A DNA stretch of 64,000 nucleotides from Lachnospiraceae bacterium (GTDB taxonomy: Bacteria; Bacillota; Clostridia; Lachnospirales; Lachnospiraceae): positions 1 through 64,000 of the forward strand of contig SVFD01000008.1 in NCBI GenBank assembly GCA_015057025.1, read 5' to 3'. Below the pieces are notes generated by a model, which was not told the origin of the DNA, searched no databases, and saw only the letters and a program-made list of their open reading frames with translations. The stretch's first letter is position 1, and each line of letters opens with the position of its first letter. Below are positions 1-64,000 of this stretch, one piece after another. The position numbers and the translations under genes were made by a program.

Positions 1-2
1 AG

Positions 3-95
3 GGTGTTTATTTCTTAAATGCTGCTCCGCTGAATTTATCAGGTGCGGATGGTTCACCATGCAGAGCTGTATTGATAGATATTGATGAGAGATAG
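3..95 (+). CDS. C-terminal end of a cyclase-family (kynurenine formamidase-like) protein, 5' cut by window
   Basis: The reading frame is open from the first bases and ends at a TAG at 93-95, giving 30 residues that contain LNLSGADGSPCRAVLI. This ending matches the usual C-terminus of the cyclase/arylformamidase family, where a strand followed by GADGSPVRA closes the fold. These are metal-dependent amide hydrolases; the substrate cannot be told from the tail, and the metal-binding HxGTHxD region lies outside the window. The call rests on this short tail only. Confidence 0.55.
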   Translation, partial: GVYFLNAAPLNLSGADGSPCRAVLIDIDER

Positions 96-157
96 ATTTC
101 AGTAAGCCAATATGTTTAACTGAGAGCCAAATTTGAATTTTACAAAGAGGTTAGAGA

Positions 158-679
158 ATGATTATTTTAATAGCAGGAGCATCACATACAGGAAAAACAG
201 CATTGGCACAGAAACTGCTCGAAAAGTATAAATATCCATATCTTTCAATAGACCACTTGAAAATGGGTTTGATACGAAGTGGTAATACAGAACTTACTCC
301 AACAAGTGATGATTTAGATTTAACAGCATACTTGTGGGCTATTGTTCGTGAAATGATTAAAACTGCGATAGAAAATAAGCAGAATTTGATTGTCGAAGGC
401 TGTTACATTCCTTTTGATTGGAAAATAGATTTTGAACAGGAATATCTTAATAATATTAGATATTTTTGTCTTGTAATGAGTGAGGAATATATAAGAAATC
501 ATTTTGCCGATATTAAAGGCTATGCAAGTGTAATTGAAAATCGTATAGATGATGATTATTGTATTTTGGAAACGGTATTAGAAGATAATAGGCAGGTCTT
601 GGAACTTGCGATTGCACATAAAGTGAATTATATACTTATTGATGACGAGTACAAAATAGATATTGATTTAGAAAGATAA
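158..679 (+). CDS. P-loop kinase-like ATP-binding protein
   Basis: A 173-residue protein beginning with a Walker A motif (GASHTGKTAL, residues 7-16) directly after a first hydrophobic strand, as in small P-loop kinases of the adenylate kinase/2-phosphoglycerate kinase type. A second strand with LIVEGCYIPF (about residue 80) fits the Walker B-like position. No lid or substrate motif identifies the acceptor, so the function stays open: small-molecule kinase or AAA-type ATPase. An AGAGG sequence lies just upstream of the ATG. It is a single gene with no clear partner; base composition is slightly more AT-rich than the aro genes, consistent with an accessory gene. Confidence 0.6.
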   Translation: MIILIAGASHTGKTALAQKLLEKYKYPYLSIDHLKMGLIRSGNTELTPTSDDLDLTAYLWAIVREMIKTAIENKQNLIVEGCYIPFDWKIDFEQEYLNNIRYFCLVMSEEYIRNHFADIKGYASVIENRIDDDYCILETVLEDNRQVLELAIAHKVNYILIDDEYKIDIDLER

Positions 680-680
680 A

Positions 681-700
681 TTTCAGTTTGTCTGAAAACT
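681..700 (+). terminator. weak hairpin after the P-loop kinase gene
   Basis: TTTCAG-TTTGT-CTGAAA forms a 6-bp stem just after the stop codon, followed by an AT-rich stretch without a clean T run. It may be a weak terminator. Confidence 0.3.
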
Positions 701-774
701 ATATTTCAATTTGTTAAAGTTAATCCTGCCATACGGCTTGATTATAAATATTTTATTTAAAGGAGATTGCTGTT

Positions 775-873
775 TGAGAAAGAACAACACCTTAGAGATT
801 GTGGAATAACCGGGAGATTATGAAGACAATCAAATCGTAACCTCCCAGCATTGCAGTCAACAATCATCAGGAG
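775..873 (+). pseudogene. possible relic of a GNAT N-terminus
   Basis: AAAGGAG at 760-766 is followed by a TTG-started frame giving LRKNNTLEIVE, then a stop, then PGDYEDN in the same frame. This resembles the beginning of acetyltransferases like the intact one downstream, which begins MNKNDYIIRLETPADHAEVE. It could be the decayed 5' end of a duplicated copy. The evidence is a short similarity judged by eye. Confidence 0.2.
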
Positions 874-926
874 GGCGCTGGATGTCCGGGGGACATCCGT
901 TTAGCGCCGACCGGAGTGGAACGGAG
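874..926 (+). repeat. GC-rich hairpin plus AACGGAG motif (structured element, copy A)
   Basis: GGCGCTGGATGTCC pairs with GGACATCC..GCGCC (874-908), a two-part stem around a GGG loop. It is followed by a block ending GGAACGGAG (909-926) directly in front of the GNAT gene. GC content is well above the surroundings. The order 'GGCGC hairpin, then G..C.GAG..AACGGAG' recurs on the minus strand at 61700-61766 and, more diverged, at 62916-62981, so I treat it as a shortened member of one element family. Confidence 0.5.
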
Positions 927-938
927 AAGGATTAAATA

Positions 939-1565
939 ATGAATAAAAATGACTATATCATCCGTTTGGAAACACCTGCAGACCATGCAGAGGTAGAAAA
1001 TTTAGTAAGAGAATCTTTTTGGAATGTATATCGCCCGGGATGCTACGAGCATTACCTGCTTCGTTGTCTTCGAGACGATAAGGACTTTGTTCAGGAACTT
1101 GATTTTGTAATGGAGAAGGATGGCCGGATTATTGGTCAGAATGTCTTTGTGCGTGCAAGCATTCAGGCAGATGACGGCAGAGATATTTCTATTATGACCA
1201 TGGGGCCTATTTGCATTGCAAATGAATTGAAGCGTCGGGGTTACGGTAAGATTCTTTTGGACTACACTATCGAAAAAGCCAAAGAAATGGGCGCAGGTGC
1301 GTTGTGTTTTGAAGGTAATATTGATTTTTACGGAAAGAGTGGTTTTACTTACGCATCGGAATTCGGACTTCGCTATCGCGGATTGCCGGAAGATGTAGAC
1401 GCATCATTCTTCTTGTGCAAGGAACTGATTCCGGGATATTTGGCAGGAATTACCGGCGAGTACGGACCGCCTGCAGGATATCTTATTGATGAAGCCAAAG
1501 CCGAGGAGTTTGATAAGCAGTATCCGTACAAAGAGAAATTGAAATTACCGGGAAAACTTGTGTAA
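939..1565 (+). CDS. GNAT family N-acetyltransferase (YhbS-like)
   Basis: A 208-residue protein with the GNAT fold: strands leading to IMTMGPICI, then the acetyl-CoA pyrophosphate loop in ELKRRGYGKILLDYTIEKAKEMG (R-x-x-G-x-G/A pattern as RRGYGK, about residues 106-111), then GFTYASEFGLRYRG. Such YhbS-type proteins transfer an acetyl group from acetyl-CoA to an amine; the acceptor is unknown. The SD GAGAAGGA (924-931) lies just beyond the hairpin element, so the 5' leader is structured. No operon partner is evident. Start ATG chosen by SD distance. Family call is firm, substrate is not. Confidence 0.82.
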   Translation: MNKNDYIIRLETPADHAEVENLVRESFWNVYRPGCYEHYLLRCLRDDKDFVQELDFVMEKDGRIIGQNVFVRASIQADDGRDISIMTMGPICIANELKRRGYGKILLDYTIEKAKEMGAGALCFEGNIDFYGKSGFTYASEFGLRYRGLPEDVDASFFLCKELIPGYLAGITGEYGPPAGYLIDEAKAEEFDKQYPYKEKLKLPGKLV

Positions 1566-1575
1566 AGATTCCAAA

Positions 1576-1604
1576 CATACACCGGTGGGGCGATATGCCC
1601 CATC
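1576..1604 (+). terminator. inverted repeat after the GNAT gene
   Basis: CCGGTGGGGC and GCCCCATCGG flank a short GATAT loop just after the GNAT stop, forming a stable stem. The following sequence is AT-rich but has no real T run, so it is only a probable transcript end. Confidence 0.4.
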
Positions 1605-1665
1605 GGATGTTAAAAAGATGGCGTATAAAGAGAGTTTATCCAATAAAAGAGTGGAGAGATAATCA

Positions 1666-2100
1666 ATGAAAAAAGTGATTTCGGTGAACAGTTCGGTAGA
1701 CATTATCATCGAAAAATTGAATCAAAAAGTCAGAACTAAAGTGAAAATAGAAGACAAGCTTGGAGTGACTGAATATTATTTCTGGGGAGATAAAATTTCG
1801 CAGAATACTTTTGTATGGGACAGCGCGAGAAATGTGAATAACTTTTTAAGGATTAAAGGAGAAATCGTTGAAAAAGACCAAGAAAATTCTGAGATTTATC
1901 TCAAAGTAATAAATAAACCATCATATTATGTTATTTATGCACTTGCCGTTTGGTTTGTATTAATTGCATTGTTATCAAGTAAGTACTTTTTTGCTATCTT
2001 TGCTGTTGTGTTTGTTGTAATTGCTTGGATTGTGAAGTATAAGTATTTTGATGATGTGGTTGCGGATATAAACAGCATTGTCGGAGTATGTGAAGAATAG
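1666..2100 (+). CDS. hypothetical membrane protein
   Basis: A 144-residue protein of unrecognised family. The first 85 residues are polar and strand-rich. Two hydrophobic segments (about 86-105, YVIYALAVWFVLIALL, and 107-125, FFAIFAVVFVVIAWI) separated by a short SSKY turn form a membrane hairpin, and a short tail follows. It resembles small bacterial PH-like or DUF membrane proteins in layout only. SD GGAGAG lies upstream of the ATG. The stop is 20 bases from the next gene's start, so the two are probably co-transcribed. Confidence 0.55.
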   Translation: MKKVISVNSSVDIIIEKLNQKVRTKVKIEDKLGVTEYYFWGDKISQNTFVWDSARNVNNFLRIKGEIVEKDQENSEIYLKVINKPSYYVIYALAVWFVLIALLSSKYFFAIFAVVFVVIAWIVKYKYFDDVVADINSIVGVCEE

Positions 2101-2120
2101 TTTAGAAGGAGTGCTGTTGT

Positions 2121-2567
2121 GTGAAAAAGCAAATTAAAATTTTAGGCATATTTTTATTCATGCTTACTATGCTTTGCGGCTGTTCGAAAATGACGCCGCA
2201 GACTGTGGATGGTGTGAAAGACTATCTGGTTCAAAACGGATATTATGATGAAAAATATTATTCAAGTGCCCAACTGGATGGTGTCAGTGCTTGTGTTGAT
2301 TTTTTAACAAATAAGTGGACATTGTTATTTTATGATTATGGTAATCGTAAGGAAGACTTTGAAACTATATATGAAGGTACGTTGGCAGAATTCACCGTAA
2401 CAACAGAAGTAAAAAAGTCTAATTATACGATTTCGGAAGTCTATACAGACACAAATTATTCTTTATTTGTCCGGGTTGATAATACGTTGCTTCATGTAAC
2501 CGGGCCAAAGGAAGATATGTATGAAATCAGGGATTTGGTAGAAGGTTTAGGGTATTATAAAGAGTAG
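2121..2567 (+). CDS. putative lipoprotein
   Basis: A 148-residue protein with a short basic start, a hydrophobic core and the lipobox LCGC (cysteine about residue 21), so it should be exported and lipid-anchored. The mature part has no motif I recognise; it is small, acidic and strand-rich (YTISEVYTDTNYSLFVRV). The start is GTG, supported by GAAGGAG at 2105-2111; no nearer ATG fits a signal peptide. It follows the small membrane protein closely and precedes the DUF1801 gene by a few bases, suggesting a short operon. Confidence 0.6.
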   Translation: MKKQIKILGIFLFMLTMLCGCSKMTPQTVDGVKDYLVQNGYYDEKYYSSAQLDGVSACVDFLTNKWTLLFYDYGNRKEDFETIYEGTLAEFTVTTEVKKSNYTISEVYTDTNYSLFVRVDNTLLHVTGPKEDMYEIRDLVEGLGYYKE

Positions 2568-2574
2568 AGAATTG

Positions 2575-2922
2575 ATGGAGACAATTTATATGGATGTACA
2601 GGTAAAAGAATATATGGACAAATATCCGGAAGAAATTGTTGCTATGTACGCTTGTCTCAGAGACTTGATTCTTGAGAGCGTGACCTGTGAGCCGGAAGAA
2701 AAGTTGTGGGCGAAGTTACCAAGCTTTTATGTTGCAGATAATTTTATCAGGCTTATTCCGTTTAAGGATCATATTAATATTGAGGCGCAGGCAATTATGA
2801 AACATGCGAATGAATTGGCCGGATATAAAATTACCCCTAAGGGAATGTTGCAACTATACTTAAAGCAGGAAGTACCTGCGGAGGTTTTAAAAAGGATATT
2901 TGCAGAAACTTTATTGAGATAA
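2575..2922 (+). CDS. DUF1801 (YdhG-like) domain protein
   Basis: A 115-residue protein carrying the recognisable DUF1801 core: EKLWAKLPSFYVADNFIRLIPFKDHINIEA followed by a G-x-x-P-K-G-M-L-Q region and a C-terminal helix. Members of this family include YdhG/Fra-type proteins proposed to act in iron handling, but the biochemical role is poorly defined. A TTG directly abuts the ATG; I chose the ATG. It begins 8 bases after the lipoprotein gene, so translation is probably coupled. Confidence 0.7.
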   Translation: METIYMDVQVKEYMDKYPEEIVAMYACLRDLILESVTCEPEEKLWAKLPSFYVADNFIRLIPFKDHINIEAQAIMKHANELAGYKITPKGMLQLYLKQEVPAEVLKRIFAETLLR

Positions 2923-3130
2923 AATATATCTGCACTATTATACGCAGGCAGTGATAGATTTCTTCGGAAGATTACATAGTATTGATAATATTAGAAAAGA
3001 TATCGATAAAGGAAGAAGTGATGTCCTGGTGACGGCGAAGTGATGGTTTATGAAATTATGCGAAAAGTAAGATAAAAATTGACAAGAATTTGGGACCAAA
3101 TATAAAGAACATTCATTAGAGGGAGCATTT

Positions 3131-3301
3131 ATGGGAAAATTTTTATTGTATACTGCATGGGTTTTTATGCTGGCAGGTGCGATTATAACAAGATTCGTAT
3201 ATGAATTTTCAGATGTTGTTTACATTACATATTTAGTAATTTGTGTTTTGTTGGGAGTACTTGGATACTTCATAGATAAGAGAAAAAATTCACATAAATA
3301 A
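3131..3301 (+). CDS. small membrane protein, 56 aa
   Basis: A short open frame with a good SD (GAGGGAG, spacing about 6) encodes 56 residues with two hydrophobic stretches (LLYTAWVFMLAGAII and VYITYLVICVLLGVLGYFI) and a basic tail DKRKNSHK. The layout is that of a small two-helix membrane protein. No family recognised. The 208 bases before it contain only a short frame (IDFFGRLHSIDNIRKDI...) that may be a gene relic. Confidence 0.55.
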   Translation: MGKFLLYTAWVFMLAGAIITRFVYEFSDVVYITYLVICVLLGVLGYFIDKRKNSHK

Positions 3302-3372
3302 TGAACTTTCCGTATTTCATATGAAAATAATTAATAGACCAATATTTATAAAAGAATAGGAGAGTAAAATTT

Positions 3373-4446
3373 ATGAAAAAGTATATTGGATTATTAATTA
3401 TTTTGGTGGTTTCTGTGTTGTGCGTTGCCTGCAGTGAAACCGTAACGGAAGAAAATACGGAATCTGAGGTGGTTTCTTCGGCTGGAAACAGCGAATTGGT
3501 GGAAAATGAAAGCGAAGAAGTCGTTTCTGAAGAAGAGAGTGTATCACCGAGCCCTAATGCATTGAAAGTGGAGTTGAGCGGAAAAGCCGAGGAAAGTTTT
3601 ACGGCAGAAGAGGATTGCTATGTAGAAGGCGAACAGGTTATAATATACATTCAGAGTGGCGTAACAATTAACCAGGATGTTCTTACAGTGACAGAGGACA
3701 TTATGGCAAGTCTGTGTGAAGCTACAGGTCTTTCTTTTGACAAGAAATTTGAGCCGGATTCGGATATGAGTTCCAGAGATATGTATTTTGAAGAGGGTGC
3801 TTTTACCGGTTTGAATGAGGATGCAACGAAAGTGAACGTAATGATTGTCAACTTGGAAGACGGTGCAGTACCTTGGGCATGGGAAAATAATGCAATTTTA
3901 GATGATGAAGATTATGACTTTGAACTTACGGGTTATCAGGCTATTTATCATGAATTGACCCATGTGCTTCAGTTCCGAAACGGAGTTGCTTTAGGGTCTA
4001 CTCTGGATGAAGGATATGCGACTTATGTATCTGCAAAGGCACAGCAGGCTGACGGAATCGTTCCTTGGAGTGCAATGCAATACTATTATCCCTATGATTT
4101 TGATGATTCTGTGATTTTCGGAGGCGAAAGCAGTTTCCATCACGCATATAATGACCGTGAAATTCCTTACCAGTATGGTTTTAGATTTGTATCTTTCTTG
4201 ATGGATACCTATGGTGAGGATGTCTATATTAATATTTTAAATGAAGCAACCGAGCAAGGATTTAATAACTCTTACGATGCTGAAAATGAAGAAGAAAGCA
4301 TGAAAGAGGATACGATTCAAATGATTGAAATTATTAAATCCCAGACATCTGAAGATGTCTTTGAACAGTTTATACAGTGGTATAACAGTAAGTGGAGCGG
4401 AAAATGTCAGGAATTTATGGATTACACGGGAATTATGAATGAATAG
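3373..4446 (+). CDS. secreted lipoprotein with zinc-metallopeptidase (gluzincin) motif
   Basis: A 357-residue protein. The signal peptide ends in a lipobox (VLCVAC, cysteine about residue 20), followed by an acidic Ser/Glu-rich linker (about 22-60) typical of a cell-surface tether. The catalytic region has HELTH (His193, Glu194, His197) and, 16 residues on, DEGYATY with Glu213, the HExxH...E arrangement of MA-clan gluzincins of the 'peptidase MA' type. It should hydrolyse peptides or cell-wall-linked substrates outside the cell; the substrate is unknown. SD AGGAG precedes the ATG by about 10 bases. It stands alone; the aro genes begin 51 bases downstream. Confidence 0.75.
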   Translation: MKKYIGLLIILVVSVLCVACSETVTEENTESEVVSSAGNSELVENESEEVVSEEESVSPSPNALKVELSGKAEESFTAEEDCYVEGEQVIIYIQSGVTINQDVLTVTEDIMASLCEATGLSFDKKFEPDSDMSSRDMYFEEGAFTGLNEDATKVNVMIVNLEDGAVPWAWENNAILDDEDYDFELTGYQAIYHELTHVLQFRNGVALGSTLDEGYATYVSAKAQQADGIVPWSAMQYYYPYDFDDSVIFGGESSFHHAYNDREIPYQYGFRFVSFLMDTYGEDVYINILNEATEQGFNNSYDAENEEESMKEDTIQMIEIIKSQTSEDVFEQFIQWYNSKWSGKCQEFMDYTGIMNE

Positions 4447-4469
4447 CATTCATTTAATTTTAATAAATA

Positions 4470-4479
4470 GTTTACATAA
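4470..4479 (-). repeat. TTATGTAAAC word, upstream of aroC
   Basis: One of about 20 exact copies of this 10-mer in the window; it reads TTATGTAAAC on the minus strand and lies 18 bases before the aroC start. Confidence 0.5.
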
Positions 4480-4497
4480 TGTTGAAGAGGTGAGTCT

Positions 4498-5568
4498 ATG
4501 TCATCCATGTTTGGAAGCAAATTAAAAGTACAGATTTTCGGTCAGTCCCATGCTAAAGGTCTTGGTGTGGTAATGGACGGTATTCCGGCAGGATTAAAAA
4601 TTGATCTGGAGGAAGTGCAGAGATTTCTTGACCGTCGCGCCGGCGGAAAAAATGCATATTCGACAGCAAGAAAAGAAGCAGATACTCCGACTATACTAAG
4701 TGGTTTGGTAGGAGATACCACCTGCGGCGCACCTCTTTGTGCAATTTTTGAGAATGCCAATACCCGTTCAGGAGACTATGATAAGTTACAGGGGAATTTA
4801 AGACCTTCTCACGCAGATTATGCGGCTTGGGTAAAATATAACGGTTTTCAGGATAAAAGTGGTGGCGGACAGTTTTCAGGTCGCTTGACTTTGCCTTTGT
4901 GTTTTGCGGGAGCGGTATGTATCCAGTTGCTAAGACAGCAGGGAATCAATGTATATTCGCACATTTTATCCATTGGTGAAATCCAGGATGAAAAATATGA
5001 TTTAGTTAACATAAATTCTAAAACCTATGAGCCGGGAGAGTTTCCTACATTGAGTTCGGAAGTAGGAGTACGGATGGTAGATTTTATGACACAGGTTGCC
5101 AAAGAAGGGGATTCCGTAGGCGGTATTGTGGAGTGTGCTTTTACAGGTATGCCTGTTGGTGTAGGCGAGCCCATCTACGACAATGTGGAGAGTTGCATTT
5201 CTCATGTGATGTTTGGTGTGCCTGCGGTAAAAGGTATTGAGTTCGGTATGGGCTTTGATGGCGTGAAACAGCGTGGAAGCCAGTGCAATGATGCCTTTTA
5301 TTTAGATGGTGATACCGTGAAAACCAAAACCAACAATTCCGGCGGTATTCAGGGCGGTATTACCAATGGTATGCCTGTGGTATTCCGCGTGGCATTGAAA
5401 CCTACGCCCTCTATCTACAAGGCACAGGATACCGTGAATTTCCGCGACAAAAAAGAAGTAAACTTCCAAATTGAAGGCCGTCACGACCCTTGTATCGTGC
5501 CCAGAGCTTTGCCTTGTGTAGAGGCGGCTGCGGCAGTGGCGTTGTATGATTTGTTATTGCAGAAGTAA
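4498..5568 (+). CDS. aroC: chorismate synthase
   Basis: A 356-residue protein, full family length. It catalyses the last shikimate-pathway step, 5-enolpyruvylshikimate-3-phosphate to chorismate, using reduced FMN. Seen in the sequence: GQSHAKGLGVVMDGIPAG near the N-terminus (signature GxSHG-like), RPSHADYAAWVKY and GGGQFSGR in the middle, and GRHDPCIVPRALPCVEAAAA at the C-terminus, all chorismate synthase hallmarks. SD GAAGAGGTGAG precedes the ATG. It heads the run of aromatic genes aroC, rsmH, pheA, aroE-aroK, aroQ, whose product chorismate is used by the pheA protein encoded just downstream. Confidence 0.96.
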   Translation: MSSMFGSKLKVQIFGQSHAKGLGVVMDGIPAGLKIDLEEVQRFLDRRAGGKNAYSTARKEADTPTILSGLVGDTTCGAPLCAIFENANTRSGDYDKLQGNLRPSHADYAAWVKYNGFQDKSGGGQFSGRLTLPLCFAGAVCIQLLRQQGINVYSHILSIGEIQDEKYDLVNINSKTYEPGEFPTLSSEVGVRMVDFMTQVAKEGDSVGGIVECAFTGMPVGVGEPIYDNVESCISHVMFGVPAVKGIEFGMGFDGVKQRGSQCNDAFYLDGDTVKTKTNNSGGIQGGITNGMPVVFRVALKPTPSIYKAQDTVNFRDKKEVNFQIEGRHDPCIVPRALPCVEAAAAVALYDLLLQK

Positions 5569-5629
5569 TATAGTCTACATAACGATATGAATTTATGTCA
5601 ACCTAAGACGCGAAAGACGATAAAATATA

Positions 5630-5639
5630 GTTTACATAA
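5630..5639 (-). repeat. TTATGTAAAC word, upstream of rsmH
   Basis: Exact copy on the minus strand, followed on the plus strand by a near copy (TTATGTAAAG, 5648-5657), so the two face each other 36 bases before rsmH. A one-mismatch copy (GTCTACATAA) sits at 5573-5582. Confidence 0.5.
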
Positions 5640-5675
5640 TGTAAATGTTATGTAAAGCAAAAAAGGAAACATTAC

Positions 5676-6734
5676 ATGAATAATCAACAAAATGATGCAG
5701 TTCCGCACAAGCGAAGAGTACGCTATAAAGGTACCCATCCTAAAAAATTTCATGAAAAATATAAAGAGGCCAATCCTGAGAAGTATGCCGATACCATTGA
5801 AAAGGTTATTGCCAAGGGAAGCACGCCTGCAGGAATGCATATTTCCATTATGGTGGATGAAATTCTTGAGGTGTTAAAAGTTCAGCCCGGAGAACGGGGC
5901 TTGGATGCGACATTAGGTTACGGCGGACACACCAAAGCAATGCTACAATGCCTGAACGGAAACGGACATATGTATGCATTGGACATCGACCCCATAGAAA
6001 GCGTGAAAACCAAGGCGCGTCTTGAAGTCCAGGGATTTGGCGAAGATATTTTAACCATTAAACAAATTAATTTTGCTAAAATTGATGAAGTGAGCAAAGA
6101 AGCCGGAAAATTCGATTTTGTACTGGCAGATTTGGGCGTATCATCTATGCAGATCGACAATCCGGAGAGAGGTTTTTCTTATAAGGTGGACGGTCCCTTG
6201 GATTTGCGCCTGAATCCGGAACAGGGTGAGTCTGCGGCCGAGCGTCTTAAGAATATCACCCGTGAAGAATTTGTATATATGATGCAGGAGAATTCTGACG
6301 AGCCTTATGCGGTTGAAATTGCCAAGGTGGTGTTTGATGATATGCGAAGAGGAAAGTATATCGAGACAACAACCGACTTGAGAAAGGCCATAGAGAAGGC
6401 TTTGGTATATGTTCCGGCAAAGGAGCGCACGGAAGCGGTAAAGAAGTCTTGTGCTAGAGTTTTTCAGGCATTGCGCATTGATGTAAACAGTGAGTTTGAA
6501 GTTTTATACGAATTCTTAGAAAAACTTCCTGACATATTGAATCCCGGCGGAAGAGTTGCGATTCTTACCTTCCATTCCGGTGAGGACAGATTGGTAAAGA
6601 AGTCTTTTAAACAGCTTGCCAGGGAAGGGATTTACAGTGAGATTTCTGATGAAGTCATACGACCGACGGCTGCGGAATGTGCAAGAAATCCCAGAGCGAA
6701 GTCAACCAAGTTGCGGTGGGCAATTCGGGCATAG
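5676..6734 (+). CDS. rsmH: 16S rRNA (cytosine-1402 N4)-methyltransferase, long form
   Basis: A 352-residue SAM-dependent methyltransferase. RsmH methylates C1402 in the ribosomal P site. The SAM-binding region shows DATLGYGGHTKAML, then ALDIDP, DFVLADLGVSSMQID and ERGFSYKVDGPLDLR, and the end has AILTFHSGEDRLVK and NPRAKSTKLR, all typical of MraW/RsmH. About 45 extra N-terminal residues (basic, KRRVRYKGTHPKKFHEKYKE) precede the usual start; such long versions occur in Clostridia. The location among aro genes rather than in the division/cell-wall cluster suggests a second, relocated copy. SD AAAAGGA precedes the ATG. Confidence 0.9.
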   Translation: MNNQQNDAVPHKRRVRYKGTHPKKFHEKYKEANPEKYADTIEKVIAKGSTPAGMHISIMVDEILEVLKVQPGERGLDATLGYGGHTKAMLQCLNGNGHMYALDIDPIESVKTKARLEVQGFGEDILTIKQINFAKIDEVSKEAGKFDFVLADLGVSSMQIDNPERGFSYKVDGPLDLRLNPEQGESAAERLKNITREEFVYMMQENSDEPYAVEIAKVVFDDMRRGKYIETTTDLRKAIEKALVYVPAKERTEAVKKSCARVFQALRIDVNSEFEVLYEFLEKLPDILNPGGRVAILTFHSGEDRLVKKSFKQLAREGIYSEISDEVIRPTAAECARNPRAKSTKLRWAIRA

Positions 6735-6773
6735 ATGAATGTTTAAAGTAAAACAATATGACTATGGCATATG

Positions 6774-6783
6774 GTTTACATAA
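6774..6783 (-). repeat. TTATGTAAAC word, upstream of pheA
   Basis: Exact copy on the minus strand, 29 bases before the pheA start; same placement as the copies before aroC and rsmH. Confidence 0.5.
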
Positions 6784-6812
6784 AACTAAAAGCATAAAGC
6801 GAGGAAGCAACA

Positions 6813-7949
6813 ATGGATTTAAGTGATGTAAGAGTAAAAATTGACGAGTTGGACGATCAATTGGTGGATTTGTTCAAAAAGCGTATGGACCTGGCTATGG
6901 ATGTGGCTAAGGTGAAAAAAAGTGAGAATCTTCCCATTTTGAACACAGCAAGAGAGCGTGCGATTATCAATCGTCTCACTGAGAACGAAAACGACGATAT
7001 GGCTGGCTATATTAAGATTCTCTATACCACATTGTTTGATGTATCCAGGGCTTATCAGGCTGATTATCTTTATCAGACATCTGAAATCGGCGATAAAATT
7101 AAAAAGGCTTTGGAAGAGACACCGAAGGTGTTCCCTAAACGTGCAACCGTAGCATGCCAGGGCATCGAAGGTGCTAATTCCATGTCAGCCTGTGAGAAGT
7201 TGTTTGAAAGACCTTCCATCGTATATTTTAATTCCTTTGAAGGCGTATTTTCTGCGGTAGAGCAGGGACTTTGTCAGTACGGCATTTTACCCATCGAAAA
7301 CAGCCTTCGCGGTTCCGTGATTGCCAACTATGACTTGATGAGTAAGCATCATTTTTATATTGTAAACAGTGTAAAAATAAAGATTAACCATTGTTTAATG
7401 GCAAAGCCCGGCACCAAGAAAAGTGATATCAAGGTAATTTATTCTCACGAGCAGGCCTTGGGACAGTGCAGTGAAATGCTTGCCAATATGGATGTCAAAG
7501 TGATTCCCTGCGAGAATACTGCGGTTGCAGCAAGAATGGTATCTGAGAGTGCAGACAATTCCGTGGCGGCACTTTCTTCCAAACAGTGTGCAGAACTTTA
7601 CCAGTTAGAGATTTTGGAAGAAAACACCCAGAATAACGAGAACAATTACACCAAGTTTATCTGTATTTCAAAGAAACTGGAGATTTATCCCGGAGCAAAG
7701 AAAATCAGCCTTATGATGACCTTGCCCCACAAGCCCGGTTCTTTGTATGAGATGATTGCTAAATTCTCTGCTTTGGGAATTAACTTAACCAAGTTGGAGA
7801 GCAGACCGATTCCCAATAAGGATTTTGAGTTTATGTTCTATTTTGACTTGGATATATCGGTATACGATCAGGCGGTATTTAATTTGTTTGCCCAGCTTGA
7901 ACACGGTACTGAAGAATTTGAATTTATGGGATGCTATACGGAAGTGTAG
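6813..7949 (+). CDS. pheA: chorismate mutase / prephenate dehydratase (P-protein)
   Basis: A 378-residue bifunctional enzyme converting chorismate to prephenate and then to phenylpyruvate. Residues 1-85 are an AroQ-type chorismate mutase (VRVKIDELDDQLVDLFKKRMDLAMDVAKVKK). Residues about 105-290 are prephenate dehydratase (ACQGIEGANS, YGILPIENSLRGSV, NNYTKFICIS; the catalytic Thr lies in NYTKF). The last 80 residues are an ACT domain (LPHKPGSLYEMIAKFSALGINLTKLESRP) with the ESRP motif linked to phenylalanine feedback binding. SD GAGGAAG precedes the ATG. It sits between rsmH and the fused aroE-aroK. Confidence 0.94.
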   Translation: MDLSDVRVKIDELDDQLVDLFKKRMDLAMDVAKVKKSENLPILNTARERAIINRLTENENDDMAGYIKILYTTLFDVSRAYQADYLYQTSEIGDKIKKALEETPKVFPKRATVACQGIEGANSMSACEKLFERPSIVYFNSFEGVFSAVEQGLCQYGILPIENSLRGSVIANYDLMSKHHFYIVNSVKIKINHCLMAKPGTKKSDIKVIYSHEQALGQCSEMLANMDVKVIPCENTAVAARMVSESADNSVAALSSKQCAELYQLEILEENTQNNENNYTKFICISKKLEIYPGAKKISLMMTLPHKPGSLYEMIAKFSALGINLTKLESRPIPNKDFEFMFYFDLDISVYDQAVFNLFAQLEHGTEEFEFMGCYTEV

Positions 7950-7979
7950 AATCAGTTTTAAGGAGTATTATACACCAAT

Positions 7980-9251
7980 ATGAAATACGGACTTTTGGGA
8001 GAAAAATTAAAACATAGTTTTTCACCGCAGATACACAATGCTTTTGGCATTGATGATTATATTTTAAAAGAGGTGCCGAGAGAAGAAATCGATGCTTTTA
8101 TGAAGGCCAAAGATTTTACGGCAATGAATGTTACCATTCCATACAAAGAAGCGGTCATCCCGTACTGTGTGCAGGATGAGGTGTCCAAGGCAATCGGCAG
8201 TGTGAATACGGTGGTGAATCGAGAGGGTACATTATATGCCTATAATACGGATTGCCTGGGATTTCTTTATATGGCCACCGAAGCCGGTATTACTTTTACG
8301 GATAAAAAAGTGGTTGTCTTGGGAAGCGGAGGTACCGCTAAGACGGCAGTATATGTGGCAAGGCAGGAAAGGGCTTCTGAGATTGTTGTGGTATCCAGAA
8401 GCGGTGCCAATATCAGCGAAGTATTCGGCGATGTTAAAACTGCGGATTATACACAGACGGAAGCTTATAAGGATGCACAGATTATCGTGAATACCACGCC
8501 TTTGGGAATGTATCCTAATGTGCAGTCACAGGCTGTAGATTTGGACGTGTTTGCCAAGGCAGAGGCGGTAGTGGATGTGGTTTATAATCCTTTACTTACG
8601 GCACTTACCTTGCAGGCAAAGAAGAAGGGCTTAAAATATGTGAACGGCTTGCCGATGTTGGTAGCTCAGGCGTATTTTGCGCAACGCTATTTTTATAATG
8701 AGGAGCCTAAGGTGAAGCCCGGAGATGAGGCTTTATTAAAAAAGGTGATTGCAGATATTGAAGCACAGGTGCGTAACATTGTGTTAATCGGTATGCCGGG
8801 AAGCGGTAAGTCTACCGTGGGTAAGTCTTTGGCAGAGAAACTCGGCAGAACTTTTGTGGATACGGATGCGGAGTTTGCAAAGAAAGAGGGCATGCTTGCC
8901 GGTGCATATATTGAGCAGTTTGGCGAGGTGGCATTCCGCGATGCGGAGAGTCGTGTGGTAAAAGAATTTGCCAAAGAGAAAAGTCTTGTGATTGCTACCG
9001 GTGGCGGAAGTATTTTACGGGAAGAAAATAGGGATGCAATGATGCAAAACAGCTTAATTGTATTTCTTGATAGAGAGTTATGTAAACTTGCGACCGATGG
9101 CCGACCTTTGTCCGGGAGTATGGATAAAATGCAAAAGCTGTATGAAACAAGATATCCTATTTATGTAAACTTGGCGGACGTGCATTTGAAGGTTGAAGAA
9201 GATAATATAGACGGATTGGTAGATGCAATTATAAAAGGAGAAGCACAATGA
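7980..9251 (+). CDS. aroE-aroK: shikimate dehydrogenase - shikimate kinase fusion
   Basis: A 423-residue fusion of two consecutive-pathway enzymes. Residues 1-260 are shikimate dehydrogenase: SFSPQIHNAFG (substrate serines), NVTIPYKE with the catalytic Lys, VNTVV, YNTDCLGF, the NADP loop VVVLGSGGTAKTAVY, and NTTPLGM. Residues 266-423 are shikimate kinase: Walker A GMPGSGKST (271-279), the DTDAEF shikimate-binding Asp, FRDAESRV and ATGGGSIL. The junction is a short linker (VKPGDEALLKKVIADIEAQ). SD AAGGAG precedes the ATG. The stop overlaps aroQ by 4 bases, so translation is coupled. EPSP synthase (aroA) and dehydroquinate synthase (aroB) are not in the window. Confidence 0.95.
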   Translation: MKYGLLGEKLKHSFSPQIHNAFGIDDYILKEVPREEIDAFMKAKDFTAMNVTIPYKEAVIPYCVQDEVSKAIGSVNTVVNREGTLYAYNTDCLGFLYMATEAGITFTDKKVVVLGSGGTAKTAVYVARQERASEIVVVSRSGANISEVFGDVKTADYTQTEAYKDAQIIVNTTPLGMYPNVQSQAVDLDVFAKAEAVVDVVYNPLLTALTLQAKKKGLKYVNGLPMLVAQAYFAQRYFYNEEPKVKPGDEALLKKVIADIEAQVRNIVLIGMPGSGKSTVGKSLAEKLGRTFVDTDAEFAKKEGMLAGAYIEQFGEVAFRDAESRVVKEFAKEKSLVIATGGGSILREENRDAMMQNSLIVFLDRELCKLATDGRPLSGSMDKMQKLYETRYPIYVNLADVHLKVEEDNIDGLVDAIIKGEAQ

Positions 9252-9673
9252 AAATTTTAGTCATCAATGGCCCAAACTTAAATATGCTGGGCATTCGTGA
9301 AAAGAATATATACGGAACACAGGATTATAAAGCTTTGGTGGAATTTTGTGAAAAGGCAGGTGCAGATAACGGTGTGGAAATTACCTGTTTTCAGTCCAAC
9401 CACGAAGGAAGTATCGTAGATAAAATCCAGGAAGCTTACGGCGTTTATGATGGTATCGTAATCAATCCTGCGGCCTATACACATACCAGTGTAGCAATTC
9501 TTGACGCAATCAAAGCGGTGTCAATACCTACGGTAGAGGTTCATTTGTCCAATGTGGACGAAAGGGAAGAATTCCGCAAGATTTCTTATGTAAGAAGTGC
9601 TTGCGTGGCAACCTTCTACGGTTATGGTTTTGACGGATACCGTATGGCGATTGAGGAATTAGTAAAGAGATAA
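9248..9673 (+). CDS. aroQ: type II 3-dehydroquinate dehydratase
   Basis: A 141-residue small dehydratase converting 3-dehydroquinate to 3-dehydroshikimate. The family signatures are plain: NGPNLNMLGIREKNIYG with the catalytic Tyr, FQSNHEGSIVDKIQEA, INPAAYTHTSVAILDA and VEVHLSNVDEREEFRKISY, which carries the active-site His. Type II enzymes form dodecamers. ATGA overlap with aroE-aroK and an SD (AAAGGAG) inside the upstream gene show one transcriptional unit, ended by the hairpin at 9684-9720. Confidence 0.96.
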   Translation: MKILVINGPNLNMLGIREKNIYGTQDYKALVEFCEKAGADNGVEITCFQSNHEGSIVDKIQEAYGVYDGIVINPAAYTHTSVAILDAIKAVSIPTVEVHLSNVDEREEFRKISYVRSACVATFYGYGFDGYRMAIEELVKR

Positions 9674-9683
9674 GCAGTATGTG

Positions 9684-9720
9684 AAAAGGCGTATTTGTAT
9701 AATGCGCCTTTTCTTTATTT
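9684..9720 (+). terminator. intrinsic terminator of the aro operon
   Basis: AAAAGGCGTAT pairs with ATGCGCCTTTT (one G-U pair) around a short loop and runs into a T-rich tail, directly after aroQ. Confidence 0.85.
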
Positions 9721-9821
9721 CAGGGGAAGATTGTTATAGATTTTATGATTATATCTATAGGAATGAAAGAAGAAATTTGTTAATATAAGAACAGATTGCG
9801 AGTTGTTTTGGGGAGAATGAG

Positions 9822-10274
9822 ATGGGAGAATACAGATACATTACATTAAGAGAGAAACCGGAATTAAAAGATAAGGCGGCTTTATGGTTCCACGAAAAAT
9901 GGGGAGTTCCTACAGATGCATATCTGGAATGTATGAATGCGTATTTGAAAGAAGAAACAGAATTGGGATGGTATTTGTGTTTGGATGACGATACCATCAT
10001 TGCAGGTATGGGTGTGATTGAGAATGATTTTCATGACAGAAAAGATTTGACGCCCAACGTGTGTGCCGTATATACAGAAAAAGCATATAGAGGACAAGGT
10101 ATCGCAGGACGACTTTTAGATATGGTAGTTGAGGATATGAGAAGTAAAGGGATTACGCCGGTTTATTTGTTGACGGACCATATAAACTTTTATGAAAGAT
10201 ATGGTTGGGAGTTTTTCTGTATGGTGCAAGGTGACGATGAGCCGGAATTATCAAGAATGTATATTCACAAATAA
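9822..10274 (+). CDS. GNAT family N-acetyltransferase
   Basis: A 150-residue acetyltransferase. The strand pair GMGVIENDF / LTPNVCAVYTEKAYRGQGIAGRLLDMV carries the acetyl-CoA loop R-G-Q-G-I-A (about residues 87-92), followed by YLLTDHINFYERYGWEF, the usual GNAT end. The substrate is unknown. SD GGGGAGAA lies close to the ATG. It is a single gene between the aro terminator and the AraC regulator, with 75 bases before the latter. Confidence 0.82.
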   Translation: MGEYRYITLREKPELKDKAALWFHEKWGVPTDAYLECMNAYLKEETELGWYLCLDDDTIIAGMGVIENDFHDRKDLTPNVCAVYTEKAYRGQGIAGRLLDMVVEDMRSKGITPVYLLTDHINFYERYGWEFFCMVQGDDEPELSRMYIHK

Positions 10275-10349
10275 AGCGGTATGGTTTGGTATTTAATGAG
10301 GCGGCGGATGTTTTAACAAGCATTAGACATAAAAGGAAAGGGCGAAACT

Positions 10350-11216
10350 ATGGCAGATATAAAAAGCGACGGCTCGGAAGTATTACATTATGACAATCCG
10401 GAATTCCCTGTTTTTATTAGAAAAAATACAATTCCGGCCAATTGCTGTTTTTCGGATATTTCTTTACATTGGCATGATGAACTGGAGTTTATTTACGTGC
10501 TTTCGGGTGATATTGGATACTGGGTGGACGGTGAGCATATTGTAATGAAGGCCGGCGAAGGTATCTTTGTAAATGCAAAACATATGCATTTGATTTGCAA
10601 TGCTAATTTGGGTTGTACGCTTTTATGCGTGATTTTTCCGCCTACTGTTCTTTGCTCTACGGAGTATATGGCATCTAAAATGGTGAATCCTATACTGAAT
10701 GCCAAGGAATTGGCTTATATGTTGTTGAGTGAGCGGGTGTCCTGGCAGCGTTCAGTACTTGCAGGTGTCAAAGACATATACGATTATTCATTGCAGGAGA
10801 ATGGTGAGGCGGACATTTTATCGGCAATCTATCGTTTGTGGGGAGAATTATACAGAAATGTTGCCGTAAAAGCAGAAGAGTCCCATAAGGATGAGAATCT
10901 GATTTTAATCAAAAAGATGCTTGATTATTTATACAAAAATTATGATCAAAAAATTACTTTGAATGATATCTGTTTAAATGCAGGCATCGGCAAGAATAAG
11001 TGCACGGAGTTGTTTCGAAGATACACTAATATGTCGCCTATGGAATATTTGCGAAATTATCGTGTGGAGAAGGGCGTGCAACTGTTAAAAGATACGGACC
11101 TGTCCGTGACGGAGATTTCCTATGAGGTAGGAATGTCCGGCGCTAGTTATTTTGCGGAATCACTGCGTATGTGCAGGGGATGTACACCGACGCAGATACG
11201 TAAAGGGACAGAATAG
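10350..11216 (+). CDS. AraC family transcriptional regulator
   Basis: A 288-residue regulator. The N-terminal half is a cupin-type sensor (HWHDELEFIYVLSGDIGYWVDGEHIVMKAGEGIFVNAKHMH). The C-terminal 100 residues form two AraC helix-turn-helix motifs: LNDICLNAGIGKNKCTELFRRYTNMSPMEYLRNYRVEKGVQLL, then VTEISYEVGMSGASYFAESLRMCRGCTPTQIRK. The ligand is unknown. SD AAAGGAAAGG precedes the ATG. The DUF990-type transporter genes start 75 bases downstream on the same strand and may be its target, though nothing in the sequence proves this. Confidence 0.85.
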   Translation: MADIKSDGSEVLHYDNPEFPVFIRKNTIPANCCFSDISLHWHDELEFIYVLSGDIGYWVDGEHIVMKAGEGIFVNAKHMHLICNANLGCTLLCVIFPPTVLCSTEYMASKMVNPILNAKELAYMLLSERVSWQRSVLAGVKDIYDYSLQENGEADILSAIYRLWGELYRNVAVKAEESHKDENLILIKKMLDYLYKNYDQKITLNDICLNAGIGKNKCTELFRRYTNMSPMEYLRNYRVEKGVQLLKDTDLSVTEISYEVGMSGASYFAESLRMCRGCTPTQIRKGTE

Positions 11217-11287
11217 AGGCGTATTTTTGAATAATCATTATTTGTAAGTATTATGCAGTCTTAAGTTAAGCAAGAAAGGAGACGCTG

Positions 11288-11303
11288 ACGTATGAACATA
11301 CGT
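11288..11303 (+). promoter_or_regulatory. palindrome containing the start codon of the first permease gene
   Basis: ACGTATG-AA-CATACGT has 7-base arms and includes the ATG at 11292, directly after the SD AAGGAGAC. In RNA it could form a small hairpin occluding the start codon. Confidence 0.35.
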
Positions 11304-12101
11304 AAAAATATAACTGCATATTTTTATGTTTATAAAATTCGTATTCAGAAGAGTCTGGCATATCACTATGATGTGTATGGCAATATTCTGATGCAGTGTA
11401 TTATTATGTTTGCGGCTGCTTTCTTTTGGCGGGCTTTGTATGCGGGACAAACAGTAGTACAAGGTGTTGCAGCAGAGCAAATGTATATCTATACCGTGGT
11501 TTCTACGGCTATGTCAGTCTTTTTTATGAATGATGTGGAACAAAGAGTTATGCGCAGTGTGGAGAAGGGGACAATTGCTGTGGAAATGTTAAAACCCATT
11601 AACTTATACGGTATTTTCTTTTTTGAAGATTTGGGGAAACTAACGGCTTTGCTTTTTCAAAATCTGATACCGATAGTGTTGATTGGAAGTATTTTTATTG
11701 CAGCGCCCAAACCTGTAAGTACGTCAGCATTTCTTTTATTTATTGTAAGCCTTGTAATGGCTTATCTGATACATTGGCTGTTGGCAGCCTGCTTTTCCAT
11801 GTGGGCATTTGTGACAATCAATATGACACCGCTATTGCAGGTAAAGAAGCATTTAATCAGACTGTTGTCCGGAAGCATTATACCTTTATGGTTCTTTCCG
11901 GATTGGCTGGCATCAATATTAAACTGTTTGCCATTTGTGTATATTTATCAGTTGCCTTTGGATATTTTTATAGGCAAAGAAGATATGACTAATCTTTTGC
12001 CGCGAATGGGAATTCAGGTAGCTTGGGTTATGGTTTTATTTGTTTTATTTACGATTTTACAGAAAAATGTATTAAAAAAAGTCATGATACAGGGCGGTTG
12101 A
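11292..12101 (+). CDS. ABC-2 type transporter permease (DUF990-type)
   Basis: A 269-residue protein with six predicted membrane segments (for example MQCIIMFAAAFFWRALY, LIPIVLIGSIFIAA, AFLLFIVSLVMAYLIHWLLAACFSMWAF, VAWVMVLFVLFTIL). The order and the EMLKPINLYGIFFFEDLGK segment match the two-permease ABC-2 systems of the DUF990 group. It works as a heterodimer with the next permease and the ATPase encoded at 13110. Substrates are unknown for most members; efflux of a drug or a small hydrophobic compound is a common guess. The SD is strong (AAGGAG). Confidence 0.8.
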   Translation: MNIRKNITAYFYVYKIRIQKSLAYHYDVYGNILMQCIIMFAAAFFWRALYAGQTVVQGVAAEQMYIYTVVSTAMSVFFMNDVEQRVMRSVEKGTIAVEMLKPINLYGIFFFEDLGKLTALLFQNLIPIVLIGSIFIAAPKPVSTSAFLLFIVSLVMAYLIHWLLAACFSMWAFVTINMTPLLQVKKHLIRLLSGSIIPLWFFPDWLASILNCLPFVYIYQLPLDIFIGKEDMTNLLPRMGIQVAWVMVLFVLFTILQKNVLKKVMIQGG

Positions 12102-12205
12102 CATAATATATGCTTTGAGAAGTGATTTCATACATACTATGTAGGATAAAAATGGTTGAATCATTGAGAAATTTATATGTGAAACAAATAGAGAAAGGAA
12201 ACAGA

Positions 12206-13021
12206 ATGTTAGCAAGCATAAAACATTATACAAGCGTAACATTAGAATATTTAAAATTAAGTATTTTAACAGTGTTTGAATATCCTGCCAATATGATTGG
12301 GTGGTTGATATCCAATCCCTTACAGTTTATTGTGGGATTTGCCACTATTCAATTTGTAGTGAAAGAATTTGGCGATGTTGCCGGTTGGAATTACGGACAG
12401 TTGGCATTTCTTTACGGATTGGCAATTATATCTCATGCGCTGTCCATGATATTTTTTGTACAGGGCTGGTTTATGGGATATTTTGTAATCGAAGGAGACT
12501 TTGACCGATATATGCTTCGGCCTATGAGTGTATTATATCAGTTTTGTTTTACACAATTTAATTTAATCGGTATTACGGATTTGATACCGGGTATTTGTGT
12601 GTTTCTTTACGGATGCGTACAGGTTGGCTTTGTTTTTAACCTGCGGAATATATTAGCGTTATTGGCAATTCTGGTGGGAGCAACTTTTATCAGAGGCGGA
12701 GTGTATATTATCATCGGAAGCAGCAGCTTTTGGACTAAAAGTATTGTGGATTTTGGCGGATATACTCAGGAGTTTTTTGACAAAACAACCATGTATCCCT
12801 TATCCATGTATCCGGAAAGCGTACAGTTTCTGTTGACTTTTATTATACCCATTGGTTGGGTAAGCTTTTATCCGGCAGCAGAGCTTATGGGCATTTCTAA
12901 AGATGTGTTTATGCCGGGGGCTGCACCGCTTATATCCTTGGGAGCCGGAGTTGTAGTTTTTGCCGTGGCAGCGGTAGTTTTTTATACCGGTTTGAAGCGA
13001 TATGAAAGTGCGGGAAGTTAG
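12206..13021 (+). CDS. ABC-2 type transporter permease (second DUF990-type subunit)
   Basis: A 271-residue partner permease with about six membrane segments (FEYPANMIGWLISNPLQFIVGFATIQF, FLYGLAIISHALSMIFFVQGWFMGYFV, LALLAILVGATFIRGGVYIIIG, LLTFIIPIGWVSFYPAAELMG, SLGAGVVVFAVAAVVFYTGLKRYESAGS). The start is placed at MLASIKHYTS because a clean SD (GAGAAAGGA) precedes it; the frame is open upstream from 12122 but has no SD there. The ending FYPAAELMG plus a C-terminal LKRYESAGS is typical of this subunit. It shares an operon with the neighbouring permease and ATPase. Confidence 0.8.
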   Translation: MLASIKHYTSVTLEYLKLSILTVFEYPANMIGWLISNPLQFIVGFATIQFVVKEFGDVAGWNYGQLAFLYGLAIISHALSMIFFVQGWFMGYFVIEGDFDRYMLRPMSVLYQFCFTQFNLIGITDLIPGICVFLYGCVQVGFVFNLRNILALLAILVGATFIRGGVYIIIGSSSFWTKSIVDFGGYTQEFFDKTTMYPLSMYPESVQFLLTFIIPIGWVSFYPAAELMGISKDVFMPGAAPLISLGAGVVVFAVAAVVFYTGLKRYESAGS

Positions 13022-13109
13022 TGAGAGAAGATGTTTGTAAAATGTGAGATTTAATTTTAAAAGAGATTTGAAAGACAGCTATGTTGTGAAGTGAAACAGG
13101 AGTAAATAT

Positions 13110-14096
13110 ATGTTGGTCATAGAAGTAAAAAATTTAAAGAAAGATTATATAATTAACAAAAAAGGTAAAGGGCTCGGCGGTGCAATCAAGAATCTTTTTT
13201 TTAGAGAGAAAACCATAGTTCATGCGGTGAAAGATTTAAGTTTTAATATTGAAAGCGGAGAGATTGTTGCGTTTATCGGACCGAACGGTGCCGGTAAATC
13301 AACCACGGTTAAAATGATGTCCGGTATCTTAAATCCTACAAGCGGACAGGTACTGATAAATGGCAAGGATGTAGCTAAAAAGCGCAAAGAGGTAGTAATG
13401 GATTTAGGAGTGGTATTCGGTCAGCGTACCCAGTTAAACTGGGACTTGCGTCTTGGAGAGAGTTTTGAATTGTTAAAACGTATTTATCAAATTCCAGATG
13501 AACGCTATGAAGAGAATTTAAAGGTGATGGATGAAATCTTGGGAATCAATGAAATTATTGATATTCCGGTGCGCCAGTTGTCTTTGGGACAGCGTATGCG
13601 AGGGGATTTGGTGGCGGCTATGCTGCATTCGCCTTCGGTATTATTTTTGGATGAGCCTACTATCGGATTGGATGTAGACGGTAAATACGCTATTCGCAAA
13701 TTTATTAAAGAAATCAATCGGGTAAAAGGAACTACGGTTATTTTAACCACACATGACTTAGGGGATATTCAAGAACTGTGTGAACGTTTGATTATTATTA
13801 ACAACGGAGAATTGATGGAAGATGGTCCTTTGCAGGAAGTGACTGAACGAATTGCTCCTTTTAAAACGTTGGTGGTGGAATTTTATGATGGAGAAGCAAC
13901 CAATCATCCTAAAGCGGAACAGTTTTATCATGAAGGAAATATTGCTAAGTACCGGTTTCAAAAAGCCGATATTACGGCGGCGCAGCTTATTGAAGAGATT
14001 TCTTCGAAGCGGGCAATAAAGGATGTTTCCATAGAAGAAGCAAGTATTGATGATATCATTCGAATTGCGTATCATGGGAGTGATGATAAAATATAA
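13110..14096 (+). CDS. ABC transporter ATP-binding protein
   Basis: A 328-residue ATPase that powers the two permeases just upstream. Motifs in order: Walker A GPNGAGKST (about residue 62), Q-loop FGQRTQLNWDL, signature LSLGQRMRGDL, Walker B SVLFLDEPTIGLD, and H-loop TTHD. The insertion before Walker A (NKKGKGLGGAIKNLFFREKTIVHAV) and the FGQRTQLNWD Q-loop are typical of ATPases that pair with DUF990 permeases. The C-terminal 90 residues form an accessory domain. SD CAGGAG precedes the ATG. A hairpin at 14127-14159 probably ends this unit. Confidence 0.9.
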   Translation: MLVIEVKNLKKDYIINKKGKGLGGAIKNLFFREKTIVHAVKDLSFNIESGEIVAFIGPNGAGKSTTVKMMSGILNPTSGQVLINGKDVAKKRKEVVMDLGVVFGQRTQLNWDLRLGESFELLKRIYQIPDERYEENLKVMDEILGINEIIDIPVRQLSLGQRMRGDLVAAMLHSPSVLFLDEPTIGLDVDGKYAIRKFIKEINRVKGTTVILTTHDLGDIQELCERLIIINNGELMEDGPLQEVTERIAPFKTLVVEFYDGEATNHPKAEQFYHEGNIAKYRFQKADITAAQLIEEISSKRAIKDVSIEEASIDDIIRIAYHGSDDKI

Positions 14097-14126
14097 AGAC
14101 AAATTAGTAATTATATGATATGATAG

Positions 14127-14165
14127 ACGCGTAGTTGGAAAAATTATCCGGCTGCGCGTTATTTT
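14127..14165 (+). terminator. probable terminator of the ABC transporter operon
   Basis: ACGCGTAGTTGGA and TCCGGCTGCGCGT pair over 13 positions (three G-U pairs) and are followed by TATTTTAG. The T run is short. Confidence 0.55.
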
Positions 14166-14181
14166 AGAAATGAGGGTTACA

Positions 14182-14904
14182 ATGGAAAAAGAGAAGAAGA
14201 AATTAACTGAGAAACAAGTAATTAATATTTTATCGATTTGTCTTGCAGTATGTGCGGCTTGCATAGTTGTAATGTTAATTTGTATTATGAATTTAGTGAA
14301 GGAAAACGAAACATTACAGACTGAAAAAACAGAAATGCAAACTGAATTTGATTTAGAGAAAAAAGAATTAAGTGAAAAGGTAACACTTCTTAGCAATCAG
14401 CTTGCCGTACGTATAGAAGCAGAGGAAGAAGAGGCGCAGAAGAAAGTGCCCAGTGGTCTTCCGGTAAGCGGTAAGATTATTACAATAGAGTCAGAGCCGA
14501 TTATTATTGCAACAGAAGCGGAAGGTGACGAGATTGCAGATGATGCAATTGAAAACGAGAATGACGCAGAAAATGATGAAGATACAGATGAAAATATTGT
14601 CGAGCAGGAAATTCCCACAGTTGTTTTTGGGGTAAAAAAGGAAACACAAATTGTTGCTGCCGGTGCAGGAACGGTTGATAGTGTAGAACAGATTGAGGAA
14701 GGAACCTCAGTTAAAATTGATCACGGAAACGGATATGTATCAATATATCTGTTTAAGGGGAATCCTAAGGTAAAAGCGGGAGACGAAGTACTTCGCGGCA
14801 CTCTGTTGTTTGAGGTAACAAGTAATAATGCAAAGTTTTCCTTCCAGGTCCTTCAGGATGGAGAGTATGTAAATCCTATGGATTTAATGGAGATTAGAGG
14901 ATAA
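14182..14904 (+). CDS. membrane-anchored protein with degenerate LytM/M23-like domain
   Basis: A 240-residue protein with one N-terminal membrane segment (INILSICLAVCAACIVVMLICIM), a coiled coil (about 38-75, KENETLQTEKTEMQTEFDLEKKELSEKV), an acidic Glu/Asp linker, and a C-terminal lysostaphin-like fold (VAAGAGTVDSVEQIEEGTSVKIDHGNGYVSIYL ... VKAGDEVLRGTLLFEV ... FSFQVLQDGEYVNPMDLM). The zinc ligands of true M23 peptidases (H-x-x-x-D and H-x-H) are absent or replaced, so it is probably a non-catalytic cell-wall or divisome adaptor like EnvC/NlpD. The start was chosen at 14182 because GAGGG lies 7 bases before; an ATG at 14170 is also in frame. Confidence 0.7.
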   Translation: MEKEKKKLTEKQVINILSICLAVCAACIVVMLICIMNLVKENETLQTEKTEMQTEFDLEKKELSEKVTLLSNQLAVRIEAEEEEAQKKVPSGLPVSGKIITIESEPIIIATEAEGDEIADDAIENENDAENDEDTDENIVEQEIPTVVFGVKKETQIVAAGAGTVDSVEQIEEGTSVKIDHGNGYVSIYLFKGNPKVKAGDEVLRGTLLFEVTSNNAKFSFQVLQDGEYVNPMDLMEIRG

Positions 14905-14907
14905 AGA

Positions 14908-14939
14908 GAAAGCCCGCAACCTGGAGTTGTGGGCTTTTA
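14908..14939. terminator. bidirectional terminator
   Basis: AAAGCCCGCAAC and GTTGTGGGCTTTT form a near-perfect stem between two convergent genes, with T-rich ends on both strands. Confidence 0.85.
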
Positions 14940-14944
14940 CAGTA

Positions 14945-15241
14945 TTATTCAGCTTTATTTTTCGTTCTTTCAAATATTAATTCATATCCATCGCAACCGT
15001 AATTTAATGAACGATTGACACGACTGATGGTAGCAGTGGAAGCACCGGTTTTCTCTGCAATATCCATATAGGTTTTACCATCACGAAGCATAGTGGCAAC
15101 TGCCAGTCGTTGTGACAATGAAAGCAATTCGTTTACGGTGCATAAATCTTCAAAAAAGTTATAACATTCTTCTTTGTTTTCTAAGCACAGGATAGCGTCA
15201 AAGAGTTGATCGACTGCCTCTGTTTTTAATTTTTTATTCAT
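14945..15241 (-). CDS. TrpR-like repressor (YerC/YecD family)
   Basis: A 98-residue all-helical protein on the minus strand. LLSLSQRLAVATMLRDGKTYMDIAEKTGASTATISRVNRSLNYGCDGYELIF contains the TrpR-type helix-turn-helix, with the YerC/YecD family ending NYGCDGY. Family members are TrpR-related DNA-binding proteins; the effector and regulon are generally unknown. SD AGGGG precedes the ATG. It reads towards the LytM-like gene and is divergent from the DUF1836 gene, with 294 bases between that hold repeated TACTTTAA half-sites, a candidate autoregulatory operator. Confidence 0.88.
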   Translation of the reverse strand: MNKKLKTEAVDQLFDAILCLENKEECYNFFEDLCTVNELLSLSQRLAVATMLRDGKTYMDIAEKTGASTATISRVNRSLNYGCDGYELIFERTKNKAE

Positions 15242-15284
15242 AATCCCTACCCCTTTTCATATGAAAGTTATTAATTTTTGTTTT

Positions 15285-15345
15285 TATACTTTAAAAATTT
15301 ATACTTTAATCTTATAAGATTTTAACATACTAAAGTATTAAAGTA
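15285..15345. promoter_or_regulatory. repeated TACTTTAA half-sites between divergent genes
   Basis: TATACTTTAA occurs at 15285-15294 and 15300-15310, and inverted copies (TAAAGTATT, ATTAAAGTA) lie at 15331-15345. The 15-base spacing and inverted arrangement suggest an operator for the TrpR-like repressor encoded alongside. No footprint evidence; inference only. Confidence 0.4.
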
Positions 15346-15463
15346 AAGTGTAAAATAAATTCTTTTCCGGTTTTGTATTTTGAATATATAAAAAGTAACC
15401 AAAAAAGAAAAGCAAAATACCATAAAAATGCATAAACCAGTAATATAGTGTCACTATCAAGAC

Positions 15464-15492
15464 TTTACAAGTAGTTTTAATTACTATATAAT
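15464..15492 (+). promoter_or_regulatory. sigma-A promoter of the DUF1836 gene
   Basis: TTTACA (15464-15469), a 17-base spacer and TATAAT (15487-15492) lie 44 bases before the DUF1836 start. This is a near-consensus vegetative promoter and may also feed the glycan genes downstream, since no terminator follows DUF1836. Confidence 0.8.
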
Positions 15493-15535
15493 TAAATAGA
15501 GTATCTATGCGATGCGATAAAGGGGCGGAATTACA

Positions 15536-16276
15536 ATGAAAATTAATACTGAAGAAATCTTAAATGAAATAATAGATAAGATGCAGGATGTCATGAAAAT
15601 CAGAGCCAATGATATCCCGAATATTGATTTATACATGGATCAGGTAACCACATTCATGGATGAGAAACTTCGTAGCAGTGTCCGTAAGGGAGAGGCTGAG
15701 GAGAATATCTTAACCAAAACCATGATTAATAATTATGCAAAGAATGATTTGTTGCCGCCGCCTGTAAAGAAGAAATATTCTCGGGAACATATAATGGTTC
15801 TGATTTTTGTTTATTATTTTAAGAGTTTTCTTACGATTAACGATATAGGAACCTTATTAAATCCTATTACAGAAGAGTATTTTGGGGATGAAAGTGAATT
15901 AAAGATAACGGACATCTATGAAGAAATTCTTAAGCAGGCAGGAGAGGAAATGCCGAAGTTAGAGGCGGATTTGCGGGGGACTTATGAGGCGGCAGAGAAG
16001 ACTTTTCGGAATGTGCCTCAAGAGGATGCCGATTATTTGCGATTGTTCTCTTATATTTGTTTCCTCAGCTATGATGTTTTTGTAAAAAAGATGCTGATAG
16101 AAAGACTTTTAGACGAAGTCAGTATGAAGAGGCAGGATAAAGAAGAAGCATTAAAGCGGGAGAAAGAGGAACAACAAAAACGCGAAAAAGAAGACCAAAA
16201 GCGTGAAAAAGAAGTACAAAAACGCGAAAAAGAAGAGGCAAAGCGTGATAGGAAGAATAAGGTTACAGACAAGTAA
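15536..16276 (+). CDS. DUF1836 domain protein
   Basis: A 246-residue protein. Residues about 20-180 match the DUF1836 pattern: [72 protein letters not shown]. The [10 protein letters not shown]...[11 protein letters not shown] stretch looks like a MerR-like winged-helix segment, so a DNA-binding role is possible but unproven. The C-terminal 45 residues are a charged coiled coil built of QKREKE heptads. SD AAAGGGG and a strong promoter precede the ATG. The 39-base gap to the next gene suggests joint transcription with the glycan locus. Confidence 0.75.
16175..16237 (+). repeat. three 21-bp tandem repeats in the DUF1836 gene
   Basis: Three consecutive 21-base units encode [14 protein letters not shown] and QKREKEE, a charged heptad repeat. 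They differ only at a few third positions and the last codon, so the number may vary between strains. Confidence 0.8.
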
Positions 16277-16314
16277 TAGAAGGTATAGGGGTTTTTAGAA
16301 AGGAGCAATTAACA

Positions 16315-19239
16315 ATGAAGAAAGTTATCATTATCGGTGCAGGACCGGCAGGTATTACAGCAGGATATGAACTTTTAAAACAGTCCAATGAATATGAAGT
16401 TACTATTTTGGAGGAAACACCGTATATTGGCGGTATTTCCAGAACTGAAGTATACAACGGACATCGCATGGATATCGGTGGTCATCGGTTCTTCTCTAAA
16501 TCTCAGGAGGTAAATGATTGGTGGGAAAAGATTATGCCTATGCAGGGGGCACCGGCTTATGATGATGATAAACTGGGAAGAGATGTTCCTTTGGCGAAAG
16601 GGGGACCAAATCCTGAGAAGGAAGAGCGAGTTATGCTTAATCGAAGCCGCGTATCTCATATCTACTATAACAGAAAGTTTTTTGAATATCCTGTTAAAAT
16701 GAATATGAATACATTTAAAAATATGGGATTCGGTACTACTATGCAGGCCGGCTTCAGTTATTTGGGAAGTATGGTTGCTAAAAAGCCGGAGAGCAGTTTG
16801 GAAAATTTTTATATTAATCAATTCGGTAAAAAGTTATATTCCATGTTCTTTGAAGGATATACAGAGAAACTTTGGGGACGTCATCCCAGAGAAATTGACC
16901 CTTCCTGGGGCGCACAGAGAACTAAGGGGCTTTCTATTACAGAAATTGTAAAGGACGCTACAAGAAAAGTATTCCATAAAGAGAATAAAGAGGTAAATAC
17001 TTCTCTCATTGAAGCTTTTAAATATCCCAAGTTGGGGCCGGGACAGTTGTGGGAAGCTGCGGCTGCCGACTTTGAAGCAATGGGCGGTTCCATACATACA
17101 AACTGTCGTGTTATCCGCATTAACACTGATGGAAATATGGTTGAAAGTGTTACCTGTGCAGTGGATGGTATTACGATAGAGGAAAAGGCAGATATTGTAA
17201 TCTCTTCCATGCCGATTAAAGATTTAATTATAGGTATGACCAATGTGCCTCCCAATGTGACCGAAGTTGCAAGGAAGCTTCCTTACCGTGATTTTGTTAC
17301 GGTTGGTTTGTTAGTACCTAAGCTTAGAATTAATAATACGACCTATGTAAAGACTTTGGGAAATGTAATTCCTGATACATGGATTTATGTGCAGGATACC
17401 GGAGTTAAAATGGGACGTATTCAAATATTTAACAACTGGTCGCCATATCTTTTGGTGAATCCTGAAAAAACAGTATGGGTAGGTTTAGAATATTTCTGTA
17501 ATGAAGGAGACCGTTACTGGAATATGACAGATGAAGAATGGGTTCAGTTTGCAACCAAAGAATTGATTCAGATGGGTATTTTATCAGAAAGCGCCAAAAT
17601 TTTGGATTCGCATAAGGTTGCCGTAAAAAAAGCATATCCGGCATATTTTGATACGTATTCACGCTTTGAAGAGGTACGTACATATTTGGACGGATATGAT
17701 AATCTTTATTGTGTAGGACGTAACGGGCAACACAGATATAATAATATGGATCACTCCATGATAACAGCATTTGAAACCGTAAAAAATATTTTGGGTGGAG
17801 TAAAAGATAAATCCAATATTTGGAATGTAAATACAGAGAAAGAATATCACGAAGAAAAAGTAATTAAGAAGGAATCAACTGAAAACTCTGTTAAAAAGGC
17901 AGAAGATGTTATTGTAACACAGTCAGAATCGTCTGTAGCGGAAGAAAAAACTACAGTAACAGCGACTCCCGTTCCTCCTGTAAAACAAGTACAGGAAAAG
18001 GAAGAAGCTGTTAAGGAAGAAGAGTTAAAGGCCATGGTTCAGGAAGTACCCGCACCACCGGTGAGAAAACAGATTCGAAGAAATCCTAAGGTTGAACAAA
18101 CAGTAGCAGAAGAAAAGGTGATACCATCTGAAACTGTTGAAGATGTTGTATCAAAAGAGACCGATGCCGAGCCTGTGAAAGAACAAACGGTAATAGAAAC
18201 AGAAACCGTAGTTCCTGAAGCCGAAATTCATGTGTCCAAGTCCAGAAGTATTTGGGATGATGTGGCGATTGCGGAGGCGGAGGCACCTGTTAAAACAGCA
18301 CCGATTGTTGTGAAACCTGCTGTTATGGAAGAGGCAATTGAAAAAACTGTTACAGAAGTCAAAGAAGAAGTTTTGCCTGCGGAATCCAAGGCAGAGCCTG
18401 TTGCAGAAACAGATGCGATAAAAGAAGAAACGGTAGCAGAAGTTACTAATGCTGCAGAAGAGAAGAAGCCGAAACGAACCAGAAGAAAGAAAGCGGAAGT
18501 TGCGGAAGAAAAGGTAGAAGAAAAAGATTCTTCCAACGTAGAAGTTACATCAGAAGAAAAGCCTGTAGTTGAAGCGGAACAGGCTACTGTGGAAGAGAAG
18601 AAAACTACACGAACCAGAAGAAAGAAATCAACTTCTGCAGTAGAAGTAAAAGAAGAAAAAATAGCAGTGACGGTTGAAGAAGTAAAAGAAGAATCTGTTG
18701 CAGAAGTTGTAGAGGAAATCAAAGAAGAGCCTGTTGCAGAGGTCATAGAAGAAGTAAAAGAAGAATCTGTTACAGAAATCGTAGAAGAGAACAAAGAAGA
18801 ACCTGTTACAGAGGTCGAAGAAAAAATCAAAGAAGAACCTGTGGTAGAGGCTGTAAAAGAGATAACAGAAGACTCTGAACCGGAAACTGAGAAGCCTAAA
18901 AGAACCAAAAGAAAGGTGAAGGAAGAGAAAAAAGAGGAAGTAGCAGAGAAGAAAGCAGAAGAAGCAGTTAAAACTGATGAAACAGCTAAAGAAGAAAAAA
19001 CAGTTTCCAGATCTGCATCAGGCAAGACGATAGCCGGAAGAACAGCGTCTCACAGAGCGTCTTCTAACAGAAAAGTATCTTCCAGAACAAAAGCAGAAGC
19101 AAGCGAAAAGAAAGTTTCCAATATCGGTAAAGAAGCGGTAGTTGGAAATATGAAAGGAACTGTAATTAAAGCAAACGTCATTCAGAAAACACCTGAAGAC
19201 GAAAAAAAGAGTTCTAACGGAAGAAGCGGACGAAGATAA
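16315..19239 (+). CDS. FAD-dependent oxidoreductase (amine-oxidase/UGM-like) with long Lys/Glu-rich tail
   Basis: A 974-residue protein. Residues 1-505 are a FAD enzyme: dinucleotide fold [17 protein letters not shown], then [47 protein letters not shown] and a C-terminal [18 protein letters not shown] loop. This layout resembles UDP-galactopyranose mutase-like and protoporphyrinogen-oxidase-like enzymes common in surface-glycan loci. Residues about 510-974 are low-complexity, mostly Glu, Lys, Val and Ala, with three basic patches (KRTRRKK, TRTRRKK, KRTKRK), a 12-residue tandem repeat and a Ser/Arg-rich basic end. I know no family member with such a tail. It starts the glycan locus, with SD AAAGGAG. 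Confidence 0.72.
18685..18864 (+). repeat. five 36-bp tandem repeats in the oxidoreductase tail
   Basis: Five consecutive 36-base units (residues 791-850) each encode a 12-residue motif of the form KEE(S/P)V.E(V/I)(V/I)EE(I/V), alternating KEES and KEEP. It is exact in period, with no indels. Confidence 0.85.
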
Positions 19240-19264
19240 ATAAGAAGAACGGAGAGATTCGGAT

Positions 19265-20605
19265 ATGTCCAAGGAACAGGATAAGGCACGGATTTTAGAA
19301 GCCGTAAAAGAGTATTGTGATAAATATCATATGCCTCAGACTGAGTTTAAAGAAGGAGACAGAATATCTTATGCATCCAGAGTATATGACAGTGAAGAAA
19401 TGACTAATTTGGTAGACAGTTGTCTTGATTTTTGGTTGACTTCGGGACATTATACGGATGAGTTTGAGAAAGAATTTGCCAAGTACTTAGGCGTAAAGCA
19501 TTGTTCCGTAGTGAATTCCGGCTCCTCTGCTAATTTATTAGCTTTTATGGCATTAACATCTCCGCTTTTAGGCGAAAGAAGTATTGTAAGGGGCGATGAA
19601 GTTATTACCGTGGCAGCAGGTTTTCCGACTACGGTTGCGCCCATTGTGCAGTATGGTGCAGTACCGGTATTTGTGGATATTGATATTGAAACTCTTAATA
19701 TCAATGCAGGTATGTTGGAAGAGGCATATTCGTCCAAAACAAAAGCGGTTATGCTTGCACATACTTTAGGAAATCCTTTTAACATAGCAGTGGTAAAAGC
19801 ATTTTGTGAGAAATATCATTTATGGCTTGTGGAAGATAACTGTGATGCATTGGGTACGGAAGTATGGATTGACGGAGAATGGAAGAAGACCGGCACCATT
19901 GGAGATATCGGCACTTCAAGCTTTTATCCGCCTCATCATATGACGATGGGAGAAGGCGGTGCGGTTTATACAAATAATGCATTGCTTCATAAAATCATTC
20001 GTTCTATGCGTGATTGGGGAAGGGAATGCAGTTGTCCCTCAGGTGTAGATAATTTGTGCGGACATCGTTTCGACGGACAGTTTGGAGAACTGCCGGTTGG
20101 TTATGATCATAAATATGTATATTCTCATCTTGGTTATAATTTAAAAGCAACAGATATGCAGGCGGCTATCGGCTGTGCCCAGCTTAAAAAAATGCCGGAT
20201 TTTGCAAAACGCAGAAGAGAGAATTATGAATTTTTGTATCATGAATTGGAAGACTTGGAAGAATATTTAATACTGCCCAAGGCACAAAAGAATTCTAATC
20301 CCAGTTGGTTCGGTTTTCCGATTACCTGTAAGGAAACGATAAAAAGAGCAGATATTGTTAATGTGCTGGAAAACAATAAGGTACAGACGCGAATGCTGTT
20401 TGCAGGTAATTTGATAAAACATCCCTGTTTTACCAAGCGTCCCAATGGAGGTAAGGATGATTATCGCATTGTGGGCGAACTTACCAATACGGATGTAGCA
20501 ATGGAAAGAACATTCTGGATTGGAGTTTATCCGGGAATGACGGAAGAAAAGCTTAAATTCATGGCAAAATGTATTCGGGAAGGGGTAAAGAAAGCCTTAG
20601 AATAA
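19265..20605 (+). CDS. rfbH: CDP-6-deoxy-4-hexulose-3-dehydrase (E1)
   Basis: A 446-residue PMP- and iron-sulfur-dependent enzyme that removes the 3-hydroxyl from CDP-4-keto-6-deoxyglucose on the way to 3,6-dideoxyhexoses. Two diagnostic features are visible. The aminotransferase-fold lysine is replaced by histidine (SSFYPPHHMTMGEGG, His224/225), and cysteines C193, C255, C257 and C265 keep the C-x-C-x7-C spacing of its [2Fe-2S] cluster. The enzyme needs a reductase (E3, ddhD); none is in this window. Its substrate is made by the rfbF and rfbG products encoded 27 kb downstream at the other end of the locus. SD CGGAGAG precedes the ATG. Confidence 0.93.
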   Translation: MSKEQDKARILEAVKEYCDKYHMPQTEFKEGDRISYASRVYDSEEMTNLVDSCLDFWLTSGHYTDEFEKEFAKYLGVKHCSVVNSGSSANLLAFMALTSPLLGERSIVRGDEVITVAAGFPTTVAPIVQYGAVPVFVDIDIETLNINAGMLEEAYSSKTKAVMLAHTLGNPFNIAVVKAFCEKYHLWLVEDNCDALGTEVWIDGEWKKTGTIGDIGTSSFYPPHHMTMGEGGAVYTNNALLHKIIRSMRDWGRECSCPSGVDNLCGHRFDGQFGELPVGYDHKYVYSHLGYNLKATDMQAAIGCAQLKKMPDFAKRRRENYEFLYHELEDLEEYLILPKAQKNSNPSWFGFPITCKETIKRADIVNVLENNKVQTRMLFAGNLIKHPCFTKRPNGGKDDYRIVGELTNTDVAMERTFWIGVYPGMTEEKLKFMAKCIREGVKKALE

Positions 20606-20627
20606 TGATGCGCAGGAGAGCGTTAAT

Positions 20628-22241
20628 ATGGCAACGATTAAATTGTTGGACTGTACTTTACGAGATGGCGGATACTTAAATGATTGGAAATTCGGATATG
20701 ATGAAATTATAACCGTATTTGAACGCCTTGTAAGTGCAGGTATTGATGTTATAGAAATCGGTTTTTTGGATGAGCGAAGAACCTATGATAAAAATAGAAC
20801 CATTCTGCCGGATGTGTTGTCTGTAAACCGCACATTTGACGGAATGGATAAAAAAGATGCTATGGTAGTCGGTATGATTGACTACGGAACCTGTTCCATT
20901 GAGAAAGTGATTCCCCAAAAAGACAGCTTTCTTGATGGAATTCGTGTTATTTTTAAAAAGCATATTATGAATGAGGCATTGGATTTTTGTTCACAGCTAA
21001 AAGGGTTAGGATACAAAGTCTTTGTGCAGGCGGTATCCGTTACCAGCTATAATGACGAAGAATTTGCAATACTTTTAAATAGAGTGAATGAAGTAGTTCC
21101 CTATGCCTTTTCCATTGTTGACACCTATGGTTTGTTGCATAAAAATCAGTTGATTCACTATTTTGAACTGGCTGATAAAGCTTTGGTGGAAGAGATATCC
21201 TTAGGGTATCATTCGCATAATAATTTTCAGTTGGGATATGCAAATTGTATTGAGTTGACAGAGAAAAAAATAAGTAGGAATCTCTTATTAGATGGTTCTC
21301 TTTACGGTATGGGAAAAGGGGCAGGAAACACCCCCATAGAACTGCTTGCCATGTATATGAGAGAGAATTACGGTGCAGGATATCATTTAAGCCAGTTATT
21401 GGAAGCAATCGATGTGACGATTATGGACTGTTACCGCACTACCCCTTGGGGATATGGCCTTAAATTTTTTATTGCAGCATCCAATGACTGTCATCCGAAT
21501 TACGTGGCAGCACTGATGGAAAAGAAAAAATTATCCGTAAAATCCATTAATGAAATTTTGCAAACTATTCCTAAGGAAAAGAAGCTTTTATATGATAGTG
21601 GATTGATAGCGGAATTATATGAAGAATATCAAGCAATATCATGTGATGACAGCAGTGATATTGTAAAACTTGCCAGGGAATGGGAAGAACGGAATATATT
21701 GTTAATAGGTCCCGGGAAAAAAGGGCAGGAGAGTTCACGTATTCATGAATATTGTAAAAAGAATAACAGTATTGTAGTTTCCGTAAACTTTATACCTGAA
21801 AATATCATGGTGAATTATGTCTTTATGAGTAATGCGAAGCGTTATGTGAAGCTTGCAGGGTATCTTGCAGATGCCATGAGCCGACAGGAAAATTTAAAGA
21901 CGATTGCCACATCCAATGTCACCCGGGCAAAGGGAAGATTTGATTACGTTTTGGCCTATGGAAATCTTTTGGATGAAGAGGCCCTGATTAAAGATAATCC
22001 GTTGTTTATGTTGTTGAAGTTATGTAAACAAATTGGGGTTAAAAGTGTTGCGCTGGCTGGGTTTGACGGATATGAAAAAAGTGTAGACACAAATTATGTA
22101 AATCCAAATATGGAATATGTCTTCAGTAAAGAAAAAGCGGAAGTTTTAAACGAGGATACGGCAAGCGGAATTGTACGTGCACAAATGCCCTGTCCGATAC
22201 ATTTTATTACCGAAAGCTTGTATGAAAGGTATTTAAATTGA
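20628..22241 (+). CDS. DRE-TIM aldolase-like protein with C-terminal extension
   Basis: A 537-residue protein. Residues 1-290 are a DRE-TIM (HMGL-like) barrel: LLDCTLRDGGYLNDW with the RD pair (Arg12, Asp13), IEIGFLDE, and the metal-binding H-x-H in YHSHNNFQLGYAN (about residue 195), as in 4-hydroxy-2-oxovalerate aldolases. These enzymes make or break C-C bonds next to pyruvate. The remaining 200 residues contain NILLIGPGKKGQESSRIHEYCKK and are not assigned. Similar proteins occur in O-antigen loci. It lies between rfbH and the thiamine-diphosphate enzyme gene, with a single base before the latter's ATG, so it probably acts in the same sugar pathway. Confidence 0.75.
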   Translation: MATIKLLDCTLRDGGYLNDWKFGYDEIITVFERLVSAGIDVIEIGFLDERRTYDKNRTILPDVLSVNRTFDGMDKKDAMVVGMIDYGTCSIEKVIPQKDSFLDGIRVIFKKHIMNEALDFCSQLKGLGYKVFVQAVSVTSYNDEEFAILLNRVNEVVPYAFSIVDTYGLLHKNQLIHYFELADKALVEEISLGYHSHNNFQLGYANCIELTEKKISRNLLLDGSLYGMGKGAGNTPIELLAMYMRENYGAGYHLSQLLEAIDVTIMDCYRTTPWGYGLKFFIAASNDCHPNYVAALMEKKKLSVKSINEILQTIPKEKKLLYDSGLIAELYEEYQAISCDDSSDIVKLAREWEERNILLIGPGKKGQESSRIHEYCKKNNSIVVSVNFIPENIMVNYVFMSNAKRYVKLAGYLADAMSRQENLKTIATSNVTRAKGRFDYVLAYGNLLDEEALIKDNPLFMLLKLCKQIGVKSVALAGFDGYEKSVDTNYVNPNMEYVFSKEKAEVLNEDTASGIVRAQMPCPIHFITESLYERYLN

Positions 22242-22242
22242 T

Positions 22243-24162
22243 ATGAAGAAAAAGGTTTCTGCAATTATTGCAGATTTTATGGCGAAGCAGGGCGTACGTC
22301 ATGTGTTTACCGTAACCGGCGGAGGTGCAATGCATTTAAATGATGCATTTGGACATCATCCTAAATTAAAATGTATTTATAACCATCATGAGCAGGCGTG
22401 TTCCATAGCGGCAGAAGGTTATGCAAGATTAAGCGGTAAAATTGCCTGCGTTTGTGTAACCAGCGGTCCCGGCGGAACCAATGCCATTACAGGTGTTTTA
22501 GGAGGATGGCAGGATTCTGTTCCTATGTTTGTGGTATCCGGTCAGGTTAAAAGAATTACCACAACCGAATATATGGATATACCAGTGCGTCAGCTTGGCG
22601 ATCAGGAATTTCAGATTACGGACTGCGTAGCCAATATGACAAAATATGCAGTTATGTTAACCGATGCAAAAGATGCTTTGTATCATTTGGAGAAGGCGTG
22701 GTTTCTCGCTAATCATGGTCGAAAGGGTCCGGTTTGGGTAGATGTTCCTTTAGATATTCAGGCTGCTGAGGTAGAAATTGAGACACTGCGCCATTTTGAT
22801 GAAGCAGAGTATGATAAATATGTCAGATGCTGTTTCGGAAAAGAAAACAATAATAAAAAAGATTATGTAAACTTCTGGTCGGGTTCTGCACAGGAAAAAG
22901 ATACAAAGTTACAGAAGGTTTTATCCGCAGATGCACCCGAATGGAAAGATGAATATGCAGAAACTGTGATTGCAGCATTAAAAAAGGCTAAGCGTCCGGT
23001 TATTCTTGCAGGAACAGGGATAAGGTTGGCAGACGCCCATGAAGAATTGCTTCAACTGATAGATACCTTAAAGATTCCGGTAGTGACGGCATGGAATGCC
23101 CACGATCTTTTATGGGAGGGACATGCTTTTGATTGCGGAAGACCAGGTACGGTAGGAACCAGAGGCGGAAATTTTGTGATTCAGAGTGCTGATTTTGTAT
23201 TGATTCTGGCGTGTCGCATGAATATCCGTATGATCAGTTATCAATGGGAGTACTTTGCTAAGGATGCAGTGAAAGCCTGGGTAGAAGTTGACAAGAATGA
23301 ATTATGTAAACCAACATTAAAACCGGATATTGCAATTCACGCAGATGTTAAAACTTTTCTTTTACACTTAAATCAAAAGCTAACGGAAGAAAAAGATATT
23401 TTATCTAATATGCAGCCTGATTGGCTTGCATGGTGTAGAAATATTAATATAAAATATCCTGCGGTGCGAAAGGAATATTATCAGAGCGAGAAACTGAATC
23501 CTTATGTTTTTATAAAAGAATTAACAAGTCGCCTTGCCGAAGATACGGCAATTGTCTGCGGAAACGGAAGTGCCTGCGTTGTTACATTTCAGGCAGCTCT
23601 TATAAAAAAAGGGCAGAGGTATTTTACAAATTCCGGATGTGCGGCAATGGGATACGGCTTTCCGGCAGCAATTGGTGCTTGTGTGGATGGAAGTTTACAT
23701 AATGTTATATGTATAGACGGTGACGGAAGCTTTCAAATGAATTTACAGGAATTACAGACGGTTGTACAGAACAAGTTACCTTTAAAAATAGTAATTTTAA
23801 ATAATAACGGTTATCATTCCATCCGTCAGACCCAGACCAATTTATTTAAGGGAAGAGAATTGGTAGGTGTTTCTGAAGCAAATGGTATCAGCTTTCCGAA
23901 CTTTGAGAAACTGGCATATGCGTATGATGTTCCGTATGTACGGATTGCAAATATTAAGGCGTGTGAAGATAAATTAGACGATGCACTTTCCATGGAAGGA
24001 CCGGTTCTGATTGAGGCAGTTGTTGACGAGGAGCAGAATTTTGAACCGAAACTTTCGTCAAAGGTATTACCGGACGGAACTATGGTTTCTCCGCCAATTG
24101 ATGATATGTATCCTTTTTTGGATAGGGAAGAGTATGAGGGAGTAAAAACGATTATTAAATAA
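22243..24162 (+). CDS. thiamine diphosphate-dependent enzyme (acetolactate synthase-like)
   Basis: A 639-residue ThDP enzyme. The N-terminal Pyr domain has VTGGGAMHLNDA and NHHEQACSIAAEGYARL with the conserved catalytic Glu50. The middle domain has KRPVILAGTGIRLA. The C-terminal PP domain has the ThDP motif GDGSFQMN...NNNGY (from about residue 491). Such enzymes decarboxylate a 2-oxo acid and transfer the two-carbon unit. Placed beside rfbH, it resembles the context of YerE, which adds an acetyl unit to CDP-3,6-dideoxy-4-keto-glucose in yersiniose synthesis. That role is inference. Its ATG directly follows the aldolase gene stop. Confidence 0.85.
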   Translation: MKKKVSAIIADFMAKQGVRHVFTVTGGGAMHLNDAFGHHPKLKCIYNHHEQACSIAAEGYARLSGKIACVCVTSGPGGTNAITGVLGGWQDSVPMFVVSGQVKRITTTEYMDIPVRQLGDQEFQITDCVANMTKYAVMLTDAKDALYHLEKAWFLANHGRKGPVWVDVPLDIQAAEVEIETLRHFDEAEYDKYVRCCFGKENNNKKDYVNFWSGSAQEKDTKLQKVLSADAPEWKDEYAETVIAALKKAKRPVILAGTGIRLADAHEELLQLIDTLKIPVVTAWNAHDLLWEGHAFDCGRPGTVGTRGGNFVIQSADFVLILACRMNIRMISYQWEYFAKDAVKAWVEVDKNELCKPTLKPDIAIHADVKTFLLHLNQKLTEEKDILSNMQPDWLAWCRNINIKYPAVRKEYYQSEKLNPYVFIKELTSRLAEDTAIVCGNGSACVVTFQAALIKKGQRYFTNSGCAAMGYGFPAAIGACVDGSLHNVICIDGDGSFQMNLQELQTVVQNKLPLKIVILNNNGYHSIRQTQTNLFKGRELVGVSEANGISFPNFEKLAYAYDVPYVRIANIKACEDKLDDALSMEGPVLIEAVVDEEQNFEPKLSSKVLPDGTMVSPPIDDMYPFLDREEYEGVKTIIK

Positions 24163-24174
24163 TCGGAAGATGTG

Positions 24175-25152
24175 ATGATTAAGGTTAGTGTGGTTATACC
24201 CATTTATAATGTTAAAAACTACATAGACAGGCAAATAAAAAGCATTATTGCACAGACCATAACAGAGTGGGAACTAATTTTAGTAGATGATTGCTCTACA
24301 GATGATGTCAGAGACCTTTTGGAATCTTATGTAAAAGCAGATTCTCGTATAAAAACGATTTACCATGAGCACAATTTAGGAGCGGCCATGGCAAGAGCCA
24401 CCGGCTTAAAATGTGCAGTAGGTGAATATGTTTGCTTTTTTGATGCGGATGATTGGGTTGAGCCGGAAACCTTGGAAGAGGTATATAACCTGATAAAGGA
24501 AACCAAGGCGCAAGTCGGCTGTTTTGCCCGTTATGAAGAATATGATAATTGCAGTAAAAGAATTCCTTTTAAAGATAAAGGTGTTGTCATTTACACGGGC
24601 GATGAAGCTTTGGGTGAAATGCATTGTTGCAAAAATATAAGATCTTCTACCTGGAATAAAATGTACGAGCGGACGTTGTTGGAAGATAATATGTTTGCCA
24701 AAACCAAAATGGTGGCAGAAGATTATGGTATGATGATTCAACTGTTTGAAAAGGTTTCGGTTGTAGTGCAGACGGATAAGCCGTATTACCATTATTGCTT
24801 CCGAAAGGGCAGTTCCCTAAATACCGGTTACAGTGATTTTTATAAAAACGGTTTTTATAATTATAAAGAGTATGAACCGTATCTTTTAGAAAAATATCCG
24901 CAGTATGGTAAAGATATAAAGCGATATCATCTGATTGAGCAGATGGCTATAGTGGTTTCCATGTTTAAAAATGACTTGTATGACCATGAGATACGTAAAG
25001 AAGTTACGAAGAACGTAAGGAAGCATTTGCATCTATTATTATTTGGCAGGGATGTGGATATTAAATTTAAAGTCGGTGCCGTGGCTCTTTGTATTCATTA
25101 TAAAATTTTAAGGGCCGGATATCGTTTGTTAAATAAAAAAAATATATCTTAA
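24175..25152 (+). CDS. family 2 glycosyltransferase
   Basis: A GT-A fold transferase of about 325 residues: VSVVIPIYNVKNYIDRQIKSIIAQTITEWELILVDDCSTDD, then FFDADDWVEPETLEEVY with the metal-binding DxD, and STWNKMYERTLLEDN in the acceptor half. It adds one sugar from a nucleotide donor to the lipid-linked repeat unit; the sugar is unknown. The preceding GTG is in frame, but the ATG fits the SD GGAAGA better. It is the first of four adjacent, related transferase genes. Confidence 0.88.
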   Translation: MIKVSVVIPIYNVKNYIDRQIKSIIAQTITEWELILVDDCSTDDVRDLLESYVKADSRIKTIYHEHNLGAAMARATGLKCAVGEYVCFFDADDWVEPETLEEVYNLIKETKAQVGCFARYEEYDNCSKRIPFKDKGVVIYTGDEALGEMHCCKNIRSSTWNKMYERTLLEDNMFAKTKMVAEDYGMMIQLFEKVSVVVQTDKPYYHYCFRKGSSLNTGYSDFYKNGFYNYKEYEPYLLEKYPQYGKDIKRYHLIEQMAIVVSMFKNDLYDHEIRKEVTKNVRKHLHLLLFGRDVDIKFKVGAVALCIHYKILRAGYRLLNKKNIS

Positions 25153-25181
25153 TGATTTGGTAAAATTTGCGGAGGCGTTAT

Positions 25182-26192
25182 ATGCAGGAAAAAGAACTTA
25201 TTACAATCATTGTGCCCGTGTATAACGGAGAGAAGCATATTGCCCGTTGTTTGGATTCTCTTTTTGCACAGATATATTCTTGCTATGAAGTATTGGTTAT
25301 AGATGACGGTTCCACAGATGAAACGGCAACTGTTTTGGAAATGTATCAAAAGAAATATGAGGATTTACGGGTTATATGGACTCCTCATAAAGGGGTATCC
25401 CATGCAAGGAATACAGGAATACAGAATGCATTGGGAAATCTAATTGCTTTTGTAGATTCTGATGATGAAATATTTCCGGAGTATCTTGAGGTTTTATATC
25501 AACTACTAATTATGTATAAGGCATCTGTTTCCGTATGCGGTTTACAACATGTAAGAACGGAAGAATCCGCACTTCCCTTGAAAGAGTCCGATGTCTGCGA
25601 TTTGGGAAATTATGAAGTTATGAATCCTACGGATTTCTTAAAGAGGATGGAGGAACCGTTTCGCTATGAGCTGACAACAATTTGTTGTAATAAGCTGTAT
25701 AAAAAATGTCTTTTTACAGAGCTTAAGTTCCCGGAAGGAAAAATATATGAGGATTCGGCAATGCTACAAGATGTGATAAGCAGAGCTTCCGTGCTTGTAG
25801 AGACAGATCGTAAGTTATACTTATATCATCGTGAAACAATTGGTATTACCCGTTCTGCTTATACAAAGCAGAAACTGGATGAAGTGGAACATTCAAAGCA
25901 AAGGATGTTGTTTTTTGAAGAAAAAAATCAGCAAGAACTATATGTTTTAGCAAAAAAGCAATATTGCTTAATGTTGTTAAAACATTATTATTTAATGAAG
26001 AAGTACGAGGCTGACTGTAAGGCGGAAATAGAGGAGCTTAGAAATGCGCAAAAAAACTTTTTGAAGGGATGGCAATGGAAAAAAGCACTTCCCTTTAAAG
26101 TGGCAACAGTTTTTGAATTTGGACGTTTTTGTCCGTATTTGTGTGGTTGGATTATAGTAAAATGGGATGCACATTTAGAAAAGTACAGATAA
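25182..26192 (+). CDS. family 2 glycosyltransferase
   Basis: A GT-A transferase of 336 residues: LITIIVPVYNGEKHIARCLDSLFAQIYSCYEVLVIDDGSTDE, AFVDSDDEIFPEYLEVLY with D-S-D in place of DAD, and CNKLYKKCLFTELKFPEGKIYEDSAM. The start at 25182 follows GCGGAGG by 7 bases; a TTG at 25167 overlaps that SD and is rejected. It is a paralogue of the genes on both sides. Donor and acceptor are unknown. Confidence 0.88.
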   Translation: MQEKELITIIVPVYNGEKHIARCLDSLFAQIYSCYEVLVIDDGSTDETATVLEMYQKKYEDLRVIWTPHKGVSHARNTGIQNALGNLIAFVDSDDEIFPEYLEVLYQLLIMYKASVSVCGLQHVRTEESALPLKESDVCDLGNYEVMNPTDFLKRMEEPFRYELTTICCNKLYKKCLFTELKFPEGKIYEDSAMLQDVISRASVLVETDRKLYLYHRETIGITRSAYTKQKLDEVEHSKQRMLFFEEKNQQELYVLAKKQYCLMLLKHYYLMKKYEADCKAEIEELRNAQKNFLKGWQWKKALPFKVATVFEFGRFCPYLCGWIIVKWDAHLEKYR

Positions 26193-26220
26193 AATATGAG
26201 GGTTATGAAAGGAGGCGGTT

Positions 26221-27234
26221 ATGGTGAAATCATTGGTTAGTATCGTAGTACCGGTATATCAATGCGAGACAAGTATTAAAAGAACCATAAAAGCTCTTCT
26301 TGCACAGACCTATCGTCCGTTGGAAATTATATTGGTGGATGACGGCTCTACTGATATGAGTGGCATTATTTGCGACTTTTATGCAGAAAAATATAAAGAG
26401 ATAAGGGCATTTCATCAGAGGCATCAGGGCGTTTCTGCAGCTAGAAATTTAGGAATTCGTGAAGCAAATGGTAAGTATATCCAGTTTACGGACGCAGATG
26501 ATGAACCAATGCCTAAATTGATTGAAGAATTGGTAAAGACCTTGGAAGCAAAGCAGGCAGATATGGCAGTCTGTAACTATGAGATTATTGAAGCGAATCA
26601 AATTCGTAAGGAGTGTTTATCTAAAGAACATAAAGTGTTGTACCGAAACAGGGATGATGATGTATATTTTATCTTTCAAAAGAATGTGTTGAGTGTTACA
26701 TGGAATAAATTATACCAAAAGGACAAGATACGTCATTTATATGATGAGACTCTGATTCTTTGTGAAGACAGTGTATTTTGTACACGATATTTTATGGATA
26801 ATCATTCCGTGGCGCTTTGCCCTTGTATTTTATACAAATATCATAATGAAACAAAGAAATGTAACCCACGCATACAACGAATTTTTGGCTATCCGGGGAT
26901 AAAAAAATATTTATATTGCAATTGGAAATTAGCAGGAAATATAAAAGACAGAGTAAAAAGAGAAAACTGTTTTCAGCATATATATAAGGTTTTCTTTTAT
27001 GGTGTGTATACTTATATTTTTGAAGAAGCAGGGCGGCTTGGCTATAAAAATCCTATAGCAAAGTATGCTGTAAACACTGTTATAAAAGATAAGTTATATC
27101 AAAAGGTAATACGTAAAATTAAGCATGCAAATATGAAAGAACGATTGTACAGATTTGCTTGTGTACAACAGTCATTTGATTTGTTATCCGTAGAGCTGTA
27201 TGTAAGGGAGAAGTTATTATTTTTATTTCGGTAA
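26221..27234 (+). CDS. family 2 glycosyltransferase
   Basis: A 337-residue GT-A transferase with SLVSIVVPVYQCETSIKRTIKALLAQTYRPLEIILVDDGSTD, QFTDADDEPMPKLIEEL (DAD motif) and SVTWNKLYQKDKIRHLYDETLILCEDSVF. The C-terminus is basic and aromatic, suitable for peripheral membrane contact. The SD AAAGGAGG is strong. It is the third of the four tandem paralogues. Specificity cannot be read from the sequence. Confidence 0.88.
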   Translation: MVKSLVSIVVPVYQCETSIKRTIKALLAQTYRPLEIILVDDGSTDMSGIICDFYAEKYKEIRAFHQRHQGVSAARNLGIREANGKYIQFTDADDEPMPKLIEELVKTLEAKQADMAVCNYEIIEANQIRKECLSKEHKVLYRNRDDDVYFIFQKNVLSVTWNKLYQKDKIRHLYDETLILCEDSVFCTRYFMDNHSVALCPCILYKYHNETKKCNPRIQRIFGYPGIKKYLYCNWKLAGNIKDRVKRENCFQHIYKVFFYGVYTYIFEEAGRLGYKNPIAKYAVNTVIKDKLYQKVIRKIKHANMKERLYRFACVQQSFDLLSVELYVREKLLFLFR

Positions 27235-27268
27235 GGTCTGAAATGAATCAAAGTAATGGAGAAGCATA

Positions 27269-28249
27269 ATGGAAATAAGTATAATTATGCCGGTTTATAA
27301 CGCAGAAAAATATTTATACAGAAGTATAAAATCTGTTTTAAAGCAAAGTTATTCTGATTGGGAGCTTTTAATAATTGATGATGGTTCAAGAGATGATAGT
27401 CTTGAGATATGCAAGAGTTTAGCAATGCATGATAATAGGATTCGCCTTTTTACCCAAAAACATTCAGGACAGGCTGCGGCAAGAAACTTAGGATTAGAAA
27501 ATGCAAAAGGCAAGTATATTGCTTTTTTGGATGCCGATGATTATATGCATCCTGATATGCTGAATGTTCTATATGGAAATATTGTTTCCTATCAGGCAGA
27601 TATGGCTGTGGTTGATTTTGCAACTTCTAAAAAGGACTTATGTAAAAGAAAGAACATATCTGATGGGATTTGTGAAGTAACTTCTTTGAACCATGACAGC
27701 AGAACACAAAATGAAATCACGAAAAAAAGTAACGTTTTTTTGTGGAATAAATTATATCATAAAGATTTGTTTGGACAGGTTAAATTCGAGAGCAACAGAT
27801 ACTATGAAGATACCGCTCTTATGCATGTCTTATTTGACAAAGCCCAAAGGATTGTGTGGAGTGATAAAAAATTATATTTCTACTATCAGAATCCCAAGGG
27901 AACCGTTTTGAAGATTTCCGAAAAGAAGGTAGAAGACGGATTATGGGCATATGGAGAAAGAATTAAATACTATTATCATAAAAGATATAATAGGGATTTA
28001 GAGAATGCTATGCATATGTATTTGTACAAGGCATATGAGTGGTATGACAGGGCTGCAGAGTGTCCAAATAAAAAGAACAGAATTCGTATGATAATCCGTA
28101 AGGATGTAAAGTTGGTTTTCGATAAATTCCAAATGGAAAAGTTATTACCTTTTCACGGGAAAATACGTTATAAAATGTTTCTTCATTTTCCAATTGCTTT
28201 TTTGATATATACGAAGCTTAAAAAACTGGTATGCTCTAACTCCATTTGA
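27269..28249 (+). CDS. family 2 glycosyltransferase
   Basis: A 326-residue GT-A transferase: ISIIMPVYNAEKYLYRSIKSVLKQSYSDWELLIIDDGSRDD, AFLDADDYMHPDMLNVLY (DAD motif), and FLWNKLYHKDLFGQVKFESNRYYEDTALMHVLF. SD GGAGAAG precedes the ATG. Its 3' end overlaps by 14 bases the end of a convergent glycosyltransferase gene on the minus strand, so it closes the first plus-strand block of transferases. Confidence 0.88.
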   Translation: MEISIIMPVYNAEKYLYRSIKSVLKQSYSDWELLIIDDGSRDDSLEICKSLAMHDNRIRLFTQKHSGQAAARNLGLENAKGKYIAFLDADDYMHPDMLNVLYGNIVSYQADMAVVDFATSKKDLCKRKNISDGICEVTSLNHDSRTQNEITKKSNVFLWNKLYHKDLFGQVKFESNRYYEDTALMHVLFDKAQRIVWSDKKLYFYYQNPKGTVLKISEKKVEDGLWAYGERIKYYYHKRYNRDLENAMHMYLYKAYEWYDRAAECPNKKNRIRMIIRKDVKLVFDKFQMEKLLPFHGKIRYKMFLHFPIAFLIYTKLKKLVCSNSI

Positions 28250-28955
28250 TAACCAGATAATACTTTAAGAATGTAACAGGAAGCATAAGAAAACCATAAT
28301 GATTGCGTAGAATTTTCCCGGATTCCATCCATAGGGCTTTGCGATTTTTTATATTGCTTGAAATGCCTTTGGTATCGTAGTTGGCAATTGTTTCTGGAAT
28401 ATAGGCAAAGGATTTATGGCTTTTTAAACAATGAATCAGCCAGTCTTTGTCAGAAGCGTAAGTATAGCTGAGAGAAAAAGGATAATCGGTCAGAGTACTT
28501 TTTCTGGCAAAAATACTCTGGTGGCAAATCATTTTTCCGGAGCGGAAATAACTATTGGTAAGTTTTTCCGGATGCTTTAATAATTGGTCGGGAAGAAGTA
28601 GTATATTACCATACAGAATATCTACGTCCTGTGCCATTAGATGTTTAGAAACTGTTTCTAAAACTAAATTGTTATGTAAACTATCTCCGGCGCCGAGAAA
28701 GAAGATATATTCGCCTTGGGATAGAGTGACGCCTTTGTTCATGGCATCATAAATTCCGGCATCTTTTTCAGAAAAATATCGTAATGCCGGGATATGAGAT
28801 TGATACTTTTTAACGATACCGACAGTGGCATCCGTAGAGCCGCCATCCATTATCAAACATTCAAAATCATCATAGGTTTGGCAGGAAAGAGATTCTAATG
28901 TGGTATGCAATTGTGATTCGGCGTTGAGTGTCGGAATAATAACAGTAAATTTCAT
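28236..28955 (-). CDS. family 2 glycosyltransferase (WcaA-like), minus strand
   Basis: A 239-residue GT-A transferase, the only minus-strand gene in the glycan locus. It begins MKFTVIIPTLNAESQLHTTLESLSCQTYDDFECLIMDGGSTDAT and has EKDAGIYDAMNKGVTLSQGEYIFFLGAGDSLHNN, where LGAGD replaces the DxD, as in WcaA/colanic-acid-type transferases. The start is placed at 28955 because GGGAG lies 8 bases upstream; the open frame extends 36 residues further but lacks an SD. It has no partner on its strand, so it needs its own promoter. Its opposite orientation suggests later insertion or separate control. Confidence 0.85.
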   Translation of the reverse strand: MKFTVIIPTLNAESQLHTTLESLSCQTYDDFECLIMDGGSTDATVGIVKKYQSHIPALRYFSEKDAGIYDAMNKGVTLSQGEYIFFLGAGDSLHNNLVLETVSKHLMAQDVDILYGNILLLPDQLLKHPEKLTNSYFRSGKMICHQSIFARKSTLTDYPFSLSYTYASDKDWLIHCLKSHKSFAYIPETIANYDTKGISSNIKNRKALWMESGKILRNHYGFLMLPVTFLKYYLVIKWS

Positions 28956-29063
28956 AGGATACTCCCGGAATGATATTAAACCCTCTATCGGGTGTGTAAA
29001 ACAGTTACAATTATTATAGTAATTGATGGGTAGAAAATCAACTATGGAGAAAGAGGCTTGCAT

Positions 29064-30014
29064 ATGCAGGAAACAAACAGTAAAAAAAAGATTATACTGA
29101 CAGGTGCTACCGGAGTCATCGGAGCCGCAATTATAAGAGAATGTATGAATTTAGGTTGGGAGGTCTGTGCAATTGTAAGACCGGAATCACCTAAAAATAA
29201 ATATATTGAGGGGTACGGAGCAAATTTGATTTGCTGTGATTTACAGAAGATAGAGTCTGTTGCGGATAATGCCTTATGCCAAAATGCGGATTATTTTATT
29301 CATCTTGGTTGGATAGGAACAAAAAGGGAAGAGCGTGAAAAAGAGGAAGTTCAGAAAAGAAATATTGAATATACAAGGAAAGCTTGTGAGGCGGCATACA
29401 AACTGGGGTGTTCCGCGTTTATGTTTGCCGGAAGTCAGGCTGAATACGGCAGACTTGAAGGTGGTTTGACACCGGATTTACCGGCGAACCCCATAAGCGA
29501 ATATGGTAAGGCAAAATTATGTGCCGGTAAAGAAACACAAGAGTTATGTAAACAATATGGAATGAGACATATATATACAAGAATATTGAGCGTATATGGT
29601 CCTTGTAATGATAATGAAACTATGATTATGTCAACTATTATTCATTTGTTGCAAGGAAAAACTCCTATGTTAACCAAAGGTGAGCAATTGTGGGATTATA
29701 TGTATAGTGATGATGCGGCAAGGGCTATGTTATTACTGGCAGAATACGGAAAAAGCGGACAGATTTACTGTATCGGCAGTGGAAGAGCTGTTCCGTTAAT
29801 TGATTATGTAAAAATTATCGGTCATATCGTAAATCCCGAAATTCCTCTCGGTATTGGAGAAATTCCCTATGGCCCTAATCAGATTATGGAATTATATGCA
29901 GATATTTCTGCATTAAAGGCAGATACCGGCTTCAGTCCGTCTGTATCCTTTGAAGAGGGAATACGACGTACTAAGGATTGGATTATACAAAACGATGTAT
30001 ATCAGATAAAATAA
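29064..30014 (+). CDS. NAD-dependent epimerase/dehydratase (extended SDR), probable sugar 4-ketoreductase
   Basis: A 316-residue SDR with GATGVIGAA (NAD-binding G-x-x-G-x-x-G), the Ser-Tyr-Lys triad in FAGSQAEYG and SEYGKAK (YxxxK), and a C-terminal sugar-nucleotide region (DYMYSDDAARAMLLL, YCIGSGRAVPL). In this locus it could reduce the 4-keto group of a CDP-3,6-dideoxyhexulose, the role of abequose or paratose synthases, but the same fold also serves epimerases. SD AAGAGG is 7 bases before the ATG; an upstream TTG is discarded. Confidence 0.82.
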   Translation: MQETNSKKKIILTGATGVIGAAIIRECMNLGWEVCAIVRPESPKNKYIEGYGANLICCDLQKIESVADNALCQNADYFIHLGWIGTKREEREKEEVQKRNIEYTRKACEAAYKLGCSAFMFAGSQAEYGRLEGGLTPDLPANPISEYGKAKLCAGKETQELCKQYGMRHIYTRILSVYGPCNDNETMIMSTIIHLLQGKTPMLTKGEQLWDYMYSDDAARAMLLLAEYGKSGQIYCIGSGRAVPLIDYVKIIGHIVNPEIPLGIGEIPYGPNQIMELYADISALKADTGFSPSVSFEEGIRRTKDWIIQNDVYQIK

Positions 30015-30073
30015 TTTATTAGTAAATGATATATATATTATGAATGAAAAAATAAGGAGAATTCTTAAAAGAA

Positions 30074-31120
30074 ATGGAAAATAAAAGACGCTTAGAATGG
30101 CTGGATGTGGCAAAGGCATTGGGCGTATATCTGGTAATTCTTGGTCACCTGGTTATATTTAATTTTCATACATTTCGGTTTATTTTTGCGTTTCATATGC
30201 CTTTTTTCTTTATTGCAGCAGGGTATGTATGGAAGAAACCGGCAGACTTTAAAAAATATTTGGGAAAGTGTTGTAAATACTATTTAATCCCATATCTTGT
30301 GATTTTAGTGTTGGGATTATTGCAATGTATTTTGCTTCCGACCTCTGCCCATAATTTAAAGACTCTTTGCAATCCTGAAGTTTTGGAGAAATCATTTTAC
30401 GGTGGTTTGCCGAATTATTCTTATTTTGGTTCAGCTTGGTTTTTACTTGCCATGTTTTGGGCGCAGCTTATGTTTTGGGGCTTAATAAAAATTGGTGAGA
30501 AGTCAAAGAAATACATAACGATTTTAATTTGGATTGTTTTCGTTCTTTTAGCTGTTTTTTCAAAAAGCATATTCAGCAGTATACCGGTATTTGAAAGATT
30601 ACCTCTTAAACTGGATTCAGCTTTTATGGCTACCGTATTTATCGGTATCGGTGTTCTTTTAAAAAAGACAAAACTTTTGGAAAAAGGAAAATGGTATTTG
30701 TCTGTTGTTTTGGTATTGGCAGGGTGTTTTTTTACATGGCTTTTCGGATGCAAGTGGAACTATTATGTAAACCTTGCGGATTGTGATTATGCAAGAGAAT
30801 ATAATTATATCATAGCAGCGGTGGCAGGAAGTATTATGCTGTTTGGCCTCGGACAAATTCTAAAAAAAAGCAGACTGCTTCAGTTTATGGGAAGAAATAC
30901 GTTAATTATATTTTTAGCCCATGAAGTAATTTATATTTTGATAATTAATTATGTAAACTTGTGGTTTGATAAAAGCTTTGCCGGACAATCCATGAGGTTG
31001 GATATTTGGAGTGTAGGTATCAGTGTTGTTACATTATTAATCGCAACTCTCATTGCAGCAGGTTATCAATTTATGAAAAAGATAATAAGTAAAAAGCAAC
31101 TGAAAGAAAAACAAAAATAA
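30074..31120 (+). CDS. acyltransferase family 3 membrane protein
   Basis: A 348-residue polytopic protein starting RRLEWLDVAKALGVYLVILGHLVIFNFHTFRFIFAFHMPFFFIAAGYVWKK, the typical beginning of family-3 acyltransferases (conserved Arg/Asp and GH). About ten membrane segments follow, ending with LLQFMGRNTLIIFLAHEVIYILI. These proteins O-acetylate or succinylate surface polysaccharides; some relatives are WecH-type. The acyl donor cannot be inferred. SD AAGGAG lies about 14 bases before the ATG, a little far. Confidence 0.85.
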   Translation: MENKRRLEWLDVAKALGVYLVILGHLVIFNFHTFRFIFAFHMPFFFIAAGYVWKKPADFKKYLGKCCKYYLIPYLVILVLGLLQCILLPTSAHNLKTLCNPEVLEKSFYGGLPNYSYFGSAWFLLAMFWAQLMFWGLIKIGEKSKKYITILIWIVFVLLAVFSKSIFSSIPVFERLPLKLDSAFMATVFIGIGVLLKKTKLLEKGKWYLSVVLVLAGCFFTWLFGCKWNYYVNLADCDYAREYNYIIAAVAGSIMLFGLGQILKKSRLLQFMGRNTLIIFLAHEVIYILIINYVNLWFDKSFAGQSMRLDIWSVGISVVTLLIATLIAAGYQFMKKIISKKQLKEKQK

Positions 31121-31124
31121 AAAG

Positions 31125-31140
31125 CGAAGGGAGAACTTCG
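31125..31140 (+). promoter_or_regulatory. hairpin presenting the ribosome site of the GtrB-like gene
   Basis: CGAAG-GGAGAA-CTTCG places the SD in the loop of a 5-bp stem just before the ATG at 31143. It could expose or gate the site. Confidence 0.3.
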
Positions 31141-31142
31141 TC

Positions 31143-32081
31143 ATGAAAAAAATAAGTGTGTTAATTCCCTGTTATAACGAGGTGGAAAATGTAGTTCCCA
31201 TGAGTGAAGCTGTAGTCAAAATTCTTACGGAAGAACTGTCACAATACGATTATGAGCTTGTATTCATAGATAATTGTTCTACGGACGGAACCAGAGATAA
31301 ACTGGAAGAAATCTGTGAAAACAATAAAAAAGTCAAGGCAATTTTCAATGTGACTAATTTCGGACAGTTTAATTCGCCTTTTTACGGAATGTGTCAGACT
31401 ACGGGAGATTGCACAATATCCATGTGTTGTGATTTTCAGGACCCGGTAGAGATGCTACCGCAGTTTGTAAAAGAATGGGAAAGCGGCTATAAAATTGTCA
31501 GTGCCATTAAAACCTCCAGCAAAGAAAATCCTTTTATAAGATTACTCAGAACAATTTATTATAAAATGATTCGCAATATGTCAAATGTTAAAATGATTGA
31601 GCATTTTACCGGTTTTGGATTATATGACAGGACTTTTATCGAACTGTTAAAACAGTTAGACGATCCGATGCCCTTTTTGCGCGGTATTGTAGCGGAGTAT
31701 GGTTTTAGCAGGAAAGAAATCGAGTATCAGCAGGCCAAAAGAAGGGCCGGCAAAACAAAGAATAATTTTTATACGTTGTATGATGCAGCAATGTTGAGTA
31801 TTACATCCTATACCAAGGTTGGTTTACGTCTTGCAACGATTCTTGGATTTGTATCTTCCGGATTGAGTCTGTTAATTGCGTTGGTTTATTTGATTCTTAA
31901 ATTGGTGAACTGGTACGATTTCCAGGCCGGTTATGCACCAATGATTATCGGTATATATGTGTTGGGTTCCCTACAATTGTTTTTTATCGGATTGCTGGGA
32001 GAATATATTTTAAATATTAACAGTCGAGTCATTCACAGACCTTTGGTTGTGGAAGAGAAGAGGATAAATTTTGATGAGTAA
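31143..32081 (+). CDS. polyprenyl-phosphate glycosyltransferase (GtrB/DPM1-like)
   Basis: A 312-residue transferase: KISVLIPCYNEVENVVPMSEAVVKIL, CTISMCCDFQDPVEMLPQFV with the DxxD of dolichol-phosphate-mannose-synthase-like enzymes, GFGLYDR and a QAKRRAGKTKNNFYTLYDAA segment, then two C-terminal membrane helices (LATILGFVSSGLSLLIALVYLIL and IIGIYVLGSLQLFFIGLLGEYIL). Such enzymes load one sugar onto undecaprenyl phosphate, which a GT-C or flippase then uses outside the membrane. The polytopic protein at 49205 could be the downstream user. An SD lies within a small hairpin. Overlaps the next gene by 8 bases. Confidence 0.88.
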   Translation: MKKISVLIPCYNEVENVVPMSEAVVKILTEELSQYDYELVFIDNCSTDGTRDKLEEICENNKKVKAIFNVTNFGQFNSPFYGMCQTTGDCTISMCCDFQDPVEMLPQFVKEWESGYKIVSAIKTSSKENPFIRLLRTIYYKMIRNMSNVKMIEHFTGFGLYDRTFIELLKQLDDPMPFLRGIVAEYGFSRKEIEYQQAKRRAGKTKNNFYTLYDAAMLSITSYTKVGLRLATILGFVSSGLSLLIALVYLILKLVNWYDFQAGYAPMIIGIYVLGSLQLFFIGLLGEYILNINSRVIHRPLVVEEKRINFDE

Positions 32082-32994
32082 CTTTAAGGCAGGCGTTGTA
32101 TTGGTTACCTATAACCGATTGCAGGAACTTAAAAAATCATTGCCCTGTTATGAGAAGCAGACGAAGAAGCCGGTGTATATGATTGTGGTTGATAATTGCA
32201 GTAATGACGGAACCAAAGAATTTCTTGAAAAATGGGAAAACGAGGATTGCGGAATTATCAAAAAGGTTATTACATTGCCGGAAAACCGTGGCGGAAGCGG
32301 CGGTTTTTATGCCGGTTTAAAGGAAGCATCGGTAAGAACAGATGCAGACTGGATATGGGTAGCAGATGATGATGCTTTCCCTGAATTATATGATTTTGAA
32401 AAAGCGGAGTTGTTTGTCGAGAACCATGCTGAATTAATGAAAGAAGTGTCTGCTTTTTGCGGAATGTGCGAATATGAGGGAAGGGTGGCCTCCGTACAAC
32501 GGGCCCGCTTTTCCAAGACTGTTTTAGGTAGGCATGAAGTTCCTATTAAAGAGAGCGAATATCGTACAAAAGAGTTTTTTGAGATTGATTTATATTCCTT
32601 TGTCGGAACATTTTTACGTAGGGATGCACTGTTAAAGGCAGGTCTTCCCAGAGAGGATTTTTTTATTTACCAGGACGATTATGAGCATGCGGTACGTATG
32701 GGCAAGCAAGGGAAATTACTTTGTGTACCTGAGATTTTGATTCACCATAAAGATAATTATATGTATAACCGTGAAGTTTCATGGCGCGATTATTATGCCA
32801 CAAGAAACATCGTAATTTTATATAAGACACATATAGATAAAAAGTCCTTGCGATTAAGAATCTTAAGACGTCTATTAGCGGCATATTCCTCCGGGAATAA
32901 AATGAAGATAAAAGTAATCAAGGAAGCGATTGCTGACGGAAAAGCAGAGAAAACAGGAATTCACCCGGTATATAAGCCGGGATGGAAGGGATAG
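32074..32994 (+). CDS. family 2 glycosyltransferase (galactofuranosyltransferase-like)
   Basis: A 306-residue transferase: AGVVLVTYNRLQELKKSLPCYEKQTKKPVYMIVVDNCSNDGT, LPENRGGSGGFYAGLKEAS, and WIWVADDDAFPELYDFEKA with the DDD motif. The NRGGSGGFYAGL plus W-x-W-x-x-DDD pattern is that of GlfT-like and rhamnosyl transferases. With glf present at 40597, galactofuranose is a reasonable donor guess. The start ATG overlaps the previous stop (ATGAGTAA); an upstream TTG is in frame but unlikely. Confidence 0.85.
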   Translation: MSNFKAGVVLVTYNRLQELKKSLPCYEKQTKKPVYMIVVDNCSNDGTKEFLEKWENEDCGIIKKVITLPENRGGSGGFYAGLKEASVRTDADWIWVADDDAFPELYDFEKAELFVENHAELMKEVSAFCGMCEYEGRVASVQRARFSKTVLGRHEVPIKESEYRTKEFFEIDLYSFVGTFLRRDALLKAGLPREDFFIYQDDYEHAVRMGKQGKLLCVPEILIHHKDNYMYNREVSWRDYYATRNIVILYKTHIDKKSLRLRILRRLLAAYSSGNKMKIKVIKEAIADGKAEKTGIHPVYKPGWKG

Positions 32995-33009
32995 AAGGGC
33001 GTAGTAATC

Positions 33010-34056
33010 ATGTTGAAAAAAACGCAGGAAGAAATCATTACACATTGGGGAGATTGCGATTTCTCTAAGCCGTTGGTTTCCATTAAATGTACCGCATATA
33101 ATCATGAAAATTATATTGAAAATGCATTAGACAGTTTTTTGATGCAGGAGACGAATTTTCCATTTGAGGTAGTAGTACATGATGATGCGTCTACTGACAG
33201 AACTGCAGAAATAATTCGTGAATATGAGAAGGCGTATCCGCTCATTATAAAACCAATCTATGAGGATGAGAATCTGTATTCAAAAGATAAAAAAGGAATG
33301 AATACTATTATTCAGGCCCATATGCACGGAAAATATATTGCGGTATGCGAAGGGGATGATTTCTGGTGTGATAAAAGTAAGTTGCAAAAACAGGCAGATG
33401 CATTGGAAAGTCATCCGGAGTGTTCGGTAGCATTGTGCAGAGTACAATTCATAGAAAAGGATGGAAATGTAATACGAAGAACCGCACCGGAAAAAGGCAC
33501 GTTAGAAAAAAGTATTGTAACGTTAGAGGATTATACCAGAGAGGAATATAATATAGGACAATGGACGTTTCATACTTCAAGTTTCTTTTATCGTGCCTGT
33601 TATAATGAGCCGTTTTATCGTGCATGGGAGAACGAGTTAAAGCATTTTCCTTATGGAGACATGCCGTTAATTATCTATTTATTAATGCATGGAAACGGAT
33701 ATTTTCTTACTGAAACTATGAGTTGTTACCGTACATTTTCCGGAGGTTACAATTCTTTTATCAAAGCCAATCCGCAAGTGGCACTTAAGCATTCTGAGAT
33801 GCTGGTAAAGGCCTTGAAGGATTTTGATGAAATGACTGATGAACAGTATCATTCCCATGTTATTAAAAAAATCACGAGGGAAGAGTTGTTTCAATTCGGT
33901 AAAAAACAAAAAAAATACAAATATGCTTTTGAATTGATGAAATGGAAGAATATCAAAAATGCAGGTGTCAGATTTGTATGTTATGAGTTTCTAACCAATA
34001 TTACACCTAAGTTATATGCATTTTATGCCGGATTAAGGTACGGAAATAAAATGTAA
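33010..34056 (+). CDS. family 2 glycosyltransferase
   Basis: A 348-residue transferase with PLVSIKCTAYNHENYIENALDSFLMQETNFPFEVVVHDDASTDRTAEIIREY and YIAVCEGDDFWCDKSKLQKQADALESHPECSVALC; the CEGDDFW version of the metal site is characteristic of one GT2 subgroup seen in O-antigen loci. SD GAAGGG precedes the ATG. The sugar is unknown. It is followed after 34 bases by the flippase gene. Confidence 0.88.
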   Translation: MLKKTQEEIITHWGDCDFSKPLVSIKCTAYNHENYIENALDSFLMQETNFPFEVVVHDDASTDRTAEIIREYEKAYPLIIKPIYEDENLYSKDKKGMNTIIQAHMHGKYIAVCEGDDFWCDKSKLQKQADALESHPECSVALCRVQFIEKDGNVIRRTAPEKGTLEKSIVTLEDYTREEYNIGQWTFHTSSFFYRACYNEPFYRAWENELKHFPYGDMPLIIYLLMHGNGYFLTETMSCYRTFSGGYNSFIKANPQVALKHSEMLVKALKDFDEMTDEQYHSHVIKKITREELFQFGKKQKKYKYAFELMKWKNIKNAGVRFVCYEFLTNITPKLYAFYAGLRYGNKM

Positions 34057-34090
34057 ACATCTTAGATGATATAAGAAAAGAGTTTTATTT

Positions 34091-35524
34091 ATGCAGGATG
34101 AGTCACTCAAAAAAAGAGCCGTAAAAAATATTATATGGAGATTTGCAGAACGATGTGGGGCACAGTTTGTTAATCTTATTATAACCATTGTGTTGGCAAG
34201 AATTTTGCTTCCGGATGATTTCGGAACCGTTGCCATTATTAATGTTTTTATTGTTGTTTTCAATGTCTTTGTTGATAGCGGAATGGCTAATGCATTAATT
34301 CAAAAGAAGAATGTTGATAACAAAGATTTTTCATCCGTATTTTATTTTAATATATTTCAAGGTGTTGTCATTTATATCCTTTTATATTTGAGTGCGCCTT
34401 TGATTGCCGGATTTTTTAATAATACTGAATTGACAGCAATGTTAAGAGTTGCCGGTTTGGTCTTATTAATATCCAGTGTAAAAAACATACAACAGGCATA
34501 TGTTTCCAAAAAGTTGATGTTTCAGAAGTTTTTCTGGGCTACGCTGGGGGGAACTGTCGTATCCAGCGTTGTCGGAATTTGGATGGCTTGTAACGGATAT
34601 GGTGTGTGGGCATTAATTACCCAAAACATTATAAATCAATTGATAGACACGTTGATTTTATGGTTAATTGTAAAATGGCGGCCGGAAAAATATTTTTCTT
34701 TTCAAAGAATTAAAAACTTACTGTCATATGGAAGCAAGTTGCTGTTTTCTGCTTTGATAGATACGGTTTATAATAATTTCCAGAGTCTGTTTATCGGTAA
34801 ATTTTATACAGAAGCAGATTTGGCATATTATACGAAGGGTAAACAAATACCTGATTTTTTGGTAGCAAATATAAATGCTACACTAGATAGTGTACTGTTC
34901 CCGATTATGTCAGATGTACAGGATGATATCCCAAGATTAAAGAGTATGACGAGAAAAGCTATTTCTACAAGTACTACTTTATTATGGCCTATTTTAGCAG
35001 CAGTTATTGCCAGTGCACCGCAAATGATTTCGGTTTTATTAACGGATAAGTGGATTGACAGTGTATTCTTTTTAAGAGTATTTTGCATTTCTTATGCTTT
35101 GTGGCCCATACACACGGCCAATTTGAATGCCATTAAAGCTTACGGTAAAAGCGGAACCTTTTTGATACAGGAAATTATGAAAAAAACAATTGGTATCACT
35201 GTTTTGCTTCTTGTTTTTAATAAAGGAGTACACGCAATCGCTTTGTCGGTACTTATTACAGCACCAATCAGTGCTTTCATAAACTGGTTTCCCAACAGAA
35301 AGAATATTTCTTATAGATTTTGGGAGCAAATCAAAGACATTTTACCGGCATTGGGAATGGCAATCATAGAGTTTGGGGTTGTCTTTTTATTGTCATTTTT
35401 AAATATCAATATTTACATTAAATTTGGATTGCAGATTCTTTTAGGCATAGTAACATATTGTATTATGATTTACAGTTTTAAAAAAGATATTATTCAGTTA
35501 GCGTTAAGTATAGTGAGGAAATAA
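34091..35524 (+). CDS. oligosaccharide flippase (WzxC/TuaB type)
   Basis: A 477-residue membrane protein with about 12-14 helices. Its N-terminus ESLKKRAVKNIIWRFAERCGAQFVNLIITIVLARILLPDDFGTVAIINVFIVVFNVFVDSGMANALIQKK is typical of WzxC-like flippases in the MOP superfamily. It would move the undecaprenyl-linked repeat unit to the outer face of the membrane. A second flippase, fused to another domain, is encoded at 43707. The start codon is ATG; the SD AAAAGAG is weak. Ends 2 bases before the ATP-grasp gene. Confidence 0.9.
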   Translation: MQDESLKKRAVKNIIWRFAERCGAQFVNLIITIVLARILLPDDFGTVAIINVFIVVFNVFVDSGMANALIQKKNVDNKDFSSVFYFNIFQGVVIYILLYLSAPLIAGFFNNTELTAMLRVAGLVLLISSVKNIQQAYVSKKLMFQKFFWATLGGTVVSSVVGIWMACNGYGVWALITQNIINQLIDTLILWLIVKWRPEKYFSFQRIKNLLSYGSKLLFSALIDTVYNNFQSLFIGKFYTEADLAYYTKGKQIPDFLVANINATLDSVLFPIMSDVQDDIPRLKSMTRKAISTSTTLLWPILAAVIASAPQMISVLLTDKWIDSVFFLRVFCISYALWPIHTANLNAIKAYGKSGTFLIQEIMKKTIGITVLLLVFNKGVHAIALSVLITAPISAFINWFPNRKNISYRFWEQIKDILPALGMAIIEFGVVFLLSFLNINIYIKFGLQILLGIVTYCIMIYSFKKDIIQLALSIVRK

Positions 35525-35526
35525 AG

Positions 35527-36756
35527 TTGAAAATACTGGTTTTGGCAGGCGGATATGATCAAATTGCCTTAATTCAAAAAATAAAAAAGCGCGGTCATTA
35601 TGTAATTTTAGCAGATTATTATAAGAATCCACCGGCAAAAGATGTGGCAGATATGCATTATCAAATCAGTACATTGGATGAGGATGCTGTTTGCAGGGTG
35701 GCCGAGGATGAACAGGTTGATATGATAGTAACCGCATGTACGGACCAGGCTTTAATGACGGTTGCATCGGTATCCGACAGACTGGGGTTGCCCACCTATC
35801 TTTCGAAAATGACTGCGTTGAATGTAACGAATAAAAGCAATATGAAAAAGCTGTTAAACGATTGTAATGTACCAACTGCATTCAGTTATATATTTAAAAG
35901 AACAGAAGAAATAAATTATAATTTGTTTGAAGGAACATATCCGTTAGTTATTAAACCTTGTGATTGCAACAGTTCAAAAGGTGTTGTAAAGGTACAATCT
36001 TTTGAAAAGTTAAAAAAAGCAGTACAAGATGCATTTGAGTTGAGTCGTTCGCATCAGGTTATTGTTGAAGAATTTATGGAAGGTATTGAACTTTCTATTG
36101 ATATTTGGAACGGCAATGATGAAATAAAAATCCTATCTGTTACCGAAACAATCAAACGAAAAGATAGTGAAAATGATTTTACTATTTGCGGAAGCGTATA
36201 TCCGGCAGGGATTAATCAGGATGATGAAAAACAGATATATGATATTGCTGAAAGAATTATAAATGGATTCGAATTGCCGAAAGGACCAGTATTAATTCAG
36301 GCAATAAAAACCAAGAATGGTATTAAGGTGATAGAATTTAGCGCCCGTATGGGTGGCGGCACTAAATATGAATTGATTGAGTTGATTTCAGGCGTTGACA
36401 TTATGGAAGTATACACGCAATTAGTGTTGGATAATATGGTGAAAAGCGTAGAACCTAAAAAAACAACTAAAAGCATAGAGATGATATATATTTATGCGAG
36501 GGATGGGGTTTTCTGTAAATTGCTTGGTTTTGAAGATTGTAAAAAAGAAAAGATTATTGATGACTATTTTTTATATAAGACACCGGGGACAGAGATAAAA
36601 TCTGCCAAAACCAGTAGCGACAGAATCTCAGGTGTTATTATTTCGGCAACTAATCAAGAAGAATTACTGAAAAAAAAGCAGGAATTTCTTCATAGAGCAG
36701 ATATATGGGATATCAATAAAGAGAGCATGATGATAAAAGAAAGTATAGGAGAATGA
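35527..36756 (+). CDS. ATP-grasp domain carboxylate-amine ligase
   Basis: A 409-residue ATP-grasp enzyme: a pre-ATP-grasp fold (KILVLAGGYDQIALIQKIKKRG), MKKLLNDCNVPTAFSY, YPLVIKPCDCNSSKGVVKV (ATP-binding lysine and loop), VEEFMEGIELSID and the metal-site region VIEFSARMGGGTKYELI. These enzymes activate a carboxylate as acyl phosphate and join it to an amine. The start is TTG, with GAGGAAA upstream and no alternative near. It opens a four-gene run with a B12-type mutase, an opine dehydrogenase and an aminotransferase, which suggests it joins an unusual amino acid to a sugar or peptide. That is inference. Confidence 0.84.
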   Translation: MKILVLAGGYDQIALIQKIKKRGHYVILADYYKNPPAKDVADMHYQISTLDEDAVCRVAEDEQVDMIVTACTDQALMTVASVSDRLGLPTYLSKMTALNVTNKSNMKKLLNDCNVPTAFSYIFKRTEEINYNLFEGTYPLVIKPCDCNSSKGVVKVQSFEKLKKAVQDAFELSRSHQVIVEEFMEGIELSIDIWNGNDEIKILSVTETIKRKDSENDFTICGSVYPAGINQDDEKQIYDIAERIINGFELPKGPVLIQAIKTKNGIKVIEFSARMGGGTKYELIELISGVDIMEVYTQLVLDNMVKSVEPKKTTKSIEMIYIYARDGVFCKLLGFEDCKKEKIIDDYFLYKTPGTEIKSAKTSSDRISGVIISATNQEELLKKKQEFLHRADIWDINKESMMIKESIGE

Positions 36757-36762
36757 TATATC

Positions 36763-38418
36763 ATGTGTGAGAAAAAAGGTCTGGTAATGGGAGCTTCCAT
36801 CGGAAATTGTGTTCACGTTGCCGGTGTTGTTCATTTTTTAAATTTGGCTGAAAAGGAAGGATATATTACGGACTTTTTAGGTCCTGCTGTATCAGTAGAA
36901 TATTTATTTCAACAAATTATTGAAAAAAAGCCTTCCATAGTTGGAGTAAGTTATCGTTTAACGCCGGACAATGTTATTCCATTACTGGATGCAATTGATA
37001 AGAAAAGAAAAGAAGTTTCTTGGGATATTAAATGGGTATTTGGTGGAACAAAACCCGTAGCAGATGTGGCAAAAAAATACGGATTTTTTTCTTTTATTTC
37101 AGATGGTTTTGATGATATTAATGACAGCATCCGTTTTTTACGGGGAAAAGAGCAGAAGGATTCAAAAGAAAGCTATGCGAATAACATTATTGATAGAATT
37201 CATGAAAATTATCCATATCCCGTATTAAGACATCACTACGGAAGACCGTCTTTGGAGGAAACGGTAGAAGGTGTAAGAAAGATAGCAGAAGCAAAGGTTT
37301 TGGATGTGATTTCATTGGGACCGGATCAGAATGCACAAGAGTTTTTCTTTCATCCCGAGCAAATGAAGAATGAGTTTACCGGGGCCGGAGGAGTTCCGGT
37401 TAGAACAAGAGAAGATTTTATAAAATTGAAAGAAGCATCCCAATGCGGAAATTATCCATTAATGAGATGCTATAGCGGAACTGAAGATGTTTTTGACTAT
37501 GCCCAGATGCTTTTAGAAACTATAGATAATGCATGGACTGCAATTCCATTGTGTTGGTATAACGAATTGGACGGCAGAGGCAAAAGAGCAATAGAAGTAG
37601 CGATGAAAGAAGCACAGGAACTGATTCACTGGCATGCAAAGAAAGAAGTTACTGTAGAAATAAATGAACCGCATCATTGGGGATTAAGAGATTCGCATGA
37701 TGTTATTGCGGTTGCCATGGCTTATATTAGCGCATATAATGCGAAAAAATTAGGAGTCAAAAATTATATTGCACAGTACATGTTTAATAATCCTAACGGC
37801 CTTTCTTTTTCGATGGATTTAGCTAAAATTTTGGCAATGATAGAGATGGTTGAAAGTTTACATGATTCTGAGTTTACATCATACCGCGAAGTACGTACAG
37901 GGTTGGCTTTGTTGAATGCAGATATGTATGTTGCAAAAGGCCAGCTTTCAGCATCAACTTTTATGCAGATGGTGGTAAAACCGCATATTATTCATGTGGT
38001 AGGATTTTGTGAGGCAGATCACGCTGCAAGTGCGGAAGAAGTAATTGAAAGCTGTCGTATAGTAAAAGGTGTTATACGACATTGCCTGGAAGATAATTTT
38101 TCGATTGAAAAGGATGAATCTATCATAAGAAGAAAAGAAGAATTGATTTCAGAGGCAAAGTTTTTATTAGATTTTATTTGCAAAGAATATAAAGAATATG
38201 ATGATCCTTTAGCAAATTCGGAGGTTTTATCCGATTGTATTAAAAAGGGATATATTGATGCTGTGCACATTTTAAAAAATGATAAGTTTATGGGAAAGCT
38301 TAAGACATCTGTTTGTGAAGGGAAATGTGTAGCCATTGATCCGATTACGCAGGAACCCATGACAGAAGCGCAAAGATTAAAGCAAATTCACGAACGGTTT
38401 AAAGGAAACGGAAAATAA
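36763..38418 (+). CDS. cobalamin-dependent mutase-like protein (glutamate mutase type), B12 and TIM-barrel domains in one chain
   Basis: A 551-residue protein. Residues 5-125 look like a B12-binding Rossmann domain: VMGASIGNCVHVAGVVHFLNLAEKEGY keeps the H-x-x-G of the DxHxxG signature (the Asp position is Cys), followed by PSIVGVSYRLTP and WVFGGTKPVADVAKKYGFF. The rest looks like the large subunit of methylaspartate (glutamate) mutase: PVRTREDFIKLKEA, NEPHHWGLRDSHDVIAVAMAYISAYNAKKLGVKNYIAQYMFNNPNG and the EADHAASAEEVIESC end. In known glutamate mutase these parts are separate chains (S and E). I infer an AdoCbl radical rearrangement of an amino acid. Confidence 0.72.
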   Translation: MCEKKGLVMGASIGNCVHVAGVVHFLNLAEKEGYITDFLGPAVSVEYLFQQIIEKKPSIVGVSYRLTPDNVIPLLDAIDKKRKEVSWDIKWVFGGTKPVADVAKKYGFFSFISDGFDDINDSIRFLRGKEQKDSKESYANNIIDRIHENYPYPVLRHHYGRPSLEETVEGVRKIAEAKVLDVISLGPDQNAQEFFFHPEQMKNEFTGAGGVPVRTREDFIKLKEASQCGNYPLMRCYSGTEDVFDYAQMLLETIDNAWTAIPLCWYNELDGRGKRAIEVAMKEAQELIHWHAKKEVTVEINEPHHWGLRDSHDVIAVAMAYISAYNAKKLGVKNYIAQYMFNNPNGLSFSMDLAKILAMIEMVESLHDSEFTSYREVRTGLALLNADMYVAKGQLSASTFMQMVVKPHIIHVVGFCEADHAASAEEVIESCRIVKGVIRHCLEDNFSIEKDESIIRRKEELISEAKFLLDFICKEYKEYDDPLANSEVLSDCIKKGYIDAVHILKNDKFMGKLKTSVCEGKCVAIDPITQEPMTEAQRLKQIHERFKGNGK

Positions 38419-38419
38419 T

Positions 38420-39472
38420 ATGAATGAAAAGGTAACAATAATTGGCGGCGGACATCAGGGATTAGCAATGGCTGCGCATTTAACAAAACACGGAGTTAAG
38501 TGCTATTTGTGGAACAGGACTGTGGAAAATATTAAAGATATCGTGAAAGATAAGGAGATTATTTGCAAGGGTATCTATGAGGAAACATTAAAAATAGAAT
38601 GTGCGTCAGGTAATATTCAGGATGTTTTACAGAAAACAATTATGGTTACTACACCATCTACAGCACATAAGGATGTGGCTGCAATGCTTGCAAAATATGT
38701 GGATGATTCATTTTGTATTATATTGAATCCGGGCAGAACATTTGGAGCAGTAGAATTTATCAGAACTTTGAAGGAAAACGGATGCACTAAGCTTCCTATT
38801 GTTGCAGAGACACAGACAATTGCATATACCTGTAGAAGAGAAAAGAAGAATATAGTATATATATATGCATTAAAGAAAGGGATTCCAATTGCAACTTATA
38901 AAAGTGCAGATGTGCATAGAGTGTTTGATTATATGCCCGAATGTTTATCAGAAGCATTTATCCCGGTAAATTCTTACTATCAGACTTCTCTAAGTAATAT
39001 AGGAATGATTCTTCACTGTGCTCCGGTGCTGATGAATATTGGTTGGATAGAAAATGACAAGGTGGATTTCAAATATTATTACGAGGGAATATCTCCATCT
39101 GTGGCGGCTTTTTTAGAAAAAATGGACAATGAGCGCATAGAAGTGGCGCATAAAATGGGAATAACTGTATTATCTGTAAAAGAATGGTTGCAACATACAT
39201 ATTCTACTGAAGGCGAAAACCTATATGAACATTTAAGAAGTAATATTTTTTATAAGGATATTGATGCTCCATTAAGTATTCATCATAGATATATTGAAGA
39301 GGATGTGCCTAACGGATTAGTACCGATTGAAGCACTGGGAAAACAGCTCGGAGTTTCAACTCTCAACATTTCTTTGATTATTGATTTGGCAAATGCAGTT
39401 ATGAATACGAATTATCGTAAAAACGGCAGGAATATACAACATCTACTTAAAGAAGAGGATAAAAAATGGTAA
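38420..39472 (+). CDS. opine (octopine/nopaline-type) dehydrogenase
   Basis: A 350-residue NAD(P)-dependent enzyme: KVTIIGGGHQGLAMAAHLTKHGVKCYLWNRT is the Rossmann entry, VTTPSTAHKDVAAMLAKYV and IILNPGRTFGAVEFI follow, and the C-terminal half has the octopine-DH fold (SLSNIGMILHCAPVLMNIGWI, YEGISPSVAAFLEKMDNERIEVAHKMGI). The family reductively joins a 2-oxo acid to an amino group. Opine units such as N-(1-carboxyethyl)-lysine are known in some enterobacterial O-antigens, so such an enzyme in a glycan locus makes chemical sense. It follows the mutase gene by one base and overlaps the aminotransferase gene by 7. Confidence 0.82.
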   Translation: MNEKVTIIGGGHQGLAMAAHLTKHGVKCYLWNRTVENIKDIVKDKEIICKGIYEETLKIECASGNIQDVLQKTIMVTTPSTAHKDVAAMLAKYVDDSFCIILNPGRTFGAVEFIRTLKENGCTKLPIVAETQTIAYTCRREKKNIVYIYALKKGIPIATYKSADVHRVFDYMPECLSEAFIPVNSYYQTSLSNIGMILHCAPVLMNIGWIENDKVDFKYYYEGISPSVAAFLEKMDNERIEVAHKMGITVLSVKEWLQHTYSTEGENLYEHLRSNIFYKDIDAPLSIHHRYIEEDVPNGLVPIEALGKQLGVSTLNISLIIDLANAVMNTNYRKNGRNIQHLLKEEDKKW

Positions 39473-40569
39473 ACAAAAACATTTATGTTACACAGGCTTC
39501 ACTGCCACCATTTGAAGAATACATACAGGAAATAAGTGATATATGGCAATCCCGCAGATTAACCAATATGGGAGAAAAGCATGTTAAGCTTAGTGATGAG
39601 TTAAAATCTTATTTGGATGTGGACAATATAGAATTATTATCAAATGGTCATATGGCGTTGGAATTATCGTTGCAGGCATTGAAACTGGAGGGAGAAGTCA
39701 TTACCACTCCTTTTACGTTTGCGTCAACGACACATTCTATTGTACGTAATGGATTGAAACCTGTTTTTTGTGATATAAAAGCATCGGATTTTACGATAGA
39801 TGAAACGAAAATAGAAGAACTGATTACGGATAAAACATCAGCCATTGTTCCTGTGCATGTTTATGGAAACATTTGCAATATTGAAGCAATTGAAAACATT
39901 GCCAAGAAACATAATTTAAAAGTGATTTATGATGCGGCTCATAGTTTTGGAGAACGATATAAAAATAAGGCTGTTGGAAACTTTGGAGATGTTTCATGTT
40001 TCAGTTTTCATGCAACAAAGGTATTTAATACAATAGAAGGCGGAGCTGCATGTTTTCGGGATAAAGAGCTTGGTTTAGAGATATACCGGCTTAAAAATTT
40101 CGGTATTAGAGGTCCGGAGGTTGTGGATGGTATCGGTGCTAATGCCAAAATGAATGAATTTGCGGCAGCAATGGGAATTTGTAACTTGCGTCACATACCG
40201 GAACAGATAAATAAACGCAAGGCATGTTATGAAAGATATATGAATCAGTTGCGGGATGTGGATGGCATTGATCTGAATTCGATTCAAGCAGAAGTAGAAT
40301 CTAATTATTCATATTTTCCGGTTGTTTTTTATGATGAGTATGGGATGTCCAGGGACGATGTTTTCAATAAATTAGCAGAGCAAAATATTCATGCCAGAAA
40401 ATATTTTTATCCTTTAACAAATATGTTTGATTGTTATTCGGGCATGTACGATGCAAATAAGACCCCGATTGCTTTGGATATCAGTAAGAGGATATTAACA
40501 TTACCCCTGTATGCAGATTTGGAATTTGATGTTATTGATAAAGTATGTGAAATTATACGTAAAAAATAA
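39466..40569 (+). CDS. DegT/DnrJ/EryC1 family sugar aminotransferase
   Basis: A 367-residue PLP enzyme: SNGHMALELSLQALKL, TTPFTFASTTHSIVRNGLKPVFCDI, IYDAAHSFGERY (PLP-binding Asp) and SFHATKVFNTIEGGAA with the Schiff-base lysine, unlike RfbH where this lysine is lost. It transfers an amino group from glutamate to a keto-sugar nucleotide, for example VioA- or FdtB-type. An amino sugar would supply the amine needed by the neighbouring ATP-grasp enzyme. The SD AAGAGGA lies in the preceding gene, with 7 bases overlap. Confidence 0.86.
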   Translation: MVNKNIYVTQASLPPFEEYIQEISDIWQSRRLTNMGEKHVKLSDELKSYLDVDNIELLSNGHMALELSLQALKLEGEVITTPFTFASTTHSIVRNGLKPVFCDIKASDFTIDETKIEELITDKTSAIVPVHVYGNICNIEAIENIAKKHNLKVIYDAAHSFGERYKNKAVGNFGDVSCFSFHATKVFNTIEGGAACFRDKELGLEIYRLKNFGIRGPEVVDGIGANAKMNEFAAAMGICNLRHIPEQINKRKACYERYMNQLRDVDGIDLNSIQAEVESNYSYFPVVFYDEYGMSRDDVFNKLAEQNIHARKYFYPLTNMFDCYSGMYDANKTPIALDISKRILTLPLYADLEFDVIDKVCEIIRKK

Positions 40570-40596
40570 GCGTGTAAGGAAGGTTTGACAAAAAAT

Positions 40597-41691
40597 ATGT
40601 ATGACTACCTAATTGTAGGAGCCGGTCTTTTCGGGGCGGTTTTTGCACATGAAGCAACAAAAAAAGGAAAAAAGTGTCTTTTAATAGACAAGCGTTCGCA
40701 TATTGGTGGTAATGTATACACCGAAGATGTGGAAGGCATTCATGTTCACAAATACGGTGCGCACATTTTTCATACATCAAATAAAAAGGTATGGAATTAT
40801 GTAAATCAATTTACGGAGTTCAACAATTATGTAAATCAGCCTGTGGCAGTATATAAAGATGAATTATATAACCTTCCTTTTAACATGAATACATTTAGTA
40901 AAATGTGGGGCATTAAGACTCCGCAGGAAGCAAAAGATATGATTGCATCCCAGATTGCGGATTTGGATATAGAAGAACCGAAGAATCTGGAAGAGCAGGC
41001 ATTAAAGTTAGCGGGAAGGGATGTATACGAGAAACTGATTAAAGGTTATACAGAGAAACAGTGGGGACGTCCCTGTAGTGAATTACCTTCTTTTATCATT
41101 AAAAGACTTCCGCTACGTTTCCGTTATGATAATAATTATTTCAATGACCGCTATCAGGGAATTCCGATTGATGGATATACTGCAATGGTGGAAAAGATGT
41201 TGGAGGGAATTGAAGTAAGAACGAATACGGATTATTTTCGGTTTATCAGGGAAAATCCCAATATTGCCAATAAAACGGTTTATACCGGTATGATTGATGA
41301 ATTTTTTGATTTCTGTTACGGACATTTACAGTATCGCTCCGTACGTTTTGAATCGGAAGTATTAGATTGTGAGAATTATCAAGGCAATGCAGTGGTGAAT
41401 TATACGGACTGTGAGGTGCCGTATACGAGGATTATTGAGCATAAGCATTTTGCTTTTCAGGAAGGAAGTAAAACCGTAATCAGCAGGGAGTACTCGGAAG
41501 AATGGAAGCCGGGAGCAGAGCCTTATTATCCCATTAATGATGATAAGAATACTGTATTATTGCAAAAGTATATGGAACTGGCAGCAAAGCAGGAAAATGT
41601 GATTTTTGGCGGGCGTCTGGGATTGTATCGTTATTATGATATGGATAAGGTAATTGAAGCTGCTTTGGATTGTGTGGAAAAGCAGATATAA
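40597..41691 (+). CDS. glf: UDP-galactopyranose mutase
   Basis: A 364-residue flavoenzyme interconverting UDP-galactopyranose and UDP-galactofuranose. Signatures: YDYLIVGAGLFGAVFAHEATKKGKKCLLIDKRSHIGGNVYTEDVEGIHVHKYGAHIFHTSNKKVWNYV at the N-terminus, GYTEKQWGRPCSELP, RLPLRFRYDNNYFNDRYQGIP and the FGGRLGLYRYYDMD end. A TTG at 40585 is in frame but overlaps the SD AAGGAAGG; the ATG gives the usual family start. It implies galactofuranose in the glycan, with the GlfT-like transferase at 32074 as a possible user. Confidence 0.95.
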   Translation: MYDYLIVGAGLFGAVFAHEATKKGKKCLLIDKRSHIGGNVYTEDVEGIHVHKYGAHIFHTSNKKVWNYVNQFTEFNNYVNQPVAVYKDELYNLPFNMNTFSKMWGIKTPQEAKDMIASQIADLDIEEPKNLEEQALKLAGRDVYEKLIKGYTEKQWGRPCSELPSFIIKRLPLRFRYDNNYFNDRYQGIPIDGYTAMVEKMLEGIEVRTNTDYFRFIRENPNIANKTVYTGMIDEFFDFCYGHLQYRSVRFESEVLDCENYQGNAVVNYTDCEVPYTRIIEHKHFAFQEGSKTVISREYSEEWKPGAEPYYPINDDKNTVLLQKYMELAAKQENVIFGGRLGLYRYYDMDKVIEAALDCVEKQI

Positions 41692-41704
41692 AGGGTATGA
41701 CAGC

Positions 41705-43702
41705 ATGGACAAAATAAGTGTAATTATACCGGTCTATAATGTAGAGGCTCATTTGCCCAAATGTGTGGAGAGTGTAATTCATCAAGCTTATTCCAATTTG
41801 GAGATTATTTTGGTGAATGACGGTTCTACGGATGATAGTGGGGCAATCTGTGATTCCTATGCAAAAAAGGATGCAAGAATCCGGGTAATACATAAAAAAA
41901 ACGGCGGACTTTCGGATGCAAGGAATTGTGGAATTGCAGAAGCGAAAGGGGAGTATTTGGCATTTGTGGATGCAGATGATTATATTGCTCCGGATATGTT
42001 TCGAATTATGTACGAAAGGATAAAGCAGGATGTATCGGATATGGCAGTCTGCAGTTTCCTTTTTGTAAATGAAAAAGGCGAAGCTTTAGTTAGTGAAAAT
42101 GAAGAAAATCCAATATCGGATGAGACTGTTGATAGAGTTGGTGCTGTACGAAAACTGGAGTATGTGAAGAAGTGGTATTTTTCGGTGGCCTGGAATAAAT
42201 TGTACAGCAGATGTTTGTTTGATGACATTAAATTCCCACAGGGCAGATTTCATGAAGATGAATATATTGCCCACATCATTTATCATAAATGTCAAAAAGT
42301 ATCTTTTATAAGCGATACGTTGTATTTTTATGTACAGCGAGAAGGAAGTATAACCGACACAATTAGCTTGAAACATCACTTGGATGAAGCAAATGCAATG
42401 CTTGAAAGAGCAGTTTTTGCAATGGATAAAGGGTACGATGCCTTATCAAGGGTTTCTTTGGATGTCATGATTCATAATATTTATGAATGTTACGGAAATA
42501 AGGATGATAACAGATATGGTGAGGAAATAAAAAAACTACAAAAAAAGTGCAGAAAGAACACCCTTCAGGTACTTTTATCACCGCTTCCTATAACGGAGAA
42601 AATCCGGTATATGACTTTTTGTATCAATGTTAAGTGGTTACACAATATCCATAACAATAACATTAAAAGAAAAAAGAATCGGTTTGATAAAAAGATTTGT
42701 AAAAATATAAATAAAATCCGTAAAGCCGGACAAAATTGCATTTTTCTCATGGCAACTCCTGTGCACGGGAATCTTGGAGACCATGCTATAGTATATGCGC
42801 AAAAGAAATTACTGCAGGATCTTCAGTTGCAAGATTATCTGATAGAAATTTCTATGGAAGAGTATAAGACATATAAGGAAGTGTTAAAGGAACGAATTCA
42901 ATCTTCTGATATGATTTTACTTTGCGGCGGCGGTCATTTGGGAACTCTTTGGCCGGCAGAAGATAATGTGATTTCGGAAATTGTTGATACCTATCGGAAT
43001 AATCCGATAATTGTCTTTCCGCAGACCTGTTTTTATGATGAAAATGATATGGCGAAGCAACGTATGTTAAGAAACCGTATCATTTATTCCAAGGCCGGTA
43101 AGCTGAAAGTATTCCTTCGGGACCAAAAGTCTTATAAAATTTTTTCTTCTGAATTTCCAATGGTACGAAACTATTTGGTACCGGATATGGTAACTTATAT
43201 GACACTGAAACCTTCTTTCTGCAAAACGGGAAGTTGTTTGATTTGTATGCGGGATGATAAAGAAAGTATTTTATCTACAACAGAAAGAAAACATTTATTG
43301 GAGGCGCTATCAGAAAAGGGTTATGATGTCATAATATGCTCCACCGTGGAACAGTATGGAATTGATAAAAAGGCAAGAGAAAGTGTACTTCATAAGAAGT
43401 GGCAACAATTTGCACAGGCCCGTCTGGTAGTGACAGACAGGCTCCACGGAATGCTTTTTGCAGCAATCAACCAAACACCGTGTTTGTACATGGATAATAT
43501 AAGCGGAAAAGTAAGCGGACAGGCAGAATGGCTGAAGGATTTAAGTTACATTACGGCGGTGAAGGGTGCAGAGGAACTGTTTGATAAAATAAAAGAATTT
43601 GAAAGTCCGGATACCGGGTTTGAATATAGCAACCAAGTGTTACAACCCTATTATGAAATATTAAAAAAAGAGATTAAAGATTCTTATTATTCTGTAAGGT
43701 AA
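41705..43702 (+). CDS. fusion: family 2 glycosyltransferase + polysaccharide pyruvyltransferase
   Basis: A 665-residue two-domain protein. Residues 1-320 are GT2 (ISVIIPVYNVEAHLPKCVESVIHQAYSNLEIILVNDGSTDDSG, VDADDYIAPDMF, SVAWNKLYSRCLFDDIKFPQGRFHEDEYIA), a relative of the four tandem transferases. Residues 340-665 are polysaccharide pyruvyltransferase (HGNLGDHAIVYAQ, ILLCGGGHLGTLWP, IVFPQTCF, FLRDQKSY, VVTDRLHGMLFAAINQTPCLYMDN), which puts a pyruvate ketal on a sugar and adds negative charge. A basic linker (NIKRKKNRFDKKICKNINKIRK) joins them. Start chosen at 41705; glf ends 14 bases before. One chain would add and then pyruvylate the same residue. Confidence 0.85.
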   Translation: MDKISVIIPVYNVEAHLPKCVESVIHQAYSNLEIILVNDGSTDDSGAICDSYAKKDARIRVIHKKNGGLSDARNCGIAEAKGEYLAFVDADDYIAPDMFRIMYERIKQDVSDMAVCSFLFVNEKGEALVSENEENPISDETVDRVGAVRKLEYVKKWYFSVAWNKLYSRCLFDDIKFPQGRFHEDEYIAHIIYHKCQKVSFISDTLYFYVQREGSITDTISLKHHLDEANAMLERAVFAMDKGYDALSRVSLDVMIHNIYECYGNKDDNRYGEEIKKLQKKCRKNTLQVLLSPLPITEKIRYMTFCINVKWLHNIHNNNIKRKKNRFDKKICKNINKIRKAGQNCIFLMATPVHGNLGDHAIVYAQKKLLQDLQLQDYLIEISMEEYKTYKEVLKERIQSSDMILLCGGGHLGTLWPAEDNVISEIVDTYRNNPIIVFPQTCFYDENDMAKQRMLRNRIIYSKAGKLKVFLRDQKSYKIFSSEFPMVRNYLVPDMVTYMTLKPSFCKTGSCLICMRDDKESILSTTERKHLLEALSEKGYDVIICSTVEQYGIDKKARESVLHKKWQQFAQARLVVTDRLHGMLFAAINQTPCLYMDNISGKVSGQAEWLKDLSYITAVKGAEELFDKIKEFESPDTGFEYSNQVLQPYYEILKKEIKDSYYSVR

Positions 43703-43706
43703 TGAT

Positions 43707-46418
43707 ATGGAAAATAAAATAATTGTGGAAAAACCGCAGATTAGCGGCAATACAATAAAATATCATTATGAGATTACAGGGCCCTGGCAGGAAGCTTTTA
43801 CGGACATGCGTGCCTTTGAACTTCAATACAGTACGGATGTTACTATGGTGCCTGAGGCTGTAGCAATCCTTCCTTTTCTTGCGAATGTAATGCCTGTTGC
43901 ATGGGTATATGATGCAGTTGTGGAAGCAGAGGAATGTGACAGCGATTTTTATGACAGTTTGGATGGGATAAAAAAAGGATATGCAGATATGTATCCCATG
44001 CTTGATTGGAAAGGTTCTTTACAGGTAAAGAATGTAAAGCTGTGCAATAACCGTGCTAAAGAGGGAAGTATTGCTTTCTTTTCAGGCGGGGTTGATTCTT
44101 ACGATACCCTAATTCGACATAAGGATGAAAAGCCTGTGCTGATGTCCATATGGGGGGCTGACATAGCCACGGATGATGAAGTGGGTTTTAAGCAGGTAGA
44201 GAATCTGTTAAAGCAAACGGCAGAAGAATATCATGCGGATTGGATTACGGTTAAAAGCGGTTTTCGTGATTTCTTAAATTATGATGTACTGGGAGCAAAG
44301 ATTCAAATATCTAAGGATAATTGGTGGCATGGCTTTCAACATGGAATCGGGATTATTACCCACAGTGCACCCATTGCATATTTACAACAAAAGAAGATGA
44401 TTTATCTGGCGGCTTCCTTAACGTTAGCAGATAAGGGTATTGTTACCTGTGCTTCTGATCCTACGATTGATAATGCCATGCAGTTTTGTGGTTGTAACGT
44501 TTGGCATGACGGATATGATGTAACAAGACAGCAGAAGATTCAGAAACTTGTTTCATATGCTAAGGAAGAAAAAAGGAATATTACGCTTAGAGTATGTTGG
44601 GAAGCACCGGGCGGAAAGAATTGCTGTCAATGTGAAAAGTGTTTTCGTACCATGCTTGGCATTTATGCGGAAGGTGAATTACCTCAAAATTATGGTTTTG
44701 ATTGTTCTGTAGATAAATTAGGTACTTTATCGAAACAGATTCGCAGAGGAAAAGAAATTAAGATAGATTCGGTGTATTATCCCATGTATAAAGAAATTCG
44801 GGACAGGATGAGGGAAAAATATGCAAAGGAAGAGATAACCAAATCCCTTCGATGGTTTTATGATTTCAAACCCGAAAAAACATATAACAGGGCACTTGTG
44901 AACGTGGCATGCAGTGTGATAACACTGGTATTAAATTTAGTCATTAGTTTTTTTCTTTCACCTTTTATTGTAGAAAAAATTGGTGTGGAAGCCAATGGTT
45001 TTGTAATGTTGGCCAATTCTTTTGTAATGTATGCCCAAATCATTGTGGCAGCACTAAACAGTATGGCGGCAAGATATATTACCATGAGTTATGTGCAGAA
45101 GGATTATAAAAAAGCGCAGATTTATTATAATTCCGTCTTTTGGGGGAATTTAATTATCGTTGCGGTTTTGATTTTGCCGGCTTCCCTTTTTATTGTTTTT
45201 ATGGAGTTATTTCTTCAGATTCCGCCGGATTTGGTAATGGATGTAAAAATTCTGTTCTCCTTTGTGTTTTTTAACTTTTTTATAGGAACGGCAATGCCTA
45301 ATTGGGATTGCGGAACCTATGCAACTAACCGGTTGGATCGGATGTATATTCCGGAGATGATTGCCACCGTATTTCGAAGTATTTTTTTATTAATTGTATT
45401 TATGATTTTTGTACCTAAGGTTTGGTATATCGGGTTGGCGGCAAGTCTGGTATGTTTAATTTGTTTGGGAGCCAATGCCTATAATACCCATAAGCTGACG
45501 CCTGAATTAGGTATTGTGTTGAAACCAGGCAAGATTATTTGTTCCAAAGTGGCTATCAGGGAATTGGTAGGATCCGGTATTTGGAATTCCGTATCCAATG
45601 CCGGAGTTATGATGCTGGATGGTTTGGATTTGTTGCTTTGCAATCTTTTACTGGGACCTACAGTTATGGGAATCGCTACACTTGCCAAGGTACTTGGAGA
45701 ATATGTGGGACAACTGTCAATGGCAGTAAGGAATGCATTGGCCCCGGGACTTACCATACACTATGGTAAGGGTGATATGGATACAATGATGACAGAATTA
45801 AAGCGTGCCATGAAAATCACCTCCGTATTTGTGACAATACCGGTTGCAGGAATTATTGTTTTAGGCGGTAGGTTTTTTGCATTATGGGTTCCCTCACAGG
45901 ATGCCCAACTTTTACATATGCTTGCTTGCATTAGTATAGGAGGATATATTTTTACAGGCGGAATCCAGATTTTATATACAGTGTTTCCTACGGTTAACAA
46001 AGTAAAAGAGAATGCCCTTGCTTTATTGATAAGCGGTGTGATTTCCGTAATTTTAACGATTCTTCTTTTGTGTTTTACGGATTTGGGTATTTGGGCGATT
46101 ATGCTTGTGAGTGAGATTGTATGTTTATTGCGTAATATGCTGTTTACGGTACCGGCTACTGCGAAATATCTTGGAGTGCCGGCCAAGCACTTCTATGCAA
46201 GAGTGGGGCTTACGGTAGTAAGTACCATTGTTTTGGTGGTAGCAGGTCTGGCAGTTACCTTTTATATACCTCAAAACGGTTGGGGAAGCTTTGTTTTGGC
46301 TGTTTTAGTAATGGGGATAGCAAGTCTTGTGATTCAAGGTATGTTTATCCTAAATAAACAGGAGCGTCGGTATATTATACAAGCCATAATGCGCAGGATA
46401 AATGCAGTACGAAAGTGA
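43707..46418 (+). CDS. fusion: PP-loop (QueC-like) ATPase domain + MOP-family flippase
   Basis: A 903-residue protein. Residues 1-395 contain a PP-loop: IAFFSGGVDSYDTL (SGGVDS, 126-131), SIWGADIATDD and a cysteine cluster CCQCEKC (306-312), as in QueC-like and other N-type ATP pyrophosphatases, which adenylate a carboxyl or amide and often bind Zn. From about residue 398 to the end there are 12-14 membrane helices (VACSVITLVLNLVISFFLSPFIVEKIGVEANGFVMLANSFV...) with the Wzx-like MATE fold. The frame is continuous through the junction. I know of no described flippase with this partner. The soluble domain may modify the glycan before transport. Confidence 0.8.
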   Translation: MENKIIVEKPQISGNTIKYHYEITGPWQEAFTDMRAFELQYSTDVTMVPEAVAILPFLANVMPVAWVYDAVVEAEECDSDFYDSLDGIKKGYADMYPMLDWKGSLQVKNVKLCNNRAKEGSIAFFSGGVDSYDTLIRHKDEKPVLMSIWGADIATDDEVGFKQVENLLKQTAEEYHADWITVKSGFRDFLNYDVLGAKIQISKDNWWHGFQHGIGIITHSAPIAYLQQKKMIYLAASLTLADKGIVTCASDPTIDNAMQFCGCNVWHDGYDVTRQQKIQKLVSYAKEEKRNITLRVCWEAPGGKNCCQCEKCFRTMLGIYAEGELPQNYGFDCSVDKLGTLSKQIRRGKEIKIDSVYYPMYKEIRDRMREKYAKEEITKSLRWFYDFKPEKTYNRALVNVACSVITLVLNLVISFFLSPFIVEKIGVEANGFVMLANSFVMYAQIIVAALNSMAARYITMSYVQKDYKKAQIYYNSVFWGNLIIVAVLILPASLFIVFMELFLQIPPDLVMDVKILFSFVFFNFFIGTAMPNWDCGTYATNRLDRMYIPEMIATVFRSIFLLIVFMIFVPKVWYIGLAASLVCLICLGANAYNTHKLTPELGIVLKPGKIICSKVAIRELVGSGIWNSVSNAGVMMLDGLDLLLCNLLLGPTVMGIATLAKVLGEYVGQLSMAVRNALAPGLTIHYGKGDMDTMMTELKRAMKITSVFVTIPVAGIIVLGGRFFALWVPSQDAQLLHMLACISIGGYIFTGGIQILYTVFPTVNKVKENALALLISGVISVILTILLLCFTDLGIWAIMLVSEIVCLLRNMLFTVPATAKYLGVPAKHFYARVGLTVVSTIVLVVAGLAVTFYIPQNGWGSFVLAVLVMGIASLVIQGMFILNKQERRYIIQAIMRRINAVRK

Positions 46419-46553
46419 TGGGGATTCTTTAAGAAATAACCTAATTGGAAAAGTCCGTAAACTTGTATGATAATGATGGTGTTTGTGTGAAATATCATTT
46501 ATAATGTGTGGTAAGCAAAATAAAATTCAGCAGAAATTAAAAGAGGGAATCAT

Positions 46554-47327
46554 ATGAAAGCAGTAATTCTGGCGGGAGGTCTTCCCAGTACAATCAGTGA
46601 TGTGAAAAGCGGTATTCCAAAGCCTATGGCTGAAATCGGAGGACGGCCCTTATTATGGCATATTATGAAGCTGTACTCACACTATGGTTTTCGTGAATTT
46701 ATTATATGTGGCGGATATAAGGTTAACATAATTAAGGAATATTTTAAGGATTTTTATATCTATCAGTCTGACATTACCGTAGATTTGGCCAGTAATGAAA
46801 TTACCATTCATAATAAAAGAACGGAAGACTGGAAGGTGACGGTGGTAGATACCGGGTTGGAAGCAACTACCAGTGAGCGAATTTTACAGGTAAAAGAATT
46901 TGTTAAAGGCGAGGATTTTTTTGTAACCTATGGTGATTGTTTATCAAACATGAATTTATTGGAATTGGCAAATGTCCATAAGGAAAAAAGTTCATTTTTA
47001 ACTATGGCTGTTGCAAAGCCCACAGGACGCCATTCCGTGCTTCCTATCGGAAATGATGATACGTTGGTTAATGCAAAGGAAAATGTATTAACTTCGGATG
47101 AAGCATGGGTAAATGCCAGCTGCTATATTCTTTCGCCGAAAGCAGTAGAGGCTCTGTCGGGAGAAGAATTAAATGAAGCTTTTATGCGTAAAATGGCAGA
47201 GCGCGAGAAAGTACATATATACAGACATAAAGGTTTCTGGTCTCCGGTGGAAACCATGAGAGAAAGTGTAGCCTTGGAAGAAATGTGGGAAGAGGGATGT
47301 GCCCCTTGGAAAGTATGGGAGAACTAG
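46554..47327 (+). CDS. sugar nucleotidyltransferase, RfbF paralogue with degenerate signature
   Basis: A 257-residue protein clearly homologous to the next gene (shared GGRP-L-WHIMKLYSHYG, KVTVVDTGLE, TYGD, HKGFWSPVETM and AP-WKVW). The nucleotide-binding loop G-G-x-G-S/T-R is changed to GGLPSTIS, losing the Gly and the Arg, and the YGDGVSDVD metal region reads YGDCLSNMN, losing one Asp. It may be inactive, regulatory or of altered specificity. SD GAGGGAA precedes the ATG. It is abutted by rfbF without a gap, consistent with tandem duplication. Confidence 0.78.
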   Translation: MKAVILAGGLPSTISDVKSGIPKPMAEIGGRPLLWHIMKLYSHYGFREFIICGGYKVNIIKEYFKDFYIYQSDITVDLASNEITIHNKRTEDWKVTVVDTGLEATTSERILQVKEFVKGEDFFVTYGDCLSNMNLLELANVHKEKSSFLTMAVAKPTGRHSVLPIGNDDTLVNAKENVLTSDEAWVNASCYILSPKAVEALSGEELNEAFMRKMAEREKVHIYRHKGFWSPVETMRESVALEEMWEEGCAPWKVWEN

Positions 47328-48101
47328 ATGAAAGCAGTTATTCTTGCAGGCGGAAAAGGTAGCCGAATTAGTGAAGAATCCCGATTTAAACCAAAACCGT
47401 TGGTGGAAATCGGAGGAAGACCTATTTTGTGGCATATTATGAAATTATATTCGCATTATGGTGTGAATGAATTTATAATCTGTTGCGGATATAAGGGACA
47501 TTTAATAAAAGAATATTTTGTGAATTACAATAATACCGGTCGGGTAAGTTATTTTGATTTGGAGAAGATGCAGACTTCTATAGATGCGGAAGAGAAGTTT
47601 AAGGTGACTTTAGTGGATACCGGACTTGAAACCTTAACTGCAGGTCGACTTCAAAAAATTAAGCCTTACCTTGATGGTGAAGAGGAATTCTTTTTGACCT
47701 ATGGGGACGGAGTCAGTGATGTAGATATTAGCAAATTGCTGGAATTTCACAGAAAGCAGGGTAAGTGTGTTACCATTACTACCTATCCTAAGGAAGAACG
47801 TTTCGGATGTTTGAAATTAAAGGAAAATTTGTCTGAAGTGGAAAGTTTTCATGAAAAGAACAAAGCGGAAGCAGCATTAATCAATGCCGGATTTATGGTA
47901 ATGAATAAAGAGGTATTTGATTATCTAGGTAATGGAAGTGAAATGTTGGAGGACGGACCCTTTGAAGCCTTATCCGGAGCCGGAGAAATGGCAGCTTTTA
48001 CACATAATGGTTTCTGGTCACCGATGGATACCTTAAAAGAGCAAATGTATCTGGACAATATGTGCAGGGCAAACAGTGCCCCATGGATGGTATGGAAGTG
48101 A
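47328..48101 (+). CDS. rfbF: glucose-1-phosphate cytidylyltransferase
   Basis: A 257-residue enzyme forming CDP-glucose from CTP and glucose-1-phosphate. Canonical motifs: ILAGGKGSRISEES (nucleotide loop with Arg), KPKPLVEIGGRPILWHIMKLYSHYGVNEFIICCGYKG, LVDTGLETLTAGRL, YGDGVSDVD (metal Asp) and NGFWSPMDTLKEQ. It begins directly after the stop of the degenerate paralogue and is followed by rfbG after 8 bases; together they start the CDP-3,6-dideoxyhexose pathway completed by rfbH at 19265. Confidence 0.94.
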   Translation: MKAVILAGGKGSRISEESRFKPKPLVEIGGRPILWHIMKLYSHYGVNEFIICCGYKGHLIKEYFVNYNNTGRVSYFDLEKMQTSIDAEEKFKVTLVDTGLETLTAGRLQKIKPYLDGEEEFFLTYGDGVSDVDISKLLEFHRKQGKCVTITTYPKEERFGCLKLKENLSEVESFHEKNKAEAALINAGFMVMNKEVFDYLGNGSEMLEDGPFEALSGAGEMAAFTHNGFWSPMDTLKEQMYLDNMCRANSAPWMVWK

Positions 48102-48109
48102 GGTAGTGT

Positions 48110-49186
48110 ATGGATTTAAGTTTTTATAAAAATAAAAGGGTTTTTGTTACCGGACATACAGGCTTCAAGGGAGCCTGGCTATCCTTTCTTTTGTTGGAAG
48201 CCGGAGCCGAAGTGACAGGTTATGCACTAAATCCGCCGACAACCCCTTCTTTGTATAAGTTATGTAAACTTGAAAAACAAATGAAATCCGTAATTGGAGA
48301 TGTGAGGGATTATAAGCAACTAAAGAAGGAATTTGATGAGGCAAGACCGGAAGTGGTTTTTCATCTTGCTGCCCAGCCATTGGTTAGGGAGTCATATGTT
48401 TCACCGCGGGAAACTTATGAAATCAATGTTATGGGAACTGTGAATGTATTAGAGTGTGTTAGAAATTCTGATACGGTTCAGTCGGTGATTATAGTCACTA
48501 CGGACAAGGTGTACCGGAATGATAACCGTGTTAAAGGATATGTGGAGGCGGATATTTTAAACGGTTATGATCCGTATTCCAATTCCAAGTCCTGTGCCGA
48601 TATATTGACAGATAGTTATGTAAACTCATTTTTGCGAAATAAAAATATACCGGTTTCCGTTTTGCGCGCCGGCAATGTGATAGGCGGCGGCGATTTTGCA
48701 AAAGACAGGCTTGTTCCGGATTGTTTTCGTGCCATTCAGACTAACAGTAAGGTTATGATTCGAAATCCAAGGTCTACCAGACCTTTTCAACATGTATTAG
48801 AGCCCTTAATGGTTTATCTTATGATTGCAGAAAGACAGATAAATAAGCCGGAATTGGCAGGGGCATATAATATTGGTCCGGATGAAACAGACGTTCAAAG
48901 TGTAAGTGAAATGCTGATGCATTTTCAGACCATTTGGAATGGTGGTGAGTTTGGTAAAAATACTCCCTTTGACTGGTCTTATTCAGAAGAAGAAAATGCA
49001 CCTCATGAATCAGCAATGCTTAGTTTGAACTGCGATAAACTTAAAAGTAATTTTAGCTGGAAGCCAAAGTGGAATGCTTATGAAGCTGTTTATAAAAGTA
49101 TAGAATGGATGCAGTATTATCTTAAAGGAAAAGATGTGTCCGTTTGTATGCAAAAACAAATGAAAGAATATATGTCACAAAAATAA
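48110..49186 (+). CDS. rfbG: CDP-glucose 4,6-dehydratase
   Basis: A 358-residue extended SDR producing CDP-4-keto-6-deoxyglucose, the substrate of RfbH. Visible: FVTGHTGFKGAWLSFLLLEAGAEVTGYAL (NAD loop), VFHLAAQPLVRESY, VIIVTTDKVYRND, then YSNSKSCADI containing the YxxxK, and RAGNVIGGGDFAKDRLVPDCFRA. These are distinctive for RfbG rather than RmlB. SD GAGGTAG precedes the ATG. Co-transcribed with rfbF and the polytopic protein gene. Confidence 0.94.
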   Translation: MDLSFYKNKRVFVTGHTGFKGAWLSFLLLEAGAEVTGYALNPPTTPSLYKLCKLEKQMKSVIGDVRDYKQLKKEFDEARPEVVFHLAAQPLVRESYVSPRETYEINVMGTVNVLECVRNSDTVQSVIIVTTDKVYRNDNRVKGYVEADILNGYDPYSNSKSCADILTDSYVNSFLRNKNIPVSVLRAGNVIGGGDFAKDRLVPDCFRAIQTNSKVMIRNPRSTRPFQHVLEPLMVYLMIAERQINKPELAGAYNIGPDETDVQSVSEMLMHFQTIWNGGEFGKNTPFDWSYSEEENAPHESAMLSLNCDKLKSNFSWKPKWNAYEAVYKSIEWMQYYLKGKDVSVCMQKQMKEYMSQK

Positions 49187-49204
49187 ACATGGGAGAAGGT
49201 TTGT

Positions 49205-50809
49205 ATGATAACACTTTCTTATTCCAAATTAAAGAAGTTTGCATTTTGTATCCTTGGTCTGCCGTTTATCGTATTTGCAATCGGCTGGATGAAGTGGTAT
49301 TGGGCTGTCATTGCTGCAGGTGCGACCTTACTTTGTATTTATTTCGGAGCTTTTAGAAAGAGAAAAAACGCAGAAAATAAGGTGGTCGAACTTTCGGAAG
49401 CAGAACATAAAGTCTCTGTCAAATATCTTTTTGTAATACTGATTATTGCGATTGCAATGATATGGGTATGGCAATCCGGTATTGGGGGATTTTGGGCGCA
49501 GAGTAAAGATTATCCCTGGAGAAACGCAATTTACAGGGATATCGTTTTAAGAGACTGGCCAGTATTTTATGATGTATATGGTGGTGCTTTGGTATATTAT
49601 ATCGGTTATTGGCTGGTTCCTGCATTGTTTGGTAAGCTGGCATTGTTATTTGGTGCAAATGATGTAACTGCCTTTGGGGTGGCATCTGTTGCTATTTATA
49701 TTTGGTCAGTATTGCTGATTGTGTTATTGTTTGGGTTGCTTATAACCTTGCTTCGTGCAGATACCTCTAAGAAACAGCTTTTGATAGTTTTAGGATTTGT
49801 ATTCTTTAGCGGTTTGGATATTTTAGGTTCCATTGAACCGCTGGGTGCCAATTTATATCATTTGGAATGGTGGGCAGATTATTATCAGTACAGTTCCTTT
49901 ACTACCTGCCTTTTTTGGGTTTTTAATCAAAGTATGATTCCCTGGATTGCATTTGCATGTCTTTTACAGGAGAAAACCATTAAAAATTATGTATTCTTAG
50001 GTATGATGTGTTTGTTTTCGGGACCTTTGCCTTTTATCGGATATTTTATCTTCTGCATTGCACTTGGAATACAAAAAGGCATAAAAGCAATTCGAAATAA
50101 GCAGGCAGGGACATTTTTTAAAGATATTGTTTCCGTATCCAATATGCTTGCCGTATTTTTTGTTTTTATATTTATTGCTGCTTTTTTGTTAAGTAATGCG
50201 GCGCTTTCCGGAGGGGGAGCATTAAGAATTGATCAGGATGCGACAATCGTACAGAGTGAAATGGCGGTTGGTACGGAAGCGGATCAAGTCAACTTATCTC
50301 AGCTGAAAAACTATGTTTTGTTTGTTTTATTTGAATTTGGTATTTATGCGGCACTGATTGCCCGGAAATATTATAAGGAGCCGCTTTTTTATGTAACAAT
50401 TGTACCTCTTTTTATTTTTCCCTTTTTGAAAATAGGAGGAGGAAGTGATTTTCCTATGAGAGCATCCATTCCGGCATTGTTCCTTCTGTATTGTTTTATT
50501 ATGAAGTTCCTTATGGAAGAGAAACTTTGGCTTAAGAAAAAAGGTAGTACACAAAGAATGTTATATATCATATTGATTGTGACACTTCTATTGGGAAGTA
50601 TTACCCCGGTGGTAGAGTTTTATCGTGGAGCAAGACAGGTAGCATTATACGGATTGGATAATCCTATGGAGGATTATTTATATACTTTAGGCGGAGACGG
50701 ACCAAATGGTTGGGATGTAGAGAGTGGACAGGAGTTTGCTAATTTTGTTGCCATAGATGCAGAGCAGAAATTCTTTTTTCACTATTTTGCCAAAGATGTA
50801 GAAAAGTAG
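49205..50809 (+). CDS. polytopic membrane protein, candidate GT-C transferase or polymerase
   Basis: A 534-residue protein with about 11-12 hydrophobic segments. After the second or third lies a periplasmic-type loop with SGIGGFWAQSKDYPWRNAIYRDIVLRDWPVFYDVYGGALVYYIGYWLVPALFG; the WRNAIYRDIVLRDWP acidic loop next to a helix recalls the catalytic first loop of GT-C transferases. It ends in a soluble tail (GGDGPNGWDVESGQEFANFVAIDAEQKFFFHYF). In this locus it could use the polyprenyl-phosphate sugar made by the GtrB-like enzyme, or act as the missing polymerase. SD GGGAGAAGG precedes the ATG. Last gene of the glycan locus. Confidence 0.6.
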   Translation: MITLSYSKLKKFAFCILGLPFIVFAIGWMKWYWAVIAAGATLLCIYFGAFRKRKNAENKVVELSEAEHKVSVKYLFVILIIAIAMIWVWQSGIGGFWAQSKDYPWRNAIYRDIVLRDWPVFYDVYGGALVYYIGYWLVPALFGKLALLFGANDVTAFGVASVAIYIWSVLLIVLLFGLLITLLRADTSKKQLLIVLGFVFFSGLDILGSIEPLGANLYHLEWWADYYQYSSFTTCLFWVFNQSMIPWIAFACLLQEKTIKNYVFLGMMCLFSGPLPFIGYFIFCIALGIQKGIKAIRNKQAGTFFKDIVSVSNMLAVFFVFIFIAAFLLSNAALSGGGALRIDQDATIVQSEMAVGTEADQVNLSQLKNYVLFVLFEFGIYAALIARKYYKEPLFYVTIVPLFIFPFLKIGGGSDFPMRASIPALFLLYCFIMKFLMEEKLWLKKKGSTQRMLYIILIVTLLLGSITPVVEFYRGARQVALYGLDNPMEDYLYTLGGDGPNGWDVESGQEFANFVAIDAEQKFFFHYFAKDVEK

Positions 50810-50924
50810 TTTGTAGGATTTGGTAATACTTTAGTACTTGCGTTGATAATGAAAGCAGTATAAAATAGTACGCGTATGGAAAGAGGATAATGTAAAAGTT
50901 GTTTGGTATATGTAAGAGGCGGAA

Positions 50925-52049
50925 ATGAAACTTTTTCAGAATTTCATTAATTTAATAAATAAAGATGTTGATAATGAAAACGAAACCAAAACGGTTCCGG
51001 TTATGTTAAGAATCATATCCGTATCCATGATTTTGTATTTTTTGTTGATGCTTGTATATTTAATTGATATAAGCCTTATGGTGCCGGTAATTATTAATGT
51101 AATTTGCATTATTTTATTATGTGCATCTTTTCTTTTAACATATAAAGAAAAATATTCATTAGCTGTTTTATTATCTCATATAGGAATTATTATATGGATA
51201 TTTTTGGCGATATTGTATTTGGGTTGGGAATGCGGTGCCCAACAGTTTGTTACGTTGCTTTTGGTATCTATATTTATGACCAGTTATGTAGAGAGAAGAA
51301 TAAAGGTAGAATATTCTATACTTTTAATTCTGATACATGTGGGCCTGCATTTATTTATGACCACCAATGTAGCCTTTTATGCTCAAAGTTTCTGGGAAAT
51401 GTTATATACCCATATTATTAGTATTGTATTTTGTTTTGGCACCATTATTGCGGTAGTAGTTACGTTTTCACATAATTCAATCAGCATGGAAGCAAAGTTA
51501 AAAGGCTATAATGCAAATTTGAAGCGTCTGGCAAATGTAGATCCGCTTACCGGTCTTAAAAATCGTCGTTGTATGATGAATTACTTAAAAGAAAATGTGG
51601 AGAGTACCAATGGTAAGGAAGTAGGCAATGCGGTTATTGCCATAGGAGATATTGATTTCTTTAAGCGCTTTAACGATCGTTACGGACACGCTTGCGGAGA
51701 TGAGGTTTTGGTTGAATTGGCGGCTTTGTTTATGGACTTCATGGAGGATAAAGGTGAAGTTGCAAGATGGGGTGGTGAAGAATTTTTATTGGTATTTAAC
51801 GATTGTGACATGAATCGCGGAATTGAGTATATGGATAAATTACTTCATAGAATCCGTCTTATGAATATCCGATATGGTGGGGAAGAACTTCGCGTTACAA
51901 TGACCTTTGGTATTTCAGAATATGATAATGATAAAACGATTGACGCAATTATCAATCAGGCGGATAAAAAGTTATATTACGGAAAACAAAATGGCAGAAA
52001 CAGGTTGGTACATACGATTCCGACAGACTTTGTAATAGATAAAAAATAA
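50925..52049 (+). CDS. membrane diguanylate cyclase (GGDEF)
   Basis: A 374-residue protein. Residues 25-190 hold six membrane helices (MILYFLLMLVYLIDISLM, VIINVICIILLCASFLLTY, LSHIGIIIWIFLAILYLG and others). Residues 205-365 are a GGDEF domain: DPLTGLKNRRCMMNYL, AIGDIDFFKRFNDRYGHACGDEVLVELA, and ARWGGEEFLLVF with the active GGEEF. The inhibitory RxxD I-site is absent (EDKG at that position), so product inhibition is unlikely. It makes the second messenger c-di-GMP at the membrane. SD AAGAGGCGG precedes the ATG. Located after the glycan locus and 32 bases before the GH9 gene, so control of surface polysaccharide is plausible. Confidence 0.92.
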   Translation: MKLFQNFINLINKDVDNENETKTVPVMLRIISVSMILYFLLMLVYLIDISLMVPVIINVICIILLCASFLLTYKEKYSLAVLLSHIGIIIWIFLAILYLGWECGAQQFVTLLLVSIFMTSYVERRIKVEYSILLILIHVGLHLFMTTNVAFYAQSFWEMLYTHIISIVFCFGTIIAVVVTFSHNSISMEAKLKGYNANLKRLANVDPLTGLKNRRCMMNYLKENVESTNGKEVGNAVIAIGDIDFFKRFNDRYGHACGDEVLVELAALFMDFMEDKGEVARWGGEEFLLVFNDCDMNRGIEYMDKLLHRIRLMNIRYGGEELRVTMTFGISEYDNDKTIDAIINQADKKLYYGKQNGRNRLVHTIPTDFVIDKK

Positions 52050-52081
52050 AATATATGTAGAGAGAAAAAGAGGTTTAATTT

Positions 52082-53674
52082 ATGAAGAGTAAAATCTATG
52101 TAAATGAAATTGGTTATCGCCCTGACGACAAAAAAGTAGCAGTATTTTGCGGAAAGGATGCCGTAAAATATAAGGTGTTTAATGAAGCAGGAGAATGTGT
52201 CCTTGAAAAAATGAGCCAGGCAGGAATATTAAATTCTGCAACCGGAGATGAAGAAATAAAATTGGATTTTTCAGAAGTTAAGGAAAATGGAACTTATACC
52301 ATTTCAGTCGAAAATGAAAAATCAGTAACCTTCAGTATTCAGGAAAACATTTATGATGATGTGAGAAAGAGTTTAATGCGCTTTTTTTTCCTTCAAAGAT
52401 GCGGAACTGAATTGACAAAGGAATATGCAGGGGTATATGCACATCCTGCCTGTCATAATACAAAAGCCCGCATATACGGAACGGATGAATTTTTAGAGGT
52501 GAACGGGGGATGGCATGATGCCGGAGATTATGGAAGATATATCGTTGCAGCCGCAGTGACGCTTGCAGCTTTATTCCATGCCATTGAGAATGACGAGAGC
52601 CTTTTAAAAGTAGATATGCAGATTCCGGAAAGCGGACAGGCTATGCCGGATATTTTAACGGAAATCCGATATGAGCTGGAATGGATGTTAAAAATGCAGG
52701 ATAAAGCTACCGGTAAAGTATATCATAAGGTAACCTGTGCAAACTTCTGCGATTTTGTAATGCCTGAACATGAAACGGAAGAGTTGATTATTTGTCCTTT
52801 CTCATTGACTGCAACAGCAGATTTTGCGGCATGTATGGCTATGGCAGTAAAATTTTATGAGCCGTACGATAAAGCTTTCGCGGATAAAATGGCGAAAGCG
52901 GCTAAGCGTGCCTATGCGGTTATGCGTGAGATTCAAGTGCCCGGAGGATTTTTAAATCCTGAAGGTGTTGTGACAGGTACTTATGAAGATAAAAATGAAT
53001 TGGATGAACAGTATTGGGCAGCTGCTGAAATGTATAAAGCATTTGGTGACGAATTATACAAAAATGAGTTTGAGAATTATGTAAACCAAGAAGTTATGCA
53101 CGGATATGGATGGGAAGATGTAGCAAGCTTTGGTAATTTGGCATATCTTTCTACTTCGTATCCTACGGATGAAAAGATTGCAGATAAGCTTCGCAATGCC
53201 ATGACGGAAAAAGCAGATGCATTAATGCAGAAGTGTAATGCCAACAGCTATGAGATTTCTTTTGATGAGAATGATTATATCTGGGGAAGTAATATGTATA
53301 TTGCAGAAAACGGAAGCCATTTATTTGATGCATATAAGATTACGGGAGAAGAAAAGTATTTGGTAGCGGCAAAGGAGCATGTGCATTATATTTTTGGAAA
53401 GAATCCTTGTAATGTATGCTTTATTACCGGTTTTGGTACAAATCAGGTACTCAATCCTCATCATCGTCCTTCCGCGGCAACCAAGCAGGCAATGCCGGGT
53501 ATGTTAATCGGAGGACCGGATAGTGGTCTTCATGATCCCGATGCGGTAAGAGACTGTATGGGACTTGCACCTGCAAAGTGCTATACGGATAAACTTTTAA
53601 GCTATTCTACTAACGAGGTAACCATTTACTGGAACTCAGCATTGTTAATGCTTATGGCACAGGTACTTAATTAA
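52082..53674 (+). CDS. glycoside hydrolase family 9 glucanase, cytoplasmic form
   Basis: A 530-residue enzyme. Residues 1-90 are an Ig-like CelD N-terminal domain (KIYVNEIGYRPDDKKVAVF). The GH9 (alpha/alpha)6 barrel follows with GGWHDAGDYGRYIVAAA (catalytic Asp pair, about residue 145), HHRPS (about 460) and TNEVTIYWNSALLMLMA with the acid Glu (about 511). There is no signal peptide, so it probably acts inside the cell on imported cello-oligosaccharides or other beta-glucosides rather than on cellulose. SD AAAGAGG precedes the ATG. Probably co-transcribed with the diguanylate cyclase and ended by the hairpin downstream. Confidence 0.92.
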   Translation: MKSKIYVNEIGYRPDDKKVAVFCGKDAVKYKVFNEAGECVLEKMSQAGILNSATGDEEIKLDFSEVKENGTYTISVENEKSVTFSIQENIYDDVRKSLMRFFFLQRCGTELTKEYAGVYAHPACHNTKARIYGTDEFLEVNGGWHDAGDYGRYIVAAAVTLAALFHAIENDESLLKVDMQIPESGQAMPDILTEIRYELEWMLKMQDKATGKVYHKVTCANFCDFVMPEHETEELIICPFSLTATADFAACMAMAVKFYEPYDKAFADKMAKAAKRAYAVMREIQVPGGFLNPEGVVTGTYEDKNELDEQYWAAAEMYKAFGDELYKNEFENYVNQEVMHGYGWEDVASFGNLAYLSTSYPTDEKIADKLRNAMTEKADALMQKCNANSYEISFDENDYIWGSNMYIAENGSHLFDAYKITGEEKYLVAAKEHVHYIFGKNPCNVCFITGFGTNQVLNPHHRPSAATKQAMPGMLIGGPDSGLHDPDAVRDCMGLAPAKCYTDKLLSYSTNEVTIYWNSALLMLMAQVLN

Positions 53675-53693
53675 CTCCCGCTTCTTAAAAACA

Positions 53694-53742
53694 TAAAAAA
53701 GAACCTCTTCGACATGACGGTATCGAAGAGGTTTTGTTTTTG
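53694..53742. terminator. bidirectional terminator between GH9 and rpsT
   Basis: AACCTCTTCGA pairs perfectly with TCGAAGAGGTT, with an A run before and a T run after, so it can end both convergent genes. Confidence 0.92.
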
Positions 53743-53767
53743 TTCTTATATACTATAAACAAAATAA

Positions 53768-54031
53768 TTAGTCCATTTTGTTAACAGCGATGCTAAGACG
53801 AGAAATCTTTCTTGAAGCATAGTTCTTATGATAAACGCCCTTAGAAGTAGCTTTATCAATAGTACTTGTTGCAGCAAGTAAAGCAGCCTTTGCAGCTTCC
53901 TTGTCGTTTGCATCAATAGCTGCGTAAACCTTCTTTACAGCGGTTTTAACACCTGAACGAATAGCTTTGTTTCTTTCAGTTCTAACCTCAGTTACAAGGA
54001 TTCTCTTTTTTGCAGATTTGATGTTAGCCAA
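53768..54031 (-). CDS. rpsT: 30S ribosomal protein S20
   Basis: An 87-residue basic, helical ribosomal protein with ANIKSAKKRILVTEVRTERNKAIRSGVKTAVKKV at its start, binding 16S rRNA in the body of the small subunit. The start codon is TTG, preceded by a very strong GGGAGGTG; S20 also starts with UUG in E. coli, where the poor codon is part of autoregulation. It is transcribed away from the spore genes, as in many Clostridia. Confidence 0.96.
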   Translation of the reverse strand: MANIKSAKKRILVTEVRTERNKAIRSGVKTAVKKVYAAIDANDKEAAKAALLAATSTIDKATSKGVYHKNYASRKISRLSIAVNKMD

Positions 54032-54210
54032 GACTCACACCTCCCATTTTCTTCAATCATTATTGTGAAAATGTTCCATTAAAGCCGGACACGGACGTTC
54101 TAATGTAAACATACGATGTTATTTTAGCTGTCGAAAAGCAATCTGTCAATACATAAAATTAATATTTTTGCGAAAACTAAGAGAAAAACTTTGATGTAGA
54201 GGAAAAAGAA

Positions 54211-55092
54211 ATGGAAGTATGTCGTGTCAGAACGGACCTGGCTTTGGAATCGGCAGAAAGTATGCAGGGACCAAAAAGTGAAATGAATGGTGTATCCATG
54301 ACGGAAGAATATCATGCAAGAACGGATGTAACGGTTACTACGGTAGTTATTGAGAGTAAAAATGCATCCAAACGTCTTGGAAAACCCAACGGAACTTATA
54401 TTACGCTGGAAGCACCTGCAATGCACGAGGATGATGAAGAATATCATAGAGAAATCTCGAAGGAATTAGCTGATTGTATTTGCAAGCTTTTACCACAAAA
54501 AGAAAATGAATTGGCAGTGCTTGTGGTCGGCTTGGGCAACAGAGCAGTAACGGCAGATTCCTTGGGGCCTTTGGTTATTGATAATCTGCATGTAACAAGA
54601 CATGTATTGTTAGAATACGGTTCTGCCGCTTATGAGAATACTACCAATATGATTAGTGGAATTGTTCCGGGTGTTATGGCCAAAACGGGAATGGAAAGTA
54701 TGGAGATTGTCAGAGGGGTTGTGGGTAGTACGGAACCGGATGTAATTATTGTGGTAGATGCTCTTGCTGCACGGTCTACCAAACGTTTAAATCGTACTAT
54801 TCAGATCACCAATACAGGTATTCATCCGGGGTCCGGTGTGGGAAACCATAGAAGTACCCTAAATGAAGAAACTCTTGGAAAACCGGTTATTGCTATCGGA
54901 ATTCCAACTGTAGTGGATGCGGCTACCATAGTAAATGATGCAGTAGGAAGACAATACGAAGATATGCATTTGTCCAATATGACTGAATTAGCCAATATGT
55001 ATGTTACCGGTAAAGATATTGATGAGATTATAAAACGATTGTCTTATACCATATCTGAAGGAATTAATATTGCATTAAAATGCAGTCATTAA
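54211..55092 (+). CDS. gpr: GPR endopeptidase (spore germination protease)
   Basis: A 293-residue protease that degrades small acid-soluble spore proteins at germination. It is made as a zymogen; the N-terminal segment (about 16-20 residues, RVRTDLALESAE) is the removable propeptide. Core signatures: LAVLVVGLGNRAVTADSLGPLVIDNLHVTRH, GIVPGVMAKTGMES, PDVIIVVDALAARSTKRLNRTIQITNTGIHPGSGVGNHR and the IGIPTVVDA stretch. SD GAGGAAAA lies before the ATG. It is divergent from rpsT and followed by spoIIP after 78 bases. Confidence 0.95.
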   Translation: MEVCRVRTDLALESAESMQGPKSEMNGVSMTEEYHARTDVTVTTVVIESKNASKRLGKPNGTYITLEAPAMHEDDEEYHREISKELADCICKLLPQKENELAVLVVGLGNRAVTADSLGPLVIDNLHVTRHVLLEYGSAAYENTTNMISGIVPGVMAKTGMESMEIVRGVVGSTEPDVIIVVDALAARSTKRLNRTIQITNTGIHPGSGVGNHRSTLNEETLGKPVIAIGIPTVVDAATIVNDAVGRQYEDMHLSNMTELANMYVTGKDIDEIIKRLSYTISEGINIALKCSH

Positions 55093-55129
55093 GCCTAAGA
55101 AAGACTCATATAATGTAAAGGTTATAATT

Positions 55130-55146
55130 CAGACAAGTCTTGTCTG
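55130..55146. promoter_or_regulatory. 17-base perfect dyad before spoIIP
   Basis: CAGACAAG-T-CTTGTCTG is a complete palindrome centred 33 bases upstream of spoIIP. The one-base centre is too short for a good RNA hairpin, so a dimeric regulator site is more likely than a terminator. The owner is unknown. Confidence 0.4.
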
Positions 55147-55170
55147 GATAAAACCATAAGGAGACAGAAT

Positions 55171-56466
55171 ATGAGTGGCGAGAAAACCGGAAAAGTAACT
55201 ATAATATGTGTCATTATGTTTTTGGTATTTCTGGGTATTGCTGCCTGGATTGAAAATGTCGGTTTTACGGAATTCGAAGCTGATGTATTCAGACACAGAA
55301 CCATATATTGCATTCAAAGAGGAATGATATATGATGTATTTCCGATATTCGGATATGCAGGTGAAGTGATGTGGGCAGAAGAAACAACGTTTGAGGAAGA
55401 GCTATTTTATAGCGAAATGCCTTTGTTTGATTATTTGAATGAAGAAATCAATATGAAGTCAGCAAATGAAGATGCAGAAACGATAATGCAACTTACCGCT
55501 TTACAGAAAGAGGAACTGGTCCATATTACTGAAAATACGGAAGGAATATTGACGACACCTGAATACTATAATGAAATGATGAGCGAAAATGAACATGCTG
55601 TGCTTTTTGCAACAGATACTGATTTTTTTACAAGCGGAGCAGGATATGTCAGTGAGTTATCGACTACATGGGTAACGGAATTTATAAAAGCAAGTAATAA
55701 AACCGTGGAGTATGATGAAAGTAAACTTAGTGATTATGAATTTGTAATGGAAAATTTTTACACGGTGGATTCCTGTACTTCTGCAGGACCGGATATTTTA
55801 AAGCCGAAGGATTTTTTGGAATACAATGCAACAATTGATAAATCACAGCCGGGACCGCATATTTTAATTTACCATACTCATTCACAGGAAGCATTTATTG
55901 ACAGTGTGCCGGGAGATAAGTCTACCACTATTGTGGGAGTGGGAGAAAAACTGACAGAATTATTGCGAGAGGAATATGGCTATGAGGTTTATCATCATAC
56001 CGGAGAATATGATATAGATACTCGGGATGATGCATATGCCAAAGCTGCACCGGCATTGGAAGAAATTCTGGAACAATATCCGCAGATTCAGGTAATTATT
56101 GATTTGCATAGAGATGGTGTGGATGAGAGCAGACATTTGGTAGCGGAATGGGAAGGAAGGCAAATTGCACAGTTTATGTTTTTTAATGGTTTAAGTTATT
56201 TAAATAGTAAGGGAAGTATTGATTATCTGCCCAATCCATATTTGCAGGGGAATCTTGCATTATCCTTTCAGGCTACTGTTACGGCAAATGAATATTATCC
56301 CGGGCTGGCAAGAAGAACTTATTTAAACGGATATCGTTACAATATGCATTATAGGGAGAAAACCATGTTGATTGAGTTGGGGGCTCAGACTAATACCGTG
56401 AATGAAGTTATGAGTGCTTGTGAGCCCTTGGCACATATTCTTGATATGGTCTTTTCCGGGGAATAA
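55171..56466 (+). CDS. spoIIP: stage II sporulation protein P
   Basis: A 431-residue membrane-anchored amidase/endopeptidase of the DMP complex that thins septal peptidoglycan to allow engulfment. One N-terminal membrane helix (VTIICVIMFLVFLGIAAWI) is followed by a variable region and, from about residue 225, the SpoIIP catalytic domain: PHILIYHTHSQEAFIDS, YPQIQVIIDLHRDGVD and TMLIELGAQTNTVNEVMSA. SD AAGGAGAC precedes the ATG. Its position after gpr is conserved in sporulating Firmicutes. Confidence 0.93.
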   Translation: MSGEKTGKVTIICVIMFLVFLGIAAWIENVGFTEFEADVFRHRTIYCIQRGMIYDVFPIFGYAGEVMWAEETTFEEELFYSEMPLFDYLNEEINMKSANEDAETIMQLTALQKEELVHITENTEGILTTPEYYNEMMSENEHAVLFATDTDFFTSGAGYVSELSTTWVTEFIKASNKTVEYDESKLSDYEFVMENFYTVDSCTSAGPDILKPKDFLEYNATIDKSQPGPHILIYHTHSQEAFIDSVPGDKSTTIVGVGEKLTELLREEYGYEVYHHTGEYDIDTRDDAYAKAAPALEEILEQYPQIQVIIDLHRDGVDESRHLVAEWEGRQIAQFMFFNGLSYLNSKGSIDYLPNPYLQGNLALSFQATVTANEYYPGLARRTYLNGYRYNMHYREKTMLIELGAQTNTVNEVMSACEPLAHILDMVFSGE

Positions 56467-56478
56467 AATGAACGAGTG

Positions 56479-56488
56479 GTTTACATAA
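56479..56488 (-). repeat. TTATGTAAAC word, upstream of lepA
   Basis: Exact copy on the minus strand in the spoIIP-lepA gap, in the same orientation as the copies before aroC, rsmH and pheA. Confidence 0.5.
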
Positions 56489-56555
56489 AAGCATTTACAG
56501 AAATTTGAAAGTAGATTATAATAAATCGTTGAAACATTAGCGAAAATATACATTC

Positions 56556-56589
56556 AGGGAGGAGAGTACGTTTAACGTACTGCAGTAGG
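56556..56589 (+). promoter_or_regulatory. lepA ribosome site separated from ATG by a hairpin
   Basis: The strong SD AGGGAGGAG (56556-56564) is 25 bases from the ATG. The intervening AGTACGTT-T-AACGTACT (56565-56581) is a perfect palindrome; if folded, the SD would be brought to an effective spacing of about 8 bases. Confidence 0.5.
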
Positions 56590-58407
56590 ATGTCAAAGAT
56601 AGAACAAAGTAAAATCAGAAACTTTTGTATTGTAGCACATATTGATCACGGTAAATCTACCCTTGCAGACCGTATTATTGAGCATACAGGTCTATTAACC
56701 AGCCGTGAAATGCAGGCGCAGGTCCTTGATAATATGGATTTGGAACGTGAAAGAGGTATTACCATTAAGTCTCAGGCTGTGCGTACGGTTTATAAGGCAC
56801 AGGATGGGGGAGAGTATATTTTCAATTTGATTGATACTCCGGGACATGTGGATTTTAATTACGAAGTAAGCCGAAGTCTTGCAGCCTGTGATGGTGCGAT
56901 TCTTGTTGTAGACGCAGCACAAGGTATAGAGGCACAGACTCTTGCTAATGTGTACTTGGCATTGGATCATAATCTGGATGTTTTTCCGGTAATCAATAAA
57001 ATTGATTTGCCCAGTGCAGATCCCCAGCGTGTAAAAGATGAGATTGAAGATGTTATTGGCTTGGAAGCACAGGATGCACCTTTGATTTCGGCAAAGAACG
57101 GTATTGGTATTGAAGAAGTTTTGGAAGCGATTGTGAATAAAATTCCTGCTCCCGAGGGAAATGCGGATGCACCTTTGCAGGCATTGATTTTTGACTCTTT
57201 ATATGATTCTTATAAGGGTGTTATTGTATTTTGCCGAGTGATGGAAGGTACAGTTAAAAAAGGGACAACCATCCAGATGATGGCAACCAAGGCTAAAGCA
57301 GATGTTGTGGAAGTAGGAACTTTTGGAGCCGGTCAGTTTATCCCTTGCGAAGAATTATCGGCAGGTATGGTAGGCTATATTACCGCATCTATTAAAAACG
57401 TAAAAGATACTGCCGTTGGTGATACGGTAACTGATTTTAACAGACCTTGTGCAGAGCCCTTGCCCGGATATAAAAAAGTGCGCTCTATGGTATATTGCGG
57501 TGTGTATCCGGCAGACGGAGCAAAATATCCTGATTTAAGAGATGCGTTAGAAAAATTGCAGTTAAACGATGCAGCTTTAAATTATGAGCCGGAAACATCC
57601 ATCGCTTTGGGGTTTGGTTTCCGTTGCGGTTTTTTAGGACTTTTACATTTAGAAATTATTCAGGAACGTTTAGAGAGAGAATATAATCTTGATTTGGTAA
57701 CCACAGCTCCCGGCGTAGTATATAAGGTTCACAAGACCGATGGGGAAGTTATTGAATTGACCAATCCCAGTAATTTGCCTGACCCATCTGAAATTGAATT
57801 TATGGAAGAACCCATTGTAACCGCGGAAATTATGGTTACTACCGAATACATCGGCTCCATTATGGAATTGTGTCAGGAGCGCCGTGGCCGTTATTTGGGT
57901 ATGGATTATATGGAAGAGACCAGAGCACTTTTAAAATATGAATTGCCTTTGAATGAAATTATTTATGACTTCTTTGATGCCTTAAAGTCACGTTCCAGAG
58001 GATACGCTTCTTTTGACTATGATTTGAAAGGGTATGAACAATCAGAACTTGTAAAGCTGGATATTCTGGTAAATCGTGAAGAAGTGGATGCATTATCGTT
58101 TATTGTTCATAAAGATACCGCTTACGAACGTGGACGTAAAATGTGCGAGAAGTTAAAAGACGAGATTCCCAGACACCTGTTTGAGATTCCCATTCAGGCA
58201 GCAGTTGGGGGGAAGATTATTGCACGAGAAACGGTTAAGGCAATGCGTAAGGACGTGCTTGCCAAGTGTTACGGCGGTGATATTACCCGTAAAAAGAAAC
58301 TTCTTGAGAAACAGAAGGAAGGTAAGAAACGTATGCGTCAGGTGGGTAACGTGGAAATTCCACAGCAGGCATTTATGAGTGTTTTGAAGTTGGATGATAA
58401 AAAATAA
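56590..58407 (+). CDS. lepA: elongation factor 4 (back-translocase LepA)
   Basis: A 605-residue translational GTPase, full length. G1 [14 protein letters not shown]2 region [14 protein letters not shown]3 [32 protein letters not shown]4 [10 protein letters not shown] and G5 [12 protein letters not shown] are intact. Downstream are the LepA-specific elements [32 protein letters not shown] and the basic C-terminal domain ([39 protein letters not shown]). It acts on the ribosome in initiation and stalled elongation. The 5' leader has an SD-hairpin-ATG arrangement. hemW follows after 64 bases. Confidence 0.97.
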
Positions 58408-58439
58408 TTAAAAAGCAATAGTAAACATAATGCACGAAA

Positions 58440-58449
58440 TTATGTAAAC
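58440..58449 (+). repeat. TTATGTAAAC word, upstream of hemW
   Basis: Exact copy on the plus strand, 22 bases before hemW; a near copy (GTAAACATAA) lies at 58421-58430 in inverted orientation. Two further exact copies lie inside hemW (58579, 58709). Confidence 0.5.
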
Positions 58450-58471
58450 TTAAAATGAAAGGGGTGTGAAT

Positions 58472-59629
58472 ATGAACCGTAAGTCACTTGGTATCTACAT
58501 TCATATCCCTTTTTGTGTGCAGAAATGTTTATATTGTGATTTTGTTTCCGGACGTGCATCTTTTGAAGTGAAAAAGGATTATGTAAACTGCTTGCTGAAA
58601 GAAATTGAAATGAGGGCAAAAAAATTATCCGGTGAATACATAGTGGATACGATTTTTATTGGTGGCGGAACTCCTTCCGTCTTGGATGCAGAATATATAA
58701 AATTAATATTATGTAAACTAAAAGAACAGTTTGAGATTTCAAAAGATTGTGAATGCAGTATTGAAGTGAATCCGGGAACCGTGAATTCGAATAAGTTGGA
58801 AGCGTATCGAAACGCAGGAATCAATCGCTTGAGTATAGGATTACAGTCCTGTAATGACAACGAATTAAAAGCGTTAGGAAGAATACACGATTATGATACC
58901 TTTGAGGATACATATCGGAGGGCAAGAAAAGCAGGGTTTGAGAATATTAATATCGATTTGATGTCATCCATACCGGAACAAACAGAAGAAAGTTTTTGTG
59001 ATTCATTAAATAGAATTACAGAATTGAATCCTGAGCATATTTCTGTTTATAGTCTGATAGTAGAAGAGGGGACTCCCTTTTATGAAATGGATTTAAATCT
59101 TCCGGATGAGGATACAGAGCGTCAGATTTATTATAAAACCGGTCAAATTCTGAAGGAATACGGCTATGAACGATATGAAATCTCTAATTATGCACAACCG
59201 GGCAAGGAATGCAGACATAATATCCGTTATTGGCGATGTGATGAGTATATTGGTTTTGGGGTGGCCGCGGCATCTTTTTTGAACGGAGTACGCTGGAAGA
59301 ATACAGAGGATACAAATCAATATATAAAATATATGCAAGATGAAAAAGCAGTTACAAACATGCAAGATGAAGATATGTGTTGCGAAAAAGAAATTCTCAC
59401 TTCTGAGGATATGTATTCAGAATTTATGTTTATGGGGCTTAGAATGAATTGTGGTGTTTCAAAGGCAGAATTTCGGGAGCGTTTTGGTATTGCATTGGAA
59501 GAAAAGTATGGTGCAGTAATCGAGAAACATATACAAAACGGTCTGCTTCAGAATGAGAAGAATTATATTAGACTGACCGAAAAAGGTCGGGATGTGAGCA
59601 ATTATGTTATGGCTGATTTTCTGCTTTAG
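58472..59629 (+). CDS. hemW: radical SAM heme chaperone / HemN-like protein
   Basis: A 385-residue radical SAM protein. GIYIHIPFCVQKCLYCDF holds the CxxxCxxC motif for the 4Fe-4S cluster; IFIGGGTPSVLD and LSIGLQSCNDNELKALGRIHDYDTF are typical of the HemW/HemN group, and YEISNYAQPGKECRHNIRYWRCDEYIGFGVAA marks HemW. It is often annotated as coproporphyrinogen oxidase but HemW acts in heme transfer. A GTG at 58466 is in frame, but the ATG fits the SD AAAGGGG. Located after lepA as in Bacillus and Clostridia. Confidence 0.93.
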   Translation: MNRKSLGIYIHIPFCVQKCLYCDFVSGRASFEVKKDYVNCLLKEIEMRAKKLSGEYIVDTIFIGGGTPSVLDAEYIKLILCKLKEQFEISKDCECSIEVNPGTVNSNKLEAYRNAGINRLSIGLQSCNDNELKALGRIHDYDTFEDTYRRARKAGFENINIDLMSSIPEQTEESFCDSLNRITELNPEHISVYSLIVEEGTPFYEMDLNLPDEDTERQIYYKTGQILKEYGYERYEISNYAQPGKECRHNIRYWRCDEYIGFGVAAASFLNGVRWKNTEDTNQYIKYMQDEKAVTNMQDEDMCCEKEILTSEDMYSEFMFMGLRMNCGVSKAEFRERFGIALEEKYGAVIEKHIQNGLLQNEKNYIRLTEKGRDVSNYVMADFLL

Positions 59630-59703
59630 AGAGTTTTTTAATATGAATGGAGTAAAAAGGAAGTAAAATTAGCATTTTTATCCTGAAAAAAACGCAAAAT
59701 TAC

Positions 59704-59732
59704 TTGCAAGGATTGGCCCTAATCTGTATAAT
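59704..59732 (+). promoter_or_regulatory. promoter-like boxes before sigK
   Basis: TTGCAA, a 17-base spacer and TATAAT, 78 bases before the sigma factor start. It is similar to a sigma-A promoter, though a sporulation promoter is expected for sigK, so the assignment is uncertain. Confidence 0.45.
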
Positions 59733-59809
59733 ATTTTGTAGACGCGTGGAAAGGCACAATTGAAATCGTCCTCACATAGAATGTGATAAAGAGTTCTTGG
59801 AGGCTTCTT

Positions 59810-60454
59810 TTGAAAACTTTTCAGCAACCGCTTACTTCAGACGAAGAAGCCTTTTATATAAGGCTGATGCAAGAAGAGGGAAACGGGGAGAAAGGACTGG
59901 AGGCACGCAATATTCTTATTGAGAGAAATCTGAGACTGGTGGCGCATATTGCCAAGAAGTATCAGGGAAGCGATGAGAGTATGGAGGACTTGATTTCGGT
60001 AGGCACCATAGGCCTGATGAAAGCCATTGCAACATTCGATTCCGGTAAAGGAAATCGGTTGGCAACCTATGCGGCACGTTGTATAGAGAATGAACTTTTG
60101 ATGATGTTTCGTGCTAAGAAAAAAACGTCAAGGGAAGTCTCTCTGTATGAGCCCATAGGAACTGATACGGAAGGAAATGAAATCAGTCTTTTAGATATTG
60201 TAGAGAGTGAACAGGTTGATGTGGTGGAAGAGATGTATCGGCATGACCACTTACAGAAACTGGGAGAATTGCTTACAGCATGCCTTACACCGCGGGAACG
60301 AGAAATCATTTATATGCGTTACGGGTTGTTGAATGAGAAGGAAATGACCCAGAGAGAGGTTGGAATGGCCCTCGGGATTTCAAGAAGCTATGTTTCCCGA
60401 ATTGAGAAAAAGGCTTTGAAGAAATTAAGAGAGAGCTTTGACCATACAAAATAG
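59810..60454 (+). CDS. sigK: RNA polymerase sporulation sigma factor SigK
   Basis: A 214-residue sigma-70 family factor. Region 2 is ARNILIERNLRLVAHIAKKYQGSDESMEDLISVGTIGLMKAIATFDSGKGNRLATYAARCIENELLMMFR; region 4 is LTPREREIIYMRYGLLNEKEMTQREVGMALGISRSYVSRIEKKALKKL. The sequence between (EVSLYEPIGTDTEGNEISLLDIV) fits SigK/SigE; I favour SigK because it begins KTFQQPLTSDEEAFYI and lacks a long prosequence, as in several Clostridia. The start is TTG, with TTGGAGG 6 bases upstream. The coding region is intact, with no skin-like insertion. Confidence 0.87.
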   Translation: MKTFQQPLTSDEEAFYIRLMQEEGNGEKGLEARNILIERNLRLVAHIAKKYQGSDESMEDLISVGTIGLMKAIATFDSGKGNRLATYAARCIENELLMMFRAKKKTSREVSLYEPIGTDTEGNEISLLDIVESEQVDVVEEMYRHDHLQKLGELLTACLTPREREIIYMRYGLLNEKEMTQREVGMALGISRSYVSRIEKKALKKLRESFDHTK

Positions 60455-60501
60455 TGTACCTTTATCCTAATAAAGTACCGAATAAGAAAAGGGGAAAAAC
60501 T

Positions 60502-61581
60502 ATGCCACGTATTGAAGAAATATTACAGGTTGCAATGGATGCCAGAGCATCCGATATTCATTTGACAGCAGGTTTACCGCCTAAGATGCGTGTAAACGGC
60601 CATTTGCTTAACATGGATTTTCCGATTATGAAACCGGATGATACCTTAGCAATTGTTGCTCAGATTATGACAGACCATCAGAAGCAGATGTTCGAAGAAC
60701 GAGGAGAATTGGATATGTCTTTCGCGGTTACCAATCTTGGTCGTTACCGTGTTAATGCATTCCGCCAGAGAGGTTCTGTTGCTATGGCACTTCGTGCCGT
60801 TAATACAGTAATTCCTTCTCCTGCACAGTTGGGTGTTCCCAATTCCGTAGTTGAACTTTACAACCGTAAGAGAGGTCTTGTACTTGTAACAGGTCCTACC
60901 GGTTCCGGTAAGTCAACCACACTTGCTTCCATTATTGATAAGGCTAATAATAACCGTGACGCCCATATCATTACACTGGAAGACCCTATCGAGTATCTGC
61001 ACTTACATAAAATGTCAATGGTTAACCAGCGAGAAATCGGTTTTGACTCTATGAGCTATGAAAGAGCCTTAAGAGCTGCCCTTCGAGAAGATCCCGATAT
61101 CATCCTCGTAGGTGAAATGCGTGACTACGAAACTATTTCCGTAGCTATCACCGCAGCCGAAACAGGTCACTTGGTGCTTTCTACACTGCATACCATCGGT
61201 GCTGCAAGTACAATCGACCGTATCATCGACGTTTTCCCGCCTCATCAGCAGCAGCAGATTCGTGTACAGCTTGCTAACGTATTAGAGGCAGTTATTTCTC
61301 AGCAGCTTATTCCTACCGCTGACGGTAGAGGTCGAGTGGCTGCATTCGAGGTAATGCATGCAAACCATGCGGTACGTAACCTGATTCGTGAAGGTAAGTC
61401 ACATCAGTTACAGTCAACCATGCAGACTAACCGTAAGATGGGTATGATTACCATGGACGAAGCTTTAACTCAGCTTTACTTAGAAGGTAAAATTGATAAG
61501 GAAATGGTTGTTCAGTATGCACAGGATCCTGACGGCATGATTCAGAAGTTAGGTTTAAGAGGTGTATACGCTCCCATGTAA
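60502..61581 (+). CDS. pilT: type IV pilus retraction ATPase PilT
   Basis: A 359-residue secretion-type ATPase. Markers: ARASDIHLTAGLPPKMRVNGHL, Walker A GPTGSGKSTTLASIID, the Asp box ITLEDPIEYLH, Walker B-like LREDPDIILVGEMRDYETISVAITAAETGHLVLSTLHT (with the AIRNLIRE-like helix HAVRNLIREGK further on). It disassembles pilin polymers to retract pili. No other pil genes are in the window; it follows sigK by 47 bases on the same strand. The ATG has SD AAAGGGG; a GTG at 60454 overlaps the sigK end and is rejected. Its codon use looks more even than in its neighbours, consistent with higher expression. Confidence 0.94.
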   Translation: MPRIEEILQVAMDARASDIHLTAGLPPKMRVNGHLLNMDFPIMKPDDTLAIVAQIMTDHQKQMFEERGELDMSFAVTNLGRYRVNAFRQRGSVAMALRAVNTVIPSPAQLGVPNSVVELYNRKRGLVLVTGPTGSGKSTTLASIIDKANNNRDAHIITLEDPIEYLHLHKMSMVNQREIGFDSMSYERALRAALREDPDIILVGEMRDYETISVAITAAETGHLVLSTLHTIGAASTIDRIIDVFPPHQQQQIRVQLANVLEAVISQQLIPTADGRGRVAAFEVMHANHAVRNLIREGKSHQLQSTMQTNRKMGMITMDEALTQLYLEGKIDKEMVVQYAQDPDGMIQKLGLRGVYAPM

Positions 61582-61602
61582 GGGTTGCAACACAAGAGAT
61601 TA

Positions 61603-61631
61603 CAGACCGGCGTTTATCGTCGGTCTTTTTT
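61603..61631 (+). terminator. intrinsic terminator of pilT
   Basis: GACCGGCG-TTTAT-CGTCGGTC followed by TTTTTT, just after pilT. Confidence 0.9.
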
Positions 61632-61641
61632 GTGGGGACGA

Positions 61642-61845
61642 AAATCAGCAGATGTTTTGGTGTGTTTTGAAATGCGAAAATTGATATCTAACGTTCTACA
61701 GGACGATTTCGCTCCGTTGCCTCACGTAACGGCGCATAGGATTGCATAAGACGCAATCCAAACGCCGACGGATGCAAAGGTCTTCCGAACGAATAGATAT
61801 CAATTTTCGCATATACAGGACCTTGAAAGAAACATCTGCTGATTT
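61642..61845 (-). repeat. long inverted-repeat structured element, copy B
   Basis: A 204-base gene-free element. Outer arms: 16 bases at 61642-61657 pair with 61830-61845. Second arms: 18 bases at 61672-61689 pair perfectly with 61795-61812. Inside, on the minus strand, is a hairpin GGCGTTTGGATTGC / GCAATCCTATGCGCC followed by G-rich GTGAGGCAACGGAGCG..CGTCC (61725-61701). The same internal order occurs at 62868-63012 with compensatory base changes. It could be a structured RNA or a palindromic repeat. It fills most of the 435-base gap between pilT and the lipoprotein gene. Confidence 0.65.
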
Positions 61846-62016
61846 CCTGATGCTCATATGAAAAGAAACGGCGATATTGAGGAAAGAGAGATTATTTTAT
61901 ACTTGTGTTGTGGGTAATTTGATTTATATAAACTAAAAATTGAAAAAATACAAAAAACTCTTGAGGGGAGACGACTGTAGTATAATTTTTTTATCTTACA
62001 TATTAGGAGGTAAAAG

Positions 62017-62835
62017 ATGAAAAAGTTATTGGTAATGATGCTGGTAGTTACAATGAGTGTGGCGATGCTGGCAGGATGTAATACAAATGCAAACGGAGAA
62101 GCAACAGGCCAAAATACAGAGGCGGAGTTGGCGCTTGATTCAGAAGAAATTATTTCAGAAGAAGTATTGGAAATGACATTGGAAGAAAAAATAGCAGCAG
62201 AGATGCCTGCAAAGTTAGAAGTGGGAGAAGATGAAATCATTGTGCCGGAAACGGTAACAGCAGAGCAAATTATAGGAAGATGGGAAGAAATTAAGGTGAC
62301 AGAGGGTGAATATGCTGAAATAATTAATGATATGAATTTGGCAGGCCTTTTAGTATTAAATTGTTCTTATATGGAACCATCTGAATTTAATGCTTTAGTA
62401 AACGAACATTTTGGTGGAACGGATGGACTTAGAGGATATTTTGGTGATTATCTTGGATATTTGAAAGATGATGATGGTGTTTATGGTAATGGTTTATCAG
62501 TCGTACCGGAAGAATTATTGTTTGATGAATATTTAATAAATCAAGCAGAACAAATACATTATTTAATTGATATGTATCAAACAGATACTGAAAATTCTAA
62601 AGAATTTTATGATATTATTATGAATTATCTATTCTATAATGAAAACAACTTATTTACTTTTGATTGTGATGATGAAAGATTACAAGGTTCAGGGTTAACT
62701 TCTTTGCAATTAATCGCATTAAGTCTTATAATGAATGATCTTATGGAATATGATCAAGATTTATATTTGGATGGCGTTTATTCTGAATCGTTTAATAATG
62801 TATTCAATGTTGTTAATGAACATTCTAATCAATAA
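62017..62835 (+). CDS. putative lipoprotein
   Basis: A 272-residue exported lipoprotein: signal peptide with lipobox MLAGC (cysteine about residue 21), then a Glu-rich linker (about 35-90, EEIISEEVLEMTLEEKIAAEMPAKLEVGEDEI) and an acidic mature domain with no family I recognise (YLGYLKDDDGVYGNGLSVVPEELLFDEYLINQAEQIHYLIDMYQ). It resembles small lipocalin-like or DUF lipoproteins in length only. SD TTAGGAGG precedes the ATG, and a TATAAT lies about 37 bases upstream. It stands alone between two structured elements. Confidence 0.65.
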   Translation: MKKLLVMMLVVTMSVAMLAGCNTNANGEATGQNTEAELALDSEEIISEEVLEMTLEEKIAAEMPAKLEVGEDEIIVPETVTAEQIIGRWEEIKVTEGEYAEIINDMNLAGLLVLNCSYMEPSEFNALVNEHFGGTDGLRGYFGDYLGYLKDDDGVYGNGLSVVPEELLFDEYLINQAEQIHYLIDMYQTDTENSKEFYDIIMNYLFYNENNLFTFDCDDERLQGSGLTSLQLIALSLIMNDLMEYDQDLYLDGVYSESFNNVFNVVNEHSNQ

Positions 62836-62867
62836 TCCCAACAATGAATATACTCTTTCATAGCACA

Positions 62868-63029
62868 GCAAGGGGAGGATTGGTATTTGCAGTTCGAAGG
62901 GTGTTTGTTCTTGCCGGTACTTAGGTTGTGTTTTTTACAACCTTATGTACCGCTGCGTAGGACAACCAAGCGAGAGCGTCCCTAAGAAAGCAAATACCAA
63001 TCCTCCCCTTGCGTCCTCCCCCTTTTTTT
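62868..63029 (+). repeat. long inverted-repeat structured element, copy C
   Basis: Perfect 23-base arms at 62868-62890 and 62990-63012 enclose an inner hairpin, GGTACTTAGGTTGT (62916) with ACAACCTTATGTACC (62937), and a block GTAGGACAACCAAGCG..CGTCC (62957-62981). After the second arm comes GTCCTCCCCC and seven Ts. It matches copy B in order and in several unpaired bases while the paired bases co-vary. It may end transcription of the lipoprotein gene, but the inner architecture exceeds a simple terminator. Confidence 0.65.
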
Positions 63030-63077
63030 ATCCGGTCAAATCGACCAAAATTTCAAATTTTTAGTAAAATGTACAAA

Positions 63078-63107
63078 TTGACAGGGAAGGAGGGGGAAGC
63101 CTATAAT
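63078..63107 (+). promoter_or_regulatory. strong promoter of the 46-aa gene
   Basis: TTGACA, an 18-base spacer and TATAAT. Transcription would begin near 63114, immediately at the SD, leaving a leader of under 20 bases. Confidence 0.85.
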
Positions 63108-63130
63108 TCTTTTAAGAGGAGGTATAGGCC

Positions 63131-63271
63131 ATGGATGATATGAACATGACAGAAACAGCAAGATTGATATTAGACCTTAGAGCAAAAGGTTGGAGTGATA
63201 CAGAGATTCTGAATCATATTTTGTATATTGTAACAGGAGACCAAAGTTACAAAGCAGAAAGAGTTGACTAA
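63131..63271 (+). CDS. small conserved-looking protein, 46 aa
   Basis: A 46-residue protein with a strong SD (AGAGGAGG, 8 bases before the ATG), its own consensus promoter and its own terminator, so it is surely a gene despite its length. The sequence starts acidic and Met-rich (MDDMNMTETARLI), then LDLRAKGWSDTEILNHILYIVTG, which looks like two short helices with a GWSDTEI turn, as in small helix-turn-helix or adaptor proteins. No family recognised. Confidence 0.7.
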   Translation: MDDMNMTETARLILDLRAKGWSDTEILNHILYIVTGDQSYKAERVD

Positions 63272-63298
63272 AAGAGAGGCGGAGGCTTCTCTTTTTTT
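63272..63298 (+). terminator. intrinsic terminator after the 46-aa gene
   Basis: AAGAGAGGC-GGAG-GCTTCTCTT forms a stem (one G-U pair) running into seven Ts. Confidence 0.85.
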
Positions 63299-63391
63299 GT
63301 TTCCAAAACTACATTTTTAAGTTATAATAAAAGTAAGAAAAGACATATGGTTTCGCCTATTGTGGCATCTTTTACAGAATGGGGATTTTGT

Positions 63392-64000
63392 ATGGGAAAT
63401 GAGGTTGTAGACAAATTAAAGAAAAAGGGCTTTATGGACATTCAGTTGCACCAGATTAAGTTGGGTTTGTCGGAAGGCTTACCTGTTGAAATTTATGCCA
63501 AATCCGAGTTTGACTGGTTTCAAATGGAAGAAATCCGTAAGGGTTTAAAAGCAAAGATAGATGCCTCTCTTTACGCCCGTTCAGAGATTCCCTATGAAAA
63601 GATGCGTCAAATTCGTAAGGGATTACAAGATGGTATGAATCTTATGCCTTATGTAGATTGGAATGCAGGCGTTTTGAAAGAATTTCGTTTGGCGAAATTA
63701 AAAGACATTGATTTGTCTGCATATATTAAGCAAGGGTATGATGCGCAACAACTTGGAGAAATCCGAAAGGCTTTGGAACAGGGCATCACGTTGGAACCCT
63801 ATATTGATAAAGAGTATAGGGCCGCATCCATTGCAGAAATACGCAAGGGGTTGGAAAACGGTGTGGATGTGTCGCTGTATGCAAAGAAGATGTACAGCTG
63901 GCGTAAAATGCGAGAACTTCGTCTTGGTTTGGAGAATCAGTTGGATGTTTCCAAATATAGCGGAAAGTTCTATGACTGGGAACAGATGAGAGAAATCCGA
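63392..64000 (+). CDS. repeat protein (about 24-residue YA...W..M.EIR.GL repeats), 3' cut by window
   Basis: The frame is open from the ATG to the window end, 203 residues. It consists of at least seven degenerate units of about 24-26 residues with the pattern (M/I)-x-E-I-R-K-G-L-x-x-G-x-D-V-S-x-Y-A-x-x-x-Y-x-W-x-x-M, for example MEEIRKGL, IAEIRKGLENGVDVSLYAKK and MRELRLGLENQLDVSKYSGK. Repeats of this kind occur in Firmicutes proteins, including N-terminal parts of some larger proteins, usually as a scaffold; the function is unknown. The SD is weak (GGGGA). The 3' part lies outside the window. Confidence 0.65.
   Translation, partial: MGNEVVDKLKKKGFMDIQLHQIKLGLSEGLPVEIYAKSEFDWFQMEEIRKGLKAKIDASLYARSEIPYEKMRQIRKGLQDGMNLMPYVDWNAGVLKEFRLAKLKDIDLSAYIKQGYDAQQLGEIRKALEQGITLEPYIDKEYRAASIAEIRKGLENGVDVSLYAKKMYSWRKMRELRLGLENQLDVSKYSGKFYDWEQMREIR

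Follow-up and report, generated by a model that had tools for sequence, protein, structure and literature searches.

A putative single-chain B12-dependent mutase paired with an opine dehydrogenase in a surface-glycan locus of a Lachnospiraceae bacterium

Introduction

To our knowledge, only a small number of B12-dependent mutase reaction types have been described. The closest described relative of the protein studied here is glutamate mutase (GlmES, methylaspartate mutase; structures 1cb7 and 6h9e), which has a Rossmann B12-binding domain, a TIM barrel and a histidine cobalt ligand, and whose K326 and E330 we take to line the adenosine site. Three of its arginines, R66, R100 and R149, form a claw that binds carboxylates, according to the accessible part of PMC9545868, where the role of E171 is likewise given. 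A second group, the PLP/B12 aminomutases, includes D-ornithine 4,5-aminomutase and D-lysine 5,6-aminomutase (3kow, 1xrs, 8t0v); there a lysine of the Rossmann domain (K629) forms an imine with PLP (accessible part of PMC3958899). The closest described glycan is the O-antigen of Providencia alcalifaciens O35, which is reported to carry an alanopine derivative of 4-amino-4,6-dideoxyglucose (alanopine-Qui4N; title of a reference cited in PMC10609480).

The four-gene module and its setting

The window (the whole 64,000-nt stretch of DNA analysed) contains four successive genes separated by a 6-base gap, a 1-base gap and a 7-base overlap, positioned and spaced as the sequence-only reading had described (Table 1). 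The glycan-locus setting given there is also upheld, a Wzx-type flippase, a UDP-galactopyranose mutase and a glycosyltransferase flanking the module, and so are the family calls, by Pfam for ATP-grasp, Octopine_DH and DegT and by profile and fold comparison for the B12-mutase fold.

Table 1. Genes of the module and its immediate flanks in the window
Product	Coordinates	Strand	Details
Wzx-type flippase, directly upstream of module	34091..35524	+	Polysacc_synt_3 9e-94
ATP-grasp ligase (PurD/L-amino-acid-ligase-like), proposed amide former	35527..36756	+	409 aa, TTG start
B12-binding Rossmann domain + glutamate-mutase-type TIM barrel; proposed AdoCbl radical mutase	36763..38418	+	551 aa
Opine dehydrogenase (PF02317)	38420..39472	+	350 aa; PF02317 8e-49
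DegT/DnrJ sugar aminotransferase, DesI/PseC-like	39466..40569	+	367 aa; PF01041 4e-95
UDP-galactopyranose mutase, directly downstream of module	40585..41691	+	GLF 7e-86
GT2 glycosyltransferase + polysaccharide pyruvyl transferase fusion, one ORF	41654..43702	+	PF00535 2e-41, PF04230 4e-25

Module proteins are named here by their start coordinates. The 35527 product matches GARS_A (7e-17), ATP-grasp_4 (3e-15) and, weakly, LAL_C2 in Pfam; its best PDB matches are 4dim_A and the L-amino acid ligase 3vot_A. For the 39466 product the top NCBIfam profile is DesI (5e-79), but it scores 266 bits where the cut-off is 650, so that it is to be classed on score as a DesI relative and not an equivalog; it also matches PDB 2po3 (1e-50) and is probably a sugar 4-aminotransferase. 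The 38420 product is a true member of the opine dehydrogenase family, as had been claimed, with both the Octopine_DH helical domain and the N-terminal nucleotide-binding domain. Its closest solved relative is 1bg6, an N-(1-D-carboxylethyl)-L-norvaline dehydrogenase, to which it aligns over nearly its full length (phmmer 7e-57, residues 6-342); it differs in having a B12 mutase as its neighbour and in lying in a glycan locus.

Pfam recognizes only the start of the 36763 product (PF02310 B12-binding, residues 7-104, 5e-9), and its C-terminal two thirds alone gave no significant Pfam or NCBIfam match. The protein is laid out as a B12-binding Rossmann domain (residues ~1-126) followed by a TIM barrel (~135-541). 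The barrel's kinship to the glutamate mutase E chain emerges from its relatives, from profile comparison and from a modelled fold; the barrel profile match to the aminomutases is insignificant (E 0.04, probability 1.3). The B12-binding fold that the sequence-only reading had assigned is supported, PF02310 being found at E <= 0.01 in 42 of a set of 43 relatives. The arrangement differs from that of glutamate mutase in having both domains in one chain, B12 domain first.

Elsewhere in the window, a 903-aa ORF within the glycan locus (43707-46418) has no Pfam match. Two further segments (19265-24162 and 46554-49186) encode RfbH (707 bits, over cut-off), an HMGL-like aldolase, an acetolactate-synthase-like ThDP enzyme, two glucose-1-phosphate cytidylyltransferases (one above and one below cut-off) and a CDP-glucose 4,6-dehydratase. 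This gene content suggests a CDP-3,6-dideoxyhexose route, perhaps leading to a yersiniose-like branched sugar.

Distribution of the mutase and its partner genes

In a draw of 398 genomes from the phylum, 86 (the window's own included) match the mutase at E < 1e-60. At a threshold of 0.001, 186 pass; the remaining 100 are weaker and partial, nearly all to the B12 domain among the matches listed. Within the family of the window's host, 14 of 299 genomes have any match and three (the window's, G055 and G008) match past the B12 domain. A wider contig scan added seven loci at 48-71% identity, including an Adlercreutzia contig and a Chloroflexi MAG, and tblastn of a plasmid collection at E 1e-5 gave zero matches.

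We assembled 57 neighbourhoods: the seven contig-scan loci, those of G055 and G008, and 48 loci from 47 of the 85 other matching phylum genomes (two in G409), hand-picked for spread. In 52 of the 57 the mutase has an opine dehydrogenase on the same strand no more than 300 nt away; it is more distant in L087 and L124, and none was found in the neighbourhoods of L053, L067 and L077. Several kinds of ligase-like gene occur near the pair on the same strand (Pfam was run on examples of the neighbour genes): (i) AsnB-like amidotransferases at seven loci (L020, L054, L072, L077, L079, L080 and L128; that of L077 by tblastn, the ORF given to Pfam there, probably in a wrong frame, having no hit), (ii) Ddl-like ATP-grasp ligases at five (L070, L071, L076, L088, L125), with others on the opposite strand at L073, L089 and L130, and (iii) ATP-grasp genes like that of the window at seven (L015, L016, L018, L019, L021, L052, L091).

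The substrate site

Residues were compared in an alignment of the window's mutase and 42 others (L067 was excluded for length). The mapping of glutamate mutase positions onto this family was checked with the homologue L101, which has the glutamate-mutase residues at their published numbers. The claw arginines R66, R100 and R149 correspond to His158, Gln192 and Tyr237, each invariant (43/43), and E171 to Pro262, which is proline in 39 sequences and serine in four. The K326 position is Val413 throughout. At the Asp of DxHxxG, 37 sequences have Cys, three have Asp and three a gap. Kept in all 43 are the cobalt-ligand His18, the G68 equivalent Gly160 and the E330 equivalent Glu417, and the altered site retains the invariant polar residues R235, R272, N301, H304, R309 and R378. 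With the claw absent, glutamate was rejected as substrate. A methylaspartate-like product, the example that the sequence-only reading had offered, is unsupported for the same reason.

In the OraE protein L135, a lysine lies 11 residues past the cobalt-ligand His and was taken as K629 of PMC3958899, as that residue appears in its accessible part. The corresponding position in our family is Ala (40/43) or Leu (3/43), and at each of positions 27 to 32 Lys occurs in at most two of the 43. Identity as a PLP aminomutase was rejected, the PLP-imine lysine having no counterpart. As judged from these alignments, the predicted substrate site resembles neither that of glutamate mutase nor that of the PLP aminomutases. 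The motif GGVP is found in 37 of the 43, in six of seven OraE and in none of 19 GlmE sequences, by which the family looks intermediate between the two types yet distinct.

Proposed pathway

We propose that the four genes form an accessory surface-glycan module (probability about 0.5). The 36763 enzyme would belong to the glutamate-mutase superfamily and act, as a single chain, as a coenzyme-B12 radical mutase. The dehydrogenase, from a family whose reaction is the NAD(P)H-dependent condensation of an amine with a 2-oxo acid, is predicted to join an amino acid reductively to a 2-oxo acid, so that together they would yield a rearranged opine-type (N-carboxyalkyl amino) acid. DegT would supply an NDP-4-amino-4,6-dideoxyhexose, the ATP-grasp enzyme would couple the acid to the sugar amine as an amide, and glycosyltransferases and the flippase would then build the decorated sugar into polymer. 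The expected product, an opine on a 4-amino-4,6-dideoxy sugar, is of the kind reported in P. alcalifaciens O35 by the cited reference title, which names no genes.

At about even odds, the family may add a third class, by substrate, to the glutamate-mutase/aminomutase superfamily, with a near-constant opine dehydrogenase partner and a spread over Bacillota, one or more Chloroflexi and an Adlercreutzia contig. It would carry out a B12 radical rearrangement of an opine or opine precursor and, having been captured by surface-glycan loci, would be the first such mutase to serve in making a glycan. Fold and superfamily are familiar, but the class of substrate and the pathway seem to be new: none of the open-access titles and abstract openings listed seemed to concern a mutase-opine dehydrogenase pair or the use of a B12 mutase for glycan synthesis. 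With its conserved partner enzyme and altered site, this widespread and apparently uncharacterised family opens a new radical rearrangement to direct testing. The glycan version would link vitamin-B12 supply to cell-surface chemistry in its carriers, and is a lead towards unusual opine-decorated glycans.

The order in which mutase and dehydrogenase act is a matter on which gene arrangement invites a second reading, in which the opine is made first and the mutase then rearranges the opine itself in a new radical reaction. The dehydrogenase lies upstream of the mutase outside the window's clade and, in the broad group, often overlaps it; the invariant polar residues of the altered site would also suit such a reaction. 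Gene order is not reaction order, however, and within the window's clade the dehydrogenase lies downstream; we regard this sequence of steps as possible, though on the unlikely side.

Module integrity and glycan-type loci

Window-type mutases form a clade (support 0.999) of eight loci: the window, L015-L019, L021 and L052. The dehydrogenase is immediately downstream of the mutase in all eight, an ATP-grasp gene immediately upstream in seven (not at L017), and a DegT gene of at least 50% identity lies within 5 kb in six (window, L016, L017, L018, L021, L052). The refuting outcome that the sequence-only reading had named, a lack of co-conservation, does not hold: the four genes recur close together in the window, L016, L018, L021, L052 and L091, so that their grouping is not chance, but the exact order is found in only three of the eight closest loci (window, L018, L021). 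In the loci with both a DegT of at least 50% identity and an adjacent ATP-grasp gene (beside the mutase in L016, L018, L021 and L052, beside the dehydrogenase in L091), the ATP-grasp proteins are 39-51% identical to that of the window, whereas in L015 and L019, which have no close DegT, they are only 24-27% identical. This covariation suggests that the ligase may act on the DegT product, L017 being an exception. In keeping with the proposed DegT sugar, an RmlA-like gene adjoins the module in L016, L017 has RmlA-like and RmlB/epimerase-like genes (by motif), and the window has CDP-glucose enzymes at 47328 and 48110.

Trees of the mutase and dehydrogenase were made from the 41 loci where both could be called. 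In L091 the genes run DegT, ATP-grasp, opine dehydrogenase, mutase; its ATP-grasp is 49% identical to the window's, and its dehydrogenase falls inside the window-type clade (0.965). Its mutase groups instead with those of L087 and L090 as a 633-aa type (1.0) and, over the best-matching stretch, shares ~32% identity with that of the window. That a distant paralogue occupies the same slot argues, at the level of sequence relationships, that the mutase step would be needed in the module. In L123 (G427:C7, 6466-8369), a 633-type mutase near glycan genes is split over two frames, by gene breakage or assembly error.

One neighbouring gene was tested by Pfam at each window-type locus outside the window, and six of the seven proved to encode a glycosyltransferase, flippase or sugar nucleotidyltransferase (that of L052 matched nothing); the tested neighbours at the 633-aa-type loci L090, L091 and L123 were likewise glycan-type. 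The mutase-dehydrogenase pair extends beyond glycan loci, a point that the sequence-only reading had missed, and the glycan module therefore looks like a co-option. This breadth would also fit a pair making a free metabolite (osmolyte, metallophore or similar) whose position in a glycan locus is incidental, since most neighbourhoods beyond the window's clade have no evident glycan genes (by unsystematic ORF inspection), and peptidase C26 genes near L121 and L122, with transporter-like genes at L122, suggest catabolic use. The glycan-type neighbours just listed and the travelling of ATP-grasp and DegT with the pair make this explanation improbable. At L126 (G317:C1, 156-5432), a broad-group dehydrogenase-mutase pair is followed by sugar epimerase-like and UDP-galactopyranose mutase-like genes, by appearance only, possibly a second capture of the pair by a glycan locus.

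Cofactor supply

AdoCbl mutases are reactivated by the factor MutL. Its gene is part of the gene string in L078, L124 and L130, and in L121 and L122 it forms a fusion with the mutase; because of that role, this linkage in five of 57 loci is good but indirect evidence for a radical mutase. A MutL partner in some relatives is a further likeness to glutamate mutase. The two fusions are ~1,220 aa long, with a distant opine dehydrogenase ahead, and the L122 transporter-like genes are of peptide-transporter appearance only; the neighbours suggest a catabolic version. At the genome level, MutL is over cut-off in 30 of 45 mutase genomes, which says little on this family, because many MutL genes sit in ornithine-aminomutase-like clusters (seven of 14 inspected MutL regions hold such a gene), and the counts mostly reflect other mutases. 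Adenosyltransferases (PF01923 or PF02572) are present in 43 of the 45, all but the window's genome and G008, a count that, coming from mutase-bearing genomes only, is only suggestive of AdoCbl dependence.

The window's genome (G000) gave neither an adenosyltransferase nor a MutL match, and we assume that the host imports AdoCbl. These two results, with Cys replacing the DxHxxG Asp and Val replacing Lys326, could instead point to a protein that uses another corrinoid form (e.g. methylcobalamin) and is no radical mutase, an alternative that we hold to be improbable. That the enzyme is a glutamate mutase whose 3-methylaspartate is attached to the glycan is very improbable, for although glutamate mutase E is its nearest family by fold and sequence, the three arginines and E171 are replaced as described above.

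One cobalamin riboswitch was found in the window's genome; the genes downstream of it (L133 5863-6890), for a DUF4430 protein and a putative membrane protein of small size, are a possible B12 uptake system. The same genome has eight matches to B12-binding domains, of which seven exceed the cut-off and one is an 807-aa frame, and one stretch (G000:C10:16221-21957) holds five successive B12-binding-domain ORFs of 442-477 aa.
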